Source: Kosakonia radicincitans DSM 16656 (lineage in GTDB: Bacteria > Pseudomonadota > Gammaproteobacteria > Enterobacterales > Enterobacteriaceae). From it: DNA of 64,000 nt. This document shows positions 1-64,000 of the stretch, piece after piece. The stretch lies in the NCBI RefSeq assembly GCF_000280495.2, contig NZ_CP018016.1, forward strand, positions 2,666,001 to 2,730,000, given 5' to 3'. The notes beneath the pieces were generated by a model. It was not told the DNA's origin. It saw nothing but the letters and a program-made list of their open reading frames with translations, and did not search any database. The position numbers were made by a program, and so were the translations under genes. How positions within the stretch are numbered: the stretch's first letter is position 1; each line of letters starts with the position of its first letter.

Positions 1-1086
1 TTCAACATACCTTGCGTATTGATGCGTGGTGGCACGTCTAAGGGACCGGTTATTCTGGCGAGTGACTTACCCGTCGACGTTCAGGAGCGAGACGCGGTTC
101 TGTTGTCTCTGATGGGGGCTGGCCATGAACTGGAAATTGATGGTATCGGTGGGGGGAGCCCACAAACCAGTAAAGTGGCGATTGTGAGCCCTTCGGATAG
201 CCCCGATGCGGACATTGACTATCTTTTCGCGCAGGTCATGGTGAAAGAGCGGCGAGTGGATACAACGCCAAACTGTGGAAATATGTTATGTGCCGTTGGC
301 CCCTTTGCCATTGAAAAGGGACTGGTTGCGCCTAAAAATCCGGTAACAACAGTACGTATCCGCAATCTCAACACGGGAACATTCGTTGATGCCGAAGTGC
401 AGACACCTGATTACCGGGTGAGTTACGAGGGAGATACGCAGATTGATGGCGTGCCGGGTACTGCTGCTCCTGTCGGTTTGACGTTCCTGAATTCCGCAGG
501 CTGCAAAACCGGTAAGTTGCTTCCGACCGGTAATATAACGGATGTGTTTGATGGTGTTGAAGTCACATGCATTGATATGGCAATGCCGATGATCTTAATC
601 GATGCACATCAGATGGATAAAACCGGCAGTGAATCACCGGCTGATCTGGATTCTGATCTGGCGTTTATGCAACGTCTCGAAAAAATCCGTCTCAAAGCAG
701 GTGAGGCGATGGGCTTTGGCGATGTAACCAACAAAGTTATTCCTAAACCCGTCCTTCTTAGCAAACCCACGGCAGGTGGTACGATCAAGGTTCGCTATTT
801 CATGCCGCATAATTGCCATAAATCACTTGCTATTACTGGCTCTATTGGTATTTCTACTGCAACGATAATCGAAGGTTCCGTTGCGCAGAAAATCATTAGC
901 GACCAACCCAAAGATGCATTTACCAATATTGTTAACATTGAGCATCCGAGCGGCAAGATCACAGTTTCTTTATTAAAGTGCGGAAATAAAATAGAAAATA
1001 CCCGTGCTGCTGTAATCAGAACGACTCGTAAATTATTCGAGGGTAATGTTTGTGTTCCGGAAATCGCCTTAGCGGAAGTTATCTAA
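1..1086 (+). CDS. PrpF-family isomerase/tautomerase, 5' end cut by window edge
   Basis: This is a PrpF/4-oxalomesaconate tautomerase family protein (two-domain diaminopimelate-epimerase-like fold). The frame is open to base 1 (FNIPCVLMRGGTSKG), so the true start lies upstream; the family normally has only a short stretch before the MRGGTSKG signature seen at visible residues 8-15. The catalytic-cysteine motif NCGNMLCAVGPFAIEKG is present, as is a C-terminal TGSIGISTATIIEG segment. Known family members move a C=C double bond in tricarboxylates: 2-methylaconitate isomerase, aconitate delta-isomerase, 4-oxalomesaconate tautomerase. Being first in a row with citrate lyase and an aconitase makes aconitate isomerase the most attractive reading, but that is inference. 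Family assignment is firm; substrate is not. Confidence 0.85.
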   Translation, partial: FNIPCVLMRGGTSKGPVILASDLPVDVQERDAVLLSLMGAGHELEIDGIGGGSPQTSKVAIVSPSDSPDADIDYLFAQVMVKERRVDTTPNCGNMLCAVGPFAIEKGLVAPKNPVTTVRIRNLNTGTFVDAEVQTPDYRVSYEGDTQIDGVPGTAAPVGLTFLNSAGCKTGKLLPTGNITDVFDGVEVTCIDMAMPMILIDAHQMDKTGSESPADLDSDLAFMQRLEKIRLKAGEAMGFGDVTNKVIPKPVLLSKPTAGGTIKVRYFMPHNCHKSLAITGSIGISTATIIEGSVAQKIISDQPKDAFTNIVNIEHPSGKITVSLLKCGNKIENTRAAVIRTTRKLFEGNVCVPEIALAEVI

Positions 1087-1180
1087 ACGTTAGCCAGCCT
1101 TTGAAAATCTGAACGTATTAATACCTTTAGCCCGCAAGGGTTAAGAAACTCTGTACCAGAAATATAAAGTTGAGGATATT

Positions 1181-2425
1181 ATGGCTATAACTAATGTTAA
1201 AAATAATTCAGGTGGAACTGGAGATGTTAAAGCAAGTCAATACATCCGTGTGATTTTTGCTTTAGCACTTTCAGGATTGGCTGAATTAGCTTCTTTATTT
1301 TTTATTCAGCCTTTGTTACCTGTACTTGCCGTTGAATATGACGTTCCTGTCCACCAGGTAAGTATTATTCTTTCGGCAGAAACTGCCTTGCTTGCGATTG
1401 GTTTATTGTTCACGGGTACGCTTTCCGATCACTATGGTCGTAAGCGTCTGATTATCGTCTCCTTACTGCTTGGCGGGCTTCTGACGGCTCTTTGTCCGTT
1501 GGTACAGTCCTGGGCCATGCTGGTGGCGTTGCGGGCAGTGATTGGGCTGGCATTGAGCGGCATTGCCGCGGCGGCAACAGCTTATATTAGCGAGGAAGTG
1601 GCGCCGGTCGTTGCAGGGGTGGTAACGGGCTACTTTGTCTTCGGAAACTCGATGGGCGGGATGTCTGGCCGTATCGTCGCCAGCCAGTTGATCGACCATA
1701 TTTCCATCAACACCATCTTCTATGGTTTTGCAGCAAGCCTGATTATTGTTGCAGCACTGGTATTTTTCATTCTGCCAGCCTCTAAAAAATTCACACCTAC
1801 GGAAAACCTGAATGTTTTCCGGGTGGTGAAAGGAGCCGCCTCACATTTTAAAAATAAAAAACTCGCCCTCGCTTTTGTCATTAGCTTCATCATTTTTGGT
1901 ACCTTCACTTCTCTTTACAACTACCTGGCATTTTTCCTTAAGGGTGAACCGTTCCATATCTCTCCTGCGAACGCCGGGCTACTCTCATTCAGCTTTGCAT
2001 TGAGCTTTTTCACTGCGCCGCAAGCTGGTCGTTTATCCGCTAAATATGGCAGCATGAATGTTCTTCGCGCGTTATTTGCCATCATGTCTTTGGGCATGTT
2101 ACTGACATTAACCCCGAACGTAATCACGTTCATCATAGGCGCAGTCATCTTCACCGCATGCTTCTTCGGTTGCCACTCCATTGGCCTGAGCTGGGTGAGT
2201 AAAAACGCCACACATGCACGCGGGCAGGCAGTAGCTCTCTATTTATTCTTCTACTACATGGGCGGCTCAGTGATTGGCTTCTTCAATGGCTTTGTCTTCC
2301 ACGCTACCGGCTGGGCTGGCATGACAGCATTTATTATTGCTTTGCTGGTGCTGGGCATGATTGTGGCGACACACCTTGCCTCAGGTACTAAGGCGAATCT
2401 TGTTCCAGCAGAAACTGCAAAGTAA
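1181..2425 (+). CDS. MFS transporter, YnfM family
   Basis: A 414-residue inner-membrane major facilitator with about twelve hydrophobic segments. The MFS signature between helices 2 and 3 is visible (TGTLSDHYGRKR, near residue 80), as is the YnfM-like GNSMGGMSGR motif near residue 155. An ATG at 1181 is preceded by a GAGGA Shine-Dalgarno. The gene lies 94 nt after the PrpF gene and 72 nt before the FAH-family gene, all on one strand. In this context it probably carries the tricarboxylate handled by the downstream enzymes, although many YnfM relatives are annotated as exporters, so direction and substrate are unproven. No CitT- or CitS-type citrate carrier occurs in the window. Confidence 0.85.
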   Translation: MAITNVKNNSGGTGDVKASQYIRVIFALALSGLAELASLFFIQPLLPVLAVEYDVPVHQVSIILSAETALLAIGLLFTGTLSDHYGRKRLIIVSLLLGGLLTALCPLVQSWAMLVALRAVIGLALSGIAAAATAYISEEVAPVVAGVVTGYFVFGNSMGGMSGRIVASQLIDHISINTIFYGFAASLIIVAALVFFILPASKKFTPTENLNVFRVVKGAASHFKNKKLALAFVISFIIFGTFTSLYNYLAFFLKGEPFHISPANAGLLSFSFALSFFTAPQAGRLSAKYGSMNVLRALFAIMSLGMLLTLTPNVITFIIGAVIFTACFFGCHSIGLSWVSKNATHARGQAVALYLFFYYMGGSVIGFFNGFVFHATGWAGMTAFIIALLVLGMIVATHLASGTKANLVPAETAK

Positions 2426-2441
2426 CCGTAATAATTACATC

Positions 2442-2468
2442 CCTCACGGCTAAAATTGGCGTGAGGGG
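2442..2468 (+). other. intercistronic hairpin between MFS and FAH-family genes
   Basis: An 8-bp perfect inverted repeat, CCCTCACG at 2442-2449 and CGTGAGGG at 2461-2468, has an 11-nt loop. There is no T-run after it, so it is more likely an mRNA-stabilising or attenuating hairpin inside the operon than a full terminator. Confidence 0.5.
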
Positions 2469-2497
2469 GTAAAGCTAAATAGTCATTAGGTGTCATT

Positions 2498-3361
2498 ATG
2501 AAACTTGCAAGTTATATCCATCACGGTCGTAAAAGTTACGGTATTTATACTGAAGCCGGTATTATCGATCTTGGTCAAAAAATTGGTCAGCAATATCCTA
2601 CATTGAAAGATCTTCTGCAATGGGATGCTCTCGCTGTTGCAAAACAGTATGTTGATTATCCAGCGGATATTACTGATAAAGATATTACCTTTTTACCGGT
2701 TATTGAGGAGCCAGGGAAAATTTTCTGCGTGGGAATGAATTATGCAGAAAAAAGAAAGGAGTTCGCTGAAACGAACAATGCGCCGACATTATTTATTCGC
2801 TTCGCGGATTCTCAAACCGGGCATGCAAGACCGGTAATCAAACCGAATATTACTGAAGAATTTGATTACGAAGGCGAACTTGCCGTCATCATCGGAAAAG
2901 CGGGCGAAAATATTATTCGCAGTGATGCGCTGAGCCATGTCGCAGGATATAGCTGCTACATGGATGGCTCTGTTCGTGACTGGCAGCACGCATGGTTTAC
3001 AGCGGGTAAGAACTGGCGTCAAACCGGCGCTTTTGGGCCCTATATGACGACTGTCGATGAAATCCCGGATCCGCACGCTTTATCCATTCAGACATATTTA
3101 AACGGTATGCTGGTTCAGAATGATTCAACAGCCAGTATGATTCATAAAGTTGCCGATCTGATTTCATATATCAGCACCTTCACTACGCTTAGCCCTGGCG
3201 ATGTCATTATTACTGGCTCACCGGGTGGCGTCGGAAAAAAACGTAACCCACCTCTGTTCATGCACGAAGGGGATTGTGTTGAAGTGACAATCGAAAAATT
3301 GGGACGACTGACCAATACAATTGTTGAATCAACGGCGCAATCAAATCTGTTAGCCATTTAA
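2498..3361 (+). CDS. fumarylacetoacetate hydrolase (FAH) family protein
   Basis: A 287-residue FAH-superfamily enzyme. An N-terminal accessory domain is followed, from about residue 75, by the FAH fold. Metal-ligand motifs are visible: DYEGELAVIIG (about residues 122-132) supplies the two glutamates and MDGSVRDWQ (about 155-163) the aspartate. The family's AGKN..TGAFGP and ISTFTTLSPGDVIITG motifs are intact. Members hydrolyse or decarboxylate acylpyruvate-type compounds with Mg/Mn; the human homologue FAHD1 decarboxylates oxaloacetate. Since citrate lyase releases oxaloacetate and no Na-pumping oxaloacetate decarboxylase is seen here, an oxaloacetate decarboxylase role is possible but inferred. 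Overall sequence pattern is closer to aromatic-pathway acylpyruvase members, so another beta-keto or enol acid is a real alternative. Confidence 0.85.
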   Translation: MKLASYIHHGRKSYGIYTEAGIIDLGQKIGQQYPTLKDLLQWDALAVAKQYVDYPADITDKDITFLPVIEEPGKIFCVGMNYAEKRKEFAETNNAPTLFIRFADSQTGHARPVIKPNITEEFDYEGELAVIIGKAGENIIRSDALSHVAGYSCYMDGSVRDWQHAWFTAGKNWRQTGAFGPYMTTVDEIPDPHALSIQTYLNGMLVQNDSTASMIHKVADLISYISTFTTLSPGDVIITGSPGGVGKKRNPPLFMHEGDCVEVTIEKLGRLTNTIVESTAQSNLLAI

Positions 3362-3420
3362 TTTACGCACAATAAATACACAACTCAGTGTCGATTAATA
3401 TCAGGTCAGGAACCATTCAG

Positions 3421-4518
3421 ATGTACGCCGAAAAAATGCCAGAATTCGATACTGTTGAAACGAGCAACGGTGTTCTCAAAGACGAGATTATCCGGTTTCT
3501 GCAAAGTAATGGATTAGGAATAGATGATGATGTCGAGCAGTTCGTTATTGCTCGTACAGGCAAAGAATTAATTGCCTGTGCTGGCCTCGCGGGCAATACC
3601 TTAAAGTGTATTGCCGTTCACATTGAATGGCGCGGAACATCCCTGGGGCTGCAGTTGATCCGTGAAGCTGAATATCTGGCAAACCAAAATGGCGATCATC
3701 ATCTGTTCCTTTTAACCTGTCCTGATAATGTCAAATCTTTCCGTGGATGCGGCTTCTATCCTTTAGCCACCCTTGAGAATAAAGCGACGTTGATGGAAAA
3801 CACCCCGGTTGGCATCCATCGTTACTGCAAGAAACTGCGTGCCGATTATTTCATCCCGGCAGACAACATTGGTGGAATCGTGATGAATGCGAATCCGTTC
3901 ACGTTAGGCCATCAATTTCTTATTGAGCAAGCTTCCCGGGCCTGTCACTGGCTGCATGTTTTTGTTGTAGAGGAGAATTTGTCTCAATTCTCCTTTAATG
4001 ACCGTATTGCAATGGTACGCGATGGCGTGAAACATCTCGCCAATGTAACGGTACACCCTGGTTCCAGATACATTATTTCTCGCGGCACGTTTCCCGGCTA
4101 TTTCTTAAAAGAAAAACAGGTGGTTAATGATGTGTATTCCGCAATCGATTTGATTATTTTTCGGCGTTACATTGCGCCTTCTCTGGGGATTACACATCGT
4201 TTCGTCGGCACTGAGCCATATTGTAAAGTTACTGCCCAATATAACCAGGCAATGCACCACTGGCTTGAAGATGAATTTGTCATTCCATCTAATGCTATTA
4301 CGGTTCATGAAATAGATCGAAAAACTGATGCAAATAATTATCCCATATCCGCATCGGCCGTTCGTTCCCTCTTGAATAAAAACAAACTGTCAGTTGCAAG
4401 AAATATGGTACCAGAAAGCACTATGCCTTATTTACATAACTGGCTGAGAGCAAATCACCATGACTTGCCGGAACCCCATCTGGCAGGGAATCTCATGAGT
4501 ATTAGCGTAGGACATTAA
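3421..4518 (+). CDS. citC: [citrate (pro-3S)-lyase] ligase CitC
   Basis: CitC uses ATP and acetate to acetylate the thiol of the CitD prosthetic group, switching citrate lyase on. The N-terminal half is GNAT-like (LIACAGLAGNTLKCIAV, GCGFYPLATL). The C-terminal half is a nucleotidyltransferase with MNANPFTLGHQFLI (HxGH-like) and ISASAVRSLL. I chose ATG 3421 (365 aa) over an in-frame GTG at 3388 because AGGA sits at a suitable distance before it and the family starts near there. It is the first gene of the classical citCDEFXG order, with 1 nt before citD. Unlike E. coli, it is preceded by catabolic genes rather than by divergent citAB. Confidence 0.95.
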   Translation: MYAEKMPEFDTVETSNGVLKDEIIRFLQSNGLGIDDDVEQFVIARTGKELIACAGLAGNTLKCIAVHIEWRGTSLGLQLIREAEYLANQNGDHHLFLLTCPDNVKSFRGCGFYPLATLENKATLMENTPVGIHRYCKKLRADYFIPADNIGGIVMNANPFTLGHQFLIEQASRACHWLHVFVVEENLSQFSFNDRIAMVRDGVKHLANVTVHPGSRYIISRGTFPGYFLKEKQVVNDVYSAIDLIIFRRYIAPSLGITHRFVGTEPYCKVTAQYNQAMHHWLEDEFVIPSNAITVHEIDRKTDANNYPISASAVRSLLNKNKLSVARNMVPESTMPYLHNWLRANHHDLPEPHLAGNLMSISVGH

Positions 4519-4519
4519 A

Positions 4520-4813
4520 ATGAAAATTGTACAGGCAGCTCTGGCGGGTACGCTGGAATCGAGCGATCTAATGGTTAAAGTTAGCCCTTCGGACGCCGGG
4601 CTGGATATTGTTATTAACAGCGAAGTAATGAAGCAATTTGGCGAGCAAATTACTCAAGTAGTCAAAGAGACGTTAACGGCATTTAACGTCACTCATGGGC
4701 AAATTATTGTGGATGACAAAGGTGCGCTTGATTGTGTTATTCGCTCCCGCATGCAAGTTGCCATTATGCGAGGAACATGCAGCGATGAAATTAACTGGGA
4801 GAAATTACAATGA
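4520..4813 (+). CDS. citD: citrate lyase acyl carrier protein, gamma subunit CitD
   Basis: A 97-residue acyl carrier subunit of citrate lyase. The serine that receives 2'-(5''-triphosphoribosyl)-3'-dephospho-CoA is present as Ser14 in AGTLESSD, exactly where it lies in characterised CitD proteins. Its stop codon overlaps the citE start (ATGA), indicating translational coupling. Confidence 0.96.
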
Positions 4814-5685
4814 AAAAATTACGTCGTAGCATGCTTTTCTTACCAGGCTCAAGTGCTGCCATGTTATCTACTGCTTTTATTTATAAACCCGATTCGATCA
4901 TGTTCGATCTTGAAGATGCGGTTTCTTTGAGGGAGAAGGACAGTGCGCGTATTTTGGTTTTCAATGCGCTCCAGCACCCCATGTATAAAGGTATTGAAAC
5001 GGTTGTACGGATTAACCCTCTGAATACACCCTTTGGATTGAAAGATCTTGAGGCGGCTGTGCGTGCCGGGGTCGATGTCATTCGACTCCCTAAAACGGAT
5101 ACGCCGGAAGATATTCACCAGCTTGAACGTGAAATTGTACGTATTGAGGAAAGCTGTGGCCGTAAAGTCGGTTCCACGCAGCTGATGGCGGCTATTGAGT
5201 CTGCTGTTGGCGTCATCAATGCTGTTGCAATTGCCCGCTCTTCAGATCGGCTGATGGGCATTGCATTAGCCGCATTTGACTACGTAATGGACATGCAAAC
5301 AGAGCGCGGGGATGGTACTGAACTGTTCTATGCGCGTTGTGCGGTTTTACATGCGGCGCGTGCGGCTGGTATCGATGCTTTTGACGTTGTCTATGGCGAT
5401 GTTAACGATGAAGAAGGCTTCTTAAAAGAAGTCGATTTAATTCGCCGCATGGGCTTCAACGGTAAATCTTTAATTAATCCCCGGCAAATTGAGCTGCTTC
5501 ACAATGCCTATGCACCAACCCAGGAAGAGGTTGATTACGCGGAACGCGTAATTACTGCTGCCGAAGAAGGTGAGCGTAGTGGACTGGGGGTGATTTCTCT
5601 GAATGGCAAAATGATTGACGCGCCAATAATCAATCACGCCAGAGTTGTTCTTGAGAGAAGAAAAGCATCAGGCATCCGCCACTAA
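4810..5685 (+). CDS. citE: citrate lyase beta subunit CitE (citryl-ACP lyase)
   Basis: A 291-residue HpcH/HpaI aldolase-family subunit that cleaves citryl-ACP into oxaloacetate and acetyl-ACP. Diagnostic motifs are [15 protein letters not shown] at the N-terminus, [19 protein letters not shown] (metal/substrate region), [26 protein letters not shown] and [16 protein letters not shown]. Length is normal for CitE. It starts at an ATGA overlap with citD and is followed by citF after 17 nt with a GGA-type ribosome site. Confidence 0.96.
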
Positions 5686-5702
5686 TTTACAGGATAATAA
5701 AG

Positions 5703-7223
5703 ATGAGCAAATTAATCGAAGCTTTGCAAGAGCAGGTCGGGCGTTCAAAAGAATATGTCGCATTTACTCATGCCAATGCAGCAACGCCTTATCTTGCAGA
5801 TGCTAAACAAAAATATAAACGTAAGCTTTGTGAAAGTCTGGATGAAATTTTAGACCGTTGTGAACTCCATGATGGTATGACTATTTCATTTCATCATGCC
5901 TTCCGTGAAGGTGATAAAGTTATCAATCTTGTGGTAGATAAACTTGCCTCATTGGGTCTGAAAGGTATTACTCTGGCATCCAGTTCATTAATGACCTGTA
6001 ATGCTCCTTTAATTAATCATCTTCGTAATGGGGTGATTACGAAAATTTATACCTCCGGTATGCGTGGAGAGTTAGCTGATGCTATTTCTCATGGCCTGAT
6101 GGAGGAACCGGTACAAATTCATTCGCATGGTGGTCGTGTTAATCTCATTCAGAACGGTGAAATTAATATTGATGTCGCCTTCCTGGCTGTCTCCTGTTCC
6201 GATGAATATGGCAATGCCAGTGGTAGTGGTGGTAAGTCACGCTGTGGCTCTCTGGGCTATGCCATGGTTGATGCTACATACGCGAAACGTGTTGTACTGC
6301 TGACCGAATCCATTGAACCTTTCCCTTATATGCCTGCGAGCATTGTTCAGGATCAGGTCGATTACATTGTTAAAATTGACAGTGTTGGTGACCCTGCAAA
6401 AATCAGCGTCGGCGCCGCCCGCGTAACCAGTAATCCTCGTGAGTTAATGATCGCGCGTTCAGCGGCTGATGTGGTTGAGCATTCGGGTTACTTCGAACAG
6501 GGATTCTCAATCCAGACAGGTTCAGGCGCGGCTTCAACGGCATGTACGCGTTTTTTAGAATCGCGCATGAAAAATAAAAACATTACTGCGAGTTTCGCAT
6601 TGGGTGGTATCACCGGCAGTATTGTCGATCTTCATGAGAAAGGGTTGATCGCAAAACTGCTGGATACCCAGAGTTTTGATAGCGCTGCCGCAGCCTCTTT
6701 AGCCAGAAACCCAAACCATGTTGAAATCTCAACCAACGTTTACGCTAACCCGGCATCGAAAGCGGCATGCTGCGATCGGGTCGATATTGTGATTTTAAGC
6801 GCCCTTGAAATTGATACAAATTTCAACGTTAACGTGCTGACGGGATCGGATGGTGTGATGCGCGGTGCTTCCGGCGGTCACTGTGATGTTGCTGCTGCAG
6901 CGAACCTGACAGTGGTTGTTGCGCCGCTGATCCGCAGCCGAATTCCGACCGTTGTGAAGCACGTTACAACATGCGTTACACCGGGTGAAAGCATTGATGT
7001 ATTGGTCACCGATCACGGTATTGCGGTAAACCCTTCACGTCCTGAAATTTATCAGCGACTGGTGGATAAAGGGTTACCTGTCGTGAGCATTGAGGATTTA
7101 TATCAGCGTGCGCTGGAAATCTCCGGTCATCCAAAAGCCATCGAATTTACGTCCAAAATTGTGGGCGTTGTTCGTTACCGCGATGGAAGCGTCATTGACG
7201 TTGTGCGGCAGGTTAAAGAGTAA
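5703..7223 (+). CDS. citF: citrate lyase alpha subunit CitF (citrate:ACP transferase)
   Basis: The 506-residue alpha subunit exchanges acetyl-ACP for citryl-ACP. The CoA-transferase-like fold is recognisable from GMTISFHHAFREGD near the N-terminus, SHGGRVNLIQNGEI, the SCSDEYGNASGSGGKSRCGSLG region, and the C-terminal GASGGHCDVAAAA motif. Full length compared with the roughly 510 residues usual in enterobacteria. Its TAA stop overlaps the citX ATG (TAATG). Confidence 0.96.
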   Translation: MSKLIEALQEQVGRSKEYVAFTHANAATPYLADAKQKYKRKLCESLDEILDRCELHDGMTISFHHAFREGDKVINLVVDKLASLGLKGITLASSSLMTCNAPLINHLRNGVITKIYTSGMRGELADAISHGLMEEPVQIHSHGGRVNLIQNGEINIDVAFLAVSCSDEYGNASGSGGKSRCGSLGYAMVDATYAKRVVLLTESIEPFPYMPASIVQDQVDYIVKIDSVGDPAKISVGAARVTSNPRELMIARSAADVVEHSGYFEQGFSIQTGSGAASTACTRFLESRMKNKNITASFALGGITGSIVDLHEKGLIAKLLDTQSFDSAAAASLARNPNHVEISTNVYANPASKAACCDRVDIVILSALEIDTNFNVNVLTGSDGVMRGASGGHCDVAAAANLTVVVAPLIRSRIPTVVKHVTTCVTPGESIDVLVTDHGIAVNPSRPEIYQRLVDKGLPVVSIEDLYQRALEISGHPKAIEFTSKIVGVVRYRDGSVIDVVRQVKE

Positions 7224-7768
7224 TGGACACTATGGCAGGCGTATCGTGCACACCCATTTCTTTGGATCAGTTACTGGCAGCCAGAGAAGCTCGTTCGTAC
7301 CAGCAACAACTCTGGTTGACCCGTTGGGGACAAACCCTGATTTCTACGACCCTGGTCTGGCCAGGTGAGGTAAAAGATACGCCTGAATCAAGGGCTGTCA
7401 TGGCGGCAGCAAATGAAGCGCTCACTGCGCTGATCGCCACCAATGGCTGGGAAATCATCAGGCACGACGCTCGCCAGTTTGTTACCGGGCCAGAGTCATT
7501 CTGGTCCGTCAGCGCACCCGCATCACAGGTAAAGAAGGCCACAATACGTCTGGAAGAGAGTCATCCACTGGGAAGGTTGTGGGATATCGATGTGTTTTGC
7601 CCGGATACCGGTTTATTGAGCCGCAAATCTGTCGGTGAAAACAAAAGACGCTGTTTCATCTGTGATGAGCCGGCACATGTCTGTTCACGAATGCGGCGAC
7701 ATTCGCTCCACGCTTTACAAGCAGTTATGGGGGATATGATTGATGACTATTTCTGCCATCAGAAATGA
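7223..7768 (+). CDS. citX: apo-citrate lyase phosphoribosyl-dephospho-CoA transferase CitX
   Basis: CitX attaches the phosphoribosyl-dephospho-CoA precursor to Ser14 of apo-CitD. The 181-residue protein shows the family's LAAREARSYQQQ, TTLVWPGEVKDTPESR and HPLGRLWDIDVF segments, and a C-terminal cluster of cysteine and histidine residues (CFICDEPAHVCSR). It is separate from CitG, as in E. coli, whereas some bacteria fuse the two. It overlaps citG by 26 nt. Confidence 0.93.
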   Translation: MDTMAGVSCTPISLDQLLAAREARSYQQQLWLTRWGQTLISTTLVWPGEVKDTPESRAVMAAANEALTALIATNGWEIIRHDARQFVTGPESFWSVSAPASQVKKATIRLEESHPLGRLWDIDVFCPDTGLLSRKSVGENKRRCFICDEPAHVCSRMRRHSLHALQAVMGDMIDDYFCHQK

Positions 7769-8615
7769 ACCGTTCACTCATGAACTTAACATTGCGGAGC
7801 TGGCTGCGGAGGGGATGTACCGCGAAGTCATTCTGACACCGAAACCAGGGCTGGTAGACCGTCATAATAATGGGTCGCATATCGACATGGATTTCAACCT
7901 GTTCATGTCCAGTATTGCAGCAATTGCCCCCTGGTTCGCATTGTTTGTTGCAAAAGGGCGACAAACAGCTAAGCAAGAGTCCAGGCAGACGCTCCTGGCC
8001 ATCCGACCTGTAGGGCTTGCCTGTGAGCAGGCAATGTTCAGAGCGACGGGGGGGATCAACACCCACAAAGGGGGAATTTTTTCGCTGGGCCTGTTTTGTT
8101 CTGCTGCCGGGCGGCTGAAAGGTAAGGGCGAAGCTATCAATCGCGGAGCGCTTTGCCGGGAAGTTAGCCTGATCTGCGCCGGTATGGTGAGCCGGGAGTT
8201 GAAACACAATGGCGATGCGAAAACCAAAGGTGAACAACTGTTTCGCGATTATGGCTTTACCGGAGCGCGTGGGGAGGCTGAAAGTGGCTTTGCGACGGTA
8301 AGGATTCATGGATTACCCGTATGGGAAAACGCCATTAACGCGGGTTATTCGCCCGAGGAGTCTTTACTGCGGGTTTTGCTTTCATTAATTGCTCACAATC
8401 CGGATACCAATATCCTCGCGCGTGGGGGCCTCAAAGGGTTGCGCTATGCACAGCGATATGCGGCCAGAATCCTGCGCATTAAACGCTTCACCGGCAACAG
8501 GTTCAGGCAGGCGCTTTTAAATATGGACAAAGCGTTCATTGCCCGAAATTTAAGTCCGGGAGGAAGTGCGGATCTGCTGGCCGTCACCTGGCTGCTGGCG
8601 AATTTTCCGGCCTGA
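7743..8615 (+). CDS. citG: triphosphoribosyl-dephospho-CoA synthase CitG
   Basis: CitG makes 2'-(5''-triphosphoribosyl)-3'-dephospho-CoA from ATP and dephospho-CoA. Family motifs are LTPKPGLVDRHNNGSHIDMD (about residues 32-51), GGINTHKGGIFSLG (about 103-116), AHNPDTNILARGG and the C-terminal LSPGGSADLLAVTW. I prefer ATG 7743 (290 aa) over the adjacent TTG at 7740. It ends the citCDEFXG block; the next gene follows after 22 nt. Confidence 0.94.
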   Translation: MTISAIRNEPFTHELNIAELAAEGMYREVILTPKPGLVDRHNNGSHIDMDFNLFMSSIAAIAPWFALFVAKGRQTAKQESRQTLLAIRPVGLACEQAMFRATGGINTHKGGIFSLGLFCSAAGRLKGKGEAINRGALCREVSLICAGMVSRELKHNGDAKTKGEQLFRDYGFTGARGEAESGFATVRIHGLPVWENAINAGYSPEESLLRVLLSLIAHNPDTNILARGGLKGLRYAQRYAARILRIKRFTGNRFRQALLNMDKAFIARNLSPGGSADLLAVTWLLANFPA

Positions 8616-8637
8616 AAGGCTGGAAAACTAAGGACTG

Positions 8638-9213
8638 ATGGAATTTACCATGACAATACCGCGTCTGTTAAAGCTGGATGATTCTTTCACCACGATTCTT
8701 GTTCCGGGATTAAGAGATAGCGACGATTACCACTGGCAAACCTGCTGGGCGCGTCGTTTACCTCGCTGGAAAAGAATAAGCCAACGAAACTGGTTGCAGC
8801 CGGATATTGAAAATTGGGGCGCAGCGATTCGCAGAGAATTAGCCACCTGTACTTTGCCCGTTATTTTGATTGGGCATAGTTTTGGCGCGCTTGCATCCTG
8901 GTACCAGATCCAGAGCAGAGCGGTAAATGTTGCCGGGATTGTTATGGTTGCGCCTGCTGAACCTTCACATTTTGAACTTGAAGAAGTTGTCACCGCGTCG
9001 AAGTTAAAAATACCCGGAATGGTCTTTGCCAGTCACAATGACCCGCTTATGTCATTCAATCGCGCTGTATTTTGGTCTGACAGTTGGGGATGCGAGTTGA
9101 TAGATGTCGGCGATGCTGGTCATATTAATTCTGAATCCGGATTTGGCGAGTGGGAATATGGACTTGAAAAAGTATCAGAATTTGGAGAGATGCTATTAAA
9201 AACAGACAAATGA
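8638..9213 (+). CDS. RBBP9/YdeN-type serine alpha/beta hydrolase
   Basis: A 191-residue soluble alpha/beta hydrolase. An N-terminal LVPGLRDSDDYHWQTCW segment is followed by the nucleophile elbow IGHSFGAL, with Ser at about residue 82, then ASHNDPLMSF carrying the acid residue and DAGHINSESGFGEW carrying the catalytic histidine. This matches the RBBP9/YdeN esterase-like family, whose bacterial substrates are mostly unknown. It lies between citG and the aconitase gene, 22 nt after citG, so it is probably co-transcribed. It is not a standard component of cit operons. It might recycle a thioester or lactone by-product, but nothing in the sequence shows that. Confidence 0.8.
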   Translation: MEFTMTIPRLLKLDDSFTTILVPGLRDSDDYHWQTCWARRLPRWKRISQRNWLQPDIENWGAAIRRELATCTLPVILIGHSFGALASWYQIQSRAVNVAGIVMVAPAEPSHFELEEVVTASKLKIPGMVFASHNDPLMSFNRAVFWSDSWGCELIDVGDAGHINSESGFGEWEYGLEKVSEFGEMLLKTDK

Positions 9214-9275
9214 ATTTTTTAATGTAGATGACACCCTGACACATTTTCAATCTCCTGTTATAAGGTCGAAATCCT

Positions 9276-11870
9276 ATGTTTGAAGCATATAAAATACATG
9301 TCGCTGAACGGGCAAAAAATGGCATACCAGCAAAACCGCTCACCGCTCAGCAGACCAGCGAATTAATTACTCTCCTCGAAAATGAACAGTGTGAGGAACG
9401 AGAATGTTTAATTAATCTGTTAATTAATCAGGTTTCTCCTGGTGTTGATGCCGCTGCGAAAGTCAAAGCGGAATTTCTTGATAAAATCATTAAGGAAAAA
9501 ACAAATCAATACGGCATTACTCCCAACAACGCTATAAATATTCTTGGCACTATGCAGGGTGGATACAATATTCAACCTCTTATTGATTCGTTAGATGACG
9601 ACGAGTTAGCTCCTTTAGCGGCCATTAAACTGAGCCACACAATTCTTATTTTTGAAAAATTTAAAGATATCGAGCAGAAAGCCGGTAATGGAAATGCTCA
9701 TGCCAAAGCGATTATTGAATCATGGGCCAATGCCGAGTGGTTTACCGAACGCGCCGGGCTTGATGAAAAAATAACCCTGACCGTATTTAAAGTCCCCGGT
9801 GAAACGAATACGGATGATCTTTCTCCGGCGCCTGAGGCGTGGTCACGCCCGGATATTCCCCTGCATGCGCTCTCAATGCTGAGTTCTGTAAGGGAAGGGG
9901 TGAATCCTGACCAGCCGGGACAATGCGGCCCGATATCTCAGATACAAGCATTAAAAAACCAGCAGTATCCTCTCGCTTACGTCGGGGATGTGGTGGGGAC
10001 CGGTTCTTCACGAAAATCTGCGACGAACTCAATCCTGTGGCATATCGGCAAGGATATCCCTTTCGTGCCGAACAAACGCAGCGGGGGTTTTGTCTTCGGA
10101 GGGAAAATTGCGCCTATCTTTTTCAATACCCTGGAGGATTCCGGTGCATTTCCCATTGAGCTGGATGTCTCTGGTTTATCAACGGGGATGCTGATCGATC
10201 TTTATCCGTACAAAGGCGAGATCCGCAACCATCGCGATCAAACGCTGATTGCCTCATTTCACCTGAAAACTGAAGTTTTGCTGGATGAAGTACAGGCAGG
10301 TGGCCGCATTCCGTTGATCATTGGCCGTAGCTTAACAGCAAGAGCCAGGGAGTCTCTGGGGCTGCAAACAACGTCCATTTTCAGAAAACCAAAGGCGCCT
10401 GAACCTTCTTCTGCAGGGTTTACACTGGCGCAAAAAATGGTTGGCAGAGCGTGCGGGGTTGAAGGTATTCGCCCTGGTCAATATTGTGAACCTAAAATCA
10501 CCACGGTGGGTTCGCAGGATACGACCGGCGGGATGACGCGCGATGAACTGACGGATCTTGCATGCTTAGGGTTTTCTGCCGATCTGGTCATGCAGTCGTT
10601 TTGCCACACATCCGCGTATCCAAAACCTGTCGACGTTAATTTGCATAAGACGCTGCCTCAGTTCATTACCAGCAGAAAAGGCGTTGCACTGAAACCGGGC
10701 GATGGAATTATCCATTCATGGCTTAACCGCATGCTCATCCCTGACACAGTGGGGACGGGGGCTGATTCACATACGCGCTTTCCATTAGGGATCTCATTCC
10801 CTGGCGGTTCCGGACTGGTTGCTTTTGCGGCGGCCACTGGAATTATGCCTCTCGATATGCCTGAATCTGTGCTGGTCCGCTTTAAGGGTGAAATGCAAAA
10901 AGGGATCACTCTGCGCGATTTAGTGCATGCGATTCCTTACTACGCCATTAAGCAAGGGTTGTTAACGACGGAGAAGAAAAACAAGCGCAATATTTTCTCC
11001 GGCCGTATCCTGGAAATCGAAGGTTTGCAAATGCTAAAAGCCGAGCAGGCCTTTGAACTGGCCGATGCCTCCGCTGAGCGCTCTGCTGCTGCCTGTGTGT
11101 TACGTCTCGAAGAAGAGAACGTTACGGAGTATTTGCGTTCCAATGCCACTTTGCTGCGCTGGATGATTGACCAGGGTTATCAGCATGCGCCAACGCTTGA
11201 AAAGCGCATTGCAGAGATCGAAGCCTGGCTGGCGAATCCGTCATTACTGAGTGCAGATGAAAATGCTGAGTACGCGGCAATCATTGAAATCGATCTGGCT
11301 GAAATTACGGAGCCGATTGTTTGTGCGCCAAATGACCCTGACGATGCCCGTTTACTGTCCGACGTTGCCCGCACGCCAGTAGAGGAGGTTTTCATTGGCT
11401 CCTGCATGACAAATATTGGTCACTTCCGGGCCGCCGGGAAACTGCTGGCAGAGTCCAAAGAGATTCCTGCCCGGCTGTGGATTGCTCCGCCAACCAAAAT
11501 GGATGCACAGCAGCTTTCCAGCGAAGGGTATTTTAATAAGCTCATCCGCTCCGGAGCGCGAATTGAGCCGGCTGGCTGCTCACTTTGCATGGGCAATCAG
11601 GCCCGGGTTAAAGAAGGGAGCAGCGTTGTTTCCACATCAACCCGTAACTTTCCGCACCGTCTTGGTACCGATGCAAAAGTCTTCCTGGCATCAGCTGAGC
11701 TCAGTGCGATTGCCGCAATGCTTGGCAAAATGCCAACCGTTGAACAGTATCTCTGGCATATGGACAGGATCAATGACACCCGGGAAGATACTTATCGTTA
11801 CTTAAATTTCCATCAGTTGGCTGAGTATCAAACAGCGGGAAATGAACGCATTGATGTCGTAACGATTTAA
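9276..11870 (+). CDS. aconitate hydratase B paralogue (AcnB-like)
   Basis: An 864-residue AcnB-type aconitase, collinear with E. coli AcnB (865 aa). N-terminal HEAT-like domain, then the swivel domain ([38 protein letters not shown]), then the catalytic domains. The [4Fe-4S] cysteines are all present: Cys710 in [11 protein letters not shown], and Cys768 and Cys771 in [10 protein letters not shown]. Substrate motifs [19 protein letters not shown] and [11 protein letters not shown] are kept, so it should be active. It interconverts cis-aconitate, citrate and isocitrate. Housekeeping acnB normally sits near pdhR-lpd, so this is probably a second copy dedicated to the cluster. It starts at ATG 9276 after an AAGGT site, 62 nt downstream of the hydrolase gene. 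Confidence 0.93.
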
Positions 11871-11910
11871 GCTTCACGGTTCTTGTTGCTGGCCTGATAG
11901 CCTGGTGTGA

Positions 11911-11951
11911 CTGATCTTAATCGGCGTAAATCTTCAGCCGATTAAGATCAG
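11911..11951 (+). terminator. perfect 15-bp hairpin closing the citrate lyase/aconitase cluster
   Basis: CTGATCTTAATCGGC (11911-11925) pairs perfectly with GCCGATTAAGATCAG (11937-11951) around an 11-nt loop, 41 nt after the aconitase stop. No T-run follows on either strand, so it may be a factor-assisted terminator or a 3'-end stabiliser. A second, shorter repeat (TTGGTGTCG 11967-11975 with CGACACCAA 12007-12015) lies just beyond it, before the end of the convergent RidA-like gene. Confidence 0.55.
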
Positions 11952-12054
11952 AGTGACAACGTCGGGTTGGTGTCGGCATTGCCCGGCCATGCGCGCGAAG
12001 CATGAACGACACCAATACCGGCATCAAGCGGCGGCAATATGCGCGTTCCTGTTT

Positions 12055-12450
12055 TTATCGGGCAGGAATTCGGGCAATGACCTTAATTTCAAAATCGAAT
12101 CCTGCAAGCCAGGTAACGCCTACGGCAGTCCAGTTTGGATAGGGTGGCTGCGGGAAGATCGCCTGTTTTATCTGCATAATTGTTGGAAACTGGTTTTGCG
12201 GATCGGTATGAAAGGTCGTGACATCAATCAGATCGTCAAACGTACAACCTGCGGCAGCAAGCGTCGCTTGCAGATTATCGAATGCCCGTTGCACCTGAGC
12301 GGCAAAATCTGGCTCCGGCGTACCGTCGGCGCGGCTACCGACCTGGCCGGAAACAAACAACAAATCTCCGGAACGGATGGCGGCTGAATAACCATGTTCT
12401 TCATAAAGCGCATGACGGTTAGCCGGGAAAATGGGTTCACGCTGGATCAT
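12055..12450 (-). CDS. RidA/YjgF family protein
   Basis: A 131-residue single-domain RidA-superfamily protein (trimeric, cytosolic). The family pattern is visible as YSAAIRSGDLLFVSGQVGSRADG near the start, AAQVQRAFDNLQATLAAAG in the middle and a C-terminal FEIKVIARIP. RidA proteins deaminate reactive enamine/imine intermediates, while other subfamilies act in specific catabolic routes; this one is not obviously RidA itself. It is divergently transcribed from a TetR regulator across a 120-bp region with two palindromes, so it is the likely target of that regulator. Confidence 0.85.
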   Translation of the reverse strand: MIQREPIFPANRHALYEEHGYSAAIRSGDLLFVSGQVGSRADGTPEPDFAAQVQRAFDNLQATLAAAGCTFDDLIDVTTFHTDPQNQFPTIMQIKQAIFPQPPYPNWTAVGVTWLAGFDFEIKVIARIPAR

Positions 12451-12512
12451 AGGGTTTCCTTTTTTCAGTGAATGTTAAAAACGAGAAGCAGGGTGCTGAC
12501 AAATCGTTTAAT

Positions 12513-12554
12513 ATACGCGGCGTATGTTAAATTAATATCACATACGCCGCGTAT
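12513..12554. promoter_or_regulatory. twin palindromic operators between ridA-like and tetR genes
   Basis: ATACGCGGCGTAT (12513-12525) and its exact reverse complement ATACGCCGCGTAT (12542-12554) lie 29 bp centre to centre. Each is itself a 13-bp palindrome around one central base, as TetR dimers prefer. The downstream copy lies 16 bp before the tetR start codon and immediately next to the AAGGAG ribosome site, so binding should repress tetR; the pair also sits in the promoter region of the divergent RidA-like gene. Confidence 0.7.
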
Positions 12555-12570
12555 GTCAAAAGGAGATCGC

Positions 12571-13155
12571 ATGATCAAGCGTCGTAGCGAAACGATGGAA
12601 GAGAACCGGGGCAGGTTGATTAGTGCAGCGCGAAAGGCGTTTGCAGAAAAAGGCTATGCCGCCGCATCAATGGATGAGTTAACGGCCAGCGTAGGCCTGA
12701 CGCGCGGCGCGCTCTATCACAATTTTGGTGATAAAAAGGGGTTGCTTGCCGCGGTTGTTGCGCAGGTGGATGGTGAAATGGCACAACGCGCAAAAGCGGT
12801 TGCGGCCACTGCCAACGATGAGTGGGAGAGGTTACTGGCCGAAGGGATTGCCTACATCAAAATGGCTCTCGACCCGGAAGTGCAGCGTATTGTTTTACTG
12901 GATGGTCCGGCTTTTCTCGGCGACCCGGCGCAGTGGCCAAGCCAGAATAGCTGCCTGGAATCCACCCGCCAGGCGGTGTTGAATATGATTGATCGTGGTA
13001 TTCTTAAGTCGGTGGATGCCGATGCCGCTGCGCGCATGTTAAATGGTGCGGCAATGAATGCCGCGCTGTCGATTGCGGCCTGCGACGATCCGCAAAAAGC
13101 GCTTCCTAACTATATTGAGGTATTTACGCTCCTGGCGAGCGGCTTACGTAATTAA
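12571..13155 (+). CDS. TetR/AcrR family transcriptional regulator
   Basis: A 194-residue TetR-family repressor. The N-terminal HTH runs over residues 10-56 (RLISAARKAFAEKGYAAAS, then VGLTRGALYHNFGDKKGLL), followed by an all-helical ligand domain. ATG 12571 was chosen because AAGGAG ends 5 nt before it, whereas longer versions would begin inside the operator region. It very likely binds the two palindromes directly upstream and controls itself and the divergent RidA-like gene. The ligand is unknown. Confidence 0.88.
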   Translation: MIKRRSETMEENRGRLISAARKAFAEKGYAAASMDELTASVGLTRGALYHNFGDKKGLLAAVVAQVDGEMAQRAKAVAATANDEWERLLAEGIAYIKMALDPEVQRIVLLDGPAFLGDPAQWPSQNSCLESTRQAVLNMIDRGILKSVDADAAARMLNGAAMNAALSIAACDDPQKALPNYIEVFTLLASGLRN

Positions 13156-13296
13156 CCGACAGGGCTGAGCCGAATGCACCGTTCTGATTGTCGCATCGGC
13201 CAGCTCCGTAATTTATATCTGTCAGTGATTGCGCCAGCCGGTCAGATCCAGGTCATAAGTAAAATCTGTGCCGGTGTGGTTAACGGATGTTCACCA

Positions 13297-14928
13297 TTAA
13301 CCCGCGAGGACGGCACGTAGTTCGCTTAAAGGAACAGCTTTTGCGAAATACCATCCCTGAGCACAGCTCTCAGGTACATTTTCCCTGAGGAACTGATACT
13401 GCATTTCAGTTTCCACTCCTTCGAAGACCACTATTTTAGGAATGTTTTTAAACATTTCTATCAAACCAGGAAGAATATGTTTATTGATGGATTCAGTCCC
13501 TATCGAATCAGTTAATGATTTATCAATTTTAATTTCATCAACGTCAAGTAATGAAAGCCAGTTCAGATTCGAATAACCGGTTCCGAAATCGTCAAGTGCA
13601 AACATGATACCGGTACCCTTAAAAAAATCCATCGCTTGCTTGATATCATCGGTTCCGGAGCTTTGTCTTTCCGTAATTTCAAGAATAATAGACTTGCCTG
13701 CAACGTTTTCTTTTTTTAACGTGCTCAGCAGTTTTTCACGAAATTCCGCAGAGCAGATATCAGCACAACTCACGTTGATGCTTAAAGTGATATCGTTGTT
13801 CAGCAATATTGGCGCACACTCCCTGATGGCATGCTCAACCACATACTGGCTAATCTTGGCTATTAAGCCATTTCTTTCCGCAAGCGGAATAAATATATCA
13901 GGGCCAATATATCCTATCTGAGGATCTGTCCAGCGTAAAAGTGCCTCTACTCCGGTTATATTCCGGTCTTTAACTTTGTATATGGGTTGATAGACGAAAT
14001 GTAATTCCCGATTCAGAATTGCATTTTCCAGCCGGGAAAGTAATGATTGCTTATGTGATAAGCCATTAACATACAGCGTGCCAATCAAAGACCCGATAAT
14101 AAAGGACAGGCTAAATAAAAACGCCAGGACATAAATATTGTTTTTGAAGAAGAGAGAGTGTGAGGTTCCGGTAATAACACAAATATCATTCACCCTGTTG
14201 CAGGAGTGTTCAGTAAAGTACAACAAAGAATGAGCTTTATTATGCTCTACCGATTCCAGTAATTGCGTGTTTTTGCCAATCATGAAAAAATGATTTTCGT
14301 GGTTAAAATCACCTATGACAGCATCAAAATCCATTTTATTGGCTTCCTCCCAGAAACGCTTGAAGGCAAAGGGAGAAACCGTTATGGCGAAGTTATTGGT
14401 GTAAAGAACATCTGCGGTAATGTTCTCTTCTATCAATGCGTCAAATACCCAGGTATAACTACCCCGATTAACCTTATTTCTGAATATATTTAAAGAAACA
14501 GGTGAATTCAGTTTTCCCCAGAGGGCTGAACAGATAATTTTCTCATCATCAACATAGGCGATATCCTTAATCAGAGGGTAGGGCCAGAGCTGTTTTCGCA
14601 GCGCATTCAGGTACTGGCTACTGCATGGCTCATAGACTGCGAACTCCTGTCGAAGTCCATCAATCAGTTTTACCTGCTCGATCAGGCTGTCACTGCGTGC
14701 CAGAATTGAATCAGCATAATCTTCCATTTTTTCATGGATATAGTAATAATAAACCCCTTGTCCTGTGCCGTACAGAACGCCGAATGTTAAGACTATTGAA
14801 AGCGTGTAGATACTGATCCGGTGGTGGATAATTTTCAGTATTTGCATTGGCATTATTGACAGCATCCCCCTGTCGTTATGGTTATCCGGCGTGAACGCTT
14901 TGCATAATATTGACCATACTCCTGCCAT
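13297..14928 (-). CDS. CSS-motif EAL-domain c-di-GMP phosphodiesterase
   Basis: A 543-residue inner-membrane protein of the E. coli YlaB/YjcC type. One TM helix (about residues 38-60) leads into a periplasmic CSS domain with YEPCSSQYLNALRK near residue 87. A second TM helix (about 270-292) and a cytosolic EAL domain follow. Catalytic motifs are VEALLRW, an NVS segment, DDFGTGYSNLNW and FEGVET, consistent with an active enzyme that hydrolyses c-di-GMP to pGpG. In the family, periplasmic redox state of the CSS cysteines gates activity. The start is uncertain: internal ATGs at 14865, 14853 and 14847 would remove an unneeded N-terminus, and none has a clear ribosome site. The gene is visibly AT-rich compared with the backbone. 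Confidence 0.88.
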   Translation of the reverse strand: MAGVWSILCKAFTPDNHNDRGMLSIMPMQILKIIHHRISIYTLSIVLTFGVLYGTGQGVYYYYIHEKMEDYADSILARSDSLIEQVKLIDGLRQEFAVYEPCSSQYLNALRKQLWPYPLIKDIAYVDDEKIICSALWGKLNSPVSLNIFRNKVNRGSYTWVFDALIEENITADVLYTNNFAITVSPFAFKRFWEEANKMDFDAVIGDFNHENHFFMIGKNTQLLESVEHNKAHSLLYFTEHSCNRVNDICVITGTSHSLFFKNNIYVLAFLFSLSFIIGSLIGTLYVNGLSHKQSLLSRLENAILNRELHFVYQPIYKVKDRNITGVEALLRWTDPQIGYIGPDIFIPLAERNGLIAKISQYVVEHAIRECAPILLNNDITLSINVSCADICSAEFREKLLSTLKKENVAGKSIILEITERQSSGTDDIKQAMDFFKGTGIMFALDDFGTGYSNLNWLSLLDVDEIKIDKSLTDSIGTESINKHILPGLIEMFKNIPKIVVFEGVETEMQYQFLRENVPESCAQGWYFAKAVPLSELRAVLAG

Positions 14929-15390
14929 CGCATTGTGACATGAGAGGTAAACAACAGTTTTCGTGATTATCGGCCGTACGGTTCTGGACTTTATCAGTAA
15001 TGTATACCCATTCCCTCATTCGGCGATACCTGTGACCCTTACCCCGAGTCATAATCAGGAATAACCGGCTTCAGTCTGGCTAAATATTCTGGCAATTCCC
15101 TGACTTTTCGGGAAATTTTGACAGGGTCATCCAACCCCGTGAAAAGGGGGAGTCTCTGGTCAGAGTGTATGCAGCCAGGCAACGATCTTGCGCAGCATTG
15201 CAACCATACGACAGTTAGAAATTACAGCTGTGTTATCAAAGCCTGGCTGTGTGGAAAACCGAAAATATCACATACGCCACCGGGTTCTTTCCGTTAACTG
15301 TGCCCGGTTCCTCTGGTCTTGTCGCGCCTCAGGAGAAAGCATGAAACTCCTGTCTTCTCCGGGGGCCTTTTCCTGGCCCGCCGGAACATG
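14929..15390. other. gene-free stretch between EAL gene and usp gene
   Basis: No convincing gene is seen. A 39-codon frame starting at 15341 with GGAG before it runs into the 3' end of the opposite usp gene and has no recognisable product. The only notable sequence is AATATCACATACGCC at 15264-15278, which repeats 15 bases of the TetR operator region (12534-12548). Confidence 0.5.
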
Positions 15391-15825
15391 TTACCGAACG
15401 ACCAGAACAGGGCATCTGGCGTGTCTCACCACTGCTGCAGCGTTTGAACCCAACAGATAGGTAGAGATATCCGGTCGATGGGAGGCAATGATGATTAAAT
15501 CCGCATTAATCGAATCGGCAAGCTTGAGGATTTGATCCTTTGGTGATCCGGTTGCAACATGGGTCTGGATCTTTTCGGATGGCAATTTGAATTGCTTAGC
15601 AAGCTCATCCAGTTTTGATAATGCAGCATGCTGTATTTCTTTCATTTTCGGCATTTCAATCGAATAGGCCAGACCCAACGTTGAATAATACGGTAACGAA
15701 GGTATAACCGTGAGAAAATGCACTCTGGCGGTATTCATCACAGCGTGCGCCTGAACAAAGGGAATGACCTGGTGGGTCAGCTCTGTTTCAGAGATATCGA
15801 TGGGAACCAGAATAGAATTGTACAC
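15391..15825 (-). CDS. universal stress protein, UspF-like
   Basis: A 144-residue UspA-superfamily protein strongly resembling E. coli UspF along its length ([10 protein letters not shown] at the start, [49 protein letters not shown] at the end). The nucleotide-binding glycines near the C-terminus are kept, so ATP binding is expected. It sits about 270 bp beyond the enolase 3' end and has its own upstream region, where no promoter is obvious. Its position beside an enolase-Usp-pyrophosphatase operon suggests a stress-survival cassette. Whether it is the genome's only uspF cannot be told from the window. Confidence 0.88.
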
Positions 15826-16040
15826 TTTAGACCTCCTGTATTATTTTGTTTAGTTGAGAATAGTCTCTTTACAATTAAAAAATGTGTACCTGCAGCCAAA
15901 TTTTGATTCCATTTCACTCCTTATCGAAGATGAAACATACCGTGGGAAGGTACATCAAAATCAGAAGGATTCATTCGGACAGTAATAAAGTCGGAGTCAG
16001 TTTCATTATCATGCTTGTTCAGGTGAATATAACCTGAAGG

Positions 16041-16068
16041 GTGTATGCCGGTTTTCACCGGCATACAC
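16041..16068 (-). terminator. 12-bp hairpin downstream of the second enolase gene
   Basis: GTGTATGCCGGT (16041-16052) and ACCGGCATACAC (16057-16068) form a perfect 12-bp stem with a TTTC tetraloop, 25 nt past the enolase stop. It lacks a clear U-tract on the minus strand but is the natural 3' end of the ppaC-usp-eno transcript. Confidence 0.6.
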
Positions 16069-16093
16069 ACGGCAGATGCCATGATGATTTCGG

Positions 16094-17383
16094 TCAGGCA
16101 CGGCGAACAAAAGCTTTGATGCCTGCATATCGGGCTTCATTGCCCAGTTCCTGCTCAATGCGCATAAGCTGATTGTATTTTTCAATACGTTCGCCGCGGC
16201 ATGGCGCGCCGGTTTTCAGATGCCCCGCCCGCAATGCCACCGTCATGTCGGCGATAAACGTGTCCATGGTTTCACCGCTGCGGTGCGAAATAAAAGCGCC
16301 CCATCCGTGTTCATGACACAGTGAAACCGCGTCGAACGTCTCGCTCAACGTACCAATCTGGTTGAGTTTGATGAGCGCCGCGCTGGCCAGGTTTTCTTCA
16401 ATACCCCGGCGGATATACTTCACATTCGTTACGAAAAGGTCGTCACCGACCAGTTCGGCGCGTCCGCCAAGTTTCTCATGCAGATGTTTCCAGCCAGCCC
16501 AGTCATCCTCGGCGAGCCCGTCTTCAAGCAGGACAATGGGGAAGTGGCTCATCAGTTCACCATAATAATCCGTCATCTCTTCAGCGCTCAGGGCGCTGTT
16601 TTCGGTGCGAAGGTGATATTTCCCGTCACGGTAAAATTCGCTGGATGCCGGGTCCATACAGATACTGATATCTTCCCCCGGTCGGTAACCGGCTTTCTCA
16701 ATGGCCTGAACAATGAATTCCAGCGGCTCACGGTTCGAGGAGACGGCCGGAGCAAATCCCCCTTCATCGCCCACCGCAGCGGAGAGGTTCCGGGACAGCA
16801 GGATCTGGCGCAGAGTCTGATAGACCTCGTTGCCCTGACGAACGGCCTCTGCCAGCGTTGAAGCACCGTGCGGTGCTATCATGAATTCCTGAAAATCGGC
16901 TCCCTGACCACGGGCATGAACGCCACCGTTAATAATATTCATACACGGAACGGGCAAAAGGCTGGCATTGAGTCCGCCGAGATAGCGGTAAAGTGGCTGA
17001 CGGGTGACCTGAGCGGCCAGTCTGGCCACCGCCAGCGAAACACCCAGAATGGCATTGGCACCAAGTCGGCTTTTGTTCTCCGTACCGTCCAGTTCCCGCA
17101 TCAGATTATCCAGTCGCCGCTGCTCCCGCACATCGGTTCCCCTGACGGCGTCGCAAATTTCTGTCTCCACGGCCTTAACGGCATCACGGACTCCTTTCCC
17201 GCCGAAACGCCCGGGATCACCATCGCGGCGTTCAGTTGCCTCTCTTGAGCCGGTACTGGCCCCGGACGGTACCGATGCACGTGCCATCTGACCATCTGAA
17301 GTAAAAGCGTCCACCTCAACCGTGGGATTACCGCGAGAGTCGAGAATTTCGCGGGCCGTGACTTTTTCAAGTAGAAAATTCAT
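16094..17383 (-). CDS. enolase, divergent second copy
   Basis: A 429-residue phosphopyruvate hydratase (2-phosphoglycerate to phosphoenolpyruvate). Active-site landmarks are present: SGASTGSREA loop, GDEGGFAP (catalytic Glu), CMDPASSEF, LLEDGLAEDDW and GDDLFVTN (Mg ligands), LIKLNQIGTL (catalytic Lys) and ISHRSGET. It is distinctly unlike typical enterobacterial Eno in wording (for example SICMDPASSEF, ALRAGHLKTGAPCRGER), and housekeeping eno lies next to pyrG elsewhere, so this is an acquired paralogue. It follows the usp gene by 16 nt and ends a three-gene operon with a pyrophosphatase. Likely role: sustaining lower glycolysis under stress (inference). Confidence 0.93.
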   Translation of the reverse strand: MNFLLEKVTAREILDSRGNPTVEVDAFTSDGQMARASVPSGASTGSREATERRDGDPGRFGGKGVRDAVKAVETEICDAVRGTDVREQRRLDNLMRELDGTENKSRLGANAILGVSLAVARLAAQVTRQPLYRYLGGLNASLLPVPCMNIINGGVHARGQGADFQEFMIAPHGASTLAEAVRQGNEVYQTLRQILLSRNLSAAVGDEGGFAPAVSSNREPLEFIVQAIEKAGYRPGEDISICMDPASSEFYRDGKYHLRTENSALSAEEMTDYYGELMSHFPIVLLEDGLAEDDWAGWKHLHEKLGGRAELVGDDLFVTNVKYIRRGIEENLASAALIKLNQIGTLSETFDAVSLCHEHGWGAFISHRSGETMDTFIADMTVALRAGHLKTGAPCRGERIEKYNQLMRIEQELGNEARYAGIKAFVRRA

Positions 17384-17399
17384 ACAGTTCTCCTGTAGC

Positions 17400-17825
17400 T
17401 CAGTCGTGAATGTGTTTAATCAGAACGTCTACGTTCAGGTGGTTAACGTATTCAGCCGAACGGGACGTCAGTGCTCCCATAAAACGGTTCCGGTGGCCTG
17501 CAATCACCAGGTCCACACCGGTGTCGGTAATGCATTTCTGTACATCTTCAAAACGCCGCATGGTGACCAGCTCTCGCGCGTCAACGTGCTCCGCCACAGA
17601 GGACGTCAGCTCACTGAACAACGCCTTCGCCTGAACAACGTCTTTTGATACGGCATCGTCCATCAGGCCGTCCGATATGTAGTTCATCTCCCGATAGTCA
17701 TTACAGATATGAGCAAGTGTGATGTTCATTTGCAGCAGGCGGGACAGAGTTGCCGCCAGTGCGAGCAGGGGGACGCCATCCTCTTTCCCCTGAACAAGAA
17801 CAAGTGCATGTGTGTAGATTTTCAT
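17400..17825 (-). CDS. universal stress protein family protein
   Basis: A 141-residue UspA-fold protein resembling the UspA/UspC/UspD group (ALVLVQGKEDGVPLLALAATLS, VDLVIAGHRNRFMGALTSRSAEYVNHLNVDVLIKHI). It lacks the Gly-rich ATP loop of UspF-type proteins, so it probably does not bind ATP. Its ATG overlaps the stop of the upstream pyrophosphatase gene (ATGA), and enolase follows 16 nt later. The three are therefore translationally linked. Confidence 0.85.
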   Translation of the reverse strand: MKIYTHALVLVQGKEDGVPLLALAATLSRLLQMNITLAHICNDYREMNYISDGLMDDAVSKDVVQAKALFSELTSSVAEHVDARELVTMRRFEDVQKCITDTGVDLVIAGHRNRFMGALTSRSAEYVNHLNVDVLIKHIHD

Positions 17826-18730
17826 GGCTGTCTCCGGCTTTGATTGAGGAAGTGTTCCAGCCAGGGCAGAAGCTGTTTCTTCCGGCTGACCATGTCCGGC
17901 ACGGAGCAGGGCGCCGCGTTGCCACTCTCCGGCCCGGCGAAATACAGTGTTGAAAAGTATTCACGGATATCAGTCACCATCAGCACGATAAGTCCGGCTC
18001 CGGTTGTCACCGCCATCTGCGCCATCGCATTTTGCAGTTCATCCAGTACGGGAGTGACCTGGCCTGGTGAACTCACCTCCAGTTGTGCGATACGCACATC
18101 CGTGCCGGCGAGCGAAAAGGTCTTAAGGTCTTTATGCAGAAGCTGTTCTGTGGACTGTCCGGTGATATCGGTTTTGGCTGCCAATAGCCCGCGGGCAAAC
18201 GCCTTACGTTTTACTCCCGACAGAACGCAGAGTTCAGTGGCTGTACGGATATCGTCTTCCGTCGTGGTGGGTGAGCGCAGATTAACGGTGTCGCTGAGCA
18301 GCGCGCCAAGAAGCAGGATGGCGTGAGTCGGGGGCATTGTGCGGCGCATTTCTGCATCCATCAGCAGCCAGAGTACTGTTGCGCTGCTGCCTGCCGGTTT
18401 TATCCAGACCTCCGGCGGCAGTTGCGTGACCAGACCGCCAAGCCGGTGATGGTCGATAATCCCGATGATATTGCTCTGGAGGAGATCAGCAGGCCCCTGT
18501 GCCGGTTCGGTAAAATCGACCAGCCATACCGGTTCACCTTTCAGTGGAATATCAAGCAGGGGCGGCAGGGAGAGCCCGGCAGCTTCAAAAATATAGCGTG
18601 TCTCAGGATTCGCTTCACCGGGCCGCCAGGCACGGGCAGGACGATTACACCGGTTGAGCCAGCCCGCCGTCACGGCTGCGGTGCAGACAGCGTCGCTGTC
18701 AGGGTTAAGATGACCAAAAACATTAATCAA
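17822..18730 (-). CDS. family II (Mn-dependent) inorganic pyrophosphatase / DHH phosphoesterase
   Basis: A DHH-family enzyme with the family II pyrophosphatase motif order: FGHLNPDSDAVC at the N-terminus, LVDFTE (VDHNE in typical members), DHHRLGG, then LLGALLSDTVNLRSPTTT, and the DHHA2 signature SRKKQLLPWLEHFL near the C-terminus. It should hydrolyse PPi to 2 Pi using Mn or Co. The usual VDHNE histidine is Phe here, which may alter the metal site. I place the start at TTG 18730 (302 aa; GGGGA 7 nt upstream), because the protein then begins MINVFGHLNPDSD like known members. A TTG at 18805 would add 25 unrelated residues. Enterobacteria normally rely on family I Ppa, so a family II enzyme is foreign in style. 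Confidence 0.8.
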   Translation of the reverse strand: MINVFGHLNPDSDAVCTAAVTAGWLNRCNRPARAWRPGEANPETRYIFEAAGLSLPPLLDIPLKGEPVWLVDFTEPAQGPADLLQSNIIGIIDHHRLGGLVTQLPPEVWIKPAGSSATVLWLLMDAEMRRTMPPTHAILLLGALLSDTVNLRSPTTTEDDIRTATELCVLSGVKRKAFARGLLAAKTDITGQSTEQLLHKDLKTFSLAGTDVRIAQLEVSSPGQVTPVLDELQNAMAQMAVTTGAGLIVLMVTDIREYFSTLYFAGPESGNAAPCSVPDMVSRKKQLLPWLEHFLNQSRRQP

Positions 18731-18927
18731 AGATGTATCCCCGTTAAGGGAAGTACACAGGCCGGAAGGATTTATCGACGGCCTGACATACCTCCTGAAA
18801 ATCAAGAGTCATATCAGGCGTCATCAGCCCCGGACGGGGCGGTTGGGAAAGGTGGAACGCCATCACCTTGCAGGCAGTATAGGTCAGAAGAACAAAGCTG
18901 TCAGCCACCATTTCGGCTGGTTAATAC

Positions 18928-18951
18928 TTAATTGCCACGGGTTCAACAGAC
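18928..18951 (+). repeat. solo IS3-family end remnant
   Basis: This 24-base segment matches 21 of 24 bases of the left terminal inverted repeat of the IS3-family element at 37787 (shared core GCCACGGGTT and AACAGAC). No transposase sequence accompanies it, so it reads as a leftover IS end upstream of the pyrophosphatase operon. Confidence 0.55.
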
Positions 18952-19089
18952 GGCTCAAATGTCACGCTGGGCTGATTTCAGTGCATCCCTGCAATTGTCG
19001 GGCGCGGCGCCATGTAATGTCAGGCTGCCGCCCCGGCTGTTTGATGACTGGTGGCCGTGACATTGCTCTGCAAAAGCTGAGCGGCCTTC

Positions 19090-20703
19090 TCACGCTACCA
19101 GAGGCGAGTGTTCGACAATCTTACCCGACTCCAGCTTAATGAGCCGATCCGCCAGATGGAAATAGCGATCGTCATGAGTAATGGCGATCACGGTTTTCCC
19201 CTCCGCTTTCAGCATTGGCAGCAACTCGAGATAGAAAACGGCCTTAAACTCCGGATCCTGGTCGGCAGCCCATTCATCGAACAGATAGATCGGGCGGTTC
19301 TCCAGCCAGCTCTGCAACAGGGCCAGTCTTTTACGCTGCCCCTGAGAGAGTGCGACGGTAGAGAAGCGCCCGTTGTTAAAGCTGACTTTATGCTTAAGTT
19401 TGAGCAGGTTAAGAAGATGCTCAACCTGTGACTGCGTCCGATCGGTGACGAACACAACATCATCAAAGAGAAAGAAATCGCTGAAAATCACTGAAAAGTG
19501 CTGACGCCAGTGCTGGAGATCGTCTGCCGCGACAGGGTTGCCATTCAGCCATAGCTGGCCGCTGTCAGCGGGGAAGATCCCCACCAGCAAGTTTGCCAGC
19601 GTGGTTTTACCGCTACCGTTGCCGCCAACGATAAAGACACGCTCCCCGGGCGTAAAGGTCAGGCTCAACGGGCCGAGGGAAAAACGTTCCCCATCTTCAC
19701 CCTGATACTGGTAGTGAATATTCTCCAGTGCCAGAGAGGTAAATGGTTCTGCCGCGTACGTTTTCGGGGAAATTTCCGGGCTTAATCCGGTGGTAAGTTG
19801 CTGGACCCGCTGCATTGCGATCCGGGCACCTGCGATGGCAGGCAGAGCAGAGAGGATGCCTTCCACCGGAACCACCATATACAGGAAGACCATGATATAG
19901 CCAGTCAACGTTCGGGTATCCAGTGCCAGCATGTCGCGCAGCCCGAAGAGTACGACTCCGATAAAGGCAAAAAACAGAATACTGCCCCAACTGCTGGCCA
20001 GACCGTACAGTGCGTACCCCCGGGTGCGCTCCCGGCATACGGCTTCAATGGTATGGGACAACTCACTGCCAACAAACTGCTGGCGGCGCATGGTATTGAG
20101 CCTGAACTCCCGTGCGCCATCGAACAATTTTTTACACTGCTGAATCAGCGTATCTTCCCGTTGACGCGACGTGCGCAACAGCCCCATTGCCGGGCCCTGA
20201 GCCGCACGATAGCCGAAACTTCCCAGCAGGATGGCAACGATAGCCAGCAACAGAACGCTCGGCGACAGGCTGCCAAGGTAGATGAGGCAGCCAGCGATCA
20301 CTGCACCATAGATACAAAGGTTAGGCAGGCTAACAAAAAAGACTACCAGCGTATCGAGATCCTGCGTCAATGCCGATAACGCTTTCGCCATTCCGGCTTT
20401 TTCCAGCTGCAGCCAACTGGTTTCACTGATGTTCCGGACCAGTTGTTTACGCAGTCGGGCTTTCACCTTTTGGCCCAGCGACATAAATGTCGTTTGAGAG
20501 ATAACCCGGCTGGCCAGCATCAGCAGGGTCAGCAGGGCGAAGTCGACACCGGGGCTGAACCAGGCGGCGGACAGAGGCTGGTTAAGGCTGTGGTTAATCA
20601 TTGCCAGCAGCGTAGCATTACAAAAACCGCTGATCAGCCCAGCGATCGTGGCGAGGATAAGCCAGCCTCGAACCATCCTGAAGACCATTATCAATACCGA
20701 CAT
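19090..20703 (-). CDS. YojI/PvdE-type (cyclic peptide export) ABC transporter
   Basis: A 537-residue fused permease-ATPase half-transporter of the inner membrane. About six TM helices fill residues 1-300. The ATPase domain has Walker A VGGNGSGKTTL (about 365), a signature variant LSQGQRKRLAL instead of LSGGQ, and Walker B IYLFDEWAADQDP with the catalytic Glu. DEWAADQDP is characteristic of the YojI/SyrD/PvdE exporters of peptides, microcins and siderophore precursors. ATG 20703 was chosen because AAGGA lies 6 nt before it. It follows the fhuB-like gene by 29 nt. It may export a siderophore or return the stripped carrier; it is not an importer ATPase. Confidence 0.87.
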   Translation of the reverse strand: MSVLIMVFRMVRGWLILATIAGLISGFCNATLLAMINHSLNQPLSAAWFSPGVDFALLTLLMLASRVISQTTFMSLGQKVKARLRKQLVRNISETSWLQLEKAGMAKALSALTQDLDTLVVFFVSLPNLCIYGAVIAGCLIYLGSLSPSVLLLAIVAILLGSFGYRAAQGPAMGLLRTSRQREDTLIQQCKKLFDGAREFRLNTMRRQQFVGSELSHTIEAVCRERTRGYALYGLASSWGSILFFAFIGVVLFGLRDMLALDTRTLTGYIMVFLYMVVPVEGILSALPAIAGARIAMQRVQQLTTGLSPEISPKTYAAEPFTSLALENIHYQYQGEDGERFSLGPLSLTFTPGERVFIVGGNGSGKTTLANLLVGIFPADSGQLWLNGNPVAADDLQHWRQHFSVIFSDFFLFDDVVFVTDRTQSQVEHLLNLLKLKHKVSFNNGRFSTVALSQGQRKRLALLQSWLENRPIYLFDEWAADQDPEFKAVFYLELLPMLKAEGKTVIAITHDDRYFHLADRLIKLESGKIVEHSPLVA

Positions 20704-20732
20704 CTGTATTCCTTTCACTTTATGCACATTCT

Positions 20733-22706
20733 TTATTCAGCCTGCCGGGATACTTTGCCCCGCAGCAGTGGCCATATCAGCAACGGGACACCAATCAGCG
20801 AGGCGACCAGCCCTACAGGCAACTGACGTGGATAGAGGCCATTGCGCCCAATCCAGTCAGCAAACGTCATGATGGTGGCGGCCAGCAGGGCTGCGGCATA
20901 CAGCTGCGAGAGCGGCGTTTTGGCACCGAGCCTGCGCGCCAGATGTGGGCCCAACAGGCCAATGAACGATACCGGTCCCACCAGTAATGTCGCCAGTCCG
21001 GTCATTACGGCGGCCAGGCTCAATACAGCAACCCGCGCCAGCGGCAAAGAGACACCGAGCGAACCGGCAATACTGCCCATTGGCAACAGCAGCAGCCAGC
21101 GGCGAAATAGCGGAACCACGGCCAGTAATAGCAGCGTTGAGGCAAAGAGGATCTCTGCCAGCGGCGCGCTGATGTAGTAGGTGCTGCCGGTCATGAGCGG
21201 CAGCAACATGGCGCTTGCCGTGAGATTATTGAGCATCACCAGGCTGACGGTGGCCTGACACAAGGCATTCAGCGCCAGTCCATTGAGCAAGACTCGCTGC
21301 GGGTTAAACGCTCCGCGACGGCTATTCCACAGCGTCAGCAGCAGACTGAGCGTTGCCCCACTCAGGCTGCTCAGCAGCAGCCCGCCGCTGCTGGCGGGGA
21401 AAAGCACAACCCATGCCATGACGCCCATGGCGGCACCGCCTCCAATACCCAGTACCTCCGGGCTGGCCAACGGATTACCGCTGACCCGCTGCATCAGTAC
21501 GCCAGCGCCAGCTAACAGTGCACCAGCGCTGAGCGCCGCCAGCAGTCTCGGCACCCGCAGCGGCAGCAGATGGGCGAGTTCGTCCGGGCTGGCCCAACTC
21601 CACTGCTGCAGGCCGTGGCCCGTATAGAGCGACACCACCACCGCCAGCAGGAAAAGGGTGCCGGACACCCAGAACAATGCGGCGCCGGCGGTTACTGGAG
21701 CCGCGGGTTCCGGCGCAGTTACTGGAGACGTTCCCGATCTGGAGAAGCGCGCCAGCAACATCAGCAGCGGGCCGCCCGTCACCGCCGTGAGCATACCGAC
21801 GGGCAGTAGCTGGCCATTCGCCAGCGAGACCCGCGCGACACACTGATCGGTAAACCACAGCAACCCGGCCCCCATAAGTGCCGTATGTAGCAGCATCTGG
21901 CGTGATGTTCGCGCGCCGCCGAAGCGGGCCAGATGGGGCGCTGCCAGGCCGAGAAAGCCGATCACGCCAACAGCATTGATGGTGAAGGCGCTCATGACCA
22001 GCGCCAGCAGAACCGCCATACTCCGTATGCGCAGCGCTGAGGCGCCAAGGCTATTGACCATCGTTTCCGGCAGTTGCAGTAGCGTTAGCGGCCGGAGCAT
22101 CAGAAGCAGAACGGCAAAAGCGGCGGTCAGGGGGAGCAAAAGATCGCGCAGCGGCTGGCTACTCTCAACCGCCAGCGAGCCACCGCCCCACATTAATACC
22201 TGCAGCAGAAAGCGATCGTTGATGATGGCGATAAGCAGGGTGAGCGCTCCGCACCACAGGTTAATCATCATCCCCGCCTGTACCATCACCAGAGGAGACA
22301 GACGCTGCCGCCAGCTCAGCAGTATGACGGCCAGCAACGCCGCAAGCTCGCCGGTTATCGCCAGGGCAGGGCGGGCACTGGCGAGCAGTGCCGGAAACCA
22401 CAGCGAAGCGAGCCCCATTGCCAGTGTGGCACCCGCTGTCATACCGAGGGTGATGGGTTCCGCCAGCGGGTTACGTAAGGCGCGCTGCATCAGCCAGCCA
22501 CAAACGCCCAGTGTAGCGCCTGTAAGCAGCGCCATTCCCTGCCGGGGGAACCACATGCTGCGCAAAATAATGGCCGATGAAGAGGGGGACGTTGTCCCGA
22601 AGAGCGCACTGAATCCGCCCTGGCGGTGGAGTTCTGACAGGGCCATCAGCGCGGCAGTGAGCCACAGCAACAAAATCAGCGCCCAGCCACGGCGAGTATT
22701 ACTCAT
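20733..22706 (-). CDS. FhuB-like fused iron-siderophore permease
   Basis: A 657-residue protein made of two FecCD-type permease halves, the arrangement typical of FhuB (660 aa in E. coli). Each half has about ten TM segments and its own copy of the cytoplasmic ATPase-docking motif (GFLGLAAPHLARFGG about residue 253, GLLGPHLARRLGA about 590). It should form the inner-membrane channel for a ferric siderophore, taking it from the FhuD-like protein encoded just upstream (8-nt overlap). The ATPase partner FhuC is missing from the operon. Confidence 0.93.
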   Translation of the reverse strand: MSNTRRGWALILLLWLTAALMALSELHRQGGFSALFGTTSPSSSAIILRSMWFPRQGMALLTGATLGVCGWLMQRALRNPLAEPITLGMTAGATLAMGLASLWFPALLASARPALAITGELAALLAVILLSWRQRLSPLVMVQAGMMINLWCGALTLLIAIINDRFLLQVLMWGGGSLAVESSQPLRDLLLPLTAAFAVLLLMLRPLTLLQLPETMVNSLGASALRIRSMAVLLALVMSAFTINAVGVIGFLGLAAPHLARFGGARTSRQMLLHTALMGAGLLWFTDQCVARVSLANGQLLPVGMLTAVTGGPLLMLLARFSRSGTSPVTAPEPAAPVTAGAALFWVSGTLFLLAVVVSLYTGHGLQQWSWASPDELAHLLPLRVPRLLAALSAGALLAGAGVLMQRVSGNPLASPEVLGIGGGAAMGVMAWVVLFPASSGGLLLSSLSGATLSLLLTLWNSRRGAFNPQRVLLNGLALNALCQATVSLVMLNNLTASAMLLPLMTGSTYYISAPLAEILFASTLLLLAVVPLFRRWLLLLPMGSIAGSLGVSLPLARVAVLSLAAVMTGLATLLVGPVSFIGLLGPHLARRLGAKTPLSQLYAAALLAATIMTFADWIGRNGLYPRQLPVGLVASLIGVPLLIWPLLRGKVSRQAE

Positions 22707-23565
22707 TACACCACGCCTCTATTCTGTCATTCAGGAGCGTCGCGAAGCGCCCGGCCGTGATCAGTGCGCCAGTATCGCTGAACTGCGTGTTCAGCAGATT
22801 CAGGTTTTGCGGACGCGTCAGAGGCAACTGCTGCCACAGGGGACTCTGACGCCAACGTTGCATCGCGTCGCGCTGCTCTTCTGGCACAAACAGCAGTAGT
22901 TTGGCAGGCGTATCGGCTATGCGGGTCAGCTCGACCAGTACGCTTCCTTCTGCCCCCGGACTGCCGCGCCAGGCATTGCGCAACCCGCAGGCGCTCAGCA
23001 CGTTGCCGGGCAGGCTGTCGACGGTGCAGAGCCGCAAATGCAGTGTGTCAACGGCACTGCCGAGAAAGACCGGCAGCTTCACCTCGCGCCCCTGCCGCGC
23101 GATGCGATTGAGCGTTTGCTGCAACTGTTCAATCAGGGTGGAGGCCTGCTGTTGGCGATCAAATTTTGCGCCAAGCTCCCGGGTAGCGGTGATAAATCCC
23201 GCCAGGGTATGCGTCGGGAGCGTGAGCGTGGGGGCGATCTTTTCCAGCGTGGGTTTCAGCAATGCGTGCTGCGGCGTTATGACGATCATATCCGGTCTGA
23301 GCGCCCACAGCGTCTCCAGGTTTGGCTGAAAGAGCAGCCCAAGATCCACGACGTCCTCCGGCAATGGGGGCGCCGGGATCAGCTTGCGGTACCACGCCGG
23401 TGCGGCAACCGCCGTCGGCGTGATGCCCAGAGCCAGCAGCATCTCCGTCAATCCCCAGTCCAGCACCGCCAGCCTCGGCGGTGTTGAGGATCTCCCCGCC
23501 CAACTCATGAGCGGGGTGAGCAACGAGGCCCGCAGCAGCTTTCGCCGGGATAACATCGTTACCAT
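22699..23565 (-). CDS. FhuD-like periplasmic iron-siderophore-binding protein
   Basis: A 288-residue cluster III substrate-binding protein. The N-terminus MLSRRKLLRASLLTPLMSW is a twin-arginine-like signal, as in E. coli FhuD. It is followed by RLAVLDWGLTEMLLALGITPTAVAAP and LGLLFQPNLETLWALRPDMIVIT, which are classical FhuD-family strands. It binds a hydroxamate-type ferric siderophore in the periplasm. The gene overlaps the receptor gene by 7 nt and the fhuB-like gene by 8 nt. The start could also be the internal ATG four codons on (23556). Confidence 0.9.
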   Translation of the reverse strand: MVTMLSRRKLLRASLLTPLMSWAGRSSTPPRLAVLDWGLTEMLLALGITPTAVAAPAWYRKLIPAPPLPEDVVDLGLLFQPNLETLWALRPDMIVITPQHALLKPTLEKIAPTLTLPTHTLAGFITATRELGAKFDRQQQASTLIEQLQQTLNRIARQGREVKLPVFLGSAVDTLHLRLCTVDSLPGNVLSACGLRNAWRGSPGAEGSVLVELTRIADTPAKLLLFVPEEQRDAMQRWRQSPLWQQLPLTRPQNLNLLNTQFSDTGALITAGRFATLLNDRIEAWCNE

Positions 23566-25691
23566 GCGTAGCTCACCGTCGCGACGTACTGACGTTTAAG
23601 CGCGTATTCGCAGCCGAGGTTATTGCATGAAGCGATATAGGTTTTGTTGCCGATATTGTCCGCGTTGAGCGCCAACTGCCACTGGCGCCACTGATAGGCG
23701 ACCCGGGCGTCGTAGACAGTAGCCGCCGGGACTTTCAGGGTGTTGCTGGTATTCGCATAACTGGTGCCCATATAGCGCACTCCTCCGCCAACCGAGAAGC
23801 CATCAAGCGCCCCGTTAAAGGCGTACTGGCTCCACAGTTTCGCCGTATTGCGGGATACCCCCACCGGGTGTTTGCCCTGAGTTCCGTCATTAGCGCTGCG
23901 GACCGTCTGGCTAATCAGGTTCCAGGAGCCCAGAACCGTCCAGGCCGGAGTAATATTGATGCGACCATCCAACTCAAGCCCCTGGGAACGTACCTCTCCG
24001 GTCTGGATGCTAAAGCCCGGATGGTCCGTGTCGGTGGTGGCCATGTTGGTTTCGCGCAGATTGTAGAGGGCAACGGTGAACAGCGCATCCAGTCCCACAG
24101 GATCGTATTTCAGGCCGATCTCACTCTGTTTCCCGCGGGTCGGTTTAAACGGATGACCGTTGTAATCATTGCTGCTGCTGGGAACGAATGAGGTGGAGTA
24201 GCTGATATAGGGGGCAAGCCCATTATCAAAGTGGTAGAGCAGACCGGCGCGTCCGGTAGTGACATAGTCATTGCGCTCCGTACGGCTGTCGCTTAGCAGA
24301 TCGATATTTTTGGTTTTGGCATCGTCATAGCGGCCAGCAAGACTCAGGATCCAGTTATTCAGCTCCATCTGATCCTGCAGATATAAACCGGTCTGGTCGA
24401 GAGTATTGTGCGTACTGCTGGTATAAGGCGTGTCGTCTACCGCTGTGTTGTAGTCCGGATCCAGATAGTTGATGGAGCCGGCGTCACCGTACCCCGAGCG
24501 GCTGCGCACTGAGGTATGTATCCGATCGATACCGGCCAGCAGGGTGTGCTGCACCGGCCCGCTCTGCAGATGAAACTCCGCCTGGTTATCCATCGCGAAG
24601 TTAGACATCGTCTCTTTGATGTTCATTGTGGCGCGATCGACCAGCGGCGCATCCGCGCGAATGCCCAGGGGATAAACCATCCGATAGCGACCGGTACTGC
24701 TGAGATAACGCACATTCTGCCGGAAGGTGACAATATCGTTGAAATCGTGGCGGAACTGGTAGCCCACGCTACCCTGCTCGCGTTGATACTTATCGTAGCC
24801 GGGTTGACCAATGTAGGTGCCCGTGGAGATTTTACCGAACGGATTGTGCGTCAACGTGCCGGAGGTGGGCATCTGGTTGTAGAAGCCGCTGTCCGGATCT
24901 TTACGCAACTGAGACAGGAGCGTCAGCGAGGTTTGCGCATCCGGCTGCCAGGTGAAGGAAGGCGCGATGTCATAGTGTTGATAGCGGGTATGCGCCACCT
25001 GGGTTTCGGTGTCGAAGAAAGTTCCGGCGACGCGGCCGAGCAACGTTTGAGAATCATTGAGTGCGCCGGTTGTGTCGAAACCCGTGCCAAACTGATTGTG
25101 ATTGCCGCTGCTGACGTAAATCTGGCCCGCTGGCGTGGCCTGCGGCGTTTTGCTCACCATGTTAACGATGCCGCCGGGATTCGCCTGACCGTACAGCACG
25201 GACGAGGGACCTTTTACCACCTCAATGCGTGACAGCAGGAACGGATCCCAGGCGGGACGGCTCCACCAGGCTTCTCTGGGCAGGCGCAGGCCATCGAGAT
25301 ATTCATCCGCTTCGAAACCGCGCACGATGATCGTGTCAAAGCGTGTATCAGCACCTGAGTTCTCCGAAGTAACGCCAGAGACATAGCGCAGCGCTTGCGG
25401 AATATTTCTGGCGGCGTGCGTAGCAATCTCAGCCTGAGTCACGACGGAAATACTTTGCGAAGTACGGCTGATGGGCTGACTGGATTTGGTGGCTGCTGCG
25501 GCATTATGTGCCACCAGCGTACTCTCATCCTCTTCGCCCTGAGAGGCGGCGGCACTGACCACCAGCGTCTCTTCTTTTGTGTTACTCTTCCCGAGGTCTG
25601 CAGTAAAAGCATGCCCGCTGTATCCTGCAATGATGCTTAACACCATCACTTTCAATGAGTTATCCCTAAATAAATGACCTGTGTGTTTCAT
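23559..25691 (-). CDS. TonB-dependent siderophore receptor, FhuA/FoxA type
   Basis: A 710-residue outer-membrane receptor. The signal sequence covers roughly residues 1-31 (to GHAFTA). A TonB-box-like EETLVVSA is followed by the plug domain (ISVVTQAEIATHAARNIPQALRYV, RIEVVKGPSSVLYGQANPGGIVNMVSK) and a 22-strand barrel ending in ATVSYAW with the terminal aromatic residue. The pattern belongs to the ferrichrome/ferrioxamine receptor group. ATG 25691 was chosen: it is followed by a normal signal peptide, whereas a longer frame to 25829 would read through the Fur-box-like promoter region. First gene of the operon receptor-fhuD-fhuB-exporter. Confidence 0.92.
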   Translation of the reverse strand: MKHTGHLFRDNSLKVMVLSIIAGYSGHAFTADLGKSNTKEETLVVSAAASQGEEDESTLVAHNAAAATKSSQPISRTSQSISVVTQAEIATHAARNIPQALRYVSGVTSENSGADTRFDTIIVRGFEADEYLDGLRLPREAWWSRPAWDPFLLSRIEVVKGPSSVLYGQANPGGIVNMVSKTPQATPAGQIYVSSGNHNQFGTGFDTTGALNDSQTLLGRVAGTFFDTETQVAHTRYQHYDIAPSFTWQPDAQTSLTLLSQLRKDPDSGFYNQMPTSGTLTHNPFGKISTGTYIGQPGYDKYQREQGSVGYQFRHDFNDIVTFRQNVRYLSSTGRYRMVYPLGIRADAPLVDRATMNIKETMSNFAMDNQAEFHLQSGPVQHTLLAGIDRIHTSVRSRSGYGDAGSINYLDPDYNTAVDDTPYTSSTHNTLDQTGLYLQDQMELNNWILSLAGRYDDAKTKNIDLLSDSRTERNDYVTTGRAGLLYHFDNGLAPYISYSTSFVPSSSNDYNGHPFKPTRGKQSEIGLKYDPVGLDALFTVALYNLRETNMATTDTDHPGFSIQTGEVRSQGLELDGRINITPAWTVLGSWNLISQTVRSANDGTQGKHPVGVSRNTAKLWSQYAFNGALDGFSVGGGVRYMGTSYANTSNTLKVPAATVYDARVAYQWRQWQLALNADNIGNKTYIASCNNLGCEYALKRQYVATVSYAW

Positions 25692-25720
25692 AGCACTTCC
25701 GCTTGTTATTAGAATTGAAT

Positions 25721-25739
25721 GGAAATGATAATTATTCAA
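25721..25739 (-). promoter_or_regulatory. Fur-box-like site upstream of the siderophore receptor
   Basis: GGAAATGATAATTATTCAA matches 13 of 19 positions of the Fur consensus, including an unbroken AATGATAAT core. It lies 30 bp before the receptor ATG, inside the expected promoter, so iron-dependent repression of the operon is likely. No binding data can be inferred beyond the match. Confidence 0.65.
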
Positions 25740-25871
25740 CTTCAAAAGAGAAGCGGAAGCATGGCAGAATGGCGTAACTAAAGGCAAGAGTGTTGTCAGG
25801 CAGACAAAGCTTGTCTTCCTAATCAGCAATCAGGATGAAAAATGGTTTGAATCGGACAAAGGGCATGGCAG

Positions 25872-26615
25872 ATGACATTTCAGCACGGCATTGATGGTAT
25901 TCGCCAGTTGCAGTACGACAAGGGCGGTGAAGAGCCCGTCCACCAGCATCCCCAGGGGCAGCTTATCTGGGCTCGGCGCGGTGTGGCAAAAATTATTACG
26001 CCGCAGCATATCTGGCTGCTGTCACCGGGAAGAGCAATCTGGATACCTGGCGGGACTCCGCACGGGCTGCAGGCCATTGATAATGTGGTCACGCAAAATA
26101 TCTATTTTAATCCCGCTTTTTCGCAACGCCAGCCAGGCCAGTGCCGGGGAGGCCGCGTGACGCAGTTACTTGATGCGCTGCTGGATGCCGGGCTGGAGGC
26201 ATCGCTCTCCGCTGAACGCACCGGGCTAATTTATGGGCTATTGAGCGACGAATTCCGCCGTTTAGCGCCGCTGGAACTCTGTCATATCACGCTGCCAGCT
26301 GACCGCCGGTTGCGGCAAGTGTGCGATATCCTCTGCCGCGAGCTCGATCACGGAGAAACGCTTGCCTGGTGGGGGAAGAAGGTCGGGGCCAGCGAGCGTA
26401 CGCTGGCGCGACTGTTCCGGGAAGAAACGCGCCTGAGTTTCTCCGAATGGAAGCATCAGCTGCGGCTGATGGAAGCCGTATGTAATCTGGCTCGCGGCAG
26501 CGCGGTGACGCAGCTTGCGAGCGATCTGGGATATGCCAGCCCCAGCGCGTTTATTGCCATGTTTCGTAAAAAACTGGGCGTATCACCGCAGCGGTATCTG
26601 CAGGCGGTACGCTAA
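25872..26615 (+). CDS. AraC-family regulator with N-terminal cupin
   Basis: A 247-residue NimR/YeaM-like AraC regulator. The N-terminal cupin (PVHQHPQGQLIWARRG, LSPGRAIWIPGGTPHGL) is a small-molecule sensor, and the two C-terminal HTH motifs lie at about residues 160-245 (VGASERTLARLFREETRLSFSEW, ASDLGYASPSAFIAMFRKKLGVSPQRYL). It is divergent from the siderophore operon with the Fur-box-like site between them. It may activate the operon when the siderophore is present, although this subfamily more often controls efflux genes. Confidence 0.86.
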   Translation: MTFQHGIDGIRQLQYDKGGEEPVHQHPQGQLIWARRGVAKIITPQHIWLLSPGRAIWIPGGTPHGLQAIDNVVTQNIYFNPAFSQRQPGQCRGGRVTQLLDALLDAGLEASLSAERTGLIYGLLSDEFRRLAPLELCHITLPADRRLRQVCDILCRELDHGETLAWWGKKVGASERTLARLFREETRLSFSEWKHQLRLMEAVCNLARGSAVTQLASDLGYASPSAFIAMFRKKLGVSPQRYLQAVR

Positions 26616-26731
26616 GCATCAGCTAGCTATGTCCGGAAACCCGCGTCTGTAACTTTTGCAGTCCCTTGCAATCCGGCTAACTCAACGTTTGCTCCTCGCT
26701 CCTGACCGCTTTATTTCTGTCGCCTGCACGT

Positions 26732-26764
26732 AAAAAGAGTTTGCCGTTTACCACAGCAAACTCT
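26732..26764 (-). terminator. Rho-independent terminator of the cytochrome bd operon
   Basis: Read on the minus strand, AGAGTTTGC and GCAAACTCT form a 9-bp stem (26736-26744 and 26756-26764) followed by TTTTT. It starts 8 nt after the DUF2474 gene stop. Confidence 0.85.
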
Positions 26765-26771
26765 GCGCACA

Positions 26772-26900
26772 TCAGTGGGATTTAAACCCGGCCGCCGACA
26801 TCAGCAGGCGGAACACCATACTCACGGCGGCCAGCGCCAGCACGCTGCCGCCCCAAATCAGTACCAGCCACATCAGGCGGTTGAAAAACGAGTGTTTCAT
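26772..26900 (-). CDS. DUF2474 small subunit of the cytochrome bd oxidase
   Basis: A 42-residue single-TM protein (MKHSFFNRLMWLVLIWGGS, hydrophobic to about residue 35). DUF2474 proteins are encoded after cioB/cydB of cyanide-insensitive-type bd oxidases and probably play the part CydX plays in E. coli. I used the second ATG (26900), whose A is shared with the end of cydB. Too short for many gene finders, but both position and pattern fit. Confidence 0.8.
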   Translation of the reverse strand: MKHSFFNRLMWLVLIWGGSVLALAAVSMVFRLLMSAAGFKSH

Positions 26901-27910
26901 CAGTGATAGCCCTCGCCAGGTTGTACTTTGCCGCGAAACACGTAATAGCTCCACGCGGTATAGACCAGGATAATCGGAATAATCAGCAGCGCGCCGACCA
27001 GCATAAAGCCCTGGCTTTGCGGCGGTGCCGCGGCCTGCCAGAAGGTGATATCCGGCGGAATGATGTGCGGCCAGATGCTGATGCCCAGCCCGCTAAAGCC
27101 GAGGAAAATCAGGCCCAGCGTCTGCACAAACGGCAAGGCATGATGCTGCGGATTGCCGAGGCTGCGCCACAGCCAGGCGCTGAGCGCAATAACCAGCAAC
27201 GGCACCGGCGCGAAGAACAACAGGTTTGGCAGGCTGAACCAGCGGGAAGCAATCGCCGGGTGCGCCAGCGGTGTCCACAGGCTGATGACCGCGATAACCA
27301 CCAGTAAAACCAGCAGCAATTTCTTCGCCGCTGCGCGCATTTTATCCTGCAACGGCGCGCCGCTTTTCATCACCAGCCAGCTTGCGCCCAGCAACGCATA
27401 GGCAATCACCAGCCCGACGCCGCAGAACAGGGTGAAGGGTGTCAGCCAGTCCAGCGCGCCGCCGTTAAAACGCCGTTCGCTGACCGAAAAACCATTCAGC
27501 ACCGCGCCAACCACCACGCCCTGAGTAAAGGTCGCCAGCACGGAACCTGCCATAAACGCTTTATCCCAGAACGGACGATGTGCGGGTGTGGCTTTGAAAC
27601 GAAACTCGAACGCCACGCCGCGAAAAATCAGCCCCAGCAGCATGAGCGTCAGCGGAATGGTCAGCGCATCAACAATCACCGCATAGGCCAGCGGAAATGC
27701 GCCGAACAACCCCGCGCCGCCGAGCACCAGCCAGGTCTCGTTGCCGTCCCAGACCGGCGCAACGCTGTTCACCATCACATCGCGATCGTGAGCATCGCGG
27801 GTCAGAGGAAACAGAATGCCAATCCCCAGATCAAAACCATCCATCACGATGTACATCAGGGTGGCAAAAACAATAATCACAAACCAGATCAGCGAAAGAT
27901 CGATACCCAT
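26900..27910 (-). CDS. cydB: cytochrome bd (CIO-type) ubiquinol oxidase subunit II
   Basis: A 336-residue polytopic CydB/CioB protein with about eight TM helices. The conserved start (MGIDLSLIWFVIIVFATLMYIVMDGFDLG), DGNETWLVLGGAGLFGAFPLAYA and a C-terminal IPIILVYTAWSYYVFRGKV are typical. It is shorter than E. coli CydB (379 aa), as usual for the CioB branch. Its ATG overlaps the upstream stop (TAATG). It pairs with subunit I to reduce O2 with quinol electrons without pumping protons. Confidence 0.93.
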   Translation of the reverse strand: MGIDLSLIWFVIIVFATLMYIVMDGFDLGIGILFPLTRDAHDRDVMVNSVAPVWDGNETWLVLGGAGLFGAFPLAYAVIVDALTIPLTLMLLGLIFRGVAFEFRFKATPAHRPFWDKAFMAGSVLATFTQGVVVGAVLNGFSVSERRFNGGALDWLTPFTLFCGVGLVIAYALLGASWLVMKSGAPLQDKMRAAAKKLLLVLLVVIAVISLWTPLAHPAIASRWFSLPNLLFFAPVPLLVIALSAWLWRSLGNPQHHALPFVQTLGLIFLGFSGLGISIWPHIIPPDITFWQAAAPPQSQGFMLVGALLIIPIILVYTAWSYYVFRGKVQPGEGYH

Positions 27911-29247
27911 TATTTTGCCTCCTCATGCCAGGCTTGCGGGCCTTTGCAGATCAACCGCACCATATAGCTGTAGCCGACACCGAAAACGGCGCTGTAAACC
28001 ACGAAGAATGTCAGCAGGCTGAGACTCATCTGCATTACACCGTGAGCCGAAACCGCATCGGCCGTACGCAACAACCCTGTGACGACCCACGGTTGGCGGC
28101 CAACTTCGGTGGTGACCCAACCGGCGAGAATAGCGATCAGCCCGGCAGGCCCCATCCACAGGGCAAAATGCAGGAACGGTCGCGACTGGTACAACCGCTG
28201 TTTGTAGCGCAGCCACAGTGCGCCGATGCCCAGTGCGATCATCAGCACGCCGAGGCCGACCATCACGCGAAATGACCAGAACACCAGTGGCGAATAGGGG
28301 CGCTCGTCTTTGGGAAACTCTTTCAGCGCCGGAACCTGTTTATCCAGGCTGTGGGTGAGGATCAGGCTGCCAAGCGCCGGGATCTCAACCGCGTAACGGG
28401 TGCGTTCCTGTTGCATATCCGGCAGGCCGAACAGCAGCAGCGGGGTGGCTTCGCCCGGCGGATTCTCCCAGTGGCCTTCAATGGCGGCAATTTTCGCCGG
28501 TTGATGCTCCAGCGTGTTCAGCCCGTGCATATCGCCCACCATTGCCTGGATCGGCGCGACAATCAGCGCCATCCACATCGCCATTGAGAACATTTTGCGC
28601 ATCGCGGGCGTATCGTTACCGCGCAGTAAATGCCAGGCAGCAGACGCGCCGACAAACAGCGCGCTGCTGAGGAACGCGGCAATGGTCATATGCATCAGGC
28701 GATAAGGGAATGACGGGTTGAAGATCACTTTCAGCCAGTCCACCGGCACCACCTGGCCCTGCTCGATAATGTAACCCTGCGGCGTGTGCATCCAGCTATT
28801 GGAGGCGAGGATCCAGAAAGTGGACATCAGCGTGCCCAGCGCCACCATGCAGGTGGCAAAATAGTGCAGCCCCGGCCCGACACGGTTCCAGCCAAACAGC
28901 ATCACGCCGAGAAAACCGGCTTCCAGAAAGAACGCAGTCAGCACTTCATAGGTCAGTAATGGCCCAGTAATGCTGCCAGCGAACTGGGAAAAGCCGCTCC
29001 AGTTGGTGCCAAACTGGTAGGCCATCACCAGCCCGGAAACCACGCCCATACCGAAGTTAACGGCGAAAATCTTCGACCAGAAGTGGTACAGCGTGCGCCA
29101 GTCCGGGTTACGGGTTTTCAGCCATAAGCCTTCCAGTACCGCCAGAAAACTGGCCAGCCCGATAGTGATCGCCGGAAAAATAATATGAAACGAAACGGTG
29201 AAGGCGAACTGTATTCTCGCCAGGTGAAACGCGTCTAAACCAAACAT
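27910..29247 (-). CDS. cydA: cytochrome bd (CIO-type) ubiquinol oxidase subunit I
   Basis: A 445-residue CydA/CioA subunit. It carries the quinol site and hemes b558, b595 and d. Conserved features include the N-terminal AFTVSFHIIFPAITIG with the His ligand, TNWSGFSQFAGSITGPLLTYEV, and GWVTTEVGRQPWVVTGLLRT near the C-terminus. Its length, well below the 522 residues of E. coli CydA, reflects the short Q-loop of the cyanide-insensitive oxidase group. Start ATG 29247 (MFGLDAFHLARIQ) is preceded by GAGG; a longer frame to 29355 has no support. First gene of cydA-cydB-DUF2474. Confidence 0.93.
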   Translation of the reverse strand: MFGLDAFHLARIQFAFTVSFHIIFPAITIGLASFLAVLEGLWLKTRNPDWRTLYHFWSKIFAVNFGMGVVSGLVMAYQFGTNWSGFSQFAGSITGPLLTYEVLTAFFLEAGFLGVMLFGWNRVGPGLHYFATCMVALGTLMSTFWILASNSWMHTPQGYIIEQGQVVPVDWLKVIFNPSFPYRLMHMTIAAFLSSALFVGASAAWHLLRGNDTPAMRKMFSMAMWMALIVAPIQAMVGDMHGLNTLEHQPAKIAAIEGHWENPPGEATPLLLFGLPDMQQERTRYAVEIPALGSLILTHSLDKQVPALKEFPKDERPYSPLVFWSFRVMVGLGVLMIALGIGALWLRYKQRLYQSRPFLHFALWMGPAGLIAILAGWVTTEVGRQPWVVTGLLRTADAVSAHGVMQMSLSLLTFFVVYSAVFGVGYSYMVRLICKGPQAWHEEAK

Positions 29248-29616
29248 GGACAACCTCAGATCAACTGCTGTGAGGGGTATGGTAATGAGCGCGAGCCGGA
29301 ACTTGCAGAAACAGATTGGCGAAATTTTTGTATAACAGTTAAATACAAAGCCCATTAAAATGGGCTCTGTTATAGATGAAGACAGTAAACCTACTACCGG
29401 GCTATTGATAAATTCGGCAGCGTTGCCCTGAGGGCTGCGAGTATCACCGCGGTTGATTCAATAAACTGAGCAGATCATCCCGTGTTACCGTTTCGATGCT
29501 GAGCGGAGATATAGAGGTATAACAGTTTTTTTTAGCACTATCTTTTTCATTACTGATATAGCAAGGATGCGTATCCCGTGCCATCATATTCACCATCCTC
29601 AACCCGGTGAATATGC
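29248..29616. other. divergent intergenic region, cyd operon / ydcR
   Basis: The 369-bp region must carry the promoters for the bd oxidase (minus) and ydcR (plus). A 7-bp hairpin AGCCCAT/ATGGGCT lies at 29350-29367. I see no confident Fnr, ArcA or other operator. Confidence 0.4.
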
Positions 29617-31023
29617 ATGAAAAAATACCAGCGCCTGGCGCAACAAATCAGCGAACAAATTGATCTTGGCGTCTGGCGTCCGGGGGAAAAACTGCCGTCG
29701 CTGCGCGAGCAGGTCACCAGCAGCGGGCTGAGTTTTATGACGGTAGGCCATGCTTATCAGTTGCTGGAAAGCCAGGGGCGGGTGATTGCCCGGCCGCAAT
29801 CCGGTTACTTTGTCGCGCCGGCATCCGGTGTGCCGCGCGTGGCGGCGGCGCAGGTCACCCGCGATGAAGCGGTGGATATTAATACCTATATTTTCGATGT
29901 GTTGCAGGCCAGCTGCGATGCCTCGGTGCTGCCGTTTGGCTCAGCGTTTCCCGATCCAAAACTGTTTCCGATGCCGCAGCTTAACCGTTCGCTGGCGAAG
30001 GTCAGTAAAAGCGCCACCGCCATGAGCGTGATTGAAAACCTGCCGCCGGGCAACAACCAGTTGCGCCATGCTATTGCCCGTCGCTACGCTCGTCAGGGGA
30101 TGAACATCTCCCCGGACGAAATTGTCATTACCGCCGGAGCGCTGGAGGCACTGAACCTCAGTTTGCAGGCGGTCACCGAACCGGGCGACTGGGTGATCAT
30201 TGAAAGCCCGTGCTTCTATGGCGCGTTGCAGGCGCTGGAACGGCTGAAGCTGAAAGCGCTGTCGGTGCCGACAGATGTGAAAGAGGGGATCGATCTTGAT
30301 GCGCTGGCGCAGGCATTGGTCGATTACCCTGTAAAAGCCTGCTGGCTGATGACCAACAGCCAGAATCCGCTCGGTTTTACGCTGAGCCCGGAGAAAAAAG
30401 CGCGTCTGGTGGCGCTGCTGGCGGAACATAACGTCACGCTTATCGAAGACGATGTCTACAGCGAACTCTATTACGGGCGCGAGCAGCCGTTACCGGCAAA
30501 AGCGTGGGATAAACAGGATATGACGTTGCACTGCTCGTCGTTTTCTAAATGCCTGGTGGCCGGTTTCCGCGTTGGCTGGGTGGCGGCCGGTCGCCACGCG
30601 CGGCGCATTCAGCAACTGCAGTTAATGAGTACGCTCTCCACCAGTTCGCCGCTGCAACTGGCGCTGGTCGATTATCTCTCCACCCATCACTACGACGCGC
30701 ACCTGCGCCGCTTGCGGCGCGTGCTGGCGGAGCGCAAACATCTGGCCTGGCAGGCGCTGCTGCGCCATCTTCCGCCGGAGGTAAAAATTTACCGTAATGA
30801 GAGCGGCTATTTTCTCTGGCTGGAGCTACCCGCCGGGCTGGATGCCGGAGCGCTCAGCCAGCTTGCGCTGGCGCACCATATCAGCATTGCGCCGGGGAAA
30901 ATGTTCTCGACATCTGACCGCTGGCAATCCTTTTTCCGCTTTAATTGCGCCTGGGCGTGGGGCGATAAAGAGGAACGTGCGGCAATTCGCTTAGGGGAAT
31001 TGATTCGGCAGATGATGAAATAA
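29617..31023 (+). CDS. ydcR: MocR-type regulator YdcR
   Basis: A 468-residue GntR/MocR protein, identical in length to E. coli YdcR. The N-terminal winged HTH (MKKYQRLAQQISEQIDLGVWRPGEKLPSLREQV) is joined to a fold-type I aminotransferase domain. The PLP lysine lies in HCSSFSKCLVAGFRVGW. MocR proteins use PLP or its adducts as ligand and rarely transaminate. It lies on the same strand upstream of ydcSTUV-patD as in E. coli, which suggests it regulates that polyamine/GABA operon. Confidence 0.95.
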   Translation: MKKYQRLAQQISEQIDLGVWRPGEKLPSLREQVTSSGLSFMTVGHAYQLLESQGRVIARPQSGYFVAPASGVPRVAAAQVTRDEAVDINTYIFDVLQASCDASVLPFGSAFPDPKLFPMPQLNRSLAKVSKSATAMSVIENLPPGNNQLRHAIARRYARQGMNISPDEIVITAGALEALNLSLQAVTEPGDWVIIESPCFYGALQALERLKLKALSVPTDVKEGIDLDALAQALVDYPVKACWLMTNSQNPLGFTLSPEKKARLVALLAEHNVTLIEDDVYSELYYGREQPLPAKAWDKQDMTLHCSSFSKCLVAGFRVGWVAAGRHARRIQQLQLMSTLSTSSPLQLALVDYLSTHHYDAHLRRLRRVLAERKHLAWQALLRHLPPEVKIYRNESGYFLWLELPAGLDAGALSQLALAHHISIAPGKMFSTSDRWQSFFRFNCAWAWGDKEERAAIRLGELIRQMMK

Positions 31024-31369
31024 ACTCGCTCAGCCCATTCTTATTTTCTGAATATCTTGTTCTCATTTTAAAAATAGTGACGATGAAAACTTGCAGGTCA
31101 CCGTCATTATTTTCTGTGCTTTTGTTTTGTGTATTCATAGGAAATGTGAATAGCAACACAGATTAACCTCGTACCGGCTAACTCCTTGTCTATACTCAAA
31201 AAGACGGTCGGTTATTATTTTCATTCGAAACGTAATGCGTTATGTGTCACATCCTGGCGAAATTTACGCCGGGCGACATTCTGGCCGTCCGCGTGCCGTC
31301 TATTTTTATTAAGGGAGATATATTTACGGCAAGGCTGCCGCACTTTTTTCATTGCGACAGGAGTAAACA
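31024..31369. other. intergenic region upstream of ydcS
   Basis: A 346-bp AT-rich stretch separating ydcR from ydcS. It should contain the ydcS promoter and perhaps YdcR or stress-sigma sites. Beyond general AT-richness and AGGAG just before the ydcS ATG, I see nothing definite. Confidence 0.4.
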
Positions 31370-32512
31370 ATGAGCAAGAAATTTGCCCGCAGCAGTCTGT
31401 GTGCGCTGAGCATGACGATGATGGTCGCGCATGCCGCCGAACCCACCGAAGTGGGAAAAGGGGAAGGTCGTCTGGATATTATTGCCTGGCCGGGGTATAT
31501 CGAACGCGGCCAGACCGACAAGCAATATGACTGGGTTACCGCTTTTGAAAAGGACACTGGTTGCGCGGTGAACGTCAAAACCGCCGCCACCTCCGATGAA
31601 ATGGTCAGCCTGATGGCGAAAGGCGGCTACGATCTGGTCACCGCTTCAGGCGATGCCTCGCTGCGCCTGATTATGGGGAAACGCGTGCAGCCGATTAATA
31701 CTGCGCTTATCCCGAACTGGAAAACCCTCGACCCGAAACTGATTAACGGCGCGTGGTTTAACGTCGGCGGCAAAGTGTATGGCACACCGTATCAGTGGGG
31801 GCCGAACCTGCTGATGTATAACACCAAAACCTTCCCGACGCCGCCGGATAGCTGGTCAGTGGTGTTTGTGCAACAAAACCTGCCGGATGGCAAAACCAAT
31901 AAAGGGCGCGTACAGGCTTATGACGGCCCGATCTACATCGCCGATGCGGCGCTGTTCCTGAAAGCCACGCAGCCGCAACTGGGCATTGACGATCCGTACC
32001 AGCTCACGGAAGCGCAATATCAGGCGGTACTGAAAACCCTGCGCGATCAGCACTTACTGATCCACCGCTACTGGCATGACACCACGGTACAGATGAGCGA
32101 CTTCAAAAACGAAGGCGTTGTTGCCTCCAGCGCCTGGCCGTATCAGGCGAATGCCCTGAAAGGTGAAAACCAGCCGATCGCCACCGTATTCCCGAAAGAG
32201 GGCGTCACTGGCTGGGCGGATACCACGATGCTGCATGCCGATGCGAAACACCCGAACTGTGCCTACAAGTGGATGAACTGGTCGCTGACGCCAAAAGTTC
32301 AGGGCGACGTGGCCGCCTGGTTTGGCTCGCTGCCGGTGGTGCCGGAAGGGTGCAAAGCCAGCACGCTGCTGGGTGAGCAAGGCTGCGAAACTAACGGTTA
32401 CCGTTTCTTTGACAAAATCGCTTTCTGGAAAACCCCGGTTGCTGAGGGTGGCAAATATGTGCCGTACAGCCGCTGGACACAGGATTACATCGCCATTATG
32501 GGTGGCCGTTAA
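31370..32512 (+). CDS. ydcS: polyamine-type ABC transporter binding protein YdcS
   Basis: A 380-residue periplasmic binding protein of the spermidine/putrescine class (381 aa in E. coli). The signal peptide covers residues 1-22 (SMTMMVAHA then AEP). Mature motifs include LDIIAWPGYIERGQ, KTAATSDEMVSLMAKGGYDLVTASGD and YGTPYQWGPNLLMYN. E. coli YdcS is also reported to synthesise and bind polyhydroxybutyrate in transformation studies. It heads the ydcSTUV-patD operon, with 17 nt before ydcT. Confidence 0.94.
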   Translation: MSKKFARSSLCALSMTMMVAHAAEPTEVGKGEGRLDIIAWPGYIERGQTDKQYDWVTAFEKDTGCAVNVKTAATSDEMVSLMAKGGYDLVTASGDASLRLIMGKRVQPINTALIPNWKTLDPKLINGAWFNVGGKVYGTPYQWGPNLLMYNTKTFPTPPDSWSVVFVQQNLPDGKTNKGRVQAYDGPIYIADAALFLKATQPQLGIDDPYQLTEAQYQAVLKTLRDQHLLIHRYWHDTTVQMSDFKNEGVVASSAWPYQANALKGENQPIATVFPKEGVTGWADTTMLHADAKHPNCAYKWMNWSLTPKVQGDVAAWFGSLPVVPEGCKASTLLGEQGCETNGYRFFDKIAFWKTPVAEGGKYVPYSRWTQDYIAIMGGR

Positions 32513-32529
32513 CCTGCCAGGAGCTGAGT

Positions 32530-33543
32530 ATGACCTATTCAGTTGAATTTCTGGATGTCTCGCGGTTATACGGCGACGTCCGGGCGGTTGACGGCGTCAC
32601 TATCGCCATCAACGACGGGGAGTTCTTCTCCATGCTGGGGCCATCCGGCTCCGGCAAAACCACCTGTCTGCGGCTGATTGCCGGGTTTGAGCAATTGAGC
32701 GGCGGCGCAATCCGCATCTTTGGCCGCGAAGCCAGCGAACTGCCACCGTGGGAGCGGGACGTCAACACCGTGTTCCAGGACTACGCGCTGTTTCCGCATA
32801 TGTCGATTCTCGACAATGTGGCCTACGGGCTGATGGTGAAAGGCGTGGACAAAAAGCAGCGCCACGCCCGCGCCCGTGAGGCGCTGGAAAAAGTGGCGCT
32901 CGGCTTTGTCCATACGCGCAAACCTTCTCAGCTCTCCGGCGGGCAACGGCAACGGGTGGCGATCGCCCGTGCGCTGGTCAACGAGCCGCGCGTCTTGCTG
33001 CTGGATGAGCCGCTCGGCGCGCTCGATCTGAAACTGCGCGAACAGATGCAACTGGAGCTGAAAAAACTGCAACAGGATCTCGGCATCACCTTTATTTTCG
33101 TCACTCACGATCAGGGCGAAGCGCTGTCAATGTCCGACCGGGTGGCGGTGTTTAATAATGGCCGCATCGAACAGATCGATACCCCGCGCGAACTTTACCT
33201 GCGCCCGCGCACGCCGTTTGTCGCCGGGTTTGTCGGTACGTCAAACGTCTTCAGTCAGGATCTTGCCAGCAAGCTGTGCGGTATGCAGGGCACTTTTTCG
33301 TTGCGCCCTGAACATATTCGCCTGAATGCGCCAGGGGAAATTGAAGTCAACGCCGTGGTGCAGGCGGTGCAGTATCAGGGAGCGGCGACGCGTTTTGAAC
33401 TGCTGCTGGCGCAGGGGGAGAAAGTGATGGTCAGCCAGGCGAATCTCTCCGGCGTGTTGCTGACCGAAACGTTGACGCCGGGGCAACAGGTGCAGATTTC
33501 ATGGTCGCGGGACGCGATGGTGCCGTTGCAGGGAGCGGGGTGA
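32530..33543 (+). CDS. ydcT: ABC transporter ATP-binding protein YdcT
   Basis: A 337-residue PotA-type ATPase. Walker A GPSGSGKTT (about residues 38-46), Q-loop NTVFQDYALFPHM, signature LSGGQRQRVAIARAL, Walker B VLLLDEPLGALD and H-loop VTHDQ are all intact. The C-terminal TOBE regulatory domain starts at about residue 240. It energises uptake through YdcU and YdcV. The next gene starts 1 nt after its stop. Confidence 0.95.
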   Translation: MTYSVEFLDVSRLYGDVRAVDGVTIAINDGEFFSMLGPSGSGKTTCLRLIAGFEQLSGGAIRIFGREASELPPWERDVNTVFQDYALFPHMSILDNVAYGLMVKGVDKKQRHARAREALEKVALGFVHTRKPSQLSGGQRQRVAIARALVNEPRVLLLDEPLGALDLKLREQMQLELKKLQQDLGITFIFVTHDQGEALSMSDRVAVFNNGRIEQIDTPRELYLRPRTPFVAGFVGTSNVFSQDLASKLCGMQGTFSLRPEHIRLNAPGEIEVNAVVQAVQYQGAATRFELLLAQGEKVMVSQANLSGVLLTETLTPGQQVQISWSRDAMVPLQGAG

Positions 33544-33544
33544 A

Positions 33545-34480
33545 ATGGCCATGAGTATTCCGTTAACCGCCCGGCGGCGTGCCAGCCTGAGCGGGGTGTT
33601 ATGGCGCAAACCGCTGCTTGGGCTGCTGCTCTTGTTACTGGGGCCACTGATGTGGTTCGGCATTGTCTATTTGGGTTCGCTGCTAACACTGCTGTGGCAG
33701 GGCTTTTACACCTTCGATGACTTCACCATGTCGGTGACGCCGGATTTAACGCTCGCCAACCTGCAAGCGCTGTTCAACCCGGCGAATTACGACATCATCG
33801 TGCGCACGCTGATGATGGCGATTACCGTCACCGTGGCGAGCGCCATCCTCGCATTCCCGATGGCGTGGTATATGGCGCGTTATGCGCGGGGAAAATGGAA
33901 GGCATTTTTCTATATCGCCGTGATGTTGCCGATGTGGGCCAGTTATATCGTCAAAGCCTATGCGTGGACGCTGTTGCTGGCAAAAGATGGCGTGGCACAG
34001 TGGTTTTTAAGCCATCTGGGGCTGGAGCCGCTGTTAACCGCCTTTCTGACGCTGCCCGCCGTCGGCGGCAATACGCTCTCCACGTCCGGGCTGGGGCGCT
34101 TTCTGGTGTTCGTCTATATCTGGCTGCCGTTTATGATTTTACCGATTCAGGCGGCGCTGGAACGGCTGCCGCCCTCGCTGTTGCAGGCATCCGCCGATTT
34201 GGGCGCGCATCCGCGCCAGACCTTCCGCTATGTGGTGTTGCCGCTGGCAATTCCGGGTGTGGCGGCCGGGTCGATTTTCACTTTCTCGCTGACGCTGGGC
34301 GATTTTATCGTGCCGCAACTGGTGGGGCCGCCGGGTTACTTCATTGGCAACATGGTCTATGCGCAGCAGGGCGCGATTGGCAATATGCCGATGGCTGCCG
34401 CCTTTACGCTGGTGCCCATCGTGTTGATTGCCCTTTATCTGGCGTTCGTGAAACGTCTGGGAGCATTCGATGCACTCTGA
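33545..34480 (+). CDS. ydcU: ABC transporter permease YdcU
   Basis: A 311-residue inner-membrane permease of the PotB class with six TM helices. The EAA-type ATPase-docking loop is visible as [25 protein letters not shown] near residue 220. It has a downstream overlap of 11 nt with ydcV. An internal ATG two codons in is an equally possible start. Confidence 0.94.
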
Positions 34481-35276
34481 CCGCGCACCGTTTTTTCTCA
34501 AAGTCGCTGCCTGGGGCGGCGTTATCTTTCTCCATTTCCCGCTATTGATCATTGCCATCTATGCTTTCAATACCGAGGACGCGGCGTTCAGTTTTCCACC
34601 GCAGGGCTTTACGCTGCGCTGGTTCAGCGTTGCGGCAGCACGCGGGGATATTCTTGATGCAGTGACGCTGTCACTCCAGATAGCGGCGCTGGCAACGGCT
34701 ATCGCTTTGATTCTTGGCACACTTGCTGCAATGGCCTTGTGGCGCAGCGAGTTTTTTGGCAAGAGTGCAATCTCGCTGTTGCTGCTGTTGCCGATCGCGT
34801 TGCCAGGGATCATTACCGGGCTGGCTCTGCTGACCGCCTTCAAAGCGGTCAATCTGGAGCCGGGTTTTTTCACCATTGTCGTCGGGCACGCGACGTTCTG
34901 CGTGGTGGTGGTATTTAACAACGTCATCGCCCGTTTCCGGCGCACCTCGTGGAGCCTGGTGGAAGCTTCAATGGATCTGGGCGCCAACAGCTGGCAGACC
35001 TTTCGCTATGTGGTGCTGCCGAATCTCGGTTCGGCGCTACTGGCCGGGGGGATGCTGGCGTTTGCGCTGTCGTTTGACGAAATCATCGTCACCACCTTTA
35101 CCGCAGGCCATGAGCGCACTCTGCCGTTGTGGCTGCTGAACCAGTTAGGGCGCCCGCGCGATGTGCCGGTGACCAATGTGGTGGCGCTGCTGGTGATGCT
35201 GGTGACGATGCTACCTATTCTCGGTGCCTGGTGGCTGACACGTGATACCGACACCGTTGCCGGAACCGGCAAATAA
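34470..35276 (+). CDS. ydcV: ABC transporter permease YdcV
   Basis: A 268-residue PotC-class permease with six TM helices and the EAA loop [23 protein letters not shown] near residue 172. It forms the translocation pore with YdcU. The gene overlaps ydcU by 11 nt and is followed by patD after 24 nt, as in E. coli. Confidence 0.94.
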
Positions 35277-35300
35277 CACACCAAGCTGAAGGACAGAACT

Positions 35301-36725
35301 ATGCAACATCACTTGTTTATCAATGGAGAACTGGTTAACGGCGAAGGCGAGAAACAGGCTGTTTACAATCCGGCCACCGGCGAGGTGTTGCTGGAGATCG
35401 CCGAAGCTTCCGCCGCGCAGGTCGATGCGGCGGTGCAGGCCGCCGATCGGGCTTTTGCCAGTTGGGGGCAAACCACGCCGAAAGCGCGGGCCGAATGCCT
35501 GCTGCAACTGGCGCAGGTGATTGAAGACAACGCCGAAACCTTCGCGCAGCTGGAATCCCTCAACTGCGGCAAACCCTACCACTGCGTGCTGAATGATGAA
35601 ATTCCGGCGGTGGTAGATGTATTCCGTTTCTTCGCCGGAGCGGCGCGCTGCCTGAACGGGCTGGCGGCCGGGGAGTATCTGGAAGGGCATACGTCGATGA
35701 TCCGCCGCGATCCGCTGGGTGTGGTGGCTTCCATTGCACCGTGGAACTACCCGTTGATGATGGCGGCATGGAAACTGGGCCCGGCGCTGGCGGCGGGTAA
35801 CTGCGTGGTGATCAAACCGTCGGAAATTACCCCGCTGACGGCGCTGAAACTGGCCGAACTGGCGAAAGATATCTTCCCGGCTGGCGTGCTGAATGTGCTG
35901 TTTGGCCGTGGTCAGACGGTTGGCGATCCGTTAACCGGCCACGAAAAAGTGCGTATGGTGTCGCTCACCGGTTCGATCGCCACCGGCGAACACATTATTG
36001 GTCATACCGCATCGTCAATTAAGCGTACCCACATGGAACTGGGCGGCAAAGCGCCGGTGATTGTGTTTGATGATGCCGATCTCGACGCTGTGGTAGAAGG
36101 TGTGCGCACCTTTGGTTTTTATAACGCCGGGCAAGATTGCACCGCGGCATGCCGGATTTACGCGCAAAAAGGGATCTACGATGCGCTGGTAGAAAAACTG
36201 GGTGCCGCCGTCGCCAGCCTGAAAATGGGAGCGCCGGAAGAGGAAAGTACCGAACTGGGGCCGCTGAGTTCTGCCGCTCATCTGGCGCGTGTCAGTAAAG
36301 CGGTTGAAGAGGCAAAAGCGCTGAGCCACATCAGCGTGGTCACCGGCGGGAAAAAGGGCGAGGGCGCAGGCTATTACTATCAGCCAACCTTGCTGGCCGG
36401 GGCGAAACAGGAAGATGCCATTGTGCAGCGTGAAGTGTTTGGCCCGGTGGTCAGCGTAACGGTGTTTGATGATGAAGAGCAGGTGCTGGGCTGGGCGAAT
36501 GACTCACAGTACGGTCTGGCATCATCAGTCTGGACGCGTGATGTCGGGCGGGCGCATCGCTTAAGTGCGCGTCTGCAATATGGCTGCACCTGGGTGAACA
36601 CCCACTTTATGCTGGTCAGCGAAATGCCGCACGGCGGGCAGAAACTCTCTGGTTATGGCAAAGATATGTCGCTGTATGGGCTGGAAGATTACACGGTTGT
36701 TCGTCACGTAATGATCAAACATTAA
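35301..36725 (+). CDS. patD: gamma-aminobutyraldehyde dehydrogenase PatD (YdcW)
   Basis: A 474-residue NAD-dependent aldehyde dehydrogenase that oxidises 4-aminobutanal to GABA in putrescine breakdown. The catalytic Cys is in [15 protein letters not shown], the general-base Glu in [15 protein letters not shown], and the cofactor motif is FTVxxx-like [12 protein letters not shown]. Length equals E. coli PatD. It ends the ydcSTUV-patD operon, linking polyamine import to catabolism. A weak hairpin (AAAGCC/GGCTTT at 36735-36752) follows the stop. Confidence 0.95.
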
Positions 36726-36996
36726 TCGCTAAATAAAGCCATGGAAGGCTTTTAAAAAACCTTATGAATCATGAGGCAAATCTCATAGGTAAATTATCTG
36801 TGTTGTTATTCATAAAAAACTGATTTAATAATATTCAGCCATCAGCGGAGTGGCGAAATATCTCAATCAAATAATACCGCGCACCAGCATTTCCTCTGCC
36901 CGTCATATGAGTGTCATCGGTTCGACAATAGACAGTCATTGCGACAGAAGATAATGACTGGCTTTTTTATAAAAAACAGGCAGGGGAAAACCCATA

Positions 36997-37218
36997 ATGA
37001 GTAAAATCGTGGTCGTGCTCGTACCCGGGGGCGCGTCTGAGCTTTTGACGGTCGATGATAGCGAAACCGCCGTCTCATGGGCTACTGGCAGCGGTAGTGG
37101 TGGGGCACAAACCGGTTTGTTACCCATCGAAACCTACTACTGCGAAGGCGAAGAGTTTTATTTTGCGCGCGTGGAAAATCTTTCCAGCAGTGAAATTGCC
37201 TCAGTATCATTAAATTAA
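36997..37218 (+). CDS. uncharacterised 73-residue protein
   Basis: I do not recognise a family. The protein has a beta-rich, acidic sequence with a glycine/serine centre (ATGSGSGGAQTG), one cysteine, and no signal peptide or TM helix. Starts at ATG with AGGGG about 11 nt before it, stands alone with 270 bp upstream, and is followed directly by a strong terminator, which supports it as a real monocistronic gene. On the opposite strand the frame has no support. Confidence 0.6.
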   Translation: MSKIVVVLVPGGASELLTVDDSETAVSWATGSGSGGAQTGLLPIETYYCEGEEFYFARVENLSSSEIASVSLN

Positions 37219-37247
37219 AAAAAGGGCTCCGGAGTGAGCCCTTTTTT
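37218..37247. terminator. bidirectional Rho-independent terminator
   Basis: GGGCTC (37224-37229) and GAGCCC (37236-37241) form a stem flanked by A6 on the left and T6 on the right. It can stop both the 73-residue gene (plus) and the convergent 145-residue gene (minus). Confidence 0.9.
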
Positions 37248-37274
37248 ATTTAATTATTTAATTAATTTGTCTGC

Positions 37275-37712
37275 TTATCGTTTTAAAAACGCTTCATTCT
37301 CGCGCGGTGCCCAATCTTTCTCTGAAAAATCATAGGTCGGGTAGGACTCTTCTTTTACACCCTGAGAACGAATAACAGCGCGAACTTCCGCTGGCAAGTT
37401 TTCATCACGGAATAATTCTGCCAGTACAAACAGCGTATCAATAAAGGATAACTGTTTTACTTCAAAGGGTTTCCAGCCAGTGCGTTTAAAAATCAAATGA
37501 TAAAGCGCTTCTTCGCCTGCCAACGGAACAAAACTGCAGGCGTACTTCTCGCGGTGGCGCGCAAGCAGGTATTCAAGGATAAAAATCTGCGCGATGCGCT
37601 GGCGAGCTGCCTGTCCGCGCGGTGTGTCAGTGGTCATATCGATGTGCGTTATGTCATTGTTTTCACGCACCCGAACTTCTATGGCTTGCCACAGGTCGTC
37701 ATATTTCTGCAT
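37275..37712 (-). CDS. uncharacterised 145-residue protein, possibly phage/mobile-associated
   Basis: A soluble helical protein (MQKYDDLWQAIEVRVREN, then RIAQIFILEYLLARHREKYACSF, EALYHLIFKRTGWKPFEVKQL). The pattern recalls small enterobacterial proteins found near prophages, but I cannot name a function. ATG 37712 is preceded by AAGG; the longer frame to 37823 would run into the IS3 element. The IS3 end lies 74 bp upstream, so its native promoter may have been lost or replaced. Confidence 0.65.
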   Translation of the reverse strand: MQKYDDLWQAIEVRVRENNDITHIDMTTDTPRGQAARQRIAQIFILEYLLARHREKYACSFVPLAGEEALYHLIFKRTGWKPFEVKQLSFIDTLFVLAELFRDENLPAEVRAVIRSQGVKEESYPTYDFSEKDWAPRENEAFLKR

Positions 37713-37849
37713 AACCTTACCTTGTTTGATCCGAAGTATTCCTTGCAGAGAAACAATATCAGAGAAGATTGTGCGCCGACAAATGTTGAATCGCCACGGG
37801 TTTAACAGACACCTCAGAGTCATTTAAGATGGCTTAAAGAGAGGTGCCC

Positions 37850-38128
37850 ATGAGCGGTAAGCGTTATCCCGAAGAGTTTAAAACTGAAGCAGTCAAACAG
37901 GTTGTTGATCGCGGTTATTCTGTTGCCAGCGTTGCAACACGTCTCGATATCACCACCCACAGCCTTTATGCCTGGATAAAGAAGTACGGTCCGGATTCTT
38001 CCACTAATAAAGAACAGTCAGATGCTCAGGCCGAGATCCGCCGTCTCCAGAAAGAGCTGAAACGGGTTACCGACGAACGGGACATATTAAAAAAAGCCGC
38101 GGCGTACTTCGCAAAGCTGTCCGACTGA
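37850..38128 (+). CDS. IS3-family OrfA (transposase DNA-binding subunit)
   Basis: A 92-residue protein with an N-terminal helix-turn-helix (YPEEFKTEAVKQVVDRGYSV, THSLYAWIKKYG) and a C-terminal leucine-zipper-like coiled coil (EIRRLQKELKRVTDERDIL). ATG 37850 has GAGGTG just before it. The A AAA AAA slippery heptamer at codons ILKK allows -1 shifting into orfB. Confidence 0.92.
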   Translation: MSGKRYPEEFKTEAVKQVVDRGYSVASVATRLDITTHSLYAWIKKYGPDSSTNKEQSDAQAEIRRLQKELKRVTDERDILKKAAAYFAKLSD

Positions 38129-38184
38129 GGTACGCCTTTATCCGTGACAACTCCTGTTGCTGGCCTGTTCGCCTGCTCTGTCGG

Positions 38185-38997
38185 GTGCTGGATGTTCATC
38201 CCAGTGGTTTTTACGCCTGGCTTCAGCAGCCGCATTCACAACGCCATCAGGCAGACCTGAGACTGACAGGACAGATTAAACAGTTCTGGCTGGAGTCGGG
38301 ATGCGTCTATGGTTATCGCAAAATCCATCTGGATCTGCGTGACAGCGGGCAACAGTGCGGAGTAAACAGAGTCTGGAGACTGATGAAACGTGTCGGAATA
38401 AAGGCTCAGGTCGGATACCGAAGCCCGCGGGCACGTAAAGGCGAGGCCAGTATCGTGTCACCCAACAGGCTCCAGCGACAGTTCAATCCGGATGCTCCTG
38501 ATGAGCGTTGGGTAACGGACATAACCTACATCAGGACCCACGAAGGCTGGCTGTATCTTGCCGTTGTTGTTGATCTGTTCTCACGCAAAATTATCGGCTG
38601 GTCCATGCAATCCCGGATGACAAAGGACATTGTCCTGAACGCACTGCTGATGGCTGTATGGCGGCGTAATCCCGAAAAACAGGTGCTGGTTCATTCGGAT
38701 CAGGGCAGTCAGTACACAAGCCATGAGTGGCAGTCGTTCCTGAAATCACACGGCCTGGAGGGTAGCATGAGCCGTCGCGGTAACTGCCATGATAATGCGG
38801 TTGCAGAAAGTTTTTTCCAGTTGTTGAAACGTGAACGGATAAAGAAAAAGATCTACGGAACGCGGGAAGAAGCCCGCAGTGATATTTTTGATTACATCGA
38901 AATGTTTTATAACAGTAAGCGTCGGCATGGTTCTAGCGAACAGATGTCACCGACAGAATATGAAAACCAGTATTATCAACGGCTCGGAAGTGTCTAG
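38185..38997 (+). CDS. IS3-family OrfB (DDE transposase catalytic part)
   Basis: A 270-residue integrase-core domain. The DDE triad is visible: WVTDITYI (first Asp), HSDQGSQYTS (second Asp) and DNAVAESFF with the Glu (35-residue spacing). An HTH_21 region precedes it. The frame is open upstream to the slippery site, so the natural product is an OrfAB fusion starting at 37850; ATG 38185 is only the first internal ATG. Intact, so probably active. Confidence 0.92.
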   Translation: MLDVHPSGFYAWLQQPHSQRHQADLRLTGQIKQFWLESGCVYGYRKIHLDLRDSGQQCGVNRVWRLMKRVGIKAQVGYRSPRARKGEASIVSPNRLQRQFNPDAPDERWVTDITYIRTHEGWLYLAVVVDLFSRKIIGWSMQSRMTKDIVLNALLMAVWRRNPEKQVLVHSDQGSQYTSHEWQSFLKSHGLEGSMSRRGNCHDNAVAESFFQLLKRERIKKKIYGTREEARSDIFDYIEMFYNSKRRHGSSEQMSPTEYENQYYQRLGSV

Positions 38998-39174
38998 ATT
39001 ATCCGTGGCGATTCATTTCCCGATGCTTACGTTAATGCTGCCGGCCTTAAATTCAGACTTAAGTTAAATCTCACTATAAAAAAGAAAAGGGTCAGCGTAA
39101 TTTGTGTTTAATCAATATTCACAGGTGGTGAGAATAATAATCTGCATATTCCTACCTTTTCCAGGATAACAAAA

Positions 39175-39471
39175 ATGCGAATTCGTTCGATGATGTGGGG
39201 GATGGTTGTTGCGATCTCATTACTGGGCGCAACAGAAGGGGTTGCCAGAACGCAGGCGCTGTCCGATGCGCAGGTTAAAAAAGCGATCATTGCGGAATCC
39301 ATTGCGCAATATCCCGGACCCTGCGCCTGCCCGTACAATCAGGCGCGCAACGGCAGTGCGTGCGGCAGGCGCAGCGCCTGGAGCAAACAGGGAGGCTATT
39401 CGCCACTTTGTTATCCTGATGATGTCAGTAAAGAGCAGGTGAAAGCCTGGCGCGAGCGCCAGCAGCCGTAA
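39175..39471 (+). CDS. small exported cysteine-containing protein
   Basis: A 98-residue protein with a signal peptide (MRIRSMMWGMVVAISLLGATEGVA). The mature part has four cysteines: PGPCACPYNQARNGSACGRR and YSPLCYPDDV. This CACPYN...CG...SAW...LCYP layout recurs in small exported proteobacterial proteins of unknown function; two disulphides are likely in the periplasm. AGGA lies 10 nt before the ATG and a strong terminator follows, so it is a single-gene unit just right of the IS3 element. Confidence 0.7.
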   Translation: MRIRSMMWGMVVAISLLGATEGVARTQALSDAQVKKAIIAESIAQYPGPCACPYNQARNGSACGRRSAWSKQGGYSPLCYPDDVSKEQVKAWRERQQP

Positions 39472-39480
39472 AAGTGACAG

Positions 39481-39504
39481 GCCGGGTAAAATCCCGGCTT
39501 TTTT
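39481..39504 (+). terminator. Rho-independent terminator of the small exported-protein gene
   Basis: GCCGGG (39481-39486), a TAAAAT loop and CCCGGC (39493-39498) are followed directly by TTTTTT. Confidence 0.9.
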
Positions 39505-39631
39505 ACATTCTTCAGTAAGTTAAATCAAAATTACTGATAGCCAGGATTGTTACAAACGTAATTAAACTTGATAAATATCAATAATTAGAGCATATTGCGC
39601 ACGTTTTGTTACTTACTGGTTAATGTTTGTT

Positions 39632-39805
39632 ATGTCGTTATATCAAAAAATGTTGGTTTTCTACGCAGTGATGGCGCTGATTTGCGCACTGATTACCTGG
39701 TTCCTTTCACATGACCGTAAACGTATTCGCTTGCTGAGCGCCTTTCTGGTCGGCTCCACCTGGCCCATGAGTTTTCCCGTGGCGTTGTTGTTCTCGATTT
39801 TCTGA
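39632..39805 (+). CDS. ortT: OrtT, membrane toxin of the GhoT family
   Basis: A 57-residue protein with two TM helices (QKMLVFYAVMALICALITWF and LLSAFLVGSTWPMSFPVALL), nearly matching E. coli OrtT (formerly YdcX). OrtT/GhoT proteins sit in the inner membrane and collapse the proton-motive force; OrtT lacks an antitoxin and is linked to stringent-response persistence. It occupies the position expected after patD, although IS3 and other genes now separate them. ATG 39632 gives the family length; the ATG at 39623 is three codons upstream. No antitoxin (GhoS-like) gene is seen. Confidence 0.88.
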   Translation: MSLYQKMLVFYAVMALICALITWFLSHDRKRIRLLSAFLVGSTWPMSFPVALLFSIF

Positions 39806-39893
39806 TCTTAAAGCGTGACAGATAAAGCGATACCTTATTGAAAATTAGGGCAACATGTTAGCTGAATGTTTACCTAAGGACAGGAGGCATACG

Positions 39894-40067
39894 TTGGAAC
39901 TCTACACAAAAATGCTGATCTTCTACGCTGTGATGGCGGTACTGTCCGGCGTGGCAACGTACTTTCTGGCCCGCGACAACCGCAAAGTCCGGCTCCTCAG
40001 CGCGATACTCATCGGTGCGACCTGGCCCATCAGCTTTCCGGTCGCGTTACTGTTTTCACTCTTTTGA
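39894..40067 (+). CDS. second OrtT/GhoT-like membrane protein, TTG start
   Basis: A 57-residue tandem paralogue of OrtT, 88 bp downstream, sharing LLSA.L.GATWP.SFPVALLFSLF and the charged turn ARDNRKVR. I place the start at TTG 39894 because AGGAGG (39882-39887) lies 6 nt before it and the product then matches OrtT end to end; ATG 39855 would add 13 unrelated residues. The rare start codon with a near-perfect ribosome site suggests tuned translation. Likely a membrane-depolarising toxin too, but untested. Confidence 0.8.
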   Translation: MELYTKMLIFYAVMAVLSGVATYFLARDNRKVRLLSAILIGATWPISFPVALLFSLF

Positions 40068-40133
40068 TCGCGATCTCTCCTTTTTATCGAAATACTGTAT
40101 ATAATCACAGTAATCCAATGAAAGGGAAACCTC

Positions 40134-40895
40134 ATGAACACATTCTATTCACGTTATGCTCAGGGGCAGGTGCGTTGGCACGATCTGCCGGGGCACGGCG
40201 ATCCGCTGGTGTTTATCCACGGGCTGGGCTGCGCATCATCGTTTGAATACCCGCGCGTGGTCGCCGATCCCGCATTTGGCGGCAGGCGCGCCATCCTTAT
40301 CGATTTACCCGGCAGCGGTTACAGCGAACGTCCAGCGAGTTTCTCCTATCGCACCAGCGATCAGGCGAAAGTGGTGGTGGAGCTGCTGAATAAGCTTGAT
40401 TTGCAGGCTTTCTGGCTCTACGGCCACAGCATGGGCGGCAGCATTGCCATTGAGGTGGCAGCGCAGATAGCCGCGCGCGTGAACGGGCTGGCGGTATCGG
40501 AACCCAATTTCTATCCCGGCGGCGGTATGTTCAGCCGTGAGATTGCCAGCCAGGATGAAGCGGGGTTTGTCACCAGCGGTTACGCGGCAATGCTGGCGCA
40601 GGAGAAAACCGCGTGGGCCGGATGCCTGCAAAGTAATGCGCCGTGGGCGGTCTGGCGCGGGGCGAAAAGCCTGGTCGACGGTATTGAGCCAACATGGATG
40701 ACGCTGTTTGTCGATTTCCCTCGGCCAAAAACGCTGATCTTTGGCGCGCTTTCACTGCCGGATAAAGACGAAGAGGCGGTACGGAAACAGGGGATCCCGG
40801 TACAGGTGATTGCCGATGCGGGGCATTCGATGTCGTGGGAGCAGCCCGCCGCGCTGGCGCAGACGCTAAATCGCTTTATTACTGAACACGAATAA
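40134..40895 (+). CDS. alpha/beta hydrolase
   Basis: A 253-residue cytosolic alpha/beta hydrolase. VFIHGLGCASSFEY forms the oxyanion region, YGHSMGGSIAIEVA the nucleophile elbow (Ser about residue 102), FGALSLPDKDEE carries the acid and ADAGHSMSWEQP the catalytic His. The substrate is unknown. It is monocistronic, with a terminator after it, and convergent with srfC. Confidence 0.85.
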   Translation: MNTFYSRYAQGQVRWHDLPGHGDPLVFIHGLGCASSFEYPRVVADPAFGGRRAILIDLPGSGYSERPASFSYRTSDQAKVVVELLNKLDLQAFWLYGHSMGGSIAIEVAAQIAARVNGLAVSEPNFYPGGGMFSREIASQDEAGFVTSGYAAMLAQEKTAWAGCLQSNAPWAVWRGAKSLVDGIEPTWMTLFVDFPRPKTLIFGALSLPDKDEEAVRKQGIPVQVIADAGHSMSWEQPAALAQTLNRFITEHE

Positions 40896-40897
40896 AA

Positions 40898-40926
40898 AAA
40901 CCCGGCGCGCAAAACCGGCCGGGTTT
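40898..40926. terminator. terminator between the hydrolase gene and srfC
   Basis: CCCGGC (40901-40906) and GCCGGG (40918-40923), extended by A3/T3, form a stem with AAAAAAA on the left and a T-rich right side. It serves the plus-strand hydrolase and possibly the minus-strand srf operon. Confidence 0.8.
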
Positions 40927-40951
40927 CTGTTTATGCTGCATCCGTTTTAGC

Positions 40952-43126
40952 TTATGGCAGTAAAGATTTCAGCTTCTTGCGCGCCGCCGGAGTGACATCC
41001 AGCGGGTGGCGGTAGCCAATGTTTTCCGTTGCCCGGTGATAGAGCGCAACCAGCCAGTCGTAAACATAACGGGTGGCGGCGTGAACCGGTTGCTCGCTCA
41101 GTCGTGTCAGGCGCGTATTGCTCGCCTCCGCCGAACCGGTGGCGAAAATGGCACGATCTTTCTGCACGCGGCTGGCCGGACGCTCGGCTTCCGCCACCGA
41201 TGCATAACCGAGCCAGGCGACAAAGTTGCCAATCGCAGCGTGCAGCTGTGCGGCGCAGGCAGTATCACGCTGCATGATGGCTTGCAGCTGTTCCGGCAGA
41301 TTCAGGCGGTAGCTGCTGACAATTACAATTTCCGCCATCTGGCGCAGGGCTGTCGGGCTGAGCCCAAGGCGCACGGCGTTGTCGTCGTTGCGGCTCCACT
41401 GGCGGACATGGTTAACCCACAGCGCATGTGCCTGCTGACCGACATCTTTACTTTGCGGTTGCTGTTCCGTGTTGTCCGGTGATTCGGCAAACAGATCGAT
41501 TGCATCATTAAACAAACCGCTGACTTTCTCTTCGCGCGGCTGTTGGACTTTCCACAGCGTGTCGAACTGCTGCATATCCGGCTGCAAACCTTCCAGCAAT
41601 TCACCGTGACGGGAAGCCTGCCCCTGCAATTCGCGCACGACAGCTTCAGCGCGGGTGCGCTGAGTGGCCGCGTCCTTCTCCGGGCTGACAAGCCATGTTT
41701 GCAGCAGTTCGCGCAGCGCATGTTGATGGCGCTCTGCCAGCGCTTTTAAACGCTGTTGACGCAGATCCGGCGCGGTGGCCTGCGCTAACCATGCCAGCAG
41801 GCGTTGCAGACTACTGGCATCCAGCGCCTGCAACGTGCCCCAGTGTTGTCCCGGTTTGCCGATCAACTGCTGGACCGCTTCATCCAGGTTCTGCGCCAGC
41901 GTAAAACGCGCATCTTGTGGCGTAATTGCCCAGACCAGACCCGGCAGCGCCGCTTCCTGGCCCGATTGTGTCTCTTTTACCCAGTTGAGCAGGGCGCGGG
42001 CAGTGGCGGCGGTGGTCGAACGCTCCAGCGTGGCGTTACAGATCATCAGCACGTCCGGCTGTAAGCGCTGGCGATAGCTCTCCAGCAGCCAGCGGCATTT
42101 GCTGCGCCACAGCGGTTGGCCGTCCTGCGGGCCGGGCACCGGGATATCGAGAATATCCACTGACGGCAGCACGCTGTTTTCCACCGGCAGCACCAGTTCG
42201 CGGGTGATCAGCGCCAGCGTCGCCAGTGGAATACTGACCGCATTGAGCCGTTGCTCGTTGGCCCATGGATGCACCACCACTTCATCATGAATCTCTTCGC
42301 TGCCGGGTTCCGCTGGCGTTAAAAATCCGTCAGTCGGCAGGGCGAAGCTATCGACCAGAACGCTTAACGGCGCGGCCAGTTCGCTGGCATTGCCGGTCTG
42401 GTGCAGGGTGTGCGCCAGCGCCAACCACTGCTGCGTCAGTTCGTGTTGCTCGCCCCATAATAACGACCAGGCGCTGGCTCGCGCGCTGAGATCCAGTTGC
42501 GGCAGCAGGCTGGCGAACTGATACCACAAAGCATCGTCCATTTGCTGCTGCGATGAAGGCACTACCGAGCGCCAGAAACGGGCAATGCCGCCAATCTCTT
42601 CGGCGGTGATCCCCGGTACCGGATTCGGCTGGCGCAGGGTGCGCCATTTCGCGACCCGGCTTTCGATCACCGCTTTGTCTGCCGCGCGTAATTCCGGCTG
42701 CTGCTGAGTATGGGCAATAAACAACTGCACCAGTTCAGCTTCGCTGATAATGCGCAAGCAGAGTGGAAAGCTGTCGTCCATCGGCGAGTGATCCGGGCTG
42801 AAACGCAGCGCCATGCTGGTCAGCGCGTGACCCGGATTGATATGGGTAAAGTAATCCAGCGTTTTATCGCCCGGACGCACATCCAGCCGCCCGTTGCCGC
42901 TGCCGCACAGCGCGGCGAGCAGATGAGCTTTTGCCGCCTGCGAATGACCATACAGACCGATGGTGCAGGGCGCGTTAACGGCGTCGCGCAGCGCGGTTTC
43001 TCCGGCTGCGGCCGCATTCAGGCGCGCCAGCAGCGCATCGGCATCATCATCCAGTAGCGGTGAAAGTGTCCGGTTCTCGTTAATCCATGCGCTCAACGCC
43101 TGGGTGGTGTTTACGCTCGCACTCAT
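40952..43126 (-). CDS. srfC: SrfC family protein
   Basis: A 724-residue protein of the SrfC family (named for SsrB-regulated genes in Salmonella). It has a P-loop-like GLYGHSQAAKAHLLAALCG near residue 57, followed by regions such as VDILDIPVPGPQDGQPLWRSK and LVWAITPQDARFTL that resemble GTPase switch and recognition strands, and long helical segments. A dynamin-like or other P-loop NTPase fold is my inference. It is soluble with no signal peptide. Its ATG overlaps the srfB stop (ATGA). Last gene of srfABC. Molecular function has not been established to my knowledge. Confidence 0.85.
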   Translation of the reverse strand: MSASVNTTQALSAWINENRTLSPLLDDDADALLARLNAAAAGETALRDAVNAPCTIGLYGHSQAAKAHLLAALCGSGNGRLDVRPGDKTLDYFTHINPGHALTSMALRFSPDHSPMDDSFPLCLRIISEAELVQLFIAHTQQQPELRAADKAVIESRVAKWRTLRQPNPVPGITAEEIGGIARFWRSVVPSSQQQMDDALWYQFASLLPQLDLSARASAWSLLWGEQHELTQQWLALAHTLHQTGNASELAAPLSVLVDSFALPTDGFLTPAEPGSEEIHDEVVVHPWANEQRLNAVSIPLATLALITRELVLPVENSVLPSVDILDIPVPGPQDGQPLWRSKCRWLLESYRQRLQPDVLMICNATLERSTTAATARALLNWVKETQSGQEAALPGLVWAITPQDARFTLAQNLDEAVQQLIGKPGQHWGTLQALDASSLQRLLAWLAQATAPDLRQQRLKALAERHQHALRELLQTWLVSPEKDAATQRTRAEAVVRELQGQASRHGELLEGLQPDMQQFDTLWKVQQPREEKVSGLFNDAIDLFAESPDNTEQQPQSKDVGQQAHALWVNHVRQWSRNDDNAVRLGLSPTALRQMAEIVIVSSYRLNLPEQLQAIMQRDTACAAQLHAAIGNFVAWLGYASVAEAERPASRVQKDRAIFATGSAEASNTRLTRLSEQPVHAATRYVYDWLVALYHRATENIGYRHPLDVTPAARKKLKSLLP

Positions 43127-46104
43127 TTCAGATACACACTCCCGCTGTCGATCCAGTAGTGACTACCGCTATGGCGGCGGTCGGCCAGCGTATTCAATTT
43201 AAAAGTTAACGCGTCGGCAGGCACCGGCGTTCCGTCCTGCAACCAGGCTTCACTCAGCGTGAAGGATTCCGGGCCGTGATGTTTGTTGCCGCCGCTAAAG
43301 GCCAGACGCACGTTTAACACGCCATCGCCGGCGATGGTTTTCGCCAGATCCTGCGAGTTAATGCTCAGCGTATAGAGCGGCGTGGCGGGCCAGCGGGCGT
43401 TAGCTAACTGACGGAAACCCAGCGTCACATTGCCGCGCAGCGGGAAGTGCAGCTTCGCATCCAGCTTGGCGCCCGGTTTATCGAGATCGATATCGTGATA
43501 CCAGATGTTTTCGTCGCGTAACGTGTTCACCACGTTATCCAGTACACCGAGGTAACGTACGGTGGAATAAGCGCCAATGTCAGCCGCCTTAAAGTTAAAG
43601 CGCGGCAGACGCAGATCCAGCGCCAGGCTGCACAGCATCGCACCGACCGCCGCTGTTGATTTCGGGTTACCGATTTTGCCCTGCTGGCTGAAGGGATACC
43701 ACTCATGCACGCGATATTTATCCAGCCAGATCATGCGGTTAACCGGCACTGGCTGCAAATGGCGGATCAGCGCCTGCACGCCCGGCAGGCAGCCAGGACG
43801 GCCGGTGATCAGCAGCACGTCGCAACTGTAGTGGGAAATGGCTTCGCACACCGCATGCAGCGGGGCGGTAAGCGTAAATTGCCCGTTCAGCATAGCATCC
43901 TGCAATTCGCGGAAATTGACCTGCAACGGTACGGAAAGCACGTCGAACTCCGCCGAGCCGGACGGCAACGCATGATCGATTGCCTGGCGCAGATAATTCA
44001 TCACATTGCGCGTCGGCTGCTGCTTGAGCAATTCACCGAAGGTCGCATGCAATCCGGCCAGCGGATCGTTGATATCGCTCTCTTCCCAGGCGGCAAGGAT
44101 TGCGTGACCGATCGGCATAAACAGTTGCAGCGTGGTCTGCTGGCGCAAAACCGCCTGCGTATCAATACGCCCGGAGTCGCCAAACAGCGTCGCCATAATC
44201 GCCGCCGCATCGCTGATGCCCGCTTTTTGCATCTGCGTTTGCAGTGCAGGCAGCACGCAGCGCTGGATGACATCCAGCAGAATGTCATCACCCGCCACTT
44301 TAAAGCCTTCACGAAACAGCAACTGCGGGGTGATTTTGACGTTGCTGCCGGTGCCATCATCAAGCTGATAATGGGTGATCGCCATATCGGTGGTACCGCC
44401 GCCAATATCAACAGAGGCAACGCGCAGCGAACGGCCTTTCACCGCGCCGGGCGCTTCGGCGCGATCCGGGCGGGCGAGGGAGGCAAAGAAGGTTTCCGTC
44501 TGCCCGGCAAAACGGGAGATCGCTTCGTTATACAGCCATACCAGTTGTCCGCAGCTCGCTTCATCCCACTCCATCTGAATATGCGGCACCGGCACCACGC
44601 TTTTTTCCTGCTGCTTGCGGTCGGCAAAATCTTCATCCTGCGGATGCCAGCCCATTGCTTTCCACACCAGCGCGATCGCTTCAAACATGCGGCGGCGGAA
44701 GATTTCACGCTCCTGCTTCGGCATCGCGGAAGGCAAAGTCAAAATAATGGTGCGCAACTGGCGCGGAGAAGCCGGGAAGCCGAGGCGTAAACGCGTTGCC
44801 ACGCTGTTGATTTGCCCCAGCGCCTGCGACAGCAATTCGCACAGCATATGGGTCATCAGGGTGCTGCGGCTGTACTGCGGCGAAAAGACCGGCAAACGCT
44901 CATCCAGCGGCAGGCTGTAGAGCGGCTGGCCCTCATCATTCATCAGGTTCATCAGCGGGAAAGCGGTGGCCAGCGGTTCGCGCTGCGTTTTGCTGTTCAT
45001 CTGGCTAAAACGCCAGTCCTGCAACACCGGGGTTTCATCCCACAGATAACGTCGCGGGCTGGAGATCCCGCTGTTGCCTTCAGTCCCGACGCGCTGCATC
45101 GCCAGTTTGCGCGCTTCATCACCGACACGCACAATCGACGGCCAGATGAATGCATCTTCGCGCCCACTCTCCACCGAGAAGTGCTGCTTACCAAAACGCG
45201 CTTCCGAAAACTCCAGGCGGCTGGTAAATAACGGTTCGTTAAGGAATTGCGGCTCGCTGAGCGATCGCACCTGCAACTCTGCCGTCTGGCGCAAACCATC
45301 ATTGGCATCGCCATGATCTTCAATGATCACGCCGCAAGTGTGGGTGTTACCGACATCGAGGATCAGATCAACCGGAATCGCCGGAGTGCTCAGCGTGTGG
45401 GTGACAATTTTGACTTCCGGGACCTGCAATTGTGAGCCGAGCAGGGTCATCAGGTTCAGCCAGTGCGCCTGGTATTCAAAACCGCGCAGCGCCTGCGTGA
45501 TCTCACGCTCGCTGCGGCTTTCATGCTGCGAAATGTAATGTAAGAAGGCTTCCCGCAGCCAGCCGTCAACCCAGGTTTGATCGAGGAAATCGGCGACTTC
45601 ATCATCATGCCAGGCCAGCGCAAAGCGCGTGCCGTTAAGGATATCGTTCTCCTGCGGCGCCAGAGAAGCCGGAGAGTTGTCGTTGATCTGGCTGTCGAGC
45701 GCCAGCGCGATACGGTGCGTGTTGCCTGCGCTGTCCGGTTCGCTCAATTTACGGATCTGCACCCGCGCCCAGTTATCCGGCCCTTCAACAAAAGTACGCG
45801 GCGGGTTAAAGCGCAAAAAAGGCACCGGCAGCCAGACGCCATCAAGGATCGACAGCGAATACTGCAACGCGTGGGTACTTTCCGGCTTGACCACTTCCGG
45901 CTGACCGCCATCGCGGTTCGGCAGGGTATAGCGCTCATTCACTACATCAAAATCGAGCCGCAGCAGTGGGCCATTGGCCGTTTTACGTACAAATCGGCCG
46001 CTGTTGGCCGAATCCTGCGGCGTCACGCCAAAATCAAGAAACTGCACGCCGCTGTTGGCAATCAGCGTCACGCTCTGTTTGTAGTCGCAAAGATTAACCA
46101 GCAT
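43123..46104 (-). CDS. srfB: SrfB family protein with actin/Hsp70-like ATPase motifs
   Basis: A 993-residue cytosolic protein. Three motifs fit the actin/Hsp70 ATPase fold: phosphate-1 LILDVGNTHTCGVII (about residues 248-262), phosphate-2 RVASVDIGGGTTDMAIT (about 560-576) and an adenosine-like VLLITGRPGCLPGVQALI (about 765-782). Beta-rich segments lie at both ends. ATG 46104 was chosen because AGGTGA precedes it and SrfB homologues start MLVNLCDYKQS; GTG 46116 is the alternative. It is coupled to srfA and srfC, suggesting a complex. Confidence 0.87.
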   Translation of the reverse strand: MLVNLCDYKQSVTLIANSGVQFLDFGVTPQDSANSGRFVRKTANGPLLRLDFDVVNERYTLPNRDGGQPEVVKPESTHALQYSLSILDGVWLPVPFLRFNPPRTFVEGPDNWARVQIRKLSEPDSAGNTHRIALALDSQINDNSPASLAPQENDILNGTRFALAWHDDEVADFLDQTWVDGWLREAFLHYISQHESRSEREITQALRGFEYQAHWLNLMTLLGSQLQVPEVKIVTHTLSTPAIPVDLILDVGNTHTCGVIIEDHGDANDGLRQTAELQVRSLSEPQFLNEPLFTSRLEFSEARFGKQHFSVESGREDAFIWPSIVRVGDEARKLAMQRVGTEGNSGISSPRRYLWDETPVLQDWRFSQMNSKTQREPLATAFPLMNLMNDEGQPLYSLPLDERLPVFSPQYSRSTLMTHMLCELLSQALGQINSVATRLRLGFPASPRQLRTIILTLPSAMPKQEREIFRRRMFEAIALVWKAMGWHPQDEDFADRKQQEKSVVPVPHIQMEWDEASCGQLVWLYNEAISRFAGQTETFFASLARPDRAEAPGAVKGRSLRVASVDIGGGTTDMAITHYQLDDGTGSNVKITPQLLFREGFKVAGDDILLDVIQRCVLPALQTQMQKAGISDAAAIMATLFGDSGRIDTQAVLRQQTTLQLFMPIGHAILAAWEESDINDPLAGLHATFGELLKQQPTRNVMNYLRQAIDHALPSGSAEFDVLSVPLQVNFRELQDAMLNGQFTLTAPLHAVCEAISHYSCDVLLITGRPGCLPGVQALIRHLQPVPVNRMIWLDKYRVHEWYPFSQQGKIGNPKSTAAVGAMLCSLALDLRLPRFNFKAADIGAYSTVRYLGVLDNVVNTLRDENIWYHDIDLDKPGAKLDAKLHFPLRGNVTLGFRQLANARWPATPLYTLSINSQDLAKTIAGDGVLNVRLAFSGGNKHHGPESFTLSEAWLQDGTPVPADALTFKLNTLADRRHSGSHYWIDSGSVYLK

Positions 46105-46108
46105 AAAC

Positions 46109-47455
46109 TCAGTCACCTGTTTTTCTGAACGTCACCGGAACGGTGGTTTTGGCGTCAAAACGTGCGCTGCACTCGGCTACGTCGTTGCTGCCTGCTTTAC
46201 AGGAAATGTCCGGCATCGGGTAACGGGTACCGTCGCTACACCGCGCGTTACCGCGACTTTTAATCAACAGTTCGCCGGTTTCGTGCAGGCCAGAGAAGAG
46301 ATCTGCGCGGCAGGTAATGTTCTTACCGTGAACAATGCGCGCCGACCCTTTGTTGTTCTGGATTTGATAACGCACCGCTGGCGCTTTGCCGGTCACGGGA
46401 TCTTTGACATCCAGATCAACGCGCCAGTTACCGTTAAGGAATTTGGTTGAACCGATTTTCACCTCGACAGCATCCATCACCAGCGCGCCTTTCGGGATGG
46501 CGGAAATCACCACCGGCTCTTTCGCGGCGGGTTTCTCGGCTACGGTTTCGGCAGGGGCGGAGACTTCCGCCTGGTGCAGTGGCAGCTTCGCCGTCAGCGC
46601 AGGAATTGGCGCGGCCTGCATGGCGGGCGGCGCAATTTCGACAGGTTCAGCTTTTGCAATCACCGGCGCGGGAGCCGGAACTTCTTGTTGCTTCAGCAGC
46701 AGCGGGGTGGCAATAGCCGCCGCGACTGCGGCAGCAACCGGCAGCGCCCACAGACCGTAGCGACGGCGTTTTTTCGCAGGCGTGGCGGCAACCGGAGCGG
46801 GTTCTGGCATCGGCGCGGCCTGCACAGGCGGTTCTTCAACCGGTTCTGGCTGCAATTTGATTTCCGGCGGCGTGCTTAACAGCGGCGCATCCGCCTGGCT
46901 GAAGGTGACTTCAACGGCAGGCTCTTCTTCTGGCTCCGGTTCCGGCAACATGGTGATTTCCGGCACTTCGGGTTCCGGTTCGCGCAGACAGTCGAGCACA
47001 TTTTCACGTGCGCTTTCATTGAGGTTGACGAACCCCCAGAAGGTGATGACCGGTTTGCCATCGACGAGGAAAACGTGATTTTCACCGGGAAATTGCAGCG
47101 CTTTCTCCAGCAGCGAGCCAAACAGCTGCTGCGCTGTTTTCTGCGATTGCAGGCATTTGCGGCTCAGGGCATAAGCGCTGTCGAGGGTATTTTCGAGGTG
47201 CTCGCGGGCGCGGCTTCGCGCCTCTTCGTCGGCGGCTTTCCACGAAACCGAGCGACCGTCGATGGGTGAATACCAGTCGACACGATCGCCTTCATCATTA
47301 ACCTGGGGTATTGCCAGACAGTCAACCAGCGCCTGCTGTTTGCGCAGGCGCAGTGCTTCACGAATTTGTAATGCCGAATCAAATACGGCCTGACCGCCGC
47401 CGCCCACGGCCTGGAAATCATCCAGATCGCCGCTGCGTAAGAGAGTTTTTGCCAC
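46109..47455 (-). CDS. srfA: SrfA family membrane-anchored protein
   Basis: A 448-residue protein with a cytosolic N-terminal part containing ENHVFLVDGKPVITFWGFVNL, a proline/glutamate-rich linker (about 145-225), one TM helix after RRRYGLWALP (about 235-255) and a periplasmic part of about 190 residues with a C-terminal domain holding four cysteines. The start is GTG 47455; a better ATG in another frame at 47463 leads to a shadow reading frame. First gene of srfABC, so it probably anchors the SrfB/SrfC machinery to the inner membrane. In Salmonella the operon has been tied to virulence regulation and motility; its biochemical role is open. Confidence 0.83.
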   Translation of the reverse strand: MAKTLLRSGDLDDFQAVGGGGQAVFDSALQIREALRLRKQQALVDCLAIPQVNDEGDRVDWYSPIDGRSVSWKAADEEARSRAREHLENTLDSAYALSRKCLQSQKTAQQLFGSLLEKALQFPGENHVFLVDGKPVITFWGFVNLNESARENVLDCLREPEPEVPEITMLPEPEPEEEPAVEVTFSQADAPLLSTPPEIKLQPEPVEEPPVQAAPMPEPAPVAATPAKKRRRYGLWALPVAAAVAAAIATPLLLKQQEVPAPAPVIAKAEPVEIAPPAMQAAPIPALTAKLPLHQAEVSAPAETVAEKPAAKEPVVISAIPKGALVMDAVEVKIGSTKFLNGNWRVDLDVKDPVTGKAPAVRYQIQNNKGSARIVHGKNITCRADLFSGLHETGELLIKSRGNARCSDGTRYPMPDISCKAGSNDVAECSARFDAKTTVPVTFRKTGD

Positions 47456-47734
47456 GTTTTCATCCCATAGGCTTCTTTACGCGTCTACTATACGCAAACT
47501 TGTCGCCAGTAAAAGGAAGAGGAGACTGCAAAACCATTGAATTCTCGATGCATAGATGACATCAATCAGACTTGACGCCGCGATAATTATTTAAGATAAA
47601 TTTTAATCGTAATGATGGTTGATATTTCAGCGAAATCAACTGCTTTAGCATAACCTGATAGAGAATCACCATTTGCCAGTTCACCTGAGCTGTGCTGAGA
47701 TTACTACTCCATATAAATAAGAAGGTTCCTGATA

Positions 47735-49333
47735 ATGTCTACAGGGAAAACGCTGCTCGCCCTCGCGCTGAGCACACTGTTACCGGCAAGTGCGGCATGG
47801 GCCGCGTCTAACGACACCATCGTCTACTGCTCCGAAGCGTCGCCTGAATCCTTTAACCCGCAAATTGCCAGTTCCGGGCCGACTTTTGTTGCCAGCTCGC
47901 AGGTGCTTTATAACCGCCTGGTCACCTTCGATCCGGTGAAAAATACCCCGATTCCGTCGCTGGCGACGGAGTGGAAAGTGTCGGAAGATGGCAAGACCTG
48001 GACGTTTACGCTGCGCCAGGGGGTAAAATTCAACAGCAATAAATATTTTAAACCGACGCGCGATTTCAACGCCGATGACGTGATTTTCTCCGTTATGCGG
48101 CAAATGGACGCGAAACACCCGTATCACAATGTTTCGCGGGGTAATTACGAATACTTCACCGATGTCGGCCTTGATAAGCTGATTAAAGAGGTGAAAAAGG
48201 TAGACGATTACCACGTCCAGTTTGTGCTGAACGAACCGAACGCCGCATTTCTTGCCGACTGGGGGATGGATTTCGCCTCTATTCTCTCAGCGGAATACGC
48301 CGATGCGATGCTGAAAAAAGGCACGCCGGAAAACGTCGACAACTGGCCAATCGGTACCGGCCCTTATGTGTTGCAGCAATACAAAACCGATGCGCAAATC
48401 CGTTATCTTGCCAACCCGAACTACTGGGAAGGCCCGGTACCAACCAAACACCTGATTTTCTCTATCACCCCGGATGTGCAGACACGCCTGGCGAAACTGC
48501 AAACCAACGAGTGCCAGATCATTCCGGCGCCGTCACCGGTGCAGTTTGATCAGATAAAAAACAACAAAGATTTGACGCTGCATACCATTGATGCGCTGAA
48601 CGTCGGTTATCTGGCATTTAACACCGAGAAAAAACCGTTTGATAACGTACTGGTGCGTCAGGCGCTGAACTATGCCACCGATAAGCAGGCGATCGTTAAC
48701 GCCGTGTTCCTCGGCTCCGGCAGCGTGGCGAAATCGCCGCTGCCGCCCAATATGCTGGGCTATAACAAAGATCTGAAGGATTACAGCTACGATCCGGAAA
48801 AAGCCAAAGCGCTGCTGAAACAGGCGGGCCTGGAGAAAGGCTTTGAAGCCACACTGTGGTCAATGCCGGTACAACGTCCGTATAACCCGAACTCGCGCCG
48901 TATCGCCGAGATGATCCAGAGCGACTGGGCGAAAGTGGGCGTGAAAGCGAAGATTGTCTCTTTCGAGTGGGGGGAGTATCTGGCCGGAATGCGTAAAGGC
49001 GAGCACGATACGGCTCTGTTCGGCTGGATGTCGGATAATGGCGACCCGGATAACTTCGCCGATACGCTGCTGGGCTGCAACAGCATCAAAAACGGCGCCA
49101 ACGCCGCGCGCTGGTGCGATAAAGGCTATGATGCGCTGGTGCAGAAAGCCAAAGTGGTCAGCGATCCGGCGGCCCGCGCCAAACTGTACGAACAGGCGCA
49201 GGATATCTTCTACCAGCAGGCGCCGTGGATTGCGCTGGCGAATGGCAAAACCTTCTACGCCACGCGCAGTAATGTGACCGGTTATCAGGTCAGCCTGATG
49301 GGCAGTGATTTCTCGAAAGTGAAATTGAATTAA
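47735..49333 (+). CDS. DppA-like peptide/nickel-type ABC substrate-binding protein
   Basis: A 532-residue SBP_bac_5 periplasmic protein. The signal peptide is residues 1-23 (SAAWA then ASND). DppA-like motifs are IVYCSEASPESFNPQI, LATEWKVSEDGKTWTFTLRQGVKFNSN, WPIGTGPYVLQQYK and FGWMSDNGDPDNFADTLLGCNS, with the paired Cys of DppA. The Asp recognising the peptide amino terminus (GWMSDNGDPDNF) is kept, so dipeptides or heme are plausible ligands. It has no permease or ATPase genes beside it, so it must use a transporter encoded elsewhere, probably DppBCDF. ydcY follows 10 nt later and may be co-transcribed. Confidence 0.9.
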   Translation: MSTGKTLLALALSTLLPASAAWAASNDTIVYCSEASPESFNPQIASSGPTFVASSQVLYNRLVTFDPVKNTPIPSLATEWKVSEDGKTWTFTLRQGVKFNSNKYFKPTRDFNADDVIFSVMRQMDAKHPYHNVSRGNYEYFTDVGLDKLIKEVKKVDDYHVQFVLNEPNAAFLADWGMDFASILSAEYADAMLKKGTPENVDNWPIGTGPYVLQQYKTDAQIRYLANPNYWEGPVPTKHLIFSITPDVQTRLAKLQTNECQIIPAPSPVQFDQIKNNKDLTLHTIDALNVGYLAFNTEKKPFDNVLVRQALNYATDKQAIVNAVFLGSGSVAKSPLPPNMLGYNKDLKDYSYDPEKAKALLKQAGLEKGFEATLWSMPVQRPYNPNSRRIAEMIQSDWAKVGVKAKIVSFEWGEYLAGMRKGEHDTALFGWMSDNGDPDNFADTLLGCNSIKNGANAARWCDKGYDALVQKAKVVSDPAARAKLYEQAQDIFYQQAPWIALANGKTFYATRSNVTGYQVSLMGSDFSKVKLN

Positions 49334-49343
49334 AGGAGTGGAT

Positions 49344-49577
49344 ATGTCACATCTGGATGAGGTTGTCGCGCGCGTTGATGCGGCCATTGAACAGAGCGTT
49401 ATTATCGGGATGAACGAATTACTGGTTGAACTCAGCGATGACGCCGCGCTAAGCCGGGAAGAGCGCTATGCGCAGCAGCAGCGCCTGCGAACGGCGATTG
49501 CGCATCACGGCCGCCAGCATAAAGAAGATATGGAAGCGCGCCGAGACCAGCTCACTAAAGGTGGCTCAATCCTGTGA
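49344..49577 (+). CDS. ydcY: YdcY family protein
   Basis: A 77-residue acidic helical protein closely matching E. coli YdcY throughout (MSHLDEVVARVDAAIEQS, REERYAQQQRLRTAIAHHG, EDMEARRDQLTKGG). Function unknown. ATG 49344 has AAAGGAG six nt before it; an in-frame GTG two codons earlier is not needed. It ends exactly one base before the convergent ydcZ. Confidence 0.93.
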   Translation: MSHLDEVVARVDAAIEQSVIIGMNELLVELSDDAALSREERYAQQQRLRTAIAHHGRQHKEDMEARRDQLTKGGSIL

Positions 49578-50027
49578 TCAGAACTGGCGTCTGGCCACCA
49601 GCCAGGCGCCAATCACCAGTAGCACCGCGCCGCATACCGGGCCAATCAGCGCCCGCAGCGCGATCCCCTGACTCCTCACCACATCCATCACCAGTCCGCC
49701 AATCAGCTGGCTTGCCACCAGAACTGCAATGGTCGTTGCCGCGCCAACGTACTGATAACCGCTGATGCTGGCGAAGACAAAAAACGAACCCAGCAAACCG
49801 GGAATTAATGTCCACCACTTCACGCTGGCGTACAGTTCCTGAAACCCGCTCATTCCGTGCCTGAACAGCAAAATCGAGACAAACAGCACAATACCCACCA
49901 GCGAGTTGAGCAGCATGGCGATAAGGATCGTCGAGGCCGACTGAGTAATGCGCACCATCAGCGTGTTTTGCACCACCAGGCCAATCCCGGCGGCGATCAG
50001 AAAGGTGAGGGTCAACGACTGGTTCAT
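49578..50027 (-). CDS. ydcZ: YdcZ inner-membrane protein (DMT superfamily)
   Basis: A 149-residue protein with five hydrophobic helices, as in E. coli YdcZ (PF04657 type). The sequence is almost entirely membrane-embedded. A transporter role is likely but its substrate is unknown; a single-domain member like this should dimerise. The start overlaps the mnaT stop (TAATG), so it is co-transcribed with mnaT. Confidence 0.92.
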   Translation of the reverse strand: MNQSLTLTFLIAAGIGLVVQNTLMVRITQSASTILIAMLLNSLVGIVLFVSILLFRHGMSGFQELYASVKWWTLIPGLLGSFFVFASISGYQYVGAATTIAVLVASQLIGGLVMDVVRSQGIALRALIGPVCGAVLLVIGAWLVARRQF

Positions 50028-50542
50028 TAGATAGCATCCGGATCGGTACGGTTATCGAGCTGCAACTGCATAAAGGTTAAATCGAGCCAACGACCAAACT
50101 TGGTGCCGACCTGCGGCATTTCCGCGGTCGTGACAAAACCCAGTTTACTGTGCAGATGAATAGAGCCATGGTTTTGCGACTCAATGCCCGCCACCATCAC
50201 ATGTTTACCAATGCGTCTGGCTTCTTCGATCAGGCGTTCCATCAGCGCCAGCCCGAGGCCTTTGCCCTGATGTTCGGGGTGAACATACACCGAGTGCTCG
50301 ACGGTGTGGCGAAAACCATCGAAGGCGCGCCAGTCACCAAACGAAGAGTAGCCGGTGACCACGCCATTTTCTTCGCTGACCAGCACTGGATAACCCAGTT
50401 TGGCGCGCGCTTCATACCAGGCAATACGGTTCCCTACATCGACCGTTTGATCGTTCCAGATGGCAGCAGTGTTCACCACCGCATGGTTGTAGATCTCTGC
50501 AATGGCGGCACAATCTTCTTTCCCGGCAAAACGAATATTCAT
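50027..50542 (-). CDS. mnaT: L-amino acid N-acyltransferase MnaT (YncA)
   Basis: A 171-residue GNAT acetyltransferase. The acetyl-CoA loop is VHPEHQGKGLGLALMERLI, with SVYVHPEH strand 4 before it. MnaT acetylates toxic methionine analogues such as methionine sulfoximine and methionine sulfone. It pairs with ydcZ as in E. coli and is divergent from an XRE-cupin regulator not present at this position in E. coli K-12. Confidence 0.92.
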   Translation of the reverse strand: MNIRFAGKEDCAAIAEIYNHAVVNTAAIWNDQTVDVGNRIAWYEARAKLGYPVLVSEENGVVTGYSSFGDWRAFDGFRHTVEHSVYVHPEHQGKGLGLALMERLIEEARRIGKHVMVAGIESQNHGSIHLHSKLGFVTTAEMPQVGTKFGRWLDLTFMQLQLDNRTDPDAI

Positions 50543-50566
50543 GGTTGAACCTCAGATTTGTACACT

Positions 50567-50590
50567 ATAGTATTACGATATGAATACTAT
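50567..50590. promoter_or_regulatory. inverted repeat over the XRE regulator start codon
   Basis: ATAGTAT (50567-50573) and ATACTAT (50584-50590) form a 7-bp inverted repeat with a 10-bp spacer, in the 37-bp space between the divergent mnaT and XRE genes and covering the XRE start codon. It could be an autoregulatory operator. Confidence 0.45.
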
Positions 50591-51155
50591 CTCAGACAAT
50601 ATAAATCAACGGATCAGTGCCAGAATTCGTGTAGAACGTGAATCCCGCGGCTGGTCATTGAGCGAACTGGCCGAACGCGCGGGCGTTTCGCGGGCGATGA
50701 TCCACAAAATCGAACGCGGCGAGAGCAGCCCAACGGCGGCGCTGCTGGCGCGGCTTTCCGGCGCATTCGGCATCAGCATGTCAACGCTGATTGCCCGCGC
50801 CGAAATGCAGGAAGGAAAGCTGCTGCGCTACGCCGATCAGCCGGTATGGAGCGACCCGCAAAGCCACTACCTGCGCCGCCACGTTTCGCCGCGCAGCGAT
50901 CTGCCTATCGATCTGGTGCAAATCGACCTGCCAGCGGGCAGCGATATTCCGATGCCCGCTTCTTCTTATGCGTTAGCACGGCAGTTAATTTGGTTGCAGG
51001 AAGGCGAGTTGGTGTTTGTTGAAGGCGATACGCGGCACGAAATGAAAGCCGGGGATTGCCTGGAACTCGGGCCGCCGAACGATTGCCGTTTTATCAACGA
51101 GAGCAGCGCACCTTGCCGCTATCTGGTGGTGCGGCTCAACCACGCCGGTACATAA
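50580..51155 (+). CDS. XRE-family regulator with C-terminal cupin
   Basis: A 191-residue regulator. The N-terminal HTH_XRE domain is clear (IRVERESRGWSLSELAERAGVSRAMIHKIERGESSPT, residues 16-52) and the C-terminal cupin includes LIWLQEGELVFVEGDTRHEMKAGDCLELG (about 137-165). Such proteins usually sense a small metabolite. The 37-bp space to mnaT implies shared control of mnaT-ydcZ. The start codon is close to the mRNA 5' end, with no clear ribosome site, so leaderless translation is possible. Confidence 0.88.
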   Translation: MNTISDNINQRISARIRVERESRGWSLSELAERAGVSRAMIHKIERGESSPTAALLARLSGAFGISMSTLIARAEMQEGKLLRYADQPVWSDPQSHYLRRHVSPRSDLPIDLVQIDLPAGSDIPMPASSYALARQLIWLQEGELVFVEGDTRHEMKAGDCLELGPPNDCRFINESSAPCRYLVVRLNHAGT

Positions 51156-51222
51156 TGTTAACGCGCTGCTGGCAGGAAACGACTAGTATCAGTAATTAGT
51201 CTTTCATGCACAGGAGAGCACG

Positions 51223-52260
51223 ATGAATCAATCTTCTCACCGCAATCGCCGTTGGGTGCTGGCTTCTCGCCCACATGGCGCCCCGGTTACCGACAATTTC
51301 CGCCTTGAAGAGGATGACATCGCGGCACCCGGCGAAGGCCAGGTGTTACTGCGAACGGTCTACCTCTCGTTAGATCCCTATATGCGCGGTCGTATGAGCG
51401 ATGCGCCATCCTATTCGCCGCCGGTAAAAATCGGCGAAGTGATGTGTGGCGCGACGGTCAGCCGCGTGGTCAGTTCACTGCATCCGGATTTTGCCGAAGG
51501 CGATTGGGTGCTGGCTTACAGCGGCTGGCAGGATTACGACATCGCCAGCGGCGATGATGTGATCAACCTTGGTAAAGATCCACAGCATCCCTCATGGTCG
51601 CTGGGTATCCTCGGTATGCCAGGTTTTACCGCCTATATGGGGCTGCTTGATATCGGTCAGCCGAAAGCGGGGGAAACGCTGGTCGTTGCCGCTGCAACCG
51701 GCCCGGTCGGCGCAACGGTCGGGCAGATCGGTAAAATCAAGGGGTGTCGCGTTGTCGGGGTCGCCGGGGGCAAAGAGAAGTGCCGTCATGCCGTGGAGGT
51801 ACTCGGTTTTGATCTCTGTCTCGACCATCACGCGGAAGATTTTGCCGAACAACTGGCGAGGGCCTGCCCGCAAGGGATCGATATCTATTTTGAAAATGTT
51901 GGCGGCAAAGTCTTTGATGCCGTGCTGCCATTATTAAATACCAGGGCGCGAATTCCGCTTTGCGGATTAGTCAGCGGTTATAACGCCACGGAACTTCCTG
52001 ACGGCCCGGATCGTATTCCGTTATTAATGGCAACGCTGCTTAAAAAACGAATTCGGTTGCAGGGATTTATTATTACTCAGGATTACGGTCACCGAATTAA
52101 CGAATTCCAGCAAGAAATGGGGAAATGGGTAAAACAGGAAATAATTCACTACCGTGAACAACTAACAGAAGGTCTTGAGCAAGCGCCGGAGGCGTTTATC
52201 GGTATGCTGGAAGGTCGAAATTTCGGCAAGGTCGTAGTGCAAATTGGACCATCACGCTAA
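51223..52260 (+). CDS. curA: NADPH-dependent curcumin/dihydrocurcumin reductase CurA
   Basis: A 345-residue medium-chain dehydrogenase/reductase, the same length as E. coli CurA (YncB). The NADPH-binding region TLVVAAATGPVGATVGQIGKI (about 153-173) and substrate loop PYMRGRMSDAPSYSPPVKIG are typical. No zinc-ligand cysteines, as expected for this group. It reduces alpha,beta-unsaturated ketones. ATG 51223 has AGGAG eight nt upstream. Confidence 0.93.
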   Translation: MNQSSHRNRRWVLASRPHGAPVTDNFRLEEDDIAAPGEGQVLLRTVYLSLDPYMRGRMSDAPSYSPPVKIGEVMCGATVSRVVSSLHPDFAEGDWVLAYSGWQDYDIASGDDVINLGKDPQHPSWSLGILGMPGFTAYMGLLDIGQPKAGETLVVAAATGPVGATVGQIGKIKGCRVVGVAGGKEKCRHAVEVLGFDLCLDHHAEDFAEQLARACPQGIDIYFENVGGKVFDAVLPLLNTRARIPLCGLVSGYNATELPDGPDRIPLLMATLLKKRIRLQGFIITQDYGHRINEFQQEMGKWVKQEIIHYREQLTEGLEQAPEAFIGMLEGRNFGKVVVQIGPSR

Positions 52261-52263
52261 GAG

Positions 52264-52293
52264 ACTGATGGCGGCGAAAAAAACCGCCGTCAG
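52264..52293 (+). terminator. hairpin downstream of curA
   Basis: CTGATGGCGG (52265-52274) pairs with CCGCCGTCAG (52284-52293), with one G-U pair, around an A-rich loop. It lies directly after the curA stop. No strong U-tract follows. Confidence 0.6.
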
Positions 52294-52509
52294 AATTGTG
52301 CAAAATCCGAAAAAACGTCTTTAATTAGACAAGCATAAGGAACTGATAACCTTGTGAAGGCGGTTCCTGGTAGTTGTGCATAATAACTAATTATTAGCTA
52401 CATCTTTTACGCGACAATCCAATACCAGGCATGTTTATATAATATATTTGAATGATTACGGACACGCTACCAGGCTGAAAATAAATAAGAAATTATACAG
52501 GACGCAAAC

Positions 52510-53166
52510 ATGCTTGATTTGGAGAAAGCGCAACGAACCAGCCTCACTATGCAGGTGGAGGCGAGTCTGAAAAATGCGCTTATTATCGGCGCGCTAAAAC
52601 CTGGCGCGCGGCTTATCACGAAAGAAATAGCAGATCAGTTGGGTACCAGTATTACTCCGGTACGGGAAGCGCTTTTGCGTTTGGTCTCTGCAGGCGCGCT
52701 ACATGCCACACCGGCGCAGGCGTTTTTAGTGCCGGAGGTCAGCCTTGAACGCTATGACGAAATCAACCAGATACGCAAAAACCTTGAAGGGATGGCTGCC
52801 CGTGCCGCCAGTCAAAGTATGACCCCGGAGAGGATCAGGGAGTTGCGTGCGCTGGCTGCGGCTTTTCACGAAACACTAAAAAGCGGCCATACCGAGCAGA
52901 TGTTGCAGGCAAATCGGATTTTTCGCTTTTCGATTTACCAGCAGGCAGGTATGCCGACATTGACAGCATTGATTGAGCAATTATGGGTACGCATTGGCCC
53001 ATGTTTTAATTATCTTTATCCACATTCGGATGATTTAACACGCAGCCACGATTATTCAGACTTATTAGCCGCACTTGAAGAAGGTGATGCTTTTGCCAGC
53101 GAACGCGGAATATGGCGGGCCATCGATGAGGGCGCAAACATTATTCATAAGCAATTTTATCGCTGA
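52510..53166 (+). CDS. mcbR: GntR/FadR-type regulator McbR
   Basis: A 218-residue FadR-subfamily GntR protein (221 aa in E. coli). Winged HTH at residues 10-75 (LIIGALKPGARLITKEIADQLGTSITPVREALLRL) and a helical FCD domain after that. E. coli McbR represses mcbA (ybiM) and affects biofilm and colanic acid. Position after curA is conserved. Confidence 0.92.
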   Translation: MLDLEKAQRTSLTMQVEASLKNALIIGALKPGARLITKEIADQLGTSITPVREALLRLVSAGALHATPAQAFLVPEVSLERYDEINQIRKNLEGMAARAASQSMTPERIRELRALAAAFHETLKSGHTEQMLQANRIFRFSIYQQAGMPTLTALIEQLWVRIGPCFNYLYPHSDDLTRSHDYSDLLAALEEGDAFASERGIWRAIDEGANIIHKQFYR

Positions 53167-53361
53167 GCTATTTCTCTTAAATACAATCACTTAACCTAAA
53201 TCATGGATGCTTCCCGACAAAAATTTGTCATTGGGGCGCATCCATATCACGTTTTGCGCTTATAAGACCAGTTAATACCTGAAATCCACGCATTCCCTGC
53301 CGATAACCTTTCTTGCGCGTAGTAAGGCGCTAACATTTGGTGTCCAGCGAGGAGTCGGGGA

Positions 53362-55299
53362 ATGTCATTTAACCAACGATTAAGCAATATAAAAATTAGT
53401 AGAAAGCTGTCGGTAGGATTTGGGTTAGTTCTGTTTCTGGTTGCTGTTGCTTCTGTCCTCAGTGTGTTGCGCTTTCAGGAAATCCGCGACGTCTATCAAA
53501 AAACCAATCTGATGTATAACATCAACATCGAAGTGTTTCAGGCAAAAATTAACCGCCTGAAATATTTCTATGGTGATGATAAATCCGGTCAGGTGATGTC
53601 TGATTACGTTCGCCACGCTTCAGAGTTGACGGCCAGCGCTGACAACATGAGCTGGTCAACCAACGAAAAACAGATCATCAACGATGTCGCCGATCATCTG
53701 GCGAAGTTCCAGAGCAGCATTGGCGAGATGCAAAAAGCGACCAGTGATATTCACGCCGTTCGCGATGCGCTCGATAAACTCGCTGCTGAAGATCTCGCCG
53801 CCAGCTACACCACGCTCGTGCGTACGCCGGTTGCCGATCCGAGCCTGATGACGCAAGTTTATGAGCAATTATTCGCTATCAGCGCAGTGCGTGAAGCGGC
53901 GCTGGTTGTCCGTTATAGCCCAGGCAAAGAGAGCAGCGATGCGCTGGAGCGCCATTTCAGCGACACGCAAAAAAGTGTTCAGGCGCTGTCGAGCCAGCTG
54001 CCGGGCGAACTGCAAGCGCTGTTACAGGCTTTATGGGATAACACCGTTAAATACCACGATTTGAGCCGCAACTATTTCACCGCCTATCAGGCTCTCAAGA
54101 CCGCAGAAGATCATGTTAAAACCGGTGGCGATAACAGCAGCGCGGCGCTGAAGCAGATCATTACGCTAGTAAAAGCGCACAACGATGAGCTGGCCTATAG
54201 CTCCAGTACCATCGCCGCAATTATCGGCGCTATCGCCATTCTGCTCGGAGTGATTGTCTCCTGGTGGGTGATCCGCCAGATTACCCGTCCGATTGACCGC
54301 AACCTTGCACTGGCGGAACGTATTGCCAGCGGCGATCTCAGCTCGCAAATTCGCGCGCAGAGTACCGACGAACTGGGGCAATTGACCGGGGCAATGGGGC
54401 GGATGAACGACACGCTGCGTGAAATGATCCACGAAGTACGTAACAGCGTGACGAAGGTTTCCCGCGCGGCAACCGAAATTGCCGAAGGCAATACCGATCT
54501 CTCTTCCCGTACGGAACAGCAGGCCGCAGCGGTTGTGGAAACGGCAGCCAGCATGGAAGAGCTGACCGCGACGGTGAAAAATAACGCCGATAACGCCCGT
54601 AACGCCAGCAGCCTTGCGGCGCAGGCCTCACAGACGGCCGGCGAAGGCGGTACGGTAATGCGCGAAGTGGTGAATACCATGGGCGACATTCACAGCAGCT
54701 CTAACAAAATTGCTGATATCACCGCAGTGATTAACAGTATTGCGTTCCAGACGAACATTCTGGCGCTGAACGCCGCAGTGGAAGCCGCGCGTGCCGGTGA
54801 ACAAGGCCGGGGTTTCGCCGTAGTGGCCAGCGAAGTGCGCAGCCTGTCTCAGCGCAGTTCGCAGGCGGCAAAAGATATTGAACAACTGATCAGCGAGTCG
54901 GTTTCCCGTATCAATGTCGGCAGTGAGTTGGTGGCCAAAGCCGGTGAAACCATGGACCAGGTTGTCCGATCGGTAACGCGTGTTAACGATATCATGGGTG
55001 AAATTTCCTCGGCGTCGGAAGAGCAGAGCCGTGGTATTGAGCAGATTGCCCGTGCAGTGAGCGAGCTGGACAGCACCACGCAACAAAACGCCGCGCTGGT
55101 GAGCGAATCGTCTTCAGCGGCAGGTTCGCTGGAAGAACAGGCGCGTCTGCTGGAAGAACTGGTGGCAACATTCCGTCTGGAGCAAAACGAAGCCAAAAGC
55201 GCACCGAAAGCGGGAAAACCCAAAGCCACGCCAACGGCGAAAGCGCCTGCTTTACCGCGTGAAACACAAAGCAGCGATGAAGGCTGGACCACCTTCTGA
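53362..55299 (+). CDS. methyl-accepting chemotaxis protein with HBM-type sensor
   Basis: A 645-residue chemoreceptor. TM1 about residues 15-37; a long helical periplasmic sensor (about 40-275) of the HBM type; TM2 about 277-300 (IAAIIGAIAILLGVIVSWWVI); HAMP (RQITRPIDRNLALAERIASGDL); and the signalling domain with the invariant tip NSIAFQTNILALNAAVEAARAGEQGRGFAVVASEVR. Methylation helices flank the tip. The C-terminus DEGWTTF resembles the NWETF CheR/CheB tether. HBM receptors such as McpS sense TCA intermediates, which may relate to the citrate cluster, but the ligand is unknown. ATG 53362 has GAGGAG upstream. Not in this position in E. coli K-12. Confidence 0.9.
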   Translation: MSFNQRLSNIKISRKLSVGFGLVLFLVAVASVLSVLRFQEIRDVYQKTNLMYNINIEVFQAKINRLKYFYGDDKSGQVMSDYVRHASELTASADNMSWSTNEKQIINDVADHLAKFQSSIGEMQKATSDIHAVRDALDKLAAEDLAASYTTLVRTPVADPSLMTQVYEQLFAISAVREAALVVRYSPGKESSDALERHFSDTQKSVQALSSQLPGELQALLQALWDNTVKYHDLSRNYFTAYQALKTAEDHVKTGGDNSSAALKQIITLVKAHNDELAYSSSTIAAIIGAIAILLGVIVSWWVIRQITRPIDRNLALAERIASGDLSSQIRAQSTDELGQLTGAMGRMNDTLREMIHEVRNSVTKVSRAATEIAEGNTDLSSRTEQQAAAVVETAASMEELTATVKNNADNARNASSLAAQASQTAGEGGTVMREVVNTMGDIHSSSNKIADITAVINSIAFQTNILALNAAVEAARAGEQGRGFAVVASEVRSLSQRSSQAAKDIEQLISESVSRINVGSELVAKAGETMDQVVRSVTRVNDIMGEISSASEEQSRGIEQIARAVSELDSTTQQNAALVSESSSAAGSLEEQARLLEELVATFRLEQNEAKSAPKAGKPKATPTAKAPALPRETQSSDEGWTTF

Positions 55300-55389
55300 C
55301 AGTGTTTTAACTCAGTAAAAGACCACCTTCTTAGAAGGTGGCTTTTGAGAATGCCCCCTGTAAGGGGGGCTATTGTCACTTCCCGCTTA

Positions 55390-55824
55390 CTACTCTAGCA
55401 ATTCCATTTGCTGTTCATGTATTTGTTCCGTTTTCTCCTGATGCCTCACATATCGTCTGATAATTTCCTCGTTCACACCGACAGTATCTACAAAGTAGCC
55501 ACGTGACCAAAAGTGGTTGCCCCATAGCTTCTTTCTTATGTGTGGGAAACGATTGTAGAGTCTGATTGCGCTGCGACCTTTCAGATGCCCCATTAGAGTT
55601 GATATCGAGATTTTCGGCGGGACTATTACGACCAGATGTACATGATCTGGCTGAACATTTAGCTCCAGAACCTCACAATCCTTTATTCCGCAGAGAATGT
55701 AGATTGTCCTGTAAAGTTCCTTGCCCAACTTATCTTTCAGGATCCTGAAACGGTACTTAGGCGTCCAGACTATGTGATATTTACAACGCCAATATACATG
55801 TGATGAACTCCTGTAAAGCCCCAT
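55390..55824 (-). pseudogene. tnpA: IS200-type Y1 transposase tnpA, cut from its ribosome site
   Basis: A 144-residue HUH transposase. The HUH motif is QPDHVHLVV (about residues 62-70) and the nucleophilic Tyr lies in the C-terminal helix EEIIRRYVRHQ. Fold landmarks YWRCKYHIVWTPKYRF and MGHLKGRSAIRLYNRF are typical. The coding part is intact, and its ATG is retained only because the IS2 target duplication (ATGGG on this strand) copied it. The native leader with AGGAG is now at 57157-57180, on the far side of IS2. So the protein is complete but its expression signals are lost, unless reads start in IS2. Confidence 0.85.
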
Positions 55825-55835
55825 TGGATTGGCCC

Positions 55836-56741
55836 CTATATTTCCATACACTTTTTATCACTTAACCCATTACTGGTTCGCCGCCGCAGATATTCCCGTG
55901 GCGAACGATACCCCAGTGCACTATGCGGATGCCATTCGTTGTAATGTTCGAAGGCCTCCGCAAGGTTCTTTACCGCTGTTAACCCGTCGGGTTTCGGCAT
56001 GATGCTGATGTAATCGCGCTTCATCGTTTTCACGAAGCTCTCTGCCATCCCGTTGCTTTCCGGGCTACGTACCGCCGTATGTTTAGGCTCCAGTCCTACC
56101 ATTCTGGCGAACTGACGCGTCTGATAAGAACGGTAGGCTGAACCGTTGTCTGTCAGCCACTCAACTGGGGATGTCGGCAGGCTGTTACCGAAGCGACGCT
56201 CCACGGCACCCAGCATGACGTCCTGCACGGTTTCACTGTCATATCCACCGTTACTGGCCGCCCAGTAAAGTGCCTCGCGATCGCAACAGTCCAGAGCGAA
56301 CGTGACCCGCAGTTTTTCACCGTTATCACAGCTGAACTCGAAGCCGTCAGAGCACCACCGCTGGTTACTTTCTCCAACGGCCACTTTCCCTGTATGCGCC
56401 CGCTTCGATGGCGGTATTTCCGGTTTACGCTCAAGCAGCAGCGCATTCTGACGCATGATGCGGTATACGCGTTTGGCATTGATCACCGCCATGTCGTCAG
56501 TTTCTGATTGTCTGCGCAGCAGTGCCCATACCCGACGATAACCATAGGTGGGCAGATCGCCGATAACGGTATGGATACGGGCCAGCGCGTCAGTATCATC
56601 AGGCTTGCGCTTGCACCGACGATCCTGCCAGTCCTTCGACCGACGGGCCATGGCATGCAGTTGCGCACGTGAGACCCGGAGGCAACGACTGACAAGGCTT
56701 ATTCGCCATCCTCCGGCAACAAGGGCACGTGCGCTATCCAC
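55836..56741 (-). CDS. IS2-type OrfB (InsD-like transposase)
   Basis: A 301-residue DDE transposase, close to E. coli InsD along its length ([91 protein letters not shown]). Asp-Asp-Glu are all present. The frame begins at GTG 56741 within the slippery region, and the functional product is the OrfAB fusion. Its C-terminus reaches to 11 bp from the IS end. Confidence 0.94.
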
Positions 56742-57064
56742 TTTTTTTGTCGGCCATATTCAACGGCTTCTTTTAGCAGCTCGTTTTCCATGGTTTTCTT
56801 GCCCAACAGGCGCTGCAGCTCTTTAATTTGCTTCATCGCAGATGCCAGCTCCGACGCGGGCACAACCTGTTCTCCTGCGGCAACGGCTGTAAGGCTGCCT
56901 TCCTGATACTGCTTACGCCACAGGAACAGCTGACTGGCAGCAACGCCATGCTGACGGGCGACCAGCGACACGGTCATTCCGGGCTCAAAACTCTGCTGAA
57001 CAAGGGCGATTTTTTCCTGAACACTTCGCCGTCTGCGCTTCTCTGGACCTAAAATATCAATCAT
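56699..57064 (-). CDS. IS2-type OrfA (InsC-like)
   Basis: A 121-residue DNA-binding protein with an HTH ([23 protein letters not shown]) and a leucine-zipper-like tail ([31 protein letters not shown]). It closely matches E. coli InsC. ATG 57064 was used because the longer frame to 57127 covers the IS2 leader. A AAA AAG at about 56742-56749 provides -1 frameshifting into orfB. Confidence 0.93.
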
Positions 57065-57282
57065 TCGGACTCCAACGACTAGTCTAAAAACTAGTATTAA
57101 GACTATCACTAACTTAAGTGATACCAACTGTCTGGAGATTCAGGGGGCCAGTCTACCCATGTCGGTTTGTCTCCTTTTACTTGTGGTGAGTAAGCAGAGA
57201 TATTCCGGCATGGGCATTCTTCAGGCTATAGCCTTACAGGATCAATCACCACCTCCCCAGGAGGTGGTTTAAGGGTGACAAT

Positions 57283-57319
57283 AAAAAAAGCCCGTAAGCA
57301 TCAGCTTCCGGGCTTTTTT
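57283..57319. terminator. bidirectional terminator downstream of pqqU
   Basis: AGCCCG and CGGGCT, with an inner AAGC/GCTT pairing, form a stem bounded by A7 on the left and T6 on the right. It lies 40 nt past the pqqU stop and also faces the IS200 element. Confidence 0.9.
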
Positions 57320-57359
57320 CTATTACAAACCGCCCTCGGGTGAAGGCGGTTGGCGAGCA

Positions 57360-59474
57360 TTATTCGAACTGATAAGCGATGGACAAACCGACGCCGTAGT
57401 TACGTCCCGGAGCGGGTTCGTAGTAACGACCATTCGATTCATTAACAATCACTGAGCCAACATATTCACGGTCAAACAGGTTATCGATGCGGCCAAACAC
57501 ATCCATCATCCAGTTGCCGTAGCTAAATTTGTAGCCGGTGTTGATGCCCGTAACGGTGTAGGAGGGGGCTTTCGCACTGTTTTCATCGTCGGCCATAATA
57601 TCGCTCATATAGCGCACATCGGCACCCGCGTACCAGCCCTGATCCGGGATCCAGCCCAGTGACGCATAACCCATATTGCGCGCTATGCCCGGAATACGGT
57701 TGCCGTTACAGTCGCTGTTGGTACAGACTTCGCTACGGTACGTGGCATCCAGATAAGTCCACGCCACTTTGGCGCGCCAGTTTCCGGCAAATTGTTGATC
57801 GAGCGACAGCTCCGCGCCCTGGCGACGGGTTTTCCCGGCGTTTTTGTACGTGGTGCGCCCGCCGCTGCTGGTGTCGGTCACGATCTCATTATCGGTATCG
57901 GTGCGGAACAGCGCTGCGGTCAGCAGGCCGTTGCCAATGCGCGTTTTACTGCCGATTTCCACGGTTTCATTGGTAGAGGGTTTCAGCGCGAAATTCAGCC
58001 CGCTCTGGTTACCGGAACGATAGGAGAGTTCATTAATGGTCGGGGTTTCAAAACCGCGTCCGGCCGCCGCATAAACGTTCCACGCATCGGTGAGCGCGTA
58101 TTTCAGTGAAGCCGCCGGTAGCCATTTGTGATAGCTGGCTTCACCACTGTCATCGCCATTACCGGCCGTAACGTAGTGATCGTTGGAATCAAACCACACC
58201 GAGCTGTAGCGCACGCCCGCATCGAGAGAGAGTTTATCCGTCAGTTGCCAGGCCGTTTGCACGTACGGATCGAGGTTCCACATCAGGTTGCGTTCGTCAC
58301 GGCGCAGATTGCCTTTTTCGCCGTAGACCGGCGTCGAGCCATCCATCACATAGTTTTCGTAACCTTTGCGATTCTCGCTCATATTTTCGTAGTTCAGCCC
58401 GCCGGTAAAAGTCACCGGCACGCCCAGCTCACCACGGTGCGTCCAGCGCGTGTCGATACCCTGATAATGGCGCGTCAAATCGATCACACCGCCTGAATGG
58501 GCCGGGTTAAGCTGCGGCGCGCGCGGGATCGACTGATACTGCGTCGTTTCACGTTCTCCGGCGTACATCATCACGCTTAAATCATCCTGGCTGCTCATCT
58601 GGCGCTCATAGCGCAGCCCGGCCTGCGTTTGTTTGATGGTTTTGCGGGTGTTGTACTGGTCAGCACGCGGCGACTGGCGCGGATTATCCTGCCACTCCTC
58701 TTTGGTCAGGCCGCCCGCATCGTTGGCTTTGATGTAAACGCTGTTAAAGATCAGGCTCAGCTTACTGACATCATCAATCCGCACACCCAGTTTGGCGTTG
58801 GCGAGATTTTTGCGCGCGCCGCTGTGATCGCGGTAGCCGCCGGTGACGAAGCGGGTGCTGGAAACGGTGTAATCCACGTCGCCCGCGTGTGTGCCGTCGC
58901 CTACCGCACCAGTTGCTTTCAGGCCGTAACGCCAGCTTGCGTCGCTACCGTAATAGCTGCTGGCTTCAATGGTTGTCGGCTGGCGTCCAGTCTGCGTGGT
59001 GACATTCATCACCCCGCCTGAGGCGTTGCCGTACAGCGCCGAGAAGGGGCCGCGCAGCACATCAATGCTCTCCACGCTGTTGAGATCGATATTCGACGTT
59101 TGCCCCTGACCGTCCGGCATCGTCGCAGGAATACCATCCACGTACAGGCGAATACCGCGCACACCATAAGTGGAACGCGAACCAAATCCACGGATGGAAA
59201 GTTGCAGATCCTGGGCATAGTTTTGCCGGTTTTGTACCTGCAAGCCGGGCACGCTGTTTAGCGATTCCGACAAATTGACGCGCGGTGCCGCCTGGCGGAT
59301 ATCGTCGCCCTGTACAACGCTGACGGCGGCAGGGCTATCAAGTTCAGAGACTGTCTGTGGCGCGGCGCTGACGATCATTGTTTGTTCATTGTCAGCGGCA
59401 GAAGCAGACGGAGAGAGGACAGCCGGGAGTAATAACGCCGGCAGAGTGGCCTTCGTGGCAGAAAGAATAGTCAT
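57360..59474 (-). CDS. pqqU: TonB-dependent PQQ receptor PqqU (YncD)
   Basis: A 704-residue outer-membrane receptor (700 aa in E. coli). Signal peptide residues 1-26 (SPSASA then ADN), TonB-box-like EQTMIVSA, plug domain (SAVSVVQG-type strand, LQLSIRGFGSRSTYGVRGIRLYVDGIPATMPDGQG, SIDVLRGPFSALYGNASGGV) and a barrel ending GVGLSIAYQFE, with the final aromatic next to last. E. coli YncD imports pyrroloquinoline quinone. I chose ATG 59474 over 59519 as it gives a normal signal peptide. The yncE gene found beside yncD in E. coli is not here. Confidence 0.91.
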   Translation of the reverse strand: MTILSATKATLPALLLPAVLSPSASAADNEQTMIVSAAPQTVSELDSPAAVSVVQGDDIRQAAPRVNLSESLNSVPGLQVQNRQNYAQDLQLSIRGFGSRSTYGVRGIRLYVDGIPATMPDGQGQTSNIDLNSVESIDVLRGPFSALYGNASGGVMNVTTQTGRQPTTIEASSYYGSDASWRYGLKATGAVGDGTHAGDVDYTVSSTRFVTGGYRDHSGARKNLANAKLGVRIDDVSKLSLIFNSVYIKANDAGGLTKEEWQDNPRQSPRADQYNTRKTIKQTQAGLRYERQMSSQDDLSVMMYAGERETTQYQSIPRAPQLNPAHSGGVIDLTRHYQGIDTRWTHRGELGVPVTFTGGLNYENMSENRKGYENYVMDGSTPVYGEKGNLRRDERNLMWNLDPYVQTAWQLTDKLSLDAGVRYSSVWFDSNDHYVTAGNGDDSGEASYHKWLPAASLKYALTDAWNVYAAAGRGFETPTINELSYRSGNQSGLNFALKPSTNETVEIGSKTRIGNGLLTAALFRTDTDNEIVTDTSSGGRTTYKNAGKTRRQGAELSLDQQFAGNWRAKVAWTYLDATYRSEVCTNSDCNGNRIPGIARNMGYASLGWIPDQGWYAGADVRYMSDIMADDENSAKAPSYTVTGINTGYKFSYGNWMMDVFGRIDNLFDREYVGSVIVNESNGRYYEPAPGRNYGVGLSIAYQFE

Positions 59475-59701
59475 ATCGGAACCGAGTGAGAAAAACGAAC
59501 CAAATGGAACATGCGCCAATATGTTAAAGGTTATGTAAATATTTTGAAAACATTAAACGCACGTTAAGTTAAGAATGAGTGTAGTCCCTGCCTGCCAGAT
59601 GCGCTTCTGCCTCATTTGGTGTTCCACTTTATTGTTATTAATGAGATGGCAAAACGCTGTATGTCAGCGTACCAGATGATGTTATTCGTATTGCGCTGTA
59701 A

Positions 59702-59730
59702 TAAAAAAGGGAAGGCCAGTGCCTTCCCTT
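59702..59730 (-). terminator. Rho-independent terminator of ansP
   Basis: AAGGGAAGGC (59707-59716) and GCCTTCCCTT (59721-59730) form a 10-bp stem with a CAGT loop. On the minus strand it ends in TTTTTT, 20 nt after the ansP stop. Confidence 0.9.
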
Positions 59731-59749
59731 AATGTTTATTGCCGCCCGT

Positions 59750-61219
59750 TTAGCGCGAGGCGTTCTCAGTCGGCGCAACCGGCGCAGTGCTGTGAATTTC
59801 CTGTACGCGTTTGCGTACGCCAAACCAGCCAGCAACCAGCAGCACGGCAATCAGCGGGATAGAACCGATGGTGTAAGTACCGTTCGGATAATCAAACGCC
59901 ATCAGCACCAGTACGCTCAGCAGGAATAGCAGCGTCAGCCATGACGTGACCGGAGCACCTGGCATTTTGAAGCTGACATCCGCTACTTTGCCTTCTTTGA
60001 TCGCCTTACGCAGACGCATCTGGCAAATCACGATAAAGCCCCAGGAGGCGATAATACCCAGGGAGGCCACGTTCAGCACGATTTCAAACACCTGCGACGG
60101 CACCAGATAGTTCAGGAACACCCCGACGATATAGACGCAAATGGTGACCAGAATACCGGCATAAGGCACATGATGACGGCTCATTTTCGCCATAAACTTC
60201 GGCGCGGACCCCCCCATCGACATCGAACGCAGAATACGGCCGGTGCTGTAGAGCCCGGAGTTCAGGCTGGAAAGCGCAGCGGTCAGCACCACCATATTCA
60301 TGATGTCGCCAATGTAAGGCACGCCCAGTTTGGAGAAGAAGGTCACAAACGGGCTTTGACCTGCCTGATAGGCATTCCACGGCAGCAGCAGCACCAGCAG
60401 AACCACCGAGCCGACGTAGAACAAACCGATACGCCAGATCACGCTGTTGATCGCTTTTGGCACCATGGTCTGCGGATCTTTACACTCACCGGCGGCAGTA
60501 CCGACCAGCTCGATAGAGGCAAACGCAAAGACCACGCCCTGAACCAGCACCAGCGCTGGCAGCAAGCCGTGCGGGAAGAAACCGCCGTTGTCGGTGATCA
60601 AATGGAAGCCGGTTGTGCCGCCGTCCAGCGGTTTACCGCTGCCGAGGAAGATGGTCCCGACAATCAGGAACACCACAATCGCCAGCACTTTGATTAACGC
60701 AAACCAGAACTCCATTTCGGCGAACCATTTCACGCCAATCATGTTCATGGTGCCGACGATCGCCAGCGCGGCCAGCGCAAACACCCACTGCGGCACATCG
60801 CCAAACGCGCCCCAGTAGTGCATATAGAGCGCAACGGCGGTGATATCGACGATACCGGTCATCGCCCAGTTAATGAAGTACATCCAGCCGGCGACAAACG
60901 CGGCTTTTTCGCCCAGAAACTCACGGGCATAGGAAACAAAGCTACCGCTGGAAGGGCGGTGCAATACCAGTTCGCCCAGCGCGCGGAGAATAAAGAAAGA
61001 GAAGAGACCACAAACCAGATAGACGATTGCCAGCGATGGCCCCGCCATCTGTAATCGTGCGCCTGCGCCCAAAAATAACCCCGTCCCGATCGCGCCGCCA
61101 ATAGCGATCATTTGTACCTGGCGATTACCCATCGCCCGGTTGTAGCCCTCTTCATGAGAGTTAAGCCAGCGTCGTTTCGCCGCGTGATGCTCCGTGGCGC
61201 TGTTGTTGTCTGTTTTCAT
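59750..61219 (-). CDS. ansP: L-asparagine permease AnsP
   Basis: A 489-residue APC-superfamily (AAT family) amino acid:proton symporter with twelve TM helices. Signature segments are MGNRQVQMIAIGGAIGTGLFLGAGARLQMAGPS (helix 1), FVSYAREFLGEKAAFVAGWMYFINWAMTGIVDITAVALYMHYWG and FASIELVGTAAGECKDPQ. It closely follows E. coli AnsP (499 aa) and stands beside pqqU as in E. coli. Regulation could not be read from the upstream region. Confidence 0.93.
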   Translation of the reverse strand: MKTDNNSATEHHAAKRRWLNSHEEGYNRAMGNRQVQMIAIGGAIGTGLFLGAGARLQMAGPSLAIVYLVCGLFSFFILRALGELVLHRPSSGSFVSYAREFLGEKAAFVAGWMYFINWAMTGIVDITAVALYMHYWGAFGDVPQWVFALAALAIVGTMNMIGVKWFAEMEFWFALIKVLAIVVFLIVGTIFLGSGKPLDGGTTGFHLITDNGGFFPHGLLPALVLVQGVVFAFASIELVGTAAGECKDPQTMVPKAINSVIWRIGLFYVGSVVLLVLLLPWNAYQAGQSPFVTFFSKLGVPYIGDIMNMVVLTAALSSLNSGLYSTGRILRSMSMGGSAPKFMAKMSRHHVPYAGILVTICVYIVGVFLNYLVPSQVFEIVLNVASLGIIASWGFIVICQMRLRKAIKEGKVADVSFKMPGAPVTSWLTLLFLLSVLVLMAFDYPNGTYTIGSIPLIAVLLVAGWFGVRKRVQEIHSTAPVAPTENASR

Positions 61220-61667
61220 TTCGTTACCTGTTAACCTGTCTGAACCTTGCGGAATTCCTCAACCTGCGTGAGCAAAAGCCAAACGATTGCTCCGCGGTAA
61301 ATGTTTGCCTTTCCAGTGATTCTACGTATGGATAAGAGAAACATGGCGCAGCATCCTACCTGCAATCGGCAAATGACGCAAAACATACCCGCCGCCAGTG
61401 ATGGGACTATTAGCAGAAATTGTGAGGTGAAAGGAGACAAGCAGCGTAAATGATTCAACCAGCAGATAAAAGCAACAGAAAAAACCAGCCATAAACCGGT
61501 AAATACCTGCCAATTTTATAAGGTTATAGGCTTATCCCATAAGCATGCATAATGACCGCCGCGCCGACTTTGCTACTTTTTTGCTTATTTAATGTAAATT
61601 AATTGTTTCACAGCGTGCGCCGCGCCACCTATTAATGAACGTATCTCCTTCAACATGAGAGCGTTGC
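61220..61667. other. divergent intergenic region ansP / flavin oxidoreductase gene
   Basis: A 448-bp stretch carrying the promoters of ansP (minus) and the luciferase-like operon (plus). I find no gene, clear hairpin or recognisable operator in it. Confidence 0.4.
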
Positions 61668-62666
61668 ATGTATCGTCTGAGTTTGCTGGATAAAAGCCCC
61701 ATCGCGGAGCAGGAAACCGCGCAGGATGCCCTGGCCCGCACGCTGCAACTGGCGCAGCAGGCTGAACGCTGGGGCTATCACCGGTTCTGGATCGCCGAAC
61801 ACCACAACACTGCCCAGCTTGCCAGCCCCTCGCCGGAGCTGCTGATTGCCTGGATACTGGGTCAAACACAGCGTATTCGCGTTGGCTCCGGCGGTGTGAT
61901 GCTGCAGCACTACAGCCCGTATAAGGTAGCGGAAAACTTTAACCTGCTGGCCTCGCTGGCGCCGGGGCGGGTTGATTTGGGCATCGGTAAAGCACCCGGC
62001 GGCTTACCGCTTTCTACACGCGCCCTGCAGCATGGCGTCAACAGCGCAGAGAAGGGCAGCTTTGCTGAACAGTTGGCGCAACTGGATGGCTGGCTGTCAC
62101 CGACCGACGGCAGCGCCGAAGAGTCGTTGCTCGCCACACCGCTACCGCCAGTGCGCGCAGAGGGTTTTCTGCTGGGGGCGAGCCTTGAGAGTGCAGCGCT
62201 TGCGGCAAAACAGGGATGGAATTTTGTTTTCGCCGCCCACCTGAACGGCGATAAAGCGCTTTTGCGTGACGTTGTCACACAGTGGCAGCAGCAGAGCCAG
62301 CGCGATACGCTGGTTGCCGTGCAGGTGATTGTCGCGCCAACCCATGCGCAGGCCGAGGAACTCGCGCAACACGTTGAAGTATGGGGCGTGACGCTGGCGA
62401 ATGGACAACGCGTTAGCGTCGCCAGCGAAGCACAAGGACATGCCTTTGCCCGTCAGGCCGGGAGCCCGGCAGTCAGCATTACTCGCCGCGAACCTTCGCT
62501 GATTGCCGGTACACCGACGCAAGTACGCGCGGCGCTGGAAGCGCTGCATCAGGAATTTGCGATTGATGAATTCATTATTGATACACCGGTGAGCGAAGGG
62601 AGCGCGCGCTTGCAGTCGTTACGGCTGCTGGCAGAGGTCCATGCACGCCAGGAGGTGACAGAATGA
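61668..62666 (+). CDS. LLM-class flavin-dependent oxidoreductase
   Basis: A 332-residue bacterial-luciferase-like (TIM-barrel) enzyme of the MsnO8/YhbW type, with LSLLDKSPIAE at the N-terminus, WGYHRFWIAEHHNTAQLASPSPE, IRVGSGGVMLQHYSPYKVAENFNLLASLAPGRVDLGIGKAPGG, and a C-terminal PSLIAGTPTQVRAALEAL. It should use FMNH2 and O2 or act as an F420/FMN-linked oxidoreductase. It overlaps the M20 gene by 4 nt (ATGA). Confidence 0.88.
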   Translation: MYRLSLLDKSPIAEQETAQDALARTLQLAQQAERWGYHRFWIAEHHNTAQLASPSPELLIAWILGQTQRIRVGSGGVMLQHYSPYKVAENFNLLASLAPGRVDLGIGKAPGGLPLSTRALQHGVNSAEKGSFAEQLAQLDGWLSPTDGSAEESLLATPLPPVRAEGFLLGASLESAALAAKQGWNFVFAAHLNGDKALLRDVVTQWQQQSQRDTLVAVQVIVAPTHAQAEELAQHVEVWGVTLANGQRVSVASEAQGHAFARQAGSPAVSITRREPSLIAGTPTQVRAALEALHQEFAIDEFIIDTPVSEGSARLQSLRLLAEVHARQEVTE

Positions 62667-63784
62667 GTTTTGAACAACAACTGCTTGCCTGGCGCCGCGA
62701 ACTGCATCAACACCCGGAACTCTCCTTGCAGGAGTTCGAAACCACACGCCGCATTCGCCACTGGCTGGAAAACGCCGGTTTGCGCCTGCTGCCGCTGTCG
62801 CTACCGACCGGCGTGGTGGCGGAAGTGGGTGACGGCGAGCCGGTGATTGCGCTGCGCGCGGACATTGACGCCCTGCCGATCGACGAGGCGGTGGACGTGC
62901 CGTTTGCCTCGCGTAATCCGGGCATCATGCATGCGTGCGGCCACGATATTCACTCGACAGTGATGCTCGGCGCGGCGCTGTTGCTGAAAGAGAAAGAGTC
63001 TCAGCTTGCTGGTCGGGTACGCATTCTGTTTCAACCCGCCGAAGAGAATTTTGGCGGCGCGAAGCGCCTGATTCAGGCGGGAGCACTTAACGGCGTCAGC
63101 GCCATTTTCGGCATGCACAATGAACCGGGTTTACCGGTGGGGACGTTTGCCACGCGCAGCGGCGCGTTTTACGCAAACGTAGATCGCTTTGCCTTAAAAG
63201 TGTCCGGTAAAGGCGCGCATGCCGCGCGGCCACATGAAGGCAACGACGCCATTTTACTCGCCAGCCAACTGGTGGTGGCGCTGCAGAGTATCGCCAGCCG
63301 TAACGTCAATACGCTCGAATCCGTGGTGCTGAGCGTCACCCGTATTCAGGGTGGAAACACCTGGAATGTGTTGCCAGAACACGTCGAGCTGGAAGGCACG
63401 CTGCGCACGCACCGCCACGATGTACGCGACAGCGTCAAACGTCGTGTCGATGAGATTGCTGCTGGTCTGGCGCGCGCCTTTGATGCGGAAATCTCCGTCA
63501 ACTGGTTTGCCGGTCCGGATGCGTTGATCAACCACGAGCGCTGGGCGACATTTGCCCGTGATGTCGCCGACTGGCACGGCTACCAGACAGCACAGGCGGA
63601 TCTGCATATGGGCGGCGAGGATTTCGCCGTCTATCTGCAACATATTCCGGGCGCGTTTGTCAGCATTGGCAGCGCCAGTGAATACGGTCTGCATCATCCG
63701 TCGTTTAATCCTGATGAGGATCTCATCGAACCGGCAGCGCGTTATTTCGCGCTGTTAGCGGAAAAAGCCTTACTGCAACCCTGA
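62663..63784 (+). CDS. M20-family amidohydrolase
   Basis: A 373-residue metal-dependent amidohydrolase of the hippurate hydrolase/N-acyl-amino-acid deacylase group. Metal-ligand motifs are RADIDALPIDE, HACGHDIHSTVML, FQPAEENFGGAKRL, FGMHNEPGLPVG and MGGEDFAVYL; the dimerisation lid domain runs from about residue 175 to 290. Its place between two flavin monooxygenase genes suggests it removes an N-acyl group from an alkylated or sulfur-bearing amino acid (inference). Confidence 0.9.
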   Translation: MSFEQQLLAWRRELHQHPELSLQEFETTRRIRHWLENAGLRLLPLSLPTGVVAEVGDGEPVIALRADIDALPIDEAVDVPFASRNPGIMHACGHDIHSTVMLGAALLLKEKESQLAGRVRILFQPAEENFGGAKRLIQAGALNGVSAIFGMHNEPGLPVGTFATRSGAFYANVDRFALKVSGKGAHAARPHEGNDAILLASQLVVALQSIASRNVNTLESVVLSVTRIQGGNTWNVLPEHVELEGTLRTHRHDVRDSVKRRVDEIAAGLARAFDAEISVNWFAGPDALINHERWATFARDVADWHGYQTAQADLHMGGEDFAVYLQHIPGAFVSIGSASEYGLHHPSFNPDEDLIEPAARYFALLAEKALLQP

Positions 63785-63794
63785 AAAATATTAT

Positions 63795-63818
63795 CGCCCT
63801 GGCGCGGCTGCGCCGGGC
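63795..63818 (+). other. intercistronic GC-rich hairpin
   Basis: GCCC and GGCGC at 63796-63805 pair with GCGCC and GGGC at 63810-63818, with one bulged T and a GGCT loop. It lies between the M20 gene and the next monooxygenase gene, without a U-tract, and may adjust relative expression. Confidence 0.45.
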
Positions 63819-63847
63819 ATTCTGTTGCCTGAATATGAGGATGGAGT

Positions 63848-64000
63848 ATGTCTACAGCACGACAATTGCGCCTTGGCACCATATTGCATGGCGCATCGGG
63901 AAATATGTCCGCCTGGCGACATCCGGCGGCGGTTGCCGATGCCAGTATTAATTTCGGCTTTGTGCAGGAGACGGCAAAAATTGCCGAGAAAGGGAAACTC
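63848..64000 (+). CDS. NtaA/SnaA/DszA-type FMN-dependent monooxygenase, 3' end beyond window
   Basis: The first 51 codons of a second luciferase-like monooxygenase. RQLRLGTILHGASGNMSAWRH, then INFGFVQETAKIAEKGKL, is the usual opening of the NtaA/SnaA/SoxA group, which oxidises aminocarboxylates or organosulfur compounds using reduced FMN from a partner reductase. GAGG lies 8 nt before ATG 63848. Same strand and 63 nt after the M20 gene. Confidence 0.82.
   Translation, partial: MSTARQLRLGTILHGASGNMSAWRHPAAVADASINFGFVQETAKIAEKGKL

Follow-up and report, generated by a model that had tools for sequence, protein, structure and literature searches.

What is a citrate lyase gene set doing beside a PrpF-family isomerase, an MFS carrier and a second aconitase? 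This combination opens the window analysed here, a stretch of 64,000 nucleotides from Kosakonia radicincitans DSM 16656 (contig NZ_CP018016.1, positions 2,666,001 to 2,730,000). The best explanation, with a probability of about 0.74, is a LysR-controlled operon for growth on trans-aconitate, probably by fermentation. According to the available text of one source, trans-aconitate occurs in maize, sugarcane and sorghum (PMC13188880). Should this explanation be correct, it would supply a genetic basis for trans-aconitate fermentation in culturable Enterobacterales, hint at how grass-associated bacteria profit from the compound, correct the database name 4-oxalomesaconate tautomerase for many proteins, and offer a testable function for ybhH, ybhI and ybhJ of E. 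coli.

Gene content, order and distribution

The block is a same-strand run of eleven genes (window 1-11870, + strand). Neighbouring genes are separated by only -26 to +94 bases, which makes a single operon plausible.

1..1086, +, PrpF-family isomerase, proposed aconitate isomerase (PF04303, 405 bits; E. coli YbhH 61.6%)
1181..2425, +, MFS carrier, proposed trans-aconitate importer (PF07690)
2498..3361, +, FAH-superfamily enzyme, proposed oxaloacetate tautomerase/decarboxylase (PF01557)
3388..4518, +, citC, citrate lyase ligase (TIGR00124, 395 bits, cut-off 262)
4520..4813, +, citD, citrate lyase acyl carrier protein (TIGR01608, 106 bits, cut-off 63.5)
4810..5685, +, citE, citrate lyase beta subunit (TIGR01588, 470 bits, cut-off 443)
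5703..7223, +, citF, citrate lyase alpha subunit (TIGR01584, 743 bits, cut-off 501)
7223..7768, +, citX (TIGR03124, 190 bits, cut-off 105)
7743..8615, +, citG (TIGR03125, 320 bits, cut-off 272; ATG at 7743, TTG at 7740 in the ORF list)
8638..9213, +, serine hydrolase of the PF06821 type (PF06821)
9276..11870, +, AcnB-type aconitase, second copy (TIGR00117, 1418.8 bits, cut-off 1287.2)

The genes, order and strand given in the initial annotation (PrpF-like protein, MFS carrier, FAH protein, citCDEFXG, hydrolase, AcnB) are all present as claimed, and the six citrate lyase proteins CitC, D, E, F, X and G all exceed their NCBIfam cut-offs. The cluster begins, however, with a divergent LysR gene that lies upstream of the isomerase, just beyond the window edge; the isomerase ATG itself is formed by the three bases preceding the window (G000:C1:2665998-2666000). 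When window 1-12600 was scanned for promoters and terminators, the result stayed within the range of shuffled sequence, the lysR-isomerase promoter falling outside the scanned stretch.

A neighbourhood search found the arrangement in other genomes, so that it is not confined to one: the cluster is present in 4 of 15 genomes of the same genus and in other genera, and because the order recurs there it is not a product of chance. A megablast comparison of the 12 kb block with the plasmid collection and with E. coli genomes gave no match. Elsewhere in the same genome lie a second citrate lyase operon, citS-FAH-citCDEFXG, whose CitF is 74% to the window copy, and a housekeeping AcnB that is 69% to the cluster AcnB.

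The isomerase, its regulator and its carrier

The family of the isomerase is clear, and its database name is inherited from a model: NF033377 (4-oxalomesaconate tautomerase) scores 523.6 bits against a cut-off of 440, and most of the NCBI names found among the best 120 homologues are the same. Among 8000 scored proteins, 7753 are homologues at E <= 1e-60, a figure for homologues as a whole and not for this clade. Lys59 and Cys93 of the window protein align with Lys66 and Cys100 of LigU, the residue pair that LigU employs, and none of the 7 homologues aligned departs from them (catalytic reference positions: SoPrpF K73/C107, LigU K66/C100). Since this Lys/Cys pair is common to the whole PrpF family, it gives no pointer to the substrate.

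The surroundings of the gene were surveyed at the best 80 named isomerase loci, down to 65% identity. The same LysR type stands divergently at all 80, and a transporter lies downstream at 79, belonging to carboxylate families in 61 cases (CitMHS 55, TctA 5, DASS 1) and to the window-type MFS in 18. At 60 Pseudomonadaceae loci the isomerase is paired with LysR and carboxylate transporters, with 0 matches to CitC, CitE and CitF in the stretch examined, which makes the isomerase look like a committed step. The window MFS carrier reaches only 78 bits with its best NCBIfam match, far below the cut-off, and has just two weak matches in the PDB; no characterised close relative was found in either collection. 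The 155-base region between lysR and the isomerase gene holds a conserved operator-like dyad, ATTAATG-N9-CATTAAT. No full operator occurs elsewhere in the genome at up to 1 mismatch, and as a control pattern matched just twice, this uniqueness alone is weak proof.

The proposed route and its alternatives

In the proposed route the MFS protein would import trans-aconitate, and the PrpF-family protein would then shift a proton (a 1,3-allylic shift involving Lys59 and Cys93) to yield cis-aconitate. The dedicated AcnB would then hydrate cis-aconitate to citrate, which citrate lyase (CitDEF, matured by CitC, CitX and CitG) would split into acetate and oxaloacetate. The FAH protein may hold oxaloacetate as the keto form and/or decarboxylate it towards pyruvate, while the LysR protein would sense the substrate and act on the dyad; the whole would presumably be used anaerobically. 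This route, already proposed in the initial annotation with pyruvate as its perhaps final product, is favoured over its rivals by neighbourhoods and trees, although not proven by them.

That proposal had the FAH protein perhaps forming pyruvate. The FAH gene is not special to this cluster: a copy that is 68% to the window protein also resides in the genome's citS operon, and the FAH gene adjoins citC at 26 of the 30 FAH loci examined. Its presence in the citS operon and its usual place ahead of citC indicate that the protein probably acts on oxaloacetate. Features of the FAHD-type oxaloacetate tautomerase/decarboxylase include a lid His-Glu pair; where HpaG and 6j57 have their lid His, all 12 aligned FAH rows have Lys. 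The motifs DYEGE and MDGSVRD are present in the window protein, and the metal ligands of FAHD are E-x-E and D (PMC4534308). The FAHD proteins assayed in one paper act chiefly as oxaloacetate tautomerases and show slight activity as decarboxylases, so the formation of pyruvate is less sure than the action on oxaloacetate.

For the aconitase, all 11 cluster rows carry Cys at the columns of E. coli AcnB Cys710, Cys769 and Cys772. A strict comparison of 28 housekeeping with 23 cluster rows, some of these partial and some from the same genome, found no fixed differences marking a specialised cluster AcnB. The serine hydrolase has a relative in PDB 3bdv, itself labelled uncharacterized, and is missing from 3 of 15 named clusters that extend through to acnB. 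A trans-aconitate methyltransferase, which would have backed an esterase role for it, was sought in the genome, which gave seven weak matches and none over the cut-off.

How the parts came together can be read from their trees. In those of CitC, CitF and CitG, the citrate lyase genes of isomerase-linked operons split among different clades and derive from at least three lineages, and a single clade for the AcnB copies of the clusters is rejected (p-AU 0.014). It follows that the isomerase became linked to citrate lyase on three or more occasions, and related bacteria seem to have assembled the combination independently. A single clade for the cluster FAH proteins is not rejected (p-AU 0.198), so FAH itself is no evidence of independent assembly.

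Four other readings have to be weighed against growth on trans-aconitate. An ordinary second citrate-fermentation operon, in which the MFS protein imports citrate and the isomerase clears trans-aconitate, would account for the complete citrate lyase set and for the FAH gene found in the citS operon as well; that trans-aconitate inhibits aconitase is reported in the available text of PMC13188880. The genome already possesses that citS operon, however, citrate lyase alone has no need of an aconitase, and the Pseudomonadaceae loci keep the isomerase and its LysR and transporters where no citrate lyase is matched, which leaves this reading unlikely. An operon for producing and exporting trans-aconitate, on the model of tbrAB in Bacillus thuringiensis, is scarcely credible: bacterial aconitate isomerases are reported to favour trans-aconitate formation in vitro, and Enterobacterales producers have been isolated, but citrate lyase in the same operon would destroy the precursor, and the relatives couple the isomerase to citrate/tricarboxylate transporter families and OprD porins.

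The name 4-oxalomesaconate tautomerase would place the cluster in gallate or protocatechuate breakdown, as the NF033377 score suggests at face value. The same cut-off is passed by E. coli YbhH and a Pseudomonas relative, so the model cannot separate the clades. In the tree the galB-galC-galD set falls in a different clade with LigU (support 99/98), outside which the window isomerase lies; the galBCD group taken with LigU left out is rejected as a separate clade (AU test, p 0.0102), LigU being nested within it. Both galB and galC stand beside 10 of 10 isomerases of the LigU-holding clade, whereas galB is beside 0 of the best 80 named loci in the window protein's group. Neither gene is in the cluster, and a single galB query found no match in the genome. 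Tree and neighbourhood thus lead to rejection of the gallate pathway, and the reading as a whole is very improbable. A different tricarboxylate (2-methylaconitate, homoaconitate or tricarballylate) is also improbable as the substrate. One enzyme of the PrpF family is indeed the 2-methylaconitate isomerase that serves in the methylcitrate cycle, and the name of the AcnB model covers 2-methylisocitrate dehydratase too; yet the isomerase scores merely 179 bits with TIGR02334 (prpF, cut-off 440.55), the eleven genes include no methylcitrate synthase, methylcitrate lyase or tricarballylate dehydrogenase, and citrate is the natural input for citrate lyase.

Beyond this locus, the trans-aconitate reading permits a wider and far more tentative proposal, against which we would still lay the odds: that the PrpF clade named 4-oxalomesaconate tautomerase and found beside this LysR type, YbhH included, could be the main aconitate isomerase of Gammaproteobacteria. 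In plant-associated enterics, three or more independent events would have wired it to citrate lyase, in most cases together with a further AcnB, to give a full trans-aconitate fermentation operon.

Comparison with known systems

The order citCDEFXG is common to the cluster, to E. coli citCDEFXG-citT (with dpiBA) and to the genome's own citS-FAH-citCDEFXG, and with the last the cluster also shares the FAH gene ahead of citC. As the initial annotation had recognised, it is unlike classical citrate-fermentation clusters: CitS/CitT, CitAB and OadGAB are all absent, as is any two-component pair, and LysR, isomerase, MFS and aconitase genes appear instead. A profile search of the genome for oadA gave nine weak matches, none above the cut-off.

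The E. coli set ybhD-ybhH-ybhI-ybhJ resembles the cluster in its divergent LysR (55%), its isomerase (62%), a transporter annotated as putatively for tricarboxylates and an aconitase-family protein, and its operator-like dyad matches that of the cluster at 13 of 14 positions. It differs in having no citrate lyase, in YbhI, which is unlike the cluster MFS, and in YbhJ, which matches Pfam Aconitase and Aconitase_C and not the AcnB domains of the cluster enzyme. Its function is putative, one study linking ybhD-ybhHIJ to L-malate, a point against the trans-aconitate reading.

Reports on other enteric bacteria count in part against the trans-aconitate reading. Franconibacter, a reported user of trans-aconitate, is missing from the best 80 named isomerase loci (a list reaching to 65% identity), which leaves room for other routes. 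A TarA homologue of a Providencia rettgeri isolate, which may belong to the clade of the window isomerase, shows <1% activity. Phenotype tables have Enterobacter pasteurii using trans-aconitate and not tricarballylate.

No published description of this gene system was found, whereas its chemistry has precedent in Acidaminococcus fermentans, which ferments trans-aconitate (PMC3035267). There, as in the proposed route, the path runs via citrate, oxaloacetate and pyruvate; the genes in Table 6 of the available text are scattered (Acfer_0096/0097, 0406-0410, 1971/1973 and other loci), with no aconitate isomerase listed. In Bacillus velezensis FZB42, tarR-tarAB comprises a proven PrpF-superfamily trans/cis-aconitate isomerase, an MFS importer and a divergent LysR, and the cluster has the same three elements in the same order (PMC11495376). 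From the available text of that source, tar sends cis-aconitate to the TCA cycle, whereas the cluster continues with genes for an FAH protein, citrate lyase and an aconitase. The TTATAA motif described for TarR has 0 occurrences in the 155-base intergenic region, where the different dyad stands. As far as the available texts of the two sources go, both ends of the proposed route match published systems, tar at the start and the fermentation of Acidaminococcus at the finish.

Cluster layout and distribution

The gene order proposed in the initial annotation holds: eleven same-strand genes occupy window positions 1-11870, the isomerase ATG being the three bases directly before the window. A divergent LysR gene (L002:8916-9842 on the surrounding stretch) starts 155 bases from that ATG, and on the 3' side lie a RidA-family gene on the opposite strand and a TetR gene. 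The window (G000:C1:2666001-2730000 of a 6.12-Mb genome) carries the following features.

1-11870 (+): PrpF-family isomerase, MFS carrier, FAH-family protein, citCDEFXG, serine hydrolase and acnB
16094-17383 (-): enolase-family protein of 429 aa with both enolase domains
19090-25829 (-): iron-siderophore-type uptake genes, including a TonB-dependent receptor, a FecCD permease (656 aa, matched over two stretches) and a 544-aa protein carrying an ABC ATPase
40952-47455 (-): three adjoining genes, the middle one (43123-46116) encoding an SrfB-family protein

Elsewhere in the genome, a housekeeping AcnB is 69% identical to the cluster copy. A second citrate lyase operon, whose CitF is 74% identical to that of the cluster, runs from a sensor/regulator pair (judged by eye) through a citS-type carrier (409.9 bits on TIGR00783, below the cut-off of 549) and FAH to citCDEFXG.

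Isomerase-family matches (E <= 1e-20) occur in 53 of 145 related genomes. Among the extended neighbourhoods examined, those of the 20 best matches and of the window's own, isomerase and citrate lyase genes stand together in nine genomes: four of the 15 of the genus (G000, G003, G008 and G009) and five others (G081, G084, G031, G071 and G016). A scan of named genomes, several of them shared with the 145-genome search, yielded 467 confirmed isomerase loci; in all of the best 80, the same LysR type lies divergently upstream. The conserved order sought after the initial annotation was recovered there, the full set from MFS carrier through FAH, citCDEFXG and serine hydrolase to acnB being complete on the same strand within 11 kb in 12 of these 80. 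Two otherwise full clusters lack the serine hydrolase and that of Celerinatantimonas lacks both it and citX, so that the hydrolase is absent from three of 15 clusters extending to acnB. Contig ends interrupt three further loci (one after citC, two after the MFS gene), and one has a DASS carrier downstream. The 60 Pseudomonadaceae loci among the 80 carry a CitMHS carrier (55) or OprD-TctC-TctA (5); no CitC, CitE or CitF match was found in any of these 60 stretches.

One Providencia rustigianii locus (L067) retains a LysR-isomerase pair with none of the downstream cluster genes and with transposase-like genes about 2 kb downstream (judged by eye); its place in the tree is among Kosakonia sequences, which suggests horizontal transfer followed by loss. 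In G006, a member of the genus without the isomerase, an intact serine hydrolase and part of citG persist at L231:10230-12489, flanked by the same RidA/TetR and MFS neighbours; this locus is a decayed copy of the cluster.

Isomerase identity and a candidate operator

By model score the isomerase (window 1-1086) would be a 4-oxalomesaconate tautomerase, reaching 523.6 bits on NF033377 (cut-off 440). Six other proteins also pass the cut-off, at 502.9-552.4 bits: two from a galBCD context, which score highest, two cit-linked relatives, one Pseudomonas relative and E. coli YbhH. The model therefore does not separate them. In a 47-row tree, with warnings on long branches elsewhere, ten galBCD-context proteins and the oxalomesaconate isomerase LigU form one branch (support 99/98), and the window isomerase joins cit-linked, Pseudomonas and ybhHIJ proteins in another (85/86). 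GalB and GalC matches occur in 10/10 galBCD-group stretches. Among the best 80 named loci, GalB was matched in none, with one weak RraA-type match (34%, L078); a galB query found no match in G000 but hit the nine remaining galBCD stretches at 56-85%. The tautomerase name is thus likely an over-naming: proteins above the model's cut-off fall into two clades, distinct in tree position and in gene context. Window Lys59 and Cys93 align with LigU Lys66 and Cys100. Shewanella PrpF is reported to act as an aconitate isomerase, and crystals of it were obtained with trans-aconitate (PMC5690661); data on E. coli ybhD point to L-malate (PMC9068703).

At G000:C1:2665894-2665916, 104 bases ahead of the isomerase start, is a dyad that departs from ATTAATG-N9-CATTAAT at one position. 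The best match to this pattern scores 11-14 of 14 positions in 33 intergenic regions from Enterobacterales or Celerinatantimonas, with some genomes included twice (12/660 shuffles reach 11), and 13 in the E. coli ybhD-ybhH region. In 60 Pseudomonadaceae regions the best match is 10-12 and 154/1200 shuffles reach 10, so support is weaker there. Such a shared putative operator suggests that an inducer may be shared as well.

Repeated joining of isomerase and citrate lyase

That these enzymes belong to a single pathway is, in our view, supported most strongly by their repeated joining. Mangrovibacter and Prodigiosinella isomerases group with Kosakonia-type ones (99/99), yet their CitC (100/99), CitF (98/96) and CitG (100/99) nest among citS-operon proteins. 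In Entomohabitans (G016) and a second P. rustigianii locus (L229), the isomerase is accompanied by citrate lyase genes and a DASS carrier; CitF (100/100) and CitG (100/99) of both loci cluster with their counterparts from the E. coli citT operon. An AcnB gene follows the set in Entomohabitans; neither AcnB nor FAH was matched in the 19-kb L229 stretch. AU tests covered CitG, AcnB and FAH; CitC and CitF are placed by tree support. A single clade was rejected for cluster CitG (p-AU 0.0034, in a set including a long Celerinatantimonas row) and for AcnB (p-AU 0.014); for FAH it was not rejected (p 0.198).

Because CitC, CitF and CitG fall in different groups and a single AcnB clade is rejected, isomerase and citrate lyase appear, from these phylogenies, to have been joined at least three times. 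Alternatively, parts may have been replaced within an inherited operon in Mangrovibacter and Prodigiosinella instead of a new assembly; the combination has been kept under either history.

The FAH protein and published parallels

FAH adjoins citC in 26 of the 30 best FAH loci (one per genome): eight lie in window-type clusters, 17 between citS and citC, and one beside a citC with no citS in reach. In the other four it does not adjoin citC. A related FAH is present in 15/15 genomes of the genus, within the citS operon in all 12 whose stretches were inspected. In Kosakonia citrate operons the FAH gene comes after that of the citS-type carrier and before citC (L059, G000:C1:783000-802000), a position at which some other enterics carry oxaloacetate decarboxylase genes. 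No oadA above the model cut-off was found in G000; the model passes in 3/14 control genomes. FAH genes also lie near galBCD in three of ten stretches (L051, L053 and L057). The aldolase of that pathway likewise releases oxaloacetate, making this neighbourhood a second oxaloacetate-producing context. One paper describes the FAHD enzymes that it assayed as tautomerases of oxaloacetate that also decarboxylate it slightly (PMC10825186); a Corynebacterium glutamicum FAH protein is described as a soluble oxaloacetate decarboxylase (PMC4534308). The cluster FAH has Lys where two other FAH proteins have the lid His.

We infer the direction of the isomerase, the substrate of the MFS carrier and anaerobic use of the cluster. 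In a literature search with most subscription journals outside its reach, no published description was found of this gene combination, nor of ybhHIJ with aconitate. Isolates selected for trans-aconitate use are reported, in passages that assign no genes, from Enterobacter, Citrobacter, Pantoea, Serratia and Providencia (PMC13188880), and an earlier study describes Pantoea and Serratia users lacking a TarA homologue. A. fermentans is reported to ferment trans-aconitate via citrate, oxaloacetate and pyruvate (PMC3035267). In the tar system of Bacillus velezensis, an aconitate isomerase of the PrpF superfamily and an MFS importer are encoded together with a divergently oriented LysR regulator (PMC11495376); the Kosakonia cluster resembles it in gene layout and families (LysR, PrpF-type isomerase and MFS).
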